Notes under the pieces: model-generated
The model's database searches: none
What the model was told of the DNA's origin: nothing
What the model saw: the letters and a program-made list of their open reading frames with translations, nothing else
Virus record (IMG/VR): IMGVR_UViG_3300044655_000670
Coordinates: 1 to 25,502 of that record
Source of the DNA: a virus
DNA length: 25,502 nt
Direction: 5' to 3' (one strand)
Program-made: the position numbers and the translations under genes
In this document: positions 1 to 25,502 of the stretch, in pieces
Numbering within the stretch: position 1 is the first letter of the stretch
Layout of the letters: every line of letters begins with the position of its first letter

Positions 1-859
1 TGGAGGCGTCCCTAAGGTGCCTAGGAGCGCGTCTAAGCCCCGAAAAGGGGCGGAGGTGGCATTATGGCACCTGACCGACTGGCAGGGCGCAAAACGCACG
101 ACAACGTACAACAGCCAGGTCATGCGTGACCGGGTGCTCAGGTTCACCGACAAGGCCCACAAAATCACGGAGGTGCAACGGGCCGACCACCCAGTGCAGA
201 ACTGCGTCATAATGTTCGGTGGGGACATGGTTGAGGGGCTGTTCAACTTCCCCGGGCAAGCGTTTGAGATCGACGCAACCCTGTTCGAGCAGTACGTCAC
301 CGTGTCCCGCCTCATCGTTGATTGCGTCACCCAGGCATTAGGCATCTACGACAAGGTCACCGTCATTGCTGAATGGGGCAACCACGGGCGTATCGGTTCC
401 AAGCGGGACAACGTCCCCAGATCCGACAACGTGGACCGAATGTGCTACTACTTGGCGGCATCCCTGCTGGAAGGCAATCCCCGCGTCGATTTCAGGGTGT
501 CCGGCGAGGACATCCAGCGCGTGGAAATAGGGAACTACCGTGCCTTGTTGATTCATGGGGACGAGATTGGGCGAAACGGCTTTGCCAGCCCAATGACGAT
601 TGTGAACCACGCAAACCGTTGGCGCTCGGGTGCCTACCCATGGGAGTTCCGCGACGTCTATGTGGGGCACTATCACACCCACGCCGAATGGCCCATGGCG
701 AACGGGGAAGGCAGCGTGTTCCAGACTGGGAGCACTGAGTCAGACAACCGTTACGCTGGGGTCATGTTGGCAGCTGCGTCGACACCGTCCCAACGGCTCC
801 ATTTCGTGGACCCGACGGCGGGCCGTGTCACCGCTGGATACAAGGTGTGGCTGGACTAA
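1..859 (+). CDS. Metallophosphoesterase (5'-truncated by window edge)
   Basis: This is the 3' part of the metallophosphoesterase gene, which is complete at 14830-15834. The frame is open from base 2, and an in-frame ATG at 17 is not the true start because the second copy shows another 48 or more codons upstream. It carries the core motifs GGDMVEG, WGNHGR, IHGDEIG and GHYHTH of the calcineurin-like fold. It differs from the second copy at about 41 bases and at no amino acid. Its stop overlaps the next gene's ATG (TAATG at 857-861). See the full-length copy for functional reasoning. Confidence 0.9.
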   Translation, partial: GGVPKVPRSASKPRKGAEVALWHLTDWQGAKRTTTYNSQVMRDRVLRFTDKAHKITEVQRADHPVQNCVIMFGGDMVEGLFNFPGQAFEIDATLFEQYVTVSRLIVDCVTQALGIYDKVTVIAEWGNHGRIGSKRDNVPRSDNVDRMCYYLAASLLEGNPRVDFRVSGEDIQRVEIGNYRALLIHGDEIGRNGFASPMTIVNHANRWRSGAYPWEFRDVYVGHYHTHAEWPMANGEGSVFQTGSTESDNRYAGVMLAAASTPSQRLHFVDPTAGRVTAGYKVWLD

Positions 860-1125
860 TGGACGTCGTGAAGGTGCTGTGGGCTGATGCCCACGCCGGC
901 GACGGCGGCTGGCAAGAGCTCGACGACTACCAGGACGACGGCGAAGTGCTCGTCCACACCGTCGGCTTCCGTGTAGATCCAGGGCAGCCGTCCTACAAGA
1001 TTGGGCATATCACCGTGTGGCAAAGCCTGTCAGGGCGGGACGGCATCCACCCGTTCCACATCCCCGTTGACATGGTGCGCCACATTGTCATCTTGTGTTG
1101 CGTGGATTCTCTGTTAGATTCCTAG
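859..1125 (+). CDS. Hypothetical protein, 88 aa
   Basis: I do not recognise a family. The start ATG overlaps the stop of the metallophosphoesterase gene (TAATG), implying translational coupling and a shared transcript. The protein is acidic in its first half (around residues 14-33, many D/E with GDGG and DDYQDD) and ends in a hydrophobic stretch containing adjacent cysteines (ILCCVD). Fourteen substitutions separate the two copies of this gene, all silent, so the protein is real and under strong constraint. It is the last gene before the GC hairpin at 1154-1197. A role with the phosphoesterase is inferred from position only. Confidence 0.75.
   Translation: MDVVKVLWADAHAGDGGWQELDDYQDDGEVLVHTVGFRVDPGQPSYKIGHITVWQSLSGRDGIHPFHIPVDMVRHIVILCCVDSLLDS
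1093..1120 (+). promoter_or_regulatory. Possible sigma70-type promoter
   Basis: TTGTGT (1093-1098) is followed after 16 bases by TAGATT (1115-1120), inside the 3' end of the 88-aa gene. The spacing is plausible, and it lies upstream of the accessory operon beginning at 1260. Neither box is a perfect consensus match. If it is used, the GC hairpin at 1154-1197 would lie in its leader. Confidence 0.3.
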
Positions 1126-1153
1126 GCACGGCGATGTTTCTCCCGCCGAGGCT

Positions 1154-1197
1154 CCCCCGGGCGGCACGGTTTCCCCCTTTCCAGGTCCGCCCGGGGG
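1154..1197 (+). terminator. GC-rich hairpin, likely terminator or leader attenuator
   Basis: CCCCCGGGCGG (1154-1164) and CCGCCCGGGGG (1187-1197) are perfect 11-bp inverted arms around a 22-base loop, followed directly by TTTG. It sits in the 134-bp gap between the 88-aa gene and the zinc-ribbon gene. It would end transcription from the late region, or attenuate a transcript from the candidate promoter at 1093-1120. The short T tract suits an actinobacterial L-shaped terminator better than a classic U-tract one. Confidence 0.65.
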
Positions 1198-1259
1198 TTT
1201 GCCGCATCCACCACCCGACCAGACAAGTTCTGTATGTTGACACCCTGAAAGGGGACACA

Positions 1260-1472
1260 ATGGACACTGACAACGTGTACAGTCTCCCGCTCTGTCAACT
1301 GTGCGGGATGGTGTATGGACGCGAACGAGATCTCATGGCTGATTACGTTTCTCACGAGAACCGTGGCGAGGGGGGAAGCCGAGACGGACATACTTGTGCG
1401 TCTTGTAGCGAAACTCTCCGCCGCGCTGAGAGCATCGCAAAGCACCCCAGCAACCGGGGGCTGACCGATTAG
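1260..1472 (+). CDS. Small zinc-ribbon-like protein, 70 aa
   Basis: The ATG at 1260 has a good ribosome site (AAAGGGGA, a few bases upstream). Two CxxC knuckles (C12/C15 and C46/C49) are separated by about 30 mostly polar residues, the pattern of a small zinc-binding domain. No specific family is recognised. It is the first gene after the GC hairpin and so probably the first of the accessory operon. A DNA- or RNA-binding regulatory role is plausible for a short zinc ribbon in this position but is inference. Confidence 0.7.
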   Translation: MDTDNVYSLPLCQLCGMVYGRERDLMADYVSHENRGEGGSRDGHTCASCSETLRRAESIAKHPSNRGLTD

Positions 1473-1482
1473 GCGTCGAGCG

Positions 1483-1890
1483 GTGCTGTTCGCAGTGACC
1501 GCCACAATCGCCGCATTGGGGCCTGTAAGCCCCGCAGACGCGACTTGGAACCATCCGCTACCCAAAGACTGGTACGAGGCTTTGGCGCGCTGTGAGACCG
1601 GCCTAAACGTCAAGCACCGAACCCGCACCTATGTGACCGCGTTCGGGATGACCCGCCACGCGTTCAGCTTGTACGCCGACACCCACCCCAGCCGCGCCCA
1701 CACCCTCACGTTCGCCCAACAAGCCCGAGTAGTGGACCGTCTGGCATGGTTCGGGCACACCGAAAACGGACGCAAACAGTGGCCCGTCGGACCGTGGGGG
1801 TGGGGATGCTTGAAAAACACCCCGAAACTGCGTATGGTCCTGTGCCGAAGCACGCACCCAAGGGTGCAGAAATGGAAAAGGGGATGCTAA
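1483..1890 (+). CDS. Secreted Rpf/transglycosylase-like protein
   Basis: From the GTG at 1483 the protein is 135 aa. It begins with a hydrophobic segment (residues 1-18) ending in PADA, a typical signal-peptidase I site. The mature part starts TWNHPLPKDWYEALARCETG. WY-ALARCE-G with E38, then an F/G-rich stretch and a C-terminal PWGWGC motif, match the resuscitation-promoting-factor/lysozyme-like domain of actinobacteria, in which this Glu is catalytic. It would cleave peptidoglycan outside the membrane. The start is uncertain: an in-frame ATT at 1468, overlapping the previous stop, would add five residues (start, R, R, A, V) and give a textbook n-region. The 25-aa membrane peptide follows with no gap. 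Confidence 0.75.
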   Translation: MLFAVTATIAALGPVSPADATWNHPLPKDWYEALARCETGLNVKHRTRTYVTAFGMTRHAFSLYADTHPSRAHTLTFAQQARVVDRLAWFGHTENGRKQWPVGPWGWGCLKNTPKLRMVLCRSTHPRVQKWKRGC

Positions 1891-1968
1891 ATGGATGACA
1901 CACAGCTCGCTATAGTGCTGATCACCGCCGCATGGATTTTGTGGTGGGTAGGGAACCAGTACAAGTAA
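1891..1968 (+). CDS. 25-aa single-span membrane peptide
   Basis: The ATG abuts the stop of the Rpf-like gene, and AAAAGGGGA just upstream is a strong ribosome site. The peptide is MDDTQLAI... with a continuous hydrophobic segment (about residues 6-20, rich in I, L, V and W) and a polar NQYK tail. That predicts one membrane span with the acidic N terminus and basic C terminus on opposite sides. Its position next to a secreted muralytic enzyme suggests a lysis or membrane role. It is too short for homology by eye. Confidence 0.55.
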   Translation: MDDTQLAIVLITAAWILWWVGNQYK

Positions 1969-1978
1969 GGGGAAACCA

Positions 1979-2185
1979 ATGCTGACCAACACACCGACCA
2001 TTGCGAGCCTGGCTGCGCAACTGAAAATGCGGGGCGAAATGCTTGACGCGTTCGGCCCGACCGCAGACGGCGAACTCATGCGCCTCGCAGGGGCCACACT
2101 GATTGAGTTTGAGCAGCTCATGGGCAAGCTTGTCCACCTGGAGGCCGAGGTCCGCCGCCTTGAGCGCGAAATCCACCATGCTTGA
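1979..2185 (+). CDS. Coiled-coil hypothetical protein, 68 aa
   Basis: The ATG at 1979 follows AAGGGGA, with good spacing. The protein is all-helical in appearance. The last 30 residues (FEQLMGKLVHLEAEVRRLER region) show heptad-like L/V/E/R spacing typical of a coiled coil. The stop overlaps the next start by eight bases (ATGCTTGA), so it is translationally coupled to the ssDNA-binding candidate. No family is recognised. It may act as an oligomerising partner of that protein, judged from coupling only. Confidence 0.65.
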   Translation: MLTNTPTIASLAAQLKMRGEMLDAFGPTADGELMRLAGATLIEFEQLMGKLVHLEAEVRRLEREIHHA

Positions 2186-2696
2186 GAACTACGAGACAGT
2201 CGCCGAACGGCTTGCCCGCTGGCTTGACATGGAGCACGACGGCCAGCCCCGCGTCATCACTCATTTGGTCAGCGAACCAGGCACCGACATCTGCGTGTTC
2301 CGCGCCGAACTGTGGATTGACGGCACCCTGATCTCAACCGGATGGGCCGAAGAAGTGCGAGGGCAAGGCAATGTCAACAAGACATCACATCTGGAGAACT
2401 GCGAATCGAGCGCTCTCGGACGCGCGTTGGCTAATGCGGGTCTGGCTGGTTCGGACCCGTCTAAGCGTCCAAGCCGGGAGGAGATGTCTAAGGTGCAACG
2501 AACTGCGCCTATGGGGTCTGACACACGGCCGTTGCAAGGCGCCGCCACCGACAAACAAATCGGGTTGCTCAAGAGCCTTTACAAGGGTGCCGGGAAGATT
2601 CCGCCAGCAAACATCAACGAGTTGTCAAAGGCTGAGGCATCCCGACTGATTGAGGACATGAAGAACCAGGCCACCACCGACGAGGAACCGTTCTAA
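2178..2696 (+). CDS. Putative ssDNA-binding/annealing protein, 172 aa
   Basis: ATG 2178 is chosen because it overlaps the upstream stop (ATGCTTGA). Residues 40-92 hold the block GWAEEVRGQGNVNKTS followed by LENCESSALGRALANAGL. I associate this signature with phage recombination/ssDNA-annealing proteins often annotated as Erf- or SSAP-like; the assignment is from memory. A polar linker follows (93-122). The C-terminal helical part (ATDKQIGLLKSLY to EASRLIEDM) is typical of the same proteins. The protein ends in TTDEEPF, resembling the acidic DDDIPF-type tip of bacterial SSB that recruits partners. It is probably the only recombination/replication accessory factor here, beside a VRR-NUC nuclease. 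Confidence 0.7.
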   Translation: MLENYETVAERLARWLDMEHDGQPRVITHLVSEPGTDICVFRAELWIDGTLISTGWAEEVRGQGNVNKTSHLENCESSALGRALANAGLAGSDPSKRPSREEMSKVQRTAPMGSDTRPLQGAATDKQIGLLKSLYKGAGKIPPANINELSKAEASRLIEDMKNQATTDEEPF

Positions 2697-2938
2697 TGGG
2701 AAACGAACTCGACCGGAACCTGCGTGAATGGGCTGACGCCATGATGAACTACCACGGCCCAACAGTGCCCCCGGTGCACCACAACGAATGCCGCCTGTAT
2801 GTCTGCCACCGCCACTGTGAGGTGCTGTGGACCGAAATCATGCAACAGGTCGGTGAAAGCCTGCGTTGGGTGGTTGACGACATGAACGCAGGCAACGCCA
2901 ACCCGGAGCACGTCATCAGGGAGGGCCGCGATGACTGA
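2696..2938 (+). CDS. Cys/His-rich hypothetical protein, 80 aa
   Basis: The start overlaps the preceding stop (TAATG) and the stop overlaps the next start (ATGACTGA), so it is locked between the ssDNA-binding candidate and the nuclease. A cluster H28, H29, C32, C37, H38, H40, C41 could bind zinc. The rest appears helical and acidic. No family is recognised. Its place in a recombination cassette suggests a nucleic-acid role, but this is inference. Confidence 0.65.
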   Translation: MGNELDRNLREWADAMMNYHGPTVPPVHHNECRLYVCHRHCEVLWTEIMQQVGESLRWVVDDMNAGNANPEHVIREGRDD

Positions 2939-3254
2939 GCGCATTCCCGACGCGTCCGAGAAGATGTTTCAGGAGAAGGTCATCAAGCTCGCCAAAACCG
3001 CTGGCTGGCTGGTATTCCACACCCCCCCGTATTCGCCCAGGCACGGCGTCTGGAGATCCGCAGGCAAAGGCTTCCCAGACCTGTGCCTCACCCACTTGGG
3101 CAAGCGCCGCACCATCTTCGCTGAGCTGAAAACCGAGAAGGGCAAAATGTCAAAGGAGCAAGAGGATTGGGGTGTCGCCCTGATTGCGTCCGGTGCCGAA
3201 TGGTATCTGTGGCGCCCCTCCGACATGGACGACATCACAAAGGTGCTGTGGTGA
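2931..3254 (+). CDS. VRR-NUC domain nuclease, 107 aa
   Basis: The whole protein is one VRR-NUC-type PD-(D/E)xK domain. It has an N-terminal helix (EKMFQEKVIKLAKTAGW), then GKGFPDLCL with catalytic D50, then TIFAELKTEKG with E65 and K67, then KEQEDWGVALIASGAEWYLWRPSD, the usual ending of the family. Phage VRR-NUC proteins are stand-alone structure-selective nucleases, proposed to act on branched DNA during recombination or before packaging. The start is the ATG in the ATGACTGA overlap. It is followed by a GTGA-coupled membrane peptide. Confidence 0.88.
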   Translation: MTERIPDASEKMFQEKVIKLAKTAGWLVFHTPPYSPRHGVWRSAGKGFPDLCLTHLGKRRTIFAELKTEKGKMSKEQEDWGVALIASGAEWYLWRPSDMDDITKVLW

Positions 3255-3316
3255 CGGCCTGGGTTGCGTTCCTGTCGAGCGTGGCCATCATCATCATTGC
3301 TCTGCGCTGGGGCTAA
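3251..3316 (+). CDS. 21-aa membrane peptide
   Basis: A GTG start overlaps the nuclease stop (GTGA). The translation is a short n-region (MTAW), a hydrophobic core with four consecutive isoleucines (residues 5-17) and an RWG end, so one membrane span is predicted. The ribosome site is weak and expression would depend on translational coupling. It is the last frame before the structured non-coding segment. Confidence 0.4.
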   Translation: MTAWVAFLSSVAIIIIALRWG

Positions 3317-3613
3317 CCCAGCCCAACACAACTGATCCACGCATGTGACGTTCCCCGGTTGCACGGGGCGGGTCTTACACTCGGGAACGAGGGTAGAGCC
3401 CCACGCCTTCGGGCAGGGGTGCAGCGTATGAACGACACAAACACGAATGGCGACCGTCCCACACGAGTGAACATCCGGCGGCCAAGGAGACAAACCTAAA
3501 CAGCGGGGGGACTGCGACCCACCGACCCGACCCGCACAACCGAGGCGCAAGCCCCCCGGGGGGCGACGCGCAATGGGGGGATGCCCTACACTCCCAACAC
3601 AGGAGAACACACA
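3317..3613. other. Structured non-coding segment; packaging-site candidate
   Basis: No convincing gene is present in these 297 bases. Visible structure includes: GTTCCC (3350-3355) and GGGAAC (3383-3388) arms enclosing a tight CCCCG-GTTGCA-CGGGG hairpin (3353-3368). Next is a CCCC..GCC-TTCG-GGC.GGGG stem with a UUCG-type tetraloop (3399-3419). Last is a perfect 14-bp GC palindrome GCCCCCCGGGGGGC (3551-3564) just before the packaging genes. The segment is C-rich on the + strand. A cos or pac site, or a replication origin, is the likeliest function. This is inferred from position (immediately before HNH-terminase) and structure. Confidence 0.5.
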
Positions 3614-3939
3614 ATGCCCAAACGCACAAGCGACCCCACCTACCTACGCAACCGAGCCAGCATCCTCGCCGGCTCACCCCTCTGCCATTGGTGCGGCAAC
3701 AACCCAGCCACCGAAGCAGACCACCTCATCGAACACGACAGAGGCGGCACCGACGACCTCGACAACCTCGTCCCCTCATGCCGGCCCTGCAACGCCAGAC
3801 GCGGCCAAGCCTACCTCACCCGCCGAAACCAACTGACCCGCCTCCGCCGAGAGCAAGCAGTCACCCAAAACGGCACCGAAATCGGTTTTTTTCACGACCC
3901 GTCCCGCCCCCGAGCCCCTGCAGGGAGGATATCTTTTAG
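3614..3939 (+). CDS. HNH endonuclease, stand-alone form by -1 shift (108 aa)
   Basis: Reading runs in frame from ATG 3614 through 3892, then shifts -1 at T TTT TTT and continues TCA CGA CCC ... to TAG at 3937-3939. The resulting tail (SRPVPPPSPCREDIF) is short and proline-rich, like tails I recall from small phage HNH proteins. The stop is immediately followed by the terminase ribosome site. This product exists if the slip is used or if the true run is not seven T. It is presented as an alternative to the through-frame. Confidence 0.45.
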
Positions 3940-5359
3940 GAAGGGGGAGGGTGACCAAGTGAGTACGAGTAGCTCGGATCAGAACGAACTGGCGCTGACC
4001 GGTCGGGAGCAGCCCAGACTGGAGTCGGCCTGGGTGGGGGGGGACTCGTTTGGGGGTCAGGTCGCGGGGTGGGCTGCCACTCATTTGATGCCTTTGATGC
4101 CGTGGCAGGTGCATGCGGTGACGGGGATGCTTGAGCATGACGGTGGCCGGTTGCTGCGCCGCGAGGCGTTGGTCAGTACGGCTCGTCAGCAGGGTAAGTC
4201 GGTCCTGTTGACGTCGATGATTGGGTGGTGGGTGACTGAGCACGCGGCCCGGTTGGGGCGGCCCCAGCATGTGCTGTCTACAGCTAACCAACTGGACCGG
4301 GCGGAGGCCATCTTTAGTGCGCTCGCGCCGGTGCTGGTTGAGAGGTTCGGGGGGAAGCAGCTGCAGGCCATTGGGCGCAAGAAGGTGACGATGCCGGACG
4401 GCTCGACGTGGGAGATCCGCGCTGCTAGTGCCCGGTTGCACGGTGGTTCGTATGACCTGATCGTGGTGGACGAGCTGTGGAACATTGCCCCGTCAGTCAT
4501 GGACGACGCGCTCAGGCCGTCAATGATTGCCCGACCCAACCCGTTGCTGGCCTGTTTCTCAACAGCGGGTGACATGTCCAGTCACAGCATGATTAACATG
4601 CGGGAACAAGCCCTGGCAGACATTGACGCCGGCAACCAGACCGACACCTACTTTGCGGAGTGGTCGATGCCGATGGGGGCCGACCCGAAAGATGAGCGGT
4701 GGTGGGGGTGGGCCAACCCAGCCCTCGGCACCACCGTCACCATTGAGGCGCTCAGGGCGGCGTCCAAAAAGGAGTCCTTTTTGCGGGCCCACCTGAACCA
4801 GTGGATCACCACCCGGGGCGCGATGCTGGACCCTGGGGTGTGGGACTCGTGCGCCACCACTAGGGCAATGCCGGGCGGTGGTGTCCTGGCTATTGACTCG
4901 TCGGTGGATGAGGCCCGCTATGTCGGCACCCGCGCCACTATGTGCGATGGGCGAGTCATGGTGGACGTTGAGTTCGTGGTGGATTCGGAGGACGCAATGT
5001 GGGCGGAAGTGGAACGCGTCATGATGGACAAGACCGTCAACCTGGCTGTGACTCCGACCCTTGAGCTGCACCTGCCACCGGAATACGCCCGCCGCTGCGG
5101 CCTTGTCGGCTACGGCGAACTACTCAAGTTCACCAGCCTTGTGCGCTCAATGATCCAAGAAGGGCGGGTCATCCACACCAATGCCCGCACCTTGTCGGAG
5201 CACATGAACCGTGCCGTCGGCGTCAAGACCGCGCAAGGGTATGTGCTGTCCAGCCAAAAATCCCCCGGGCCAATCGAGGTGGCACGAACCGCGGTGTGGG
5301 CCATCGCTTTGGTGAGCCGTCCACAAACAAAACAAAAACCCATGCTTGTTGTATCGTGA
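3614..5359 (+). CDS. HNH endonuclease in frame with large terminase (581 aa)
   Basis: ATG 3614 has AGGAG eight bases upstream; an ATG at 3581 lacks a comparable site. Residues 20-65 form an HNH domain with zinc knuckles C24/C27 and C56/C59, the D36-H37 pair in EADHL, and DNL and NARRG motifs. HNH proteins beside terminases are required for, or stimulate, cos cleavage in several phages. After a linker the same frame enters TerL (residues 116-581). There is no stop between them. However, a T7 run at 3886-3892 sits just where a -1 shift would end HNH at TAG 3937-3939. Separate HNH and TerL products are therefore likely, and a covalent fusion is possible. Confidence 0.85.
   Translation: MPKRTSDPTYLRNRASILAGSPLCHWCGNNPATEADHLIEHDRGGTDDLDNLVPSCRPCNARRGQAYLTRRNQLTRLRREQAVTQNGTEIGFFHDPSRPRAPAGRISFRKGEGDQVSTSSSDQNELALTGREQPRLESAWVGGDSFGGQVAGWAATHLMPLMPWQVHAVTGMLEHDGGRLLRREALVSTARQQGKSVLLTSMIGWWVTEHAARLGRPQHVLSTANQLDRAEAIFSALAPVLVERFGGKQLQAIGRKKVTMPDGSTWEIRAASARLHGGSYDLIVVDELWNIAPSVMDDALRPSMIARPNPLLACFSTAGDMSSHSMINMREQALADIDAGNQTDTYFAEWSMPMGADPKDERWWGWANPALGTTVTIEALRAASKKESFLRAHLNQWITTRGAMLDPGVWDSCATTRAMPGGGVLAIDSSVDEARYVGTRATMCDGRVMVDVEFVVDSEDAMWAEVERVMMDKTVNLAVTPTLELHLPPEYARRCGLVGYGELLKFTSLVRSMIQEGRVIHTNARTLSEHMNRAVGVKTAQGYVLSSQKSPGPIEVARTAVWAIALVSRPQTKQKPMLVVS
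3886..3892 (+). other. Slippery heptamer T TTT TTT in the HNH-TerL frame
   Basis: In the reading frame GGT TTT TTT CAC the seven T residues form a canonical X XXY YYZ -1 slip site. The -1 frame meets a TAG 45 bases later, directly in front of the TerL Shine-Dalgarno. A homopolymer of this length is also a common sequencing-error spot. Confidence 0.45.
3959..5359 (+). CDS. terL: Terminase large subunit (internal GTG start, 466 aa)
   Basis: GTG 3959 is preceded by AGGAAGGGGGAGG (3938-3950), the strongest ribosome site in the window, with eight-base spacing. Numbered in the 581-aa frame: WQ at 164-165 for adenine contact, Walker A-like STARQQGKS (188-196), Walker B DLIVVDE with D286/E287, a coupling motif around FSTAGD (315-320), and an RNase H-like nuclease domain starting at AIDSS (D428), with further acidic residues after 450. 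It pumps DNA into proheads through the portal and cuts concatemers. The length of 466 aa fits the family as a separate protein. Third-base usage changes abruptly at this start (G/T here, C/A in HNH). Confidence 0.93.
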   Translation: MSTSSSDQNELALTGREQPRLESAWVGGDSFGGQVAGWAATHLMPLMPWQVHAVTGMLEHDGGRLLRREALVSTARQQGKSVLLTSMIGWWVTEHAARLGRPQHVLSTANQLDRAEAIFSALAPVLVERFGGKQLQAIGRKKVTMPDGSTWEIRAASARLHGGSYDLIVVDELWNIAPSVMDDALRPSMIARPNPLLACFSTAGDMSSHSMINMREQALADIDAGNQTDTYFAEWSMPMGADPKDERWWGWANPALGTTVTIEALRAASKKESFLRAHLNQWITTRGAMLDPGVWDSCATTRAMPGGGVLAIDSSVDEARYVGTRATMCDGRVMVDVEFVVDSEDAMWAEVERVMMDKTVNLAVTPTLELHLPPEYARRCGLVGYGELLKFTSLVRSMIQEGRVIHTNARTLSEHMNRAVGVKTAQGYVLSSQKSPGPIEVARTAVWAIALVSRPQTKQKPMLVVS

Positions 5360-5412
5360 TTGTGTAGGGTAAGTGGGCGAGTCCCGTGTCGGGCGGGGCT
5401 TGCACAAATCTC

Positions 5413-6525
5413 ATGGCACTGTTCACGCGCAAAGAAACCAAAGCCCAGATCTCCCCGGTGGAGTCCCAGGTCCGTGCCGCTGTCGGCGGGTACAACCCGA
5501 ACGCGTCAGGTGTCAGCCTTATCGGGCAGTACTACACCTACCAGGAAGGCGAGGCCCGCAACCGTGCAATGCAGGTGCCCGCAATCAGCCGTGCCCGTGA
5601 CCTTCACGCCAACGTCCTGTCAGCGATGCCGTTGCGTATGTACCGCGAACGCTGGAACGACAGCAGCCGCGAAATGGAATCCGAGTACCTGGCACCCCGG
5701 TCATGGCTGCGCCGCCCCGACCCGTCCATCAGCTACGAAACCCTCATCTCGTGGACGTTCGACGACCTGTTCTTCTACGGCCGCGCATTCTGGTACGTCA
5801 CCAGCCGCACCCAGGACGGCTACCCCGCATCATTCACACGCCTCCCGACCGGGTCAATCACAACCCCCGATCAAGCTGGCCCCGTCTGGTACGCACCCAG
5901 CAACGAGCTGTACTTCAACGGTGAAATGCTCGACCCTATCAACGTGGTCCAGTTCATCGGCTCAACCCAAGGACTGATCTACTCGTCCGAACAAAACATC
6001 GCCACCGCCCTGCGTATCGAGGACGCCCGACTCCGCAACGCTGCCTCGTCCATACCGTCCGGCATCCTCCGCCAGGTCGGTGGCGAACCCCTTAGCGCAC
6101 AGGAACTAGCGGACCTGTCGGCAGCGTTCAACGCGGCCCGCGCCTCCAACCAGACCGCAGCCCTCAACGAGTTCCTGACCTACGAACCAACAAACGCCAC
6201 CCCCGACAAAATGCTGCTGATCGAGTCGGCACAGTTTTCGGCTTTGCAGATGGCCCAGATTGCGAACATTCCGCCCTACCTGTTGGGTGTCCCCACCGGG
6301 TCATACGCCTACACAAACAGCCGCGAGTCGCGCTGGGATCTGTGGTTGTACGGCACGAAGGCATACGCCGAAGTGATTGCGTCCACCCTGTCCGCCAACA
6401 GCATCCTGCCGAACGGCACGTTCGTCGAGTTTGATTATGAGGCGTATCTCGGCGAAATGGACGACGCCAACACAAGCCGCGAAATGGTCGACGTGGAAGA
6501 AAACACCCAGGAGGATTTGGCATGA
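5413..6525 (+). CDS. Portal protein (HK97-like), 370 aa
   Basis: The portal is the dodecameric ring at the capsid vertex through which TerL packages DNA. The family signature is the early block YQEGEARNRAMQVPAISRAR and LHANVLSAMPLRMY, followed by YGRAFWYV, SNELYFNGEMLDPINVVQF, and the late QMAQIANIPPYLLGVPTGSYAYTNS motif typical of HK97-type portals. At 370 aa it is on the short side, in keeping with a minimal genome. ATG 5413 (MALFTRKE) resembles usual portal starts; a GTG at 5386 would add nine residues. The stop overlaps the next start (ATGA), so it is coupled to the protease-capsid gene. Confidence 0.93.
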   Translation: MALFTRKETKAQISPVESQVRAAVGGYNPNASGVSLIGQYYTYQEGEARNRAMQVPAISRARDLHANVLSAMPLRMYRERWNDSSREMESEYLAPRSWLRRPDPSISYETLISWTFDDLFFYGRAFWYVTSRTQDGYPASFTRLPTGSITTPDQAGPVWYAPSNELYFNGEMLDPINVVQFIGSTQGLIYSSEQNIATALRIEDARLRNAASSIPSGILRQVGGEPLSAQELADLSAAFNAARASNQTAALNEFLTYEPTNATPDKMLLIESAQFSALQMAQIANIPPYLLGVPTGSYAYTNSRESRWDLWLYGTKAYAEVIASTLSANSILPNGTFVEFDYEAYLGEMDDANTSREMVDVEENTQEDLA

Positions 6526-8114
6526 TCCGTTTCACATCCGATTCTGTCAGCGTCAAGGCTGAGCAAGGCGAAACAGGGGAGCGCCGCATTGACGCCATCG
6601 CTGTCCCGTACAACGTGTTTGCCACCGTCTCAGGCGGTCAGGAAGTCATGTTCAAGCCCGGGTCGCTGCCGGTCGACGGCAAAGCCCCCCGCGTGTTCAT
6701 GTACCACGACTCCAGCAAGCCCGTCGGCATTGTCGCTGAACGTGTCGACACCGACGAAGCCATGCTTGCCTCCATGCGGATTAGCCGCACCGCGCTCGGC
6801 GACGAGGCACTGGTCCTGGCAGCCGACGGCGTCATGGACGTGTCCGTCGGCGTCAACCCCATCGAGTACACCGAAGACAAGCAGGGCCGAATTACGGTCA
6901 CCAAAGCTGAGTGGATGGAACTAAGTTTGGTCCCCATTCCCGCGTTCGCTGGTGCTACAATCACCGAAGTAGCCGCACAAGCGGCGTCAGATCCCGACGA
7001 ATCCAACCCCCAAGAAACTCCAGAGGAGCACCCCGTGGAAGCAACACCCGCACAGGCAGAGGTCGTCGAGGCCGCAGCCATTCCGACCCCCGCACTGCCG
7101 GCACAGCCGAAGCGCAAGTTCGCCATGCCGTCCGCAGGTGAGTACCTCGCCGCGTTTCACATCGGTGGCGACACGTTCCGCAAGGTCAACGAGGCATTCG
7201 TCGAGGCCGCCAAGGACCGCCAGTCCGCACTGCAGGCCGCCGCAGGCGACGTGCTCACGACCGACACCCCCGGTCTTCTCCCGGTGCCGGTCCTCGGCCC
7301 CGTGTTCCAGGACCTCAACTACGTCCGCCCCGTCGTCGCCGCAGTCGGCGCCCGCGCGATGCCCGACGGTGGCAACCAGAAGACGTTCATTCGTCCGACG
7401 TGGACCACGCACACCAGCGTCGCCGCCCAGTCCCCGGAACTGAACCCCGTGTCGGCCACCACGCCGGTGATCGCGTCCAACGTCGTCAGCAAGACCACCC
7501 TTGCCGGTCAGGTCACCCTGTCGGTGCAGGACATCGACTTCACCAGCCCGGCCGCCATGGAAATCATCCTGCGTGACCTCGCCTCGCAGTACCTCCTGGC
7601 TTCGGACAACGTCGCCGCTGACGCCATCACCTCAGGTGCATCCGCCTCAGGCTCCACCTGGACGTTCAACACGACCGACCCGTCCACGCTGATCACCGCG
7701 CTGTACGACGCCGCCACCGACATCCTCAGCGCCAGCAACTTCCTCCCCGACCACGTCTTCGTTTCGCCGAACGTGTGGAAGCTCCTCGGACAGCAGCTTG
7801 ACGCCGACAAGCGCCCCGTGTTCCCGTACGCCGGCGCCGCCGGTCTCATGGGCGTCAACGGTGCAGGTGCCGCCAACATCACCCAGGCCAACACGTTCAA
7901 CCCGTTCGGCCTTAACCTGGTGGTGGACCGCAACTTCGCCAACAACACGATGGTCGTCGCCAAGGGTTCCGCCATCGAGTTCTACGAGCAGATCCGCGGC
8001 CTCATGTCCGTGGAGGCGCCGTCCACGCTGGGCCGCACCTTCTCGTACTACGGCTACGTCGCCACGTTCATCGCAGACAGCGACCTCGTCAAGTCCATCA
8101 CCGTCTCGCCCTGA
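6522..8114 (+). CDS. Prohead protease-major capsid fusion, 530 aa
   Basis: Residues 1-150 are an HK97-type (U35) prohead protease: RRIDAIAVPYN, FKPGSL, MYHDSSKPVG with catalytic H62, MDVSVGVNP with S108, and the conserved MELSLVPIPAFAGA. Residues 150-200 are an A/P/E-rich linker matching the delta/scaffold region. Residues about 205-530 are an HK97-fold major capsid protein (LLPVPVLGPVFQDL, N-arm to E-loop TFIRPTW, NPFGLNLVVD, VEAPSTLGRTFSYYGY). The fusion would assemble as scaffold, cut itself and mature. Capsid-protease fusions are known in some small actinophages. An in-frame GTG at 7035 with its own ribosome site could also yield capsid without protease. Confidence 0.93.
   Translation: MIRFTSDSVSVKAEQGETGERRIDAIAVPYNVFATVSGGQEVMFKPGSLPVDGKAPRVFMYHDSSKPVGIVAERVDTDEAMLASMRISRTALGDEALVLAADGVMDVSVGVNPIEYTEDKQGRITVTKAEWMELSLVPIPAFAGATITEVAAQAASDPDESNPQETPEEHPVEATPAQAEVVEAAAIPTPALPAQPKRKFAMPSAGEYLAAFHIGGDTFRKVNEAFVEAAKDRQSALQAAAGDVLTTDTPGLLPVPVLGPVFQDLNYVRPVVAAVGARAMPDGGNQKTFIRPTWTTHTSVAAQSPELNPVSATTPVIASNVVSKTTLAGQVTLSVQDIDFTSPAAMEIILRDLASQYLLASDNVAADAITSGASASGSTWTFNTTDPSTLITALYDAATDILSASNFLPDHVFVSPNVWKLLGQQLDADKRPVFPYAGAAGLMGVNGAGAANITQANTFNPFGLNLVVDRNFANNTMVVAKGSAIEFYEQIRGLMSVEAPSTLGRTFSYYGYVATFIADSDLVKSITVSP
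7022..7037 (+). promoter_or_regulatory. Internal ribosome site and GTG for capsid-only product
   Basis: AGAGGAG (7022-7028) lies six bases before GTG 7035-7037, which is in frame with the protease-capsid gene (codon 172). Translation from here would give a 359-aa protein comprising the end of the linker and the whole capsid domain. GAG/GAA-rich coding sequence can produce such a match by chance. Confidence 0.4.
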
Positions 8115-8135
8115 TCCGGGCCTGAGGGACTAGTC

Positions 8136-8777
8136 ATGTCGGAGATTGCGTACGTCGTCCGGGCCATGCGTCTGGACGACTACGCAGTCATCCAACTACT
8201 GACCAACGTTGACGTTACCGTCAGCCAAGAAATCGAAATAGCCGGTGTCGGCGCAGGCTTCAACGACTCAGGCGTCATCGTCACGGCGCTGCCCCAGTAC
8301 GAGTTCATCGGGGTGGACAACCTTGGCGAACTGCAGTTCAACTACGAGAACCCGATACCGAATCAGGTTCTGTACCAGAACCCGGGCACAAACGTCACCT
8401 ACTACGCAGTTGATCCGTACGGAACGCTGGAATGGAACCCTGTTTGCACATGGATTACCAGCACCAACGTGACCGAATGGCTGGGTATTTCGGTCGCCAC
8501 TGCCAATGACACCGCGTTCATCACGAAGTGCGTGTCGGCTGCCAACGCGTTTGCGTATCGGCGCAGACAGGAATCGGGCTACTTGACCGATGAACTGCAC
8601 ACCAGCCCCGGCGGCGACGTAACCCTTGGAACCATCATGTACGCCGCACTGCTGTACAGGGAACGCGGATCCGCAGACTCGTTCGCATCGTTTGACTCGA
8701 TGGGGACGTTCCCTGTGCCGTCAGCCCTTGGGCGCATCCTCCAGTTGCTGGGTGTCGGCCGTCCGCAGGTTGCGTAA
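8136..8777 (+). CDS. Head-tail adaptor (connector), 213 aa
   Basis: It lies immediately after the capsid gene, with TGAGGGA upstream of the ATG. The second half has the usual connector pattern: WLGISVATANDTAFITKCVSAANAFAYRRR helices, then VTLGTIMYAALLYRERGSADSFASFD. This corresponds to the gp6/gp15-like adaptors that sit under the portal and bridge to the tail. The first 100 residues are an additional beta-rich domain with no family I can name (many N, G and Y). The stop overlaps the next start (TAATG). Confidence 0.75.
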   Translation: MSEIAYVVRAMRLDDYAVIQLLTNVDVTVSQEIEIAGVGAGFNDSGVIVTALPQYEFIGVDNLGELQFNYENPIPNQVLYQNPGTNVTYYAVDPYGTLEWNPVCTWITSTNVTEWLGISVATANDTAFITKCVSAANAFAYRRRQESGYLTDELHTSPGGDVTLGTIMYAALLYRERGSADSFASFDSMGTFPVPSALGRILQLLGVGRPQVA

Positions 8778-9139
8778 TGGCTGCCACCGGCATCCTGTGG
8801 GACGCGGTCAACGCCACCAAAACCGCGCTAGTGGCCCTGAACCTCGGCTACGAGGTTGTCACGGACCCACGCAACGCCCGCCCCATGACCCTGTTTCTGG
8901 AGCTTCCCACCGTCGAGGCGTTCACCTACAACGTCGGCGACATCACCCTCGTTATTCGCATCTGCGCCCCACCGCCCGGCAACCAGGACGCATCTGACTG
9001 GTTGCTGACACAAGCAGATAAAATAATGAACAGTTCAATAGCCGTGACAGACCTCCGCCCGTCTGTCATGATTATTGGCGGCGGTCAGGAACTGCCGACA
9101 TACGACCTCACCGTGCGGGTAGCCGTACGGCGCAACTAG
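8777..9139 (+). CDS. Tail terminator-like protein, 120 aa
   Basis: The position between the head-tail adaptor and major tail protein, the size, and the alpha-beta pattern fit the tail terminator/tail completion family that caps the tail tube: N-terminal helix, VVTDPRNARPMTLFLELP, VGDITLVIRICAPP, and a final strand YDLTVRVAVRRN. The start is fixed by the TAATG overlap. No motif is decisive, so the call rests mainly on gene order; a second head-tail stopper is the alternative. Confidence 0.6.
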   Translation: MAATGILWDAVNATKTALVALNLGYEVVTDPRNARPMTLFLELPTVEAFTYNVGDITLVIRICAPPPGNQDASDWLLTQADKIMNSSIAVTDLRPSVMIIGGGQELPTYDLTVRVAVRRN

Positions 9140-9153
9140 CAAAAGGACAACCC

Positions 9154-9579
9154 ATGGCCACCAGCACATTCCTTTCCAACGCGACGGTGAACATCACCCA
9201 GGGCGTCACCACGACCGACCTGTCGGATCAGTGCCGCAGCGTCACCATCACCGTCGGCCAGGACCCGCTGGAGTCAACCGCCATGGGCGACACCGGGCAC
9301 CGTTTTGTCGGCGGCCTTCAGAGCGTCGAGGTCACGCTCGAGATGTTCCTGTCGTACGGCGCATCCGAGGTGGAAGGCGTCCTGTCGTCCTGTGTCGGCA
9401 CCGGCACCACCGTCCTGACCATCAGCCCGTCCGGAACCACAGAGTCGGCCACCAACCCCGAGTACGTCATCACCAACGCCATGCTGGAGAACTTCACCCC
9501 CATCGCCAGCACCGTCGGCGAGCTTGCCATGGTCACCGCCACGTTTACCGGCGGCACCTGGGTCCGCGACGTCACCTGA
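9154..9579 (+). CDS. Major tail protein, 141 aa
   Basis: AAAAGGAC precedes the ATG. The protein begins MATSTFLSNATVNITQGVTTTDLSDQCRS in pattern, with alternating beta strands throughout, no helices of note, and many T, V and G. The small size and location just before the tail assembly chaperone fit the tube-forming subunit. SVTITVG, HRFVGGLQSVEVTLEMFLSYG and ATFTGGTW are typical of beta-sandwich tail tube proteins. It polymerises around the tape measure. Confidence 0.8.
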   Translation: MATSTFLSNATVNITQGVTTTDLSDQCRSVTITVGQDPLESTAMGDTGHRFVGGLQSVEVTLEMFLSYGASEVEGVLSSCVGTGTTVLTISPSGTTESATNPEYVITNAMLENFTPIASTVGELAMVTATFTGGTWVRDVT

Positions 9580-9600
9580 TCCCCAACCTAAGGAGAAACC

Positions 9601-9864
9601 ATGCAACTGAACCTGCATGTCACCACCAACGACGGCGACGACTACACAGTCACTACCAACCTGTTCGTCGTTGTTGCGTGGGAACGCAAATACAAGCGGA
9701 AAGCGTCCGAACTGTCAGCCGGCATCGGCGTCGAGGACCTGGCGTTTATGGCGTACGAATCCTGCAAACAGTCAGGCATCACCGTTCCCGCCGTGTTTGA
9801 CGACTACATCAAGAAGCTCGCCGCTATCGAGGTTGTGGGGCAGGAACCCGAAAACCCTTCCTGA
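9601..9864 (+). CDS. Tail assembly chaperone, short form, 87 aa
   Basis: The gene lies between the major tail protein and the tail completion/tape measure genes, with AAGGAGA upstream of the ATG. Its pattern (FVVVAWERKYKRKASELSAG, AFMAYESCKQSG, DDYIKKLAAIEVVGQEPENPS) fits the gpG-like chaperone that coats the tape measure. It ends at TGA 9862-9864, just after an A AAC CCT slip site. The long form is listed separately. Confidence 0.85.
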   Translation: MQLNLHVTTNDGDDYTVTTNLFVVVAWERKYKRKASELSAGIGVEDLAFMAYESCKQSGITVPAVFDDYIKKLAAIEVVGQEPENPS

Positions 9865-9998
9865 AAGGCTCGTACCACTACTCGCTAGCGGTGGTGCTGG
9901 TTTCCACCGGGTACTGGCCTCCACAGATACCTTTTGAGGGGCGCGACCTGGCGACAGTGGTTACAATCTTGAACGAGCAAGCAAGGAAACAGCGATGA
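9601..9998 (+). CDS. Tail assembly chaperone, -1 frameshift form, about 132 aa
   Basis: Translation slips -1 at A AAC CCT (9852-9858) and continues in the other frame from TTC at 9858 to TGA at 9996-9998. That adds 46 residues (FLKGSYHYSLAVVLV ... TVVTILNEQARKQR). The -1 frame is blocked upstream by a TGA near 9798, so the slip must fall between there and 9862, and the heptamer is in that window with the right phase. The added part looks like a real chaperone T domain (YWPPQIPF, then a final helix). Its stop overlaps the next start (ATGA at 9995-9998), as expected for a true gene end. ACCAC/GTGGT arms (9874-9895) around CGCTAGCG could form a stimulatory hairpin. Confidence 0.85.
9852..9858 (+). 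other. A AAC CCT slippery heptamer for -1 frameshift
   Basis: In phase as GAA AAC CCT TCC TGA. After a one-base slip the two tRNAs re-pair with AAA and CCC. It lies six codon positions or fewer before the zero-frame stop. A possible hairpin begins about 16 bases downstream. Confidence 0.75.
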
Positions 9999-10486
9999 CT
10001 GCCAGCATGAACCTAGAAATTGGTGGTGCCAAAGACGCAATCAAAGCTTTGCGCAGAATTGACCCCGAACTGCGGAAACAGTTCAACAGGGACGCCGCCC
10101 AGATCATGAAACCTGCGTTGGACCGCATCAAAGCGTCGTACCCAGAACAACTGCCGTCAGGCATGCAACGCGCATGGAAAATGCGTTCAGGGTTCGCGCA
10201 ATTCCCGTACGACGTCAAGAAAATGCGTCGAGGCGTCAAGTTCAAGATTGACACCCGCCGCAAGTCAGCCACCGTCATGCGTTTGGTGCAGACCGAACCG
10301 TCAGCTGTGTTCATTGAGTTTGTGGGCCGTAAACAAATGCCTCGAATCTCTCAGGTGTTGACTCGGTTCTATGGACCGCCCGGACGTTTCATGTGGCCAG
10401 CCGCCGAAAAAGCAATTCCCGACGTCATTGACGAATTAAAAAAGCGTGTCTTTAAGGCCACGCGTGACGTACAGGACGCCCTCTAA
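9995..10486 (+). CDS. HK97 gp10-like tail completion/structural protein, 163 aa
   Basis: The N-terminal IGGAKDAIKALRRIDPELRKQF helix, a basic middle, SAVFIEFVGRK, and a closing MWPAAEKAIPDVIDELKKRV helix match the general plan of HK97 gp10-like neck/tail proteins. The family usually lies before the major tail protein; here it is between the chaperone and the tape measure, which is unusual. It is coupled to both neighbours (ATGA at 9995; stop TAA overlapping the next ATG at 10486). An alternative is a small minor tail protein of unknown role. Confidence 0.55.
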   Translation: MTASMNLEIGGAKDAIKALRRIDPELRKQFNRDAAQIMKPALDRIKASYPEQLPSGMQRAWKMRSGFAQFPYDVKKMRRGVKFKIDTRRKSATVMRLVQTEPSAVFIEFVGRKQMPRISQVLTRFYGPPGRFMWPAAEKAIPDVIDELKKRVFKATRDVQDAL

Positions 10487-11913
10487 TGGCAATAACTATC
10501 CCCATCATTTCCGAGTACGACGGCAAGGGCGTCAAAAAGGCGATTCACGAGTTCAAGCAGCTGGAAACCACGGGCGAGAAAGCCCAGTTTGCGTTGAAGA
10601 AAGCGGCGCTCCCGGCAGCTGCCGCCATGGGTGCGTTGACTGTTGCCATGGGGGACGCGGTCAAGGCCGCTATTGACGACGAGAAATCCCAGCAGATGCT
10701 TGCCCGCCAGTTGAAGGCCACGACCGGGGCAACCGATGACCAAATCAAGAGCGTTGAGAAGTACATCAGCGCCCAGGGCCGAAATCTCGGCATCACAGAC
10801 GATCAGCTGCGCCCCGCGCTCGCGGGGCTGGTCCGTGTCACTAAGGATGTCAATGAGGCGCAGAACGCTGCCAGCCTCGCCATGGACATTGCCGCCGCCA
10901 AGGGTGTCAGCCTGGAAACGGTCAGCAAAGCGCTGGAACGCGCCTACGGGGGCAACACGGCAGCGCTAGCCAAGCTCGACCCGTCGGTGCGCGACATGAT
11001 CAAGGGCGGCGCCACCCTTGAGGAAGTGTTTGCCAAGATGTCAAGCACGTTCGGGGGGGCCGCCAAGGAAGCGAGCAATACCGCTGCGGGCGGGTTTGCC
11101 AAACTCAAGCTGTCTCTTGATGAGACAAAGGAGTCCATTGGGGCGGCACTGTTGCCGGTGCTTCAGAGGGTGCTGCCGTATCTGCAGAAGGCTGCGGATT
11201 GGGCGCAGGACAACCCGAAAGCGTTTACCATCATTGCGGGCACTATTGGCGCGGTCGCTACTGCCATCCTTGCCGTCAACGCGGCAATGGCCCTCAACCC
11301 GTTCGGCCTCATTGCCGTCGGTATCGCCGCCCTCGTCACCGGCATCACAGTTGCGTATACAAAATTTGAGGGTTTCCGCAATGTCGTCCGCAACGTCGTA
11401 AACGGGCTGGCAACCTATTTCGAGTTTATGGCTAACGCATGGATCAAAGCCATCAACCTTGTCATTCGTGGTATCAACATTGTCAACCCTGGCAAGGATG
11501 TGCCCAGCATTCCGGCAGTGTCGCTGGGGCGCCTTGGCGGTGAGGGCGGTGGCGGCACAGGCAGCGCCCGCCAGTTCGAGTCGCCGGTGTCGTCGTCTGG
11601 GTCAACCGCTGCGGTGGTGCCCAGCCTTGGTGCGGGGGTTGTGGCTGGCGCAGCGTCGCGGGCAACAGGGGGTGGCGGTGCAGCTGCGGCTGCGCCCCGC
11701 CTGACCGGTCCCGACGGCTATGTCGGCCCTGGCTATGGCGAAATCCCCATCTCCATGTTGAGCCTGAACCAGATTGACCCGTCTATCGGTGGTACTCAGG
11801 GGCAAACCATTGTGAACGTGCAGGTGGATGGTGGTGATCCGCAGTCGGTGGTGGACGCTATCCAGCGGTGGACCCGCCAGAACGGGCCGTTGCCGATTGC
11901 GGTGACGTACTAG
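10486..11913 (+). CDS. Tape measure protein, 475 aa
   Basis: This sets tail length and enters the cell envelope with the DNA. Visible parts: N-terminal helical region (residues 1-60) with KKAIHEFKQLETTG; a long A/K/E-rich helical region to about 240; hydrophobic membrane-type segments at about 247-291 (FTIIAGTIGAVATAILAV and LIAVGIAALVTGITVAY); a G/S/A-rich linker (about 352-410); and a C-terminal strand region. At 475 aa it is very short for the family. At roughly 1.5 angstrom per residue it predicts a tail of about 70 nm. The start is fixed by the TAATG overlap with the gp10-like gene. Confidence 0.92.
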   Translation: MAITIPIISEYDGKGVKKAIHEFKQLETTGEKAQFALKKAALPAAAAMGALTVAMGDAVKAAIDDEKSQQMLARQLKATTGATDDQIKSVEKYISAQGRNLGITDDQLRPALAGLVRVTKDVNEAQNAASLAMDIAAAKGVSLETVSKALERAYGGNTAALAKLDPSVRDMIKGGATLEEVFAKMSSTFGGAAKEASNTAAGGFAKLKLSLDETKESIGAALLPVLQRVLPYLQKAADWAQDNPKAFTIIAGTIGAVATAILAVNAAMALNPFGLIAVGIAALVTGITVAYTKFEGFRNVVRNVVNGLATYFEFMANAWIKAINLVIRGINIVNPGKDVPSIPAVSLGRLGGEGGGGTGSARQFESPVSSSGSTAAVVPSLGAGVVAGAASRATGGGGAAAAAPRLTGPDGYVGPGYGEIPISMLSLNQIDPSIGGTQGQTIVNVQVDGGDPQSVVDAIQRWTRQNGPLPIAVTY

Positions 11914-11916
11914 GCC

Positions 11917-12978
11917 ATGGCTATCCCGTACTGGACGGCTGAACTACCGGGCCCCGTCTCAATTACGAACATTCAGACGGTGACGGTCACATCGGGGCGT
12001 CGAGTCCTGACCGACTTCTACGCTGCAGGCCGTGCCACCATCAACGGACGCCGCCCGGACCTGTTGCCGACCATCAACATTGGCGACACTGTCACTCTGC
12101 GCTTGTACAACCCGAACACGACCCCAACGTCGTTGGTGGTTCTGCCGTTGCGGGTAGCAGACCTACAGATTACTTATGGCGCGGTGCCCGCCATGGACAC
12201 CTGGACGCTCTCGCTGGAGGACGCGTTCGCCACATTGGGGCGGGGCCGCATCACCCGCACCTGGTCCGCTGGCACCACAACCGAAGTTGCCTTTGAGGAT
12301 GTTTGCACCGACCTCGGGTTGAGTTACAACAGTGTCGTGTCGCAGGCACCGAAGACGTTGTCAGCGACCACTGTGACCGACGAAAACGCGTTGAACGTCA
12401 TGCAAACCATTGTCAACACGGAGCAGGGGTTGCTGTACGCATACAGCACAGGGTTGGCGTTGTATACGCGGGGCTGGCAGCAATACACCACGTTTTACGC
12501 GTTCGGGGATGCTGGCGGTGCCAACACGACGTACCAGCAGGTCCAGTTCATGTCGATGGCTGACAACTACGCCACCTACGTTCTGGTCACCATCAACGGG
12601 GGCACCCCAACGGTGGCGGGCACGGGGGACTATTCGTACCGGCTCGACACTTACGCATTGAACAGCTCTGAGGCGTTGTCGGTGGCGCAGTATGTTCAGG
12701 GGGCGTTGCAGGACACGACGGCGGTGCCGAACACGTTGTCGGTGCTGTTGAACACGGAAACCTCGACCCGGACGCTGGACGCGATCAACAACCAGTCGGG
12801 CGTGACCCTGACGTTGCGGGGTCAGACGTACACCGCAAACATTATTGGTTTTACGATTAGCAGCACCCCTGAGCAGACCAGGGTGACGTTCCAGTTGGCG
12901 GGGACTGAGCAATACAACTATTTGGTGTTGAACAACAGTGTTTACGGCACCCTCGATAACAACAGGTTAGGATTCTGA
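11917..12978 (+). CDS. Minor tail protein (tail tip/hub candidate), 353 aa
   Basis: It lies directly after the tape measure, where distal tail or hub proteins normally reside. Beta-rich throughout: INGRRPDLLPTINIGDTVTLRLYN suggests an OB-like or hub domain, LQITYGAVPAMDTWTLSLEDAF a hub-like segment with catalogue-typical spacing, and QTRVTFQLAGTEQYNYLVLN a closing domain. Those domain guesses are by eye. Codon style turns G/T-rich in the last third (around 12650-12980), as in the 5' half of TerL. Confidence 0.75.
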   Translation: MAIPYWTAELPGPVSITNIQTVTVTSGRRVLTDFYAAGRATINGRRPDLLPTINIGDTVTLRLYNPNTTPTSLVVLPLRVADLQITYGAVPAMDTWTLSLEDAFATLGRGRITRTWSAGTTTEVAFEDVCTDLGLSYNSVVSQAPKTLSATTVTDENALNVMQTIVNTEQGLLYAYSTGLALYTRGWQQYTTFYAFGDAGGANTTYQQVQFMSMADNYATYVLVTINGGTPTVAGTGDYSYRLDTYALNSSEALSVAQYVQGALQDTTAVPNTLSVLLNTETSTRTLDAINNQSGVTLTLRGQTYTANIIGFTISSTPEQTRVTFQLAGTEQYNYLVLNNSVYGTLDNNRLGF

Positions 12979-12980
12979 GT

Positions 12981-13553
12981 ATGGCTATCAAAACGTTTTC
13001 GGTGGGTGAGGTGTTGACTGCGTCGGATACGAACACGTTTCTGGCGAACAGCGGCCTCGTGTACGTCGCGTCCAAAACGTGGACTAGTACCACTAACGCC
13101 CAGCAAATTGATTCGTGCTTCACTAGCACCTACGACAATTACCGTTTGGTGTTGACCGCAACTAGCAACCAAAGCACCCCGGCATACATGTATTACCAAA
13201 TGGTCGACGGAACGACGGCATACGCTGGAGCGCAGTATTTTGCGAATCCGGTCTACTCGTTTACCGGTGGAGCGCCAACCGCAAACTGGAATACATTCGT
13301 CACCGTTGGGTATGCAGGCTGGATTGGGGATAACAACACCTCAATCATTTTTGACATCTCTAGCCCACAGGTAGCGGGTGCCGTCACCGTCGTCAATGGT
13401 TCGTGCGTCTCATTCGCAACATCTAACGCACTAAACGGAACCATTTATGGTTTCGTAAACCAAACGACGCAATACGAAGGAATCAAACTGGGCATGGCGG
13501 CTGGCGTCACTTGGGCTGGCACCGCGACAATTTACGGCTATCGAAAGGCTTAG
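12981..13553 (+). CDS. Minor tail/receptor-binding candidate, 190 aa
   Basis: The N terminus (MAIKTFSVGEVLTASDTNTF) is a motif shared by many phage tail-fibre and tip-associated proteins, and I regard it as diagnostic for a tail attachment module. The rest is a beta-rich, T/N/G/Y-rich domain without coiled coil, consistent with a compact jelly-roll receptor-binding head. It sits two bases after the previous minor tail gene. Most likely it is the adsorption protein of this phage, and if so the gene most likely to vary between host-range variants. Confidence 0.7.
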   Translation: MAIKTFSVGEVLTASDTNTFLANSGLVYVASKTWTSTTNAQQIDSCFTSTYDNYRLVLTATSNQSTPAYMYYQMVDGTTAYAGAQYFANPVYSFTGGAPTANWNTFVTVGYAGWIGDNNTSIIFDISSPQVAGAVTVVNGSCVSFATSNALNGTIYGFVNQTTQYEGIKLGMAAGVTWAGTATIYGYRKA

Positions 13554-13555
13554 TT

Positions 13556-13672
13556 ATGGATGACCGCTACAAAGTGTCCGTGTTTGACGTTGCAACAGGC
13601 GAAACATACGAACGCGACATGACCCCCGAAGAAATTGCCGCACTCCCCGAACCGACTGAAAGCCCAGAATGA
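13556..13672 (+). CDS. Small tail-associated protein, 38 aa
   Basis: The ATG follows the previous stop by two bases. It begins MDDRYKVSVFDVATGE and contains MTPEEIAALPEP, a motif common in short phage tail-region proteins. The stop overlaps the next ATG (ATGA at 13669-13672). No function can be assigned. Confidence 0.65.
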   Translation: MDDRYKVSVFDVATGETYERDMTPEEIAALPEPTESPE

Positions 13673-13932
13673 TCACCTCCGCGCAATACGCCGTCACCGA
13701 CACCCCCACCAAGATCGCGTCATCAGCTGTCGGGCACCGCACCGTCCACGTCGCCCCCGTCGGCAACACATCCGTGTACCTCGGCAACGCCACCGTCACC
13801 TCCACGACGGGCTACATCCTGACCAAAGCCGCGGGCCAGCACGACATCATCCTCAGCCCCGGCGACGAGCTGTACGTCGTCTGCGCCACCGGGCAAACCG
13901 AAACCGTCACCATCCTAATCAGCGAAAACTAA
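13669..13932 (+). CDS. Small beta-rich structural protein candidate, 87 aa
   Basis: Coupled to the previous gene by ATGA. The pattern (TDTPTKIASSAVGHRTVHVAPVG, NTSVYLGNATVT, GYILTKAAGQHDIILSPGDELYVVC) is that of a small beta-sandwich seen in phage structural clusters near tail genes. A virion decoration or tail-tip role is likely from position, but I cannot name a family. Confidence 0.65.
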   Translation: MITSAQYAVTDTPTKIASSAVGHRTVHVAPVGNTSVYLGNATVTSTTGYILTKAAGQHDIILSPGDELYVVCATGQTETVTILISEN

Positions 13933-13935
13933 GCC

Positions 13936-14130
13936 ATGATTCTGCAGAACCCCAGCAAAGCGCTAATTGCCCTGGTTGCCCTCATCTGCGTCACCGTCCT
14001 CATCGCAGTCGGCCAAATCGACTCCGACCAAGGACTGCCCATCATCACCATGATTGTCGGCTACGCAGTCGGCAACGGCATCGCCGCCAAAAAGGGTGAC
14101 CCGGTCGAACCCATTATCGGCCGCAAATAA
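13936..14130 (+). CDS. Holin-like membrane protein, 64 aa
   Basis: A hydrophobic span at residues 9-26 (ALIALVALICVTVLIAVG) is followed by a short acidic turn (QIDSDQG) and a second, weaker span (about 33-51, IITMIVGYAVGNGIAA), then a basic, polar tail. Two spans in 64 residues, immediately upstream of the endolysin gene, fit a small holin, which would permeabilise the membrane to release the peptidase. A two-span spanin or minor membrane protein is less likely. Confidence 0.7.
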   Translation: MILQNPSKALIALVALICVTVLIAVGQIDSDQGLPIITMIVGYAVGNGIAAKKGDPVEPIIGRK

Positions 14131-14134
14131 CGTC

Positions 14135-14584
14135 ATGACGAAAAAGCGGGGGTACACAGGTACCAGCGATGGGGCCGCCCCCGGTCGTCGAGCAGGAACC
14201 GAGAAGCTGAAAGAGCTGCTCCGCAAACGGTACGGGCTCGGCTGCCTGGGCACCTGGGTGGTGCGCGACAAGCGCGGCAAACCCGGCGACCTGTCCGTCC
14301 ACGCCACGGGCCGCGCCCTCGACATCTACTACGAAAAGCGGGAAACAGGGCGTTACGTCATGGAATGGCTCGTCCGCCACGCCGACCAGCTCGGGGTCGA
14401 GTTCATCGGGGATTACCAGTACGGCAACCACGGCAGGGGATGGCGTTGCGATCGCGGTGCCTGGCAGGTGTACGCCAAACCGACCCTCGGTCCTGGCGGG
14501 CAATGGTTCCACCTTGAGATTGCCCCCAAAATGGCTGACGACCCTGTTACCTTGGAGCGTGTATTCAGGGCATTGCCCAAGTAA
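14135..14584 (+). CDS. Endolysin, M15-type zinc peptidase, 149 aa
   Basis: ATG 14135 is chosen because it lies four bases after the holin stop; an ATG at 14054 in the same frame would overlap the holin gene by 77 bases. SVHATGRALD (S54, H56, D63) and WFHLEI (H126, E128) match the SxHxxGxAxD and HxE signatures of M15 D,D- or L-Ala-D-Glu peptidases, with H56, D63 and H126 as zinc ligands. There is no cell-wall binding domain and no signal peptide, so export would depend on the holin. A VanY-like carboxypeptidase is the alternative specificity. Confidence 0.85.
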   Translation: MTKKRGYTGTSDGAAPGRRAGTEKLKELLRKRYGLGCLGTWVVRDKRGKPGDLSVHATGRALDIYYEKRETGRYVMEWLVRHADQLGVEFIGDYQYGNHGRGWRCDRGAWQVYAKPTLGPGGQWFHLEIAPKMADDPVTLERVFRALPK

Positions 14585-14606
14585 TCCACAACCCAAAGGG
14601 GACAGC

Positions 14607-14837
14607 ATGGGACTCATGGACGAACTGAAACTGGAGCATTGGGGGCCACCCAACAAGTGTTCGGTGCACAAACTGGCGAACACGATGCCACCGAAAGACC
14701 GGGACGAACTGCTCCAGGCCGTGAACGACGGGGTGGTGCCCGCCACCGTCATCGAGCGCGTCCTCCTGAAGCGGGGGCTGATCCTGAAGGGGCATGCCAT
14801 CCAGAGGCACCGGCGAAAGGACTGTGGCTGTGAGTGA
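14607..14837 (+). CDS. Small HTH-type Cys protein; possible small terminase, 76 aa
   Basis: AAAGGGGA precedes the ATG. The middle (PPKDRDELLQAVNDGVVPAT and VIERVLLKRGLIL) has the helix-turn-helix rhythm of small phage DNA-binding proteins, and it ends IQRHRRKDCGCE with C18, H21, C73 and C75 as possible metal ligands. Proteins of this plan in actinophages are often annotated as HTH proteins or small terminase subunits. No other small terminase candidate exists in the unit. It overlaps the phosphoesterase gene by eight bases (GTGAGTGA). Confident as a gene, moderate as a DNA-binding protein. Confidence 0.7.
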   Translation: MGLMDELKLEHWGPPNKCSVHKLANTMPPKDRDELLQAVNDGVVPATVIERVLLKRGLILKGHAIQRHRRKDCGCE

Positions 14838-15834
14838 CTACGACATCGCCGCCGAACTGGAAGAGGTCCGCCGCGCCCTGATTGCCACCCAGCGGCAACT
14901 GGCAAAACACAAGGCCCGCACGGAGGAGCTGACCGCCGCAGCCTACGAAGGCGCGAAGCAGGCCATGCTTGCCCTTGGAGGCGTCCCTAAGGTGCCTAGG
15001 AGCGCGTCTAAGCCCCGAAAAGGGGCGGAGGTGGCATTATGGCACCTGACCGACTGGCAGGGCGCAAAACGCACCACAACGTACAACAGCCAGGTCATGC
15101 GGGACCGGGTGCTCAGGTTTACCGACAAGGCCCACAAAATCACGGAGGTGCAGCGGGCCGACCACCCAGTGCAGAACTGCGTGATCATGTTCGGCGGGGA
15201 CATGGTTGAGGGGCTGTTCAACTTCCCCGGGCAGGCGTTTGAGATTGACGCAACCCTGTTTGAGCAATACGTCACCGTGTCCCGCCTCATCGTTGACTGC
15301 GTGACCCAGGCATTGGGCATCTACGACAAAGTCACCGTGATAGCTGAGTGGGGCAACCACGGACGTATCGGCTCAAAACGGGACAACGTCCCCAGATCCG
15401 ACAACGTGGACCGAATGTGCTACTACCTGGCGGCATCCCTGCTGGAAGGCAACCCCCGCGTCGACTTCAGGGTGTCCGGCGAGGACATTCAGCGGGTGGA
15501 AATAGGCAACTACCGTGCCTTGTTGATTCATGGGGACGAAATTGGGCGAAACGGCTTCGCCAGCCCAATGACGATTGTGAACCACGCCAACCGTTGGCGG
15601 TCCGGTGCCTACCCGTGGGAGTTTCGCGACGTGTACGTCGGGCACTATCACACCCACGCCGAATGGCCCATGGCGAACGGGGAAGGCAGCGTCTTCCAGA
15701 CCGGGAGCACTGAGTCAGACAACCGTTACGCTGGGGTCATGTTGGCAGCTGCGTCGACACCGTCCCAACGACTCCATTTCGTGGACCCGACGGCGGGCCG
15801 TGTCACCGCTGGATACAAGGTGTGGCTGGACTAA
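14830..15834 (+). CDS. Metallophosphoesterase (full length, 334 aa)
   Basis: GTG 14830 has GAAAGGA (14815-14821) eight bases upstream and overlaps the previous stop; an in-frame ATG at 14794 lacks a ribosome site. Residues 1-50 form a coiled-coil helix (ELEEVRRALIATQRQLAKHK). The catalytic domain shows LTDWQ (D75), GGDMVEG (D124, E127), WGNHGR (N176, H177), IHGDEIG (H234) and GHYHTH (H272, H274, H276), the metal-ligand series of the calcineurin/Mre11-like fold. In motif I the usual DxH is D-W-Q. Family members hydrolyse nucleic-acid or nucleotide phosphodiesters. With no SbcC/Rad50 partner in sight, a DNA end-processing role is inferred. Confidence 0.88.
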   Translation: MSDYDIAAELEEVRRALIATQRQLAKHKARTEELTAAAYEGAKQAMLALGGVPKVPRSASKPRKGAEVALWHLTDWQGAKRTTTYNSQVMRDRVLRFTDKAHKITEVQRADHPVQNCVIMFGGDMVEGLFNFPGQAFEIDATLFEQYVTVSRLIVDCVTQALGIYDKVTVIAEWGNHGRIGSKRDNVPRSDNVDRMCYYLAASLLEGNPRVDFRVSGEDIQRVEIGNYRALLIHGDEIGRNGFASPMTIVNHANRWRSGAYPWEFRDVYVGHYHTHAEWPMANGEGSVFQTGSTESDNRYAGVMLAAASTPSQRLHFVDPTAGRVTAGYKVWLD

Positions 15835-16100
15835 TGGACGTGGTCAAGGTGCTGTGGGCCGACGCCCACGCCGGCGACGGCGGCTGGCAAGAGCTCGACG
15901 ACTACCAGGACGACGGCGAAGTGCTGGTGCACACCGTCGGGTTCCGTGTGGATCCGGGCCAACCGTCGTACAAGATTGGGCATATCACCGTGTGGCAAAG
16001 CCTGTCAGGGCGAGACGGCATCCACCCGTTCCACATCCCCGTCGACATGGTGCGCCACATTGTCATCTTGTGTTGCGTGGATTCTCTGTTAGATTCCTAG
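15834..16100 (+). CDS. Hypothetical protein, 88 aa (second copy)
   Basis: Same protein as at 859-1125. It carries 14 silent base differences, the last at 16043, after which the two copies become identical. It has the same TAATG overlap with the phosphoesterase gene. Function unknown. Confidence 0.75.
   Translation: MDVVKVLWADAHAGDGGWQELDDYQDDGEVLVHTVGFRVDPGQPSYKIGHITVWQSLSGRDGIHPFHIPVDMVRHIVILCCVDSLLDS
16068..16095 (+). promoter_or_regulatory. Possible sigma70-type promoter (second copy)
   Basis: TTGTGT-16 bases-TAGATT, identical to the copy at 1093-1120. It lies just past the point where the haplotypes converge. Confidence 0.3.
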
Positions 16101-16128
16101 GCACGGCGATGTTTCTCCCGCCGAGGCT

Positions 16129-16172
16129 CCCCCGGGCGGCACGGTTTCCCCCTTTCCAGGTCCGCCCGGGGG
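16129..16172 (+). terminator. GC-rich hairpin (second copy)
   Basis: Same perfect 11-bp arms (CCCCCGGGCGG / CCGCCCGGGGG) and 22-base loop as at 1154-1197, followed by TTTG. In this copy the complete late operon upstream of the hairpin is visible. Confidence 0.65.
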
Positions 16173-16234
16173 TTTGCCGCATCCACCACCCGACCAGACA
16201 AGTTCTGTATGTTGACACCCTGAAAGGGGACACA

Positions 16235-16447
16235 ATGGACACTGACAACGTGTACAGTCTCCCGCTCTGTCAACTGTGCGGGATGGTGTATGGACGCGAA
16301 CGAGATCTCATGGCTGATTACGTTTCTCACGAGAACCGTGGCGAGGGGGGAAGCCGAGACGGACATACTTGTGCGTCTTGTAGCGAAACTCTCCGCCGCG
16401 CTGAGAGCATCGCAAAGCACCCCAGCAACCGGGGGCTGACCGATTAG
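16235..16447 (+). CDS. Small zinc-ribbon-like protein (second copy)
   Basis: Identical to 1260-1472: two CxxC knuckles in a 70-aa protein. No base differences seen. Confidence 0.7.
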   Translation: MDTDNVYSLPLCQLCGMVYGRERDLMADYVSHENRGEGGSRDGHTCASCSETLRRAESIAKHPSNRGLTD

Positions 16448-16457
16448 GCGTCGAGCG

Positions 16458-16865
16458 GTGCTGTTCGCAGTGACCGCCACAATCGCCGCATTGGGGCCTG
16501 TAAGCCCCGCAGACGCGACTTGGAACCATCCGCTACCCAAAGACTGGTACGAGGCTTTGGCGCGCTGTGAGACCGGCCTAAACGTCAAGCACCGAACCCG
16601 CACCTATGTGACCGCGTTCGGGATGACCCGCCACGCGTTCAGCTTGTACGCCGACACCCACCCCAGCCGCGCCCACACCCTCACGTTCGCCCAACAAGCC
16701 CGAGTAGTGGACCGTCTGGCATGGTTCGGGCACACCGAAAACGGACGCAAACAGTGGCCCGTCGGACCGTGGGGGTGGGGATGCTTGAAAAACACCCCGA
16801 AACTGCGTATGGTCCTGTGCCGAAGCACGCACCCAAGGGTGCAGAAATGGAAAAGGGGATGCTAA
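16458..16865 (+). CDS. Secreted Rpf/transglycosylase-like protein (second copy)
   Basis: Identical to 1483-1890, with the same GTG start (or ATT at 16443), signal peptide and ARCETG catalytic motif. Confidence 0.75.
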   Translation: MLFAVTATIAALGPVSPADATWNHPLPKDWYEALARCETGLNVKHRTRTYVTAFGMTRHAFSLYADTHPSRAHTLTFAQQARVVDRLAWFGHTENGRKQWPVGPWGWGCLKNTPKLRMVLCRSTHPRVQKWKRGC

Positions 16866-16943
16866 ATGGATGACACACAGCTCGCTATAGTGCTGATCAC
16901 CGCCGCATGGATTTTGTGGTGGGTAGGGAACCAGTACAAGTAA
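16866..16943 (+). CDS. 25-aa membrane peptide (second copy)
   Basis: Identical to 1891-1968, with the same strong ribosome site and zero spacing from the Rpf-like gene. Confidence 0.55.
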   Translation: MDDTQLAIVLITAAWILWWVGNQYK

Positions 16944-16953
16944 GGGGAAACCA

Positions 16954-17160
16954 ATGCTGACCAACACACCGACCATTGCGAGCCTGGCTGCGCAACTGAA
17001 AATGCGGGGCGAAATGCTTGACGCGTTCGGCCCGACCGCAGACGGCGAACTCATGCGCCTCGCAGGGGCCACACTGATTGAGTTTGAGCAGCTCATGGGC
17101 AAGCTTGTCCACCTGGAGGCCGAGGTCCGCCGCCTTGAGCGCGAAATCCACCATGCTTGA
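16954..17160 (+). CDS. Coiled-coil hypothetical protein (second copy)
   Basis: Identical to 1979-2185; overlaps the next gene by ATGCTTGA. Confidence 0.65.
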   Translation: MLTNTPTIASLAAQLKMRGEMLDAFGPTADGELMRLAGATLIEFEQLMGKLVHLEAEVRRLEREIHHA

Positions 17161-17671
17161 GAACTACGAGACAGTCGCCGAACGGCTTGCCCGCTGGCTT
17201 GACATGGAGCACGACGGCCAGCCCCGCGTCATCACTCATTTGGTCAGCGAACCAGGCACCGACATCTGCGTGTTCCGCGCCGAACTGTGGATTGACGGCA
17301 CCCTGATCTCAACCGGATGGGCCGAAGAAGTGCGAGGGCAAGGCAATGTCAACAAGACATCACATCTGGAGAACTGCGAATCGAGCGCTCTCGGACGCGC
17401 GTTGGCTAATGCGGGTCTGGCTGGTTCGGACCCGTCTAAGCGTCCAAGCCGGGAGGAGATGTCTAAGGTGCAACGAACTGCGCCTATGGGGTCTGACACA
17501 CGGCCGTTGCAAGGCGCCGCCACCGACAAACAAATCGGGTTGCTCAAGAGCCTTTACAAGGGTGCCGGGAAGATTCCGCCAGCAAACATCAACGAGTTGT
17601 CAAAGGCTGAGGCATCCCGACTGATTGAGGACATGAAGAACCAGGCCACCACCGACGAGGAACCGTTCTAA
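17153..17671 (+). CDS. Putative ssDNA-binding/annealing protein (second copy)
   Basis: Identical to 2178-2696, including the LENCESSALGRALANAG block and the DEEPF acidic tip. Confidence 0.7.
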   Translation: MLENYETVAERLARWLDMEHDGQPRVITHLVSEPGTDICVFRAELWIDGTLISTGWAEEVRGQGNVNKTSHLENCESSALGRALANAGLAGSDPSKRPSREEMSKVQRTAPMGSDTRPLQGAATDKQIGLLKSLYKGAGKIPPANINELSKAEASRLIEDMKNQATTDEEPF

Positions 17672-17913
17672 TGGGAAACGAACTCGACCGGAACCTGCGT
17701 GAATGGGCTGACGCCATGATGAACTACCACGGCCCAACAGTGCCCCCGGTGCACCACAACGAATGCCGCCTGTATGTCTGCCACCGCCACTGTGAGGTGC
17801 TGTGGACCGAAATCATGCAACAGGTCGGTGAAAGCCTGCGTTGGGTGGTTGACGACATGAACGCAGGCAACGCCAACCCGGAGCACGTCATCAGGGAGGG
17901 CCGCGATGACTGA
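17671..17913 (+). CDS. Cys/His-rich hypothetical protein (second copy)
   Basis: Identical to 2696-2938. Confidence 0.65.
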   Translation: MGNELDRNLREWADAMMNYHGPTVPPVHHNECRLYVCHRHCEVLWTEIMQQVGESLRWVVDDMNAGNANPEHVIREGRDD

Positions 17914-18229
17914 GCGCATTCCCGACGCGTCCGAGAAGATGTTTCAGGAGAAGGTCATCAAGCTCGCCAAAACCGCTGGCTGGCTGGTATTCCACACCCC
18001 CCCGTATTCGCCCAGGCACGGCGTCTGGAGATCCGCAGGCAAAGGCTTCCCAGACCTGTGCCTCACCCACTTGGGCAAGCGCCGCACCATCTTCGCTGAG
18101 CTGAAAACCGAGAAGGGCAAAATGTCAAAGGAGCAAGAGGATTGGGGTGTCGCCCTGATTGCGTCCGGTGCCGAATGGTATCTGTGGCGCCCCTCCGACA
18201 TGGACGACATCACAAAGGTGCTGTGGTGA
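17906..18229 (+). CDS. VRR-NUC domain nuclease (second copy)
   Basis: Identical to 2931-3254, with PD...ELK catalytic residues intact. Confidence 0.88.
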   Translation: MTERIPDASEKMFQEKVIKLAKTAGWLVFHTPPYSPRHGVWRSAGKGFPDLCLTHLGKRRTIFAELKTEKGKMSKEQEDWGVALIASGAEWYLWRPSDMDDITKVLW

Positions 18230-18291
18230 CGGCCTGGGTTGCGTTCCTGTCGAGCGTGGCCATCATCATCATTGCTCTGCGCTGGGGCTAA
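18226..18291 (+). CDS. 21-aa membrane peptide (second copy)
   Basis: Identical to 3251-3316; GTGA-coupled to the nuclease. Confidence 0.4.
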   Translation: MTAWVAFLSSVAIIIIALRWG

Positions 18292-18588
18292 CCCAGCCCA
18301 ACACAACTGATCCACGCATGTGACGTTCCCCGGTTGCACGGGGCGGGTCTTACACTCGGGAACGAGGGTAGAGCCCCACGCCTTCGGGCAGGGGTGCAGC
18401 GTATGAACGACACAAACACGAATGGCGACCGTCCCACACGAGTGAACATCCGGCGGCCAAGGAGACAAACCTAAACAGCGGGGGGACTGCGACCCACCGA
18501 CCCGACCCGCACAACCGAGGCGCAAGCCCCCCGGGGGGCGACGCGCAATGGGGGGATGCCCTACACTCCCAACACAGGAGAACACACA
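18292..18588. other. Structured non-coding segment (second copy)
   Basis: Identical to 3317-3613: CCCCG/CGGGG hairpin (18328-18343), UUCG-capped stem (18374-18394) and 14-bp GC palindrome (18526-18539). If the genome has cohesive ends here, the contig reads straight across the joined site. Confidence 0.5.
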
Positions 18589-20334
18589 ATGCCCAAACGC
18601 ACAAGCGACCCCACCTACCTACGCAACCGAGCCAGCATCCTCGCCGGCTCACCCCTCTGCCATTGGTGCGGCAACAACCCAGCCACCGAAGCAGACCACC
18701 TCATCGAACACGACAGAGGCGGCACCGACGACCTCGACAACCTCGTCCCCTCATGCCGGCCCTGCAACGCCAGACGCGGCCAAGCCTACCTCACCCGCCG
18801 AAACCAACTGACCCGCCTCCGCCGAGAGCAAGCAGTCACCCAAAACGGCACCGAAATCGGTTTTTTTCACGACCCGTCCCGCCCCCGAGCCCCTGCAGGG
18901 AGGATATCTTTTAGGAAGGGGGAGGGTGACCAAGTGAGTACGAGTAGCTCGGATCAGAACGAACTGGCGCTGACCGGTCGGGAGCAGCCCAGACTGGAGT
19001 CGGCCTGGGTGGGGGGGGACTCGTTTGGGGGTCAGGTCGCGGGGTGGGCTGCCACTCATTTGATGCCTTTGATGCCGTGGCAGGTGCATGCGGTGACGGG
19101 GATGCTTGAGCATGACGGTGGCCGGTTGCTGCGCCGCGAGGCGTTGGTCAGTACGGCTCGTCAGCAGGGTAAGTCGGTCCTGTTGACGTCGATGATTGGG
19201 TGGTGGGTGACTGAGCACGCGGCCCGGTTGGGGCGGCCCCAGCATGTGCTGTCTACAGCTAACCAACTGGACCGGGCGGAGGCCATCTTTAGTGCGCTCG
19301 CGCCGGTGCTGGTTGAGAGGTTCGGGGGGAAGCAGCTGCAGGCCATTGGGCGCAAGAAGGTGACGATGCCGGACGGCTCGACGTGGGAGATCCGCGCTGC
19401 TAGTGCCCGGTTGCACGGTGGTTCGTATGACCTGATCGTGGTGGACGAGCTGTGGAACATTGCCCCGTCAGTCATGGACGACGCGCTCAGGCCGTCAATG
19501 ATTGCCCGACCCAACCCGTTGCTGGCCTGTTTCTCAACAGCGGGTGACATGTCCAGTCACAGCATGATTAACATGCGGGAACAAGCCCTGGCAGACATTG
19601 ACGCCGGCAACCAGACCGACACCTACTTTGCGGAGTGGTCGATGCCGATGGGGGCCGACCCGAAAGATGAGCGGTGGTGGGGGTGGGCCAACCCAGCCCT
19701 CGGCACCACCGTCACCATTGAGGCGCTCAGGGCGGCGTCCAAAAAGGAGTCCTTTTTGCGGGCCCACCTGAACCAGTGGATCACCACCCGGGGCGCGATG
19801 CTGGACCCTGGGGTGTGGGACTCGTGCGCCACCACTAGGGCAATGCCGGGCGGTGGTGTCCTGGCTATTGACTCGTCGGTGGATGAGGCCCGCTATGTCG
19901 GCACCCGCGCCACTATGTGCGATGGGCGAGTCATGGTGGACGTTGAGTTCGTGGTGGATTCGGAGGACGCAATGTGGGCGGAAGTGGAACGCGTCATGAT
20001 GGACAAGACCGTCAACCTGGCTGTGACTCCGACCCTTGAGCTGCACCTGCCACCGGAATACGCCCGCCGCTGCGGCCTTGTCGGCTACGGCGAACTACTC
20101 AAGTTCACCAGCCTTGTGCGCTCAATGATCCAAGAAGGGCGGGTCATCCACACCAATGCCCGCACCTTGTCGGAGCACATGAACCGTGCCGTCGGCGTCA
20201 AGACCGCGCAAGGGTATGTGCTGTCCAGCCAAAAATCCCCCGGGCCAATCGAGGTGGCACGAACCGCGGTGTGGGCCATCGCTTTGGTGAGCCGTCCACA
20301 AACAAAACAAAAACCCATGCTTGTTGTATCGTGA
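18589..20334 (+). CDS. HNH endonuclease in frame with large terminase (second copy)
   Basis: Identical to 3614-5359, again with seven T at 18861-18867 and no stop between the HNH and TerL domains. The independent TerL GTG is at 18934. Identity of the copies does not exclude a shared homopolymer consensus error. Confidence 0.85.
   Translation: MPKRTSDPTYLRNRASILAGSPLCHWCGNNPATEADHLIEHDRGGTDDLDNLVPSCRPCNARRGQAYLTRRNQLTRLRREQAVTQNGTEIGFFHDPSRPRAPAGRISFRKGEGDQVSTSSSDQNELALTGREQPRLESAWVGGDSFGGQVAGWAATHLMPLMPWQVHAVTGMLEHDGGRLLRREALVSTARQQGKSVLLTSMIGWWVTEHAARLGRPQHVLSTANQLDRAEAIFSALAPVLVERFGGKQLQAIGRKKVTMPDGSTWEIRAASARLHGGSYDLIVVDELWNIAPSVMDDALRPSMIARPNPLLACFSTAGDMSSHSMINMREQALADIDAGNQTDTYFAEWSMPMGADPKDERWWGWANPALGTTVTIEALRAASKKESFLRAHLNQWITTRGAMLDPGVWDSCATTRAMPGGGVLAIDSSVDEARYVGTRATMCDGRVMVDVEFVVDSEDAMWAEVERVMMDKTVNLAVTPTLELHLPPEYARRCGLVGYGELLKFTSLVRSMIQEGRVIHTNARTLSEHMNRAVGVKTAQGYVLSSQKSPGPIEVARTAVWAIALVSRPQTKQKPMLVVS
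18934..20334 (+). CDS. terL: Terminase large subunit, internal start (second copy)
   Basis: Identical to 3959-5359, preceded by the same AGGAAGGGGGAGG ribosome site. Confidence 0.9.
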   Translation: MSTSSSDQNELALTGREQPRLESAWVGGDSFGGQVAGWAATHLMPLMPWQVHAVTGMLEHDGGRLLRREALVSTARQQGKSVLLTSMIGWWVTEHAARLGRPQHVLSTANQLDRAEAIFSALAPVLVERFGGKQLQAIGRKKVTMPDGSTWEIRAASARLHGGSYDLIVVDELWNIAPSVMDDALRPSMIARPNPLLACFSTAGDMSSHSMINMREQALADIDAGNQTDTYFAEWSMPMGADPKDERWWGWANPALGTTVTIEALRAASKKESFLRAHLNQWITTRGAMLDPGVWDSCATTRAMPGGGVLAIDSSVDEARYVGTRATMCDGRVMVDVEFVVDSEDAMWAEVERVMMDKTVNLAVTPTLELHLPPEYARRCGLVGYGELLKFTSLVRSMIQEGRVIHTNARTLSEHMNRAVGVKTAQGYVLSSQKSPGPIEVARTAVWAIALVSRPQTKQKPMLVVS

Positions 20335-20387
20335 TTGTGTAGGGTAAGTGGGCGAGTCCCGTGTCGGGCGGGGCTTGCACAAATCTC

Positions 20388-21500
20388 ATGGCACTGTTCA
20401 CGCGCAAAGAAACCAAAGCCCAGATCTCCCCGGTGGAGTCCCAGGTCCGTGCCGCTGTCGGCGGGTACAACCCGAACGCGTCAGGTGTCAGCCTTATCGG
20501 GCAGTACTACACCTACCAGGAAGGCGAGGCCCGCAACCGTGCAATGCAGGTGCCCGCAATCAGCCGTGCCCGTGACCTTCACGCCAACGTCCTGTCAGCG
20601 ATGCCGTTGCGTATGTACCGCGAACGCTGGAACGACAGCAGCCGCGAAATGGAATCCGAGTACCTGGCACCCCGGTCATGGCTGCGCCGCCCCGACCCGT
20701 CCATCAGCTACGAAACCCTCATCTCGTGGACGTTCGACGACCTGTTCTTCTACGGCCGCGCATTCTGGTACGTCACCAGCCGCACCCAGGACGGCTACCC
20801 CGCATCATTCACACGCCTCCCGACCGGGTCAATCACAACCCCCGATCAAGCTGGCCCCGTCTGGTACGCACCCAGCAACGAGCTGTACTTCAACGGTGAA
20901 ATGCTCGACCCTATCAACGTGGTCCAGTTCATCGGCTCAACCCAAGGACTGATCTACTCGTCCGAACAAAACATCGCCACCGCCCTGCGTATCGAGGACG
21001 CCCGACTCCGCAACGCTGCCTCGTCCATACCGTCCGGCATCCTCCGCCAGGTCGGTGGCGAACCCCTTAGCGCACAGGAACTAGCGGACCTGTCGGCAGC
21101 GTTCAACGCGGCCCGCGCCTCCAACCAGACCGCAGCCCTCAACGAGTTCCTGACCTACGAACCAACAAACGCCACCCCCGACAAAATGCTGCTGATCGAG
21201 TCGGCACAGTTTTCGGCTTTGCAGATGGCCCAGATTGCGAACATTCCGCCCTACCTGTTGGGTGTCCCCACCGGGTCATACGCCTACACAAACAGCCGCG
21301 AGTCGCGCTGGGATCTGTGGTTGTACGGCACGAAGGCATACGCCGAAGTGATTGCGTCCACCCTGTCCGCCAACAGCATCCTGCCGAACGGCACGTTCGT
21401 CGAGTTTGATTATGAGGCGTATCTCGGCGAAATGGACGACGCCAACACAAGCCGCGAAATGGTCGACGTGGAAGAAAACACCCAGGAGGATTTGGCATGA
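20388..21500 (+). CDS. Portal protein (second copy)
   Basis: Identical to 5413-6525; alternative GTG start at 20361. Confidence 0.93.
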   Translation: MALFTRKETKAQISPVESQVRAAVGGYNPNASGVSLIGQYYTYQEGEARNRAMQVPAISRARDLHANVLSAMPLRMYRERWNDSSREMESEYLAPRSWLRRPDPSISYETLISWTFDDLFFYGRAFWYVTSRTQDGYPASFTRLPTGSITTPDQAGPVWYAPSNELYFNGEMLDPINVVQFIGSTQGLIYSSEQNIATALRIEDARLRNAASSIPSGILRQVGGEPLSAQELADLSAAFNAARASNQTAALNEFLTYEPTNATPDKMLLIESAQFSALQMAQIANIPPYLLGVPTGSYAYTNSRESRWDLWLYGTKAYAEVIASTLSANSILPNGTFVEFDYEAYLGEMDDANTSREMVDVEENTQEDLA

Positions 21501-23089
21501 TCCGTTTCACATCCGATTCTGTCAGCGTCAAGGCTGAGCAAGGCGAAACAGGGGAGCGCCGCATTGACGCCATCGCTGTCCCGTACAACGTGTTTGCCAC
21601 CGTCTCAGGCGGTCAGGAAGTCATGTTCAAGCCCGGGTCGCTGCCGGTCGACGGCAAAGCCCCCCGCGTGTTCATGTACCACGACTCCAGCAAGCCCGTC
21701 GGCATTGTCGCTGAACGTGTCGACACCGACGAAGCCATGCTTGCCTCCATGCGGATTAGCCGCACCGCGCTCGGCGACGAGGCACTGGTCCTGGCAGCCG
21801 ACGGCGTCATGGACGTGTCCGTCGGCGTCAACCCCATCGAGTACACCGAAGACAAGCAGGGCCGAATTACGGTCACCAAAGCTGAGTGGATGGAACTAAG
21901 TTTGGTCCCCATTCCCGCGTTCGCTGGTGCTACAATCACCGAAGTAGCCGCACAAGCGGCGTCAGATCCCGACGAATCCAACCCCCAAGAAACTCCAGAG
22001 GAGCACCCCGTGGAAGCAACACCCGCACAGGCAGAGGTCGTCGAGGCCGCAGCCATTCCGACCCCCGCACTGCCGGCACAGCCGAAGCGCAAGTTCGCCA
22101 TGCCGTCCGCAGGTGAGTACCTCGCCGCGTTTCACATCGGTGGCGACACGTTCCGCAAGGTCAACGAGGCATTCGTCGAGGCCGCCAAGGACCGCCAGTC
22201 CGCACTGCAGGCCGCCGCAGGCGACGTGCTCACGACCGACACCCCCGGTCTTCTCCCGGTGCCGGTCCTCGGCCCCGTGTTCCAGGACCTCAACTACGTC
22301 CGCCCCGTCGTCGCCGCAGTCGGCGCCCGCGCGATGCCCGACGGTGGCAACCAGAAGACGTTCATTCGTCCGACGTGGACCACGCACACCAGCGTCGCCG
22401 CCCAGTCCCCGGAACTGAACCCCGTGTCGGCCACCACGCCGGTGATCGCGTCCAACGTCGTCAGCAAGACCACCCTTGCCGGTCAGGTCACCCTGTCGGT
22501 GCAGGACATCGACTTCACCAGCCCGGCCGCCATGGAAATCATCCTGCGTGACCTCGCCTCGCAGTACCTCCTGGCTTCGGACAACGTCGCCGCTGACGCC
22601 ATCACCTCAGGTGCATCCGCCTCAGGCTCCACCTGGACGTTCAACACGACCGACCCGTCCACGCTGATCACCGCGCTGTACGACGCCGCCACCGACATCC
22701 TCAGCGCCAGCAACTTCCTCCCCGACCACGTCTTCGTTTCGCCGAACGTGTGGAAGCTCCTCGGACAGCAGCTTGACGCCGACAAGCGCCCCGTGTTCCC
22801 GTACGCCGGCGCCGCCGGTCTCATGGGCGTCAACGGTGCAGGTGCCGCCAACATCACCCAGGCCAACACGTTCAACCCGTTCGGCCTTAACCTGGTGGTG
22901 GACCGCAACTTCGCCAACAACACGATGGTCGTCGCCAAGGGTTCCGCCATCGAGTTCTACGAGCAGATCCGCGGCCTCATGTCCGTGGAGGCGCCGTCCA
23001 CGCTGGGCCGCACCTTCTCGTACTACGGCTACGTCGCCACGTTCATCGCAGACAGCGACCTCGTCAAGTCCATCACCGTCTCGCCCTGA
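21497..23089 (+). CDS. Prohead protease-major capsid fusion (second copy)
   Basis: Identical to 6522-8114; the internal ribosome site and GTG lie at 21997-22012. Confidence 0.93.
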   Translation: MIRFTSDSVSVKAEQGETGERRIDAIAVPYNVFATVSGGQEVMFKPGSLPVDGKAPRVFMYHDSSKPVGIVAERVDTDEAMLASMRISRTALGDEALVLAADGVMDVSVGVNPIEYTEDKQGRITVTKAEWMELSLVPIPAFAGATITEVAAQAASDPDESNPQETPEEHPVEATPAQAEVVEAAAIPTPALPAQPKRKFAMPSAGEYLAAFHIGGDTFRKVNEAFVEAAKDRQSALQAAAGDVLTTDTPGLLPVPVLGPVFQDLNYVRPVVAAVGARAMPDGGNQKTFIRPTWTTHTSVAAQSPELNPVSATTPVIASNVVSKTTLAGQVTLSVQDIDFTSPAAMEIILRDLASQYLLASDNVAADAITSGASASGSTWTFNTTDPSTLITALYDAATDILSASNFLPDHVFVSPNVWKLLGQQLDADKRPVFPYAGAAGLMGVNGAGAANITQANTFNPFGLNLVVDRNFANNTMVVAKGSAIEFYEQIRGLMSVEAPSTLGRTFSYYGYVATFIADSDLVKSITVSP

Positions 23090-23110
23090 TCCGGGCCTGA
23101 GGGACTAGTC

Positions 23111-23752
23111 ATGTCGGAGATTGCGTACGTCGTCCGGGCCATGCGTCTGGACGACTACGCAGTCATCCAACTACTGACCAACGTTGACGTTACCGTCAGC
23201 CAAGAAATCGAAATAGCCGGTGTCGGCGCAGGCTTCAACGACTCAGGCGTCATCGTCACGGCGCTGCCCCAGTACGAGTTCATCGGGGTGGACAACCTTG
23301 GCGAACTGCAGTTCAACTACGAGAACCCGATACCGAATCAGGTTCTGTACCAGAACCCGGGCACAAACGTCACCTACTACGCAGTTGATCCGTACGGAAC
23401 GCTGGAATGGAACCCTGTTTGCACATGGATTACCAGCACCAACGTGACCGAATGGCTGGGTATTTCGGTCGCCACTGCCAATGACACCGCGTTCATCACG
23501 AAGTGCGTGTCGGCTGCCAACGCGTTTGCGTATCGGCGCAGACAGGAATCGGGCTACTTGACCGATGAACTGCACACCAGCCCCGGCGGCGACGTAACCC
23601 TTGGAACCATCATGTACGCCGCACTGCTGTACAGGGAACGCGGATCCGCAGACTCGTTCGCATCGTTTGACTCGATGGGGACGTTCCCTGTGCCGTCAGC
23701 CCTTGGGCGCATCCTCCAGTTGCTGGGTGTCGGCCGTCCGCAGGTTGCGTAA
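23111..23752 (+). CDS. Head-tail adaptor (second copy)
   Basis: Identical to 8136-8777. Confidence 0.75.
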   Translation: MSEIAYVVRAMRLDDYAVIQLLTNVDVTVSQEIEIAGVGAGFNDSGVIVTALPQYEFIGVDNLGELQFNYENPIPNQVLYQNPGTNVTYYAVDPYGTLEWNPVCTWITSTNVTEWLGISVATANDTAFITKCVSAANAFAYRRRQESGYLTDELHTSPGGDVTLGTIMYAALLYRERGSADSFASFDSMGTFPVPSALGRILQLLGVGRPQVA

Positions 23753-24114
23753 TGGCTGCCACCGGCATCCTGTGGGACGCGGTCAACGCCACCAAAACCG
23801 CGCTAGTGGCCCTGAACCTCGGCTACGAGGTTGTCACGGACCCACGCAACGCCCGCCCCATGACCCTGTTTCTGGAGCTTCCCACCGTCGAGGCGTTCAC
23901 CTACAACGTCGGCGACATCACCCTCGTTATTCGCATCTGCGCCCCACCGCCCGGCAACCAGGACGCATCTGACTGGTTGCTGACACAAGCAGATAAAATA
24001 ATGAACAGTTCAATAGCCGTGACAGACCTCCGCCCGTCTGTCATGATTATTGGCGGCGGTCAGGAACTGCCGACATACGACCTCACCGTGCGGGTAGCCG
24101 TACGGCGCAACTAG
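23752..24114 (+). CDS. Tail terminator-like protein (second copy)
   Basis: Identical to 8777-9139. Confidence 0.6.
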   Translation: MAATGILWDAVNATKTALVALNLGYEVVTDPRNARPMTLFLELPTVEAFTYNVGDITLVIRICAPPPGNQDASDWLLTQADKIMNSSIAVTDLRPSVMIIGGGQELPTYDLTVRVAVRRN

Positions 24115-24128
24115 CAAAAGGACAACCC

Positions 24129-24554
24129 ATGGCCACCAGCACATTCCTTTCCAACGCGACGGTGAACATCACCCAGGGCGTCACCACGACCGACCTGTCG
24201 GATCAGTGCCGCAGCGTCACCATCACCGTCGGCCAGGACCCGCTGGAGTCAACCGCCATGGGCGACACCGGGCACCGTTTTGTCGGCGGCCTTCAGAGCG
24301 TCGAGGTCACGCTCGAGATGTTCCTGTCGTACGGCGCATCCGAGGTGGAAGGCGTCCTGTCGTCCTGTGTCGGCACCGGCACCACCGTCCTGACCATCAG
24401 CCCGTCCGGAACCACAGAGTCGGCCACCAACCCCGAGTACGTCATCACCAACGCCATGCTGGAGAACTTCACCCCCATCGCCAGCACCGTCGGCGAGCTT
24501 GCCATGGTCACCGCCACGTTTACCGGCGGCACCTGGGTCCGCGACGTCACCTGA
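24129..24554 (+). CDS. Major tail protein (second copy)
   Basis: Identical to 9154-9579. Confidence 0.8.
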   Translation: MATSTFLSNATVNITQGVTTTDLSDQCRSVTITVGQDPLESTAMGDTGHRFVGGLQSVEVTLEMFLSYGASEVEGVLSSCVGTGTTVLTISPSGTTESATNPEYVITNAMLENFTPIASTVGELAMVTATFTGGTWVRDVT

Positions 24555-24575
24555 TCCCCAACCTAAGGAGAAACC

Positions 24576-24839
24576 ATGCAACTGAACCTGCATGTCACCA
24601 CCAACGACGGCGACGACTACACAGTCACTACCAACCTGTTCGTCGTTGTTGCGTGGGAACGCAAATACAAGCGGAAAGCGTCCGAACTGTCAGCCGGCAT
24701 CGGCGTCGAGGACCTGGCGTTTATGGCGTACGAATCCTGCAAACAGTCAGGCATCACCGTTCCCGCCGTGTTTGACGACTACATCAAGAAGCTCGCCGCT
24801 ATCGAGGTTGTGGGGCAGGAACCCGAAAACCCTTCCTGA
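24576..24839 (+). CDS. Tail assembly chaperone, short form (second copy)
   Basis: Identical to 9601-9864. Confidence 0.85.
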   Translation: MQLNLHVTTNDGDDYTVTTNLFVVVAWERKYKRKASELSAGIGVEDLAFMAYESCKQSGITVPAVFDDYIKKLAAIEVVGQEPENPS

Positions 24840-24973
24840 AAGGCTCGTACCACTACTCGCTAGCGGTGGTGCTGGTTTCCACCGGGTACTGGCCTCCACA
24901 GATACCTTTTGAGGGGCGCGACCTGGCGACAGTGGTTACAATCTTGAACGAGCAAGCAAGGAAACAGCGATGA
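24576..24973 (+). CDS. Tail assembly chaperone, -1 frameshift form (second copy)
   Basis: Identical to 9601-9998; slip site A AAC CCT at 24827-24833, stop overlapping the next ATG at 24970. Confidence 0.85.
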
Positions 24974-25461
24974 CTGCCAGCATGAACCTAGAAATTGGTG
25001 GTGCCAAAGACGCAATCAAAGCTTTGCGCAGAATTGACCCCGAACTGCGGAAACAGTTCAACAGGGACGCCGCCCAGATCATGAAACCTGCGTTGGACCG
25101 CATCAAAGCGTCGTACCCAGAACAACTGCCGTCAGGCATGCAACGCGCATGGAAAATGCGTTCAGGGTTCGCGCAATTCCCGTACGACGTCAAGAAAATG
25201 CGTCGAGGCGTCAAGTTCAAGATTGACACCCGCCGCAAGTCAGCCACCGTCATGCGTTTGGTGCAGACCGAACCGTCAGCTGTGTTCATTGAGTTTGTGG
25301 GCCGTAAACAAATGCCTCGAATCTCTCAGGTGTTGACTCGGTTCTATGGACCGCCCGGACGTTTCATGTGGCCAGCCGCCGAAAAAGCAATTCCCGACGT
25401 CATTGACGAATTAAAAAAGCGTGTCTTCAAGGCCACGCGTGACGTACAGGACGCCCTCTAA
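24970..25461 (+). CDS. HK97 gp10-like tail completion protein (second copy)
   Basis: Same protein as 9995-10486, with one silent difference (TTC here, TTT there) at 25428. Confidence 0.55.
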   Translation: MTASMNLEIGGAKDAIKALRRIDPELRKQFNRDAAQIMKPALDRIKASYPEQLPSGMQRAWKMRSGFAQFPYDVKKMRRGVKFKIDTRRKSATVMRLVQTEPSAVFIEFVGRKQMPRISQVLTRFYGPPGRFMWPAAEKAIPDVIDELKKRVFKATRDVQDAL

Positions 25462-25502
25462 TGGCAATAACTATCCCCATCATTTCCGAGTACGACGGCA
25501 AG
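25461..25502 (+). CDS. Tape measure protein, 5' fragment cut by window end
   Basis: The first 14 codons of the tape measure gene (complete at 10486-11913). The cut is the window edge and not a biological truncation. Confidence 0.9.
   Translation, partial: MAITIPIISEYDGK

Follow-up and report, generated by a model that had tools for sequence, protein, structure and literature searches.

In the HK97-type packaging system, an HNH protein (HK97 gp74) works with the large terminase subunit (TerL) in DNA packaging and cos cleavage, according to the citing text of PMC12724721 (Kala et al., 2014; Quiles-Puchalt et al., 2014). The two proteins are separate polypeptides in that system. Among phages with small genomes, several actinophages, including Arthrobacter AN TinoCrisci, Gordonia Coeur and Rahul, Rhodococcus RRH1, and Microbacterium EE BurtonThePup, have an HNH gene beside one genome end and TerL near the other, as in the uncultured family described here. 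These small-genome isolates are 14-17 kb in size. In Coeur, Rahul, RRH1, Sleepyhead, TinoCrisci, and BurtonThePup, HNH is the last gene and has its own stop before the end of the record, while TerL is a separate gene, set apart from cos by TerS or small genes. For the cluster AN phages an 11-base 3' extension has been published, with the right end CCCGCGCCACC (PMC5679792), and a 9-base 3' overhang has been published for cluster EE.

We analyzed a DNA stretch of 25,502 nucleotides (the window; G000 in our contig set), which is the IMG/VR record IMGVR_UViG_3300044655_000670. The window contains 1.70 copies of a 14,975-b unit with 56 mismatches over 10,527 positions, which means that the record wraps 1.7 times around a phage unit of about 15 kb, similar in size to the actinophage isolates. 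The sequence of the HNH-TerL junction is accordingly repeated at +14,975. When the unit copies are compared, window positions 1-1070 are 94.9% identical to 14976-16045 (55 differences, both encoded proteins the same), and the remaining overlap of the two copies has 99.99% identity. The confinement of the divergence to 1-1070 indicates a second strain or a recombinant as the source of the record's 5' end. A nucleotide search of the phage collection with the window gave no match, and the window TerL has at most about 28% identity to isolates among the matches listed. Among GTDB genomes the sole matches were two weak ones to Weissella, so we make neither a host call nor a prophage call.

The start codon of HNH (ATG 3614) and a possible start codon of TerL (GTG 3959) share one frame on the + strand, which is open until TGA at 5357-5359. 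The earlier note had described HNH as running into TerL with no stop; its coordinates hold, and the same open frame is found in every junction-spanning relative. The resulting gene of 581 amino acids is a single ORF at 3614-5359, with a second copy at 18589-20334. It matches the PHROG terminase large subunit (E=6e-47) as well as a PHROG for HNH, and the Pfam families HNH, TerL_ATPase, and TerL_nuclease. A ribosome-binding-like AGGAGA at 3601-3606 (+ strand) precedes ATG 3614. An alternative in-frame ATG upstream, at 3581, would give 592 amino acids.

Structure prediction divides the product into two confident blocks and a flexible connection. The AlphaFold2 (AF2) model that we used, built from an alignment of 67 sequences, has an overall pLDDT of 85 (an earlier run with eight sequences scored 41). 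The prediction is confident for HNH up to residue 84 and for TerL from about residue 130 onward, and pLDDT falls below 50 only at residues 1-3 and 85-126. The HNH nuclease domain (residues 1-84; 3614-3865, + strand) matches the HNH structure 4h9d in the PDB, and its residues C24, C27, D36, H37, N51, C59, and N60 are invariant in 38/38 fused rows. Residues 85-126 (3866-3991, + strand) form a tether that is predicted to be disordered and to hold the cos site, with HNH encoded directly upstream of it. In the TerL ATPase and nuclease region (3992-5356, + strand), R191, Q192, G194, K195, D286, and E287 are present in 67/67 rows and the Walker residues are intact. The best Foldseek match of the TerL fold is HK97 TerL (6z6d, E=1e-21). 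The window therefore resembles the HK97 system both in the pairing of HNH with TerL and in the TerL fold.

The neighboring genes fit a packaging and head operon. The next gene encodes the portal protein (5413-6525, + strand; Pfam Phage_portal, E=2.5e-26). Downstream of it, the prohead protease and the major capsid protein are encoded as one gene of 530 amino acids (6522-8114), a capsid-protease fusion that the window shares with AN, EE, and Coeur-type isolates. A VRR-NUC nuclease gene, resembling Holliday junction resolvases, lies a short distance upstream of HNH at 2931-3254. Between them, directly before HNH, are about 360 nt of G- and C-rich sequence with no clear gene (3255-3613), possibly the promoter region of a late operon crossing cos. 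Searches of the window genes at 1-14975 with PHROGs and Pfam recognized no TerS, and the roughly 75-81 nt that separate cos from TerL leave no room for a TerS gene.

We compared the junction across relatives with respect to the fusion, the conservation of the frame, the positions of contig ends, and the absence of a 10-mer between the two gene halves. Three IMG/VR scans, using the window protein, an alignment of the HNH side, and the full alignment, yielded 195 loci. In profile searches, both domains were found in 63 of these, and they are in one ORF at 63/63 with no exception; a few of the 63 are the same contig fetched twice, and the relatives in these counts are not phylogenetically independent. 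The 51 distinct linkers range from 39 to 75 codons in length and contain no in-frame stops. The other two frames have stops in 46/51 and 48/51 linkers, and shuffled linkers have stops in 43.4 on average, with a minimum of 34. In the 75-nt segment after cos, pN/pS is 0.68 in frame 0 versus 0.77 and 0.99 in the other frames. This mild reduction suggests weak protein-level selection on the tether. As judged from the stop statistics, on which this argument rests, it is the reading frame that is conserved in the tether. By the same comparison the HNH-TerL fusion is real and is kept throughout the family, which favors the real fused packaging enzyme that the earlier note had offered as one of its two readings. 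The absence, in most relatives, of a separate TerL start codon with a ribosome site gives it further support.

Contig ends of the relatives point to a site within the tether. We consider it very probable that the junction is the cos site of a tailed phage of about 15 kb, lying inside a single gene for HNH, a disordered tether, and TerL, and that this gene is restored by end-joining and cut by its own product. In this analysis contig ends stand in for physical virion ends throughout. A contig whose TerL is 100% identical to that of the window (L002) begins exactly at 3920. It is one of 47 family contigs that start at the base homologous to this position, all of them on a codon boundary, in the TerL phase, and open; this count takes in six contigs at +6 relative to L139/L140, where the reference cut sat 6 nt off. 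Position 3920 (+ strand) is thereby the predicted first base after the cut and the left terminus, on the TerL side, of the linear genome in the virion. On the other side, the right ends of HNH-side contigs cluster at -10 (16 contigs) and -9 (three contigs) relative to the cut. Ten full-length two-ended contigs (G001, G004, G005, G006, G013, G016, G017, G018, G020, and G021) hold the TerL half from the cut and the HNH half up to -10, with the 10-mer in between absent. In the window this 10-mer is CCGAGCCCCT at 3910-3919 (no strand assigned), and in most spanning contigs it follows the C-rich family consensus CCCGACCCC[T/A], or CCCGCACCCT.

Other contigs retain the 10-mer or foreign sequence at the same borders. 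G007 and G012 have the 10-mer at both contig ends. In L028, Illumina adapter sequence (positions 1-18) is joined exactly to the first base after the cut. In L013, L024, L040, L167, L168, L179, and L188, a short, nearly all-purine, non-native tail is followed by exactly the 10-mer; the tails of L167, L168, L179, and L188 are the first 7-13 b. All of these borders are accounted for by a 10-nt 3' single-stranded overhang, which blunting would take off at both ends and which methods that tail single strands would preserve; we infer such tailing chemistry behind the purine tails. An overhang length of 10 nt is well supported by the family contigs, and for the window phage it is predicted from these relatives, with the left end alone seen directly (L002). 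With contig ends as the proxy, the genome ends of the family are thus unique and fixed at a single site, and they bear short complementary single-stranded extensions, the 10-nt gap being read from contigs rather than from DNA directly; both are features of cos-packaging tailed phages.

A few records depart from this pattern. The right-end phase of G002 and G003 (L057, L059) needs two, not one, missing bases modulo 3; overhang length may vary, and in this subclade it is possibly 11 nt. The right end of G019 (L267) runs past -10 into unrelated DNA with a stop, likely a chimeric end. A second over-long record, G053 (locus L190; 20,841 b), reads across its own cos, with a half gene at 13-1443 and a whole fused gene at 14823-16571.

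Contigs can also break at variable sites, and the shared ends could in principle be assembly breaks caused by strain variation or repeats rather than genome ends. We regard this as very unlikely, because the ends fall on the same base in relatives of about 45-100% identity, two-ended contigs lack the 10-mer, and the borders carry adapter sequence and non-native tails. The published AN overhang is moreover close in sequence to the family 10-mer. The earlier note, which read the junction as a fused or dual-coded enzyme with a possible slip site or else as a miscalled run, missed the cos site, that is, the physical ends of the genome.

The slip site that it proposed is a T-run on the + strand at 3886-3892, 17 nt before the predicted overhang. 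The run is exactly seven T, read GGT TTT TTT CAC, which puts T TTT TTT in the phase that -1 slipping requires, and the -1 frame reaches TAG at 3937-3939; both observations were confirmed. The hypothetical -1 product would be an HNH protein of 108 amino acids with the -1 peptide FFSRPVPPPSPCR, made alongside the fusion. Across relatives, an in-phase TTTTTTT occurs in 21 of the 52 distinct pre-cos segments, and a -1 slip would reach a stop in most relatives, given the 48/51 linkers with stops in that frame. However, the other 31 segments lack the in-phase TTTTTTT, so an X XXY YYZ heptamer is not conserved. The codon phase of the run differs between relatives (CTT TTT TCG, GTT TTT TAT, and TTT TTG), and the FF codons found there at the amino-acid level are TTT TTT in 39 cases and TTC TTT in one. 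The TAG is also not conserved; L046, which is near-identical to the window, reads TCG at this position. The run has 6 or 7 T in 45/52 segments, and in 49 its distance to the overhang that follows is 16-20 nt. The T-run holds its distance to cos but not its codon phase, and the frameshift is therefore unsupported.

The isolates indicate another role for the run. In cluster AN, HNH ends with NTAFFK-TAG on a T6 run; this run, GCATTTTTT, lies 22 nt before the published overhang. A T-rich tract also precedes the genome ends of Coeur and GRU3. The T-rich tracts before the isolate ends (AN, Coeur, and GRU3) suggest that the T-run is part of the cos region. It adjoins cos where HNH is ending, as in AN, or has already ended, as in Coeur, which counts against a function in frameshifting. 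We consider it very unlikely that the T TTT TTT heptamer directs programmed -1 frameshifting, and we propose that the T-run serves as a DNA element of the cos region.

Homopolymer runs are error-prone, and the earlier note had accordingly allowed that the run length was miscalled and that HNH truly ends at the TAG at 3939. The second copy of the run (18,861-18,867) lies inside the same record and is not independent evidence for its length. In L046, however, a separate contig, the same T7 is found with no TAG. All junction-spanning relatives are open in frame 0 at any length of the run (T5, T6, T7, or T8), and the 51 open linkers refute a general version of this explanation. A sequencing or assembly error at this position is thus extremely unlikely.

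We also considered that HNH and TerL are functionally separate, with the open frame a by-product and TerL translated from its own start. The strong TerL ribosome site that the earlier note reported is present as described: AGGAAGGGGGAGG at 3938-3950 precedes GTG 3959, and together they form a possible extra internal start (3938-3961, + strand) for a TerL of 466 amino acids. This feature is mostly special to the window clade. A start codon with a sequence resembling a Shine-Dalgarno (SD) site is found in only three of the 72 distinct cos-to-TerL segments (L002, L006, and L173; the sites of L002 and L006 are similar to that of the window), whereas 53/72 lack both an ATG and a start preceded by an SD. 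Furthermore, the frame survives many length changes, which would be unnecessary for separate genes. Functional separation is accordingly very unlikely. Of the three products that the earlier note had proposed for this locus, the 581-aa fusion is supported and the 108-aa HNH protein made by slipping is not; GTG 3959 with its strong ribosome site may additionally yield free TerL in the window clade. As a point against the fused enzyme, the fused protein might still be cleaved after translation.

If the junction is a cos site within the fused gene, each virion seems to carry the gene as two halves, which are rejoined in the cell. After injection, the ends would anneal and be ligated, restoring the fused gene. 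With the DNA circular or concatemeric, translation of the fused enzyme would then begin at the HNH start and proceed across the joined cos. The enzyme would cut cos through its HNH and/or TerL nuclease center and package unit genomes, and every cut would sever the enzyme's own gene, with loss of the intact template. Such a self-severing gene is the likely, although less certain, wider reading: virions would hold two half-genes, synthesis would be licensed by end-joining, each packaging cut would remove the template as negative feedback, and the tethered HNH would replace a free HNH, and perhaps TerS, in recognizing or nicking cos. With TerS unrecognized among the scanned window genes, we conjecture that the HNH arm shares in cos recognition.

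The known systems differ from this arrangement in defined ways. In agreement with an HNH-assisted, HK97-like terminase, the family has the HK97 TerL fold with its ATPase motifs, and the HNH catalytic residues are encoded beside cos. However, the HK97 system has separate HNH, TerS, and TerL, whereas here HNH and TerL form one polypeptide, TerS was not found among the scanned window genes, and cos is within the gene. The earlier note had suggested a comparison with relatives in which HNH and TerL are separate genes; the small actinophage isolates do keep them apart. In contrast to these AN, EE, and Coeur-like phages, whose HNH gene stops short of the genome end and whose TerL is separate, HNH has no stop before the contig end in 44/44 listed HNH-side contigs. 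On the evidence of these contigs, the uncultured family lacks both the stop of HNH and the genes that separate cos from TerL in the isolates. None of the isolated phages examined, the actinophages included, has a gene across its genome ends, and full-text searches of the open-licence literature returned no report of a gene spanning cos. In Epstein-Barr virus, parts of the LMP2 (terminal protein) gene lie at both ends of the linear genome, and the gene is whole only on circularization. LMP2 is eukaryotic and intron-containing and is not an end-making enzyme, the role proposed here for HNH-TerL.

Linear contig annotation splits the terminase gene into an HNH without a stop and a TerL without a start, and such phages are therefore probably mis-annotated in viral databases. 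Contig ends offer a read-free way to map the cos overhangs of uncultured phages, and true DNA ends are also marked by the adapter sequence and non-native tails that remain in public viral contigs; these remnants could be used to map termini in bulk. For the family itself, the fusion would be a natural single-chain version of the HNH-TerL complex that cleaves cos. If the gene is self-severing, an expression or feedback switch would be expected and could be tested for, and packaging chemistry, genome circularization, and gene expression would be united in one object.
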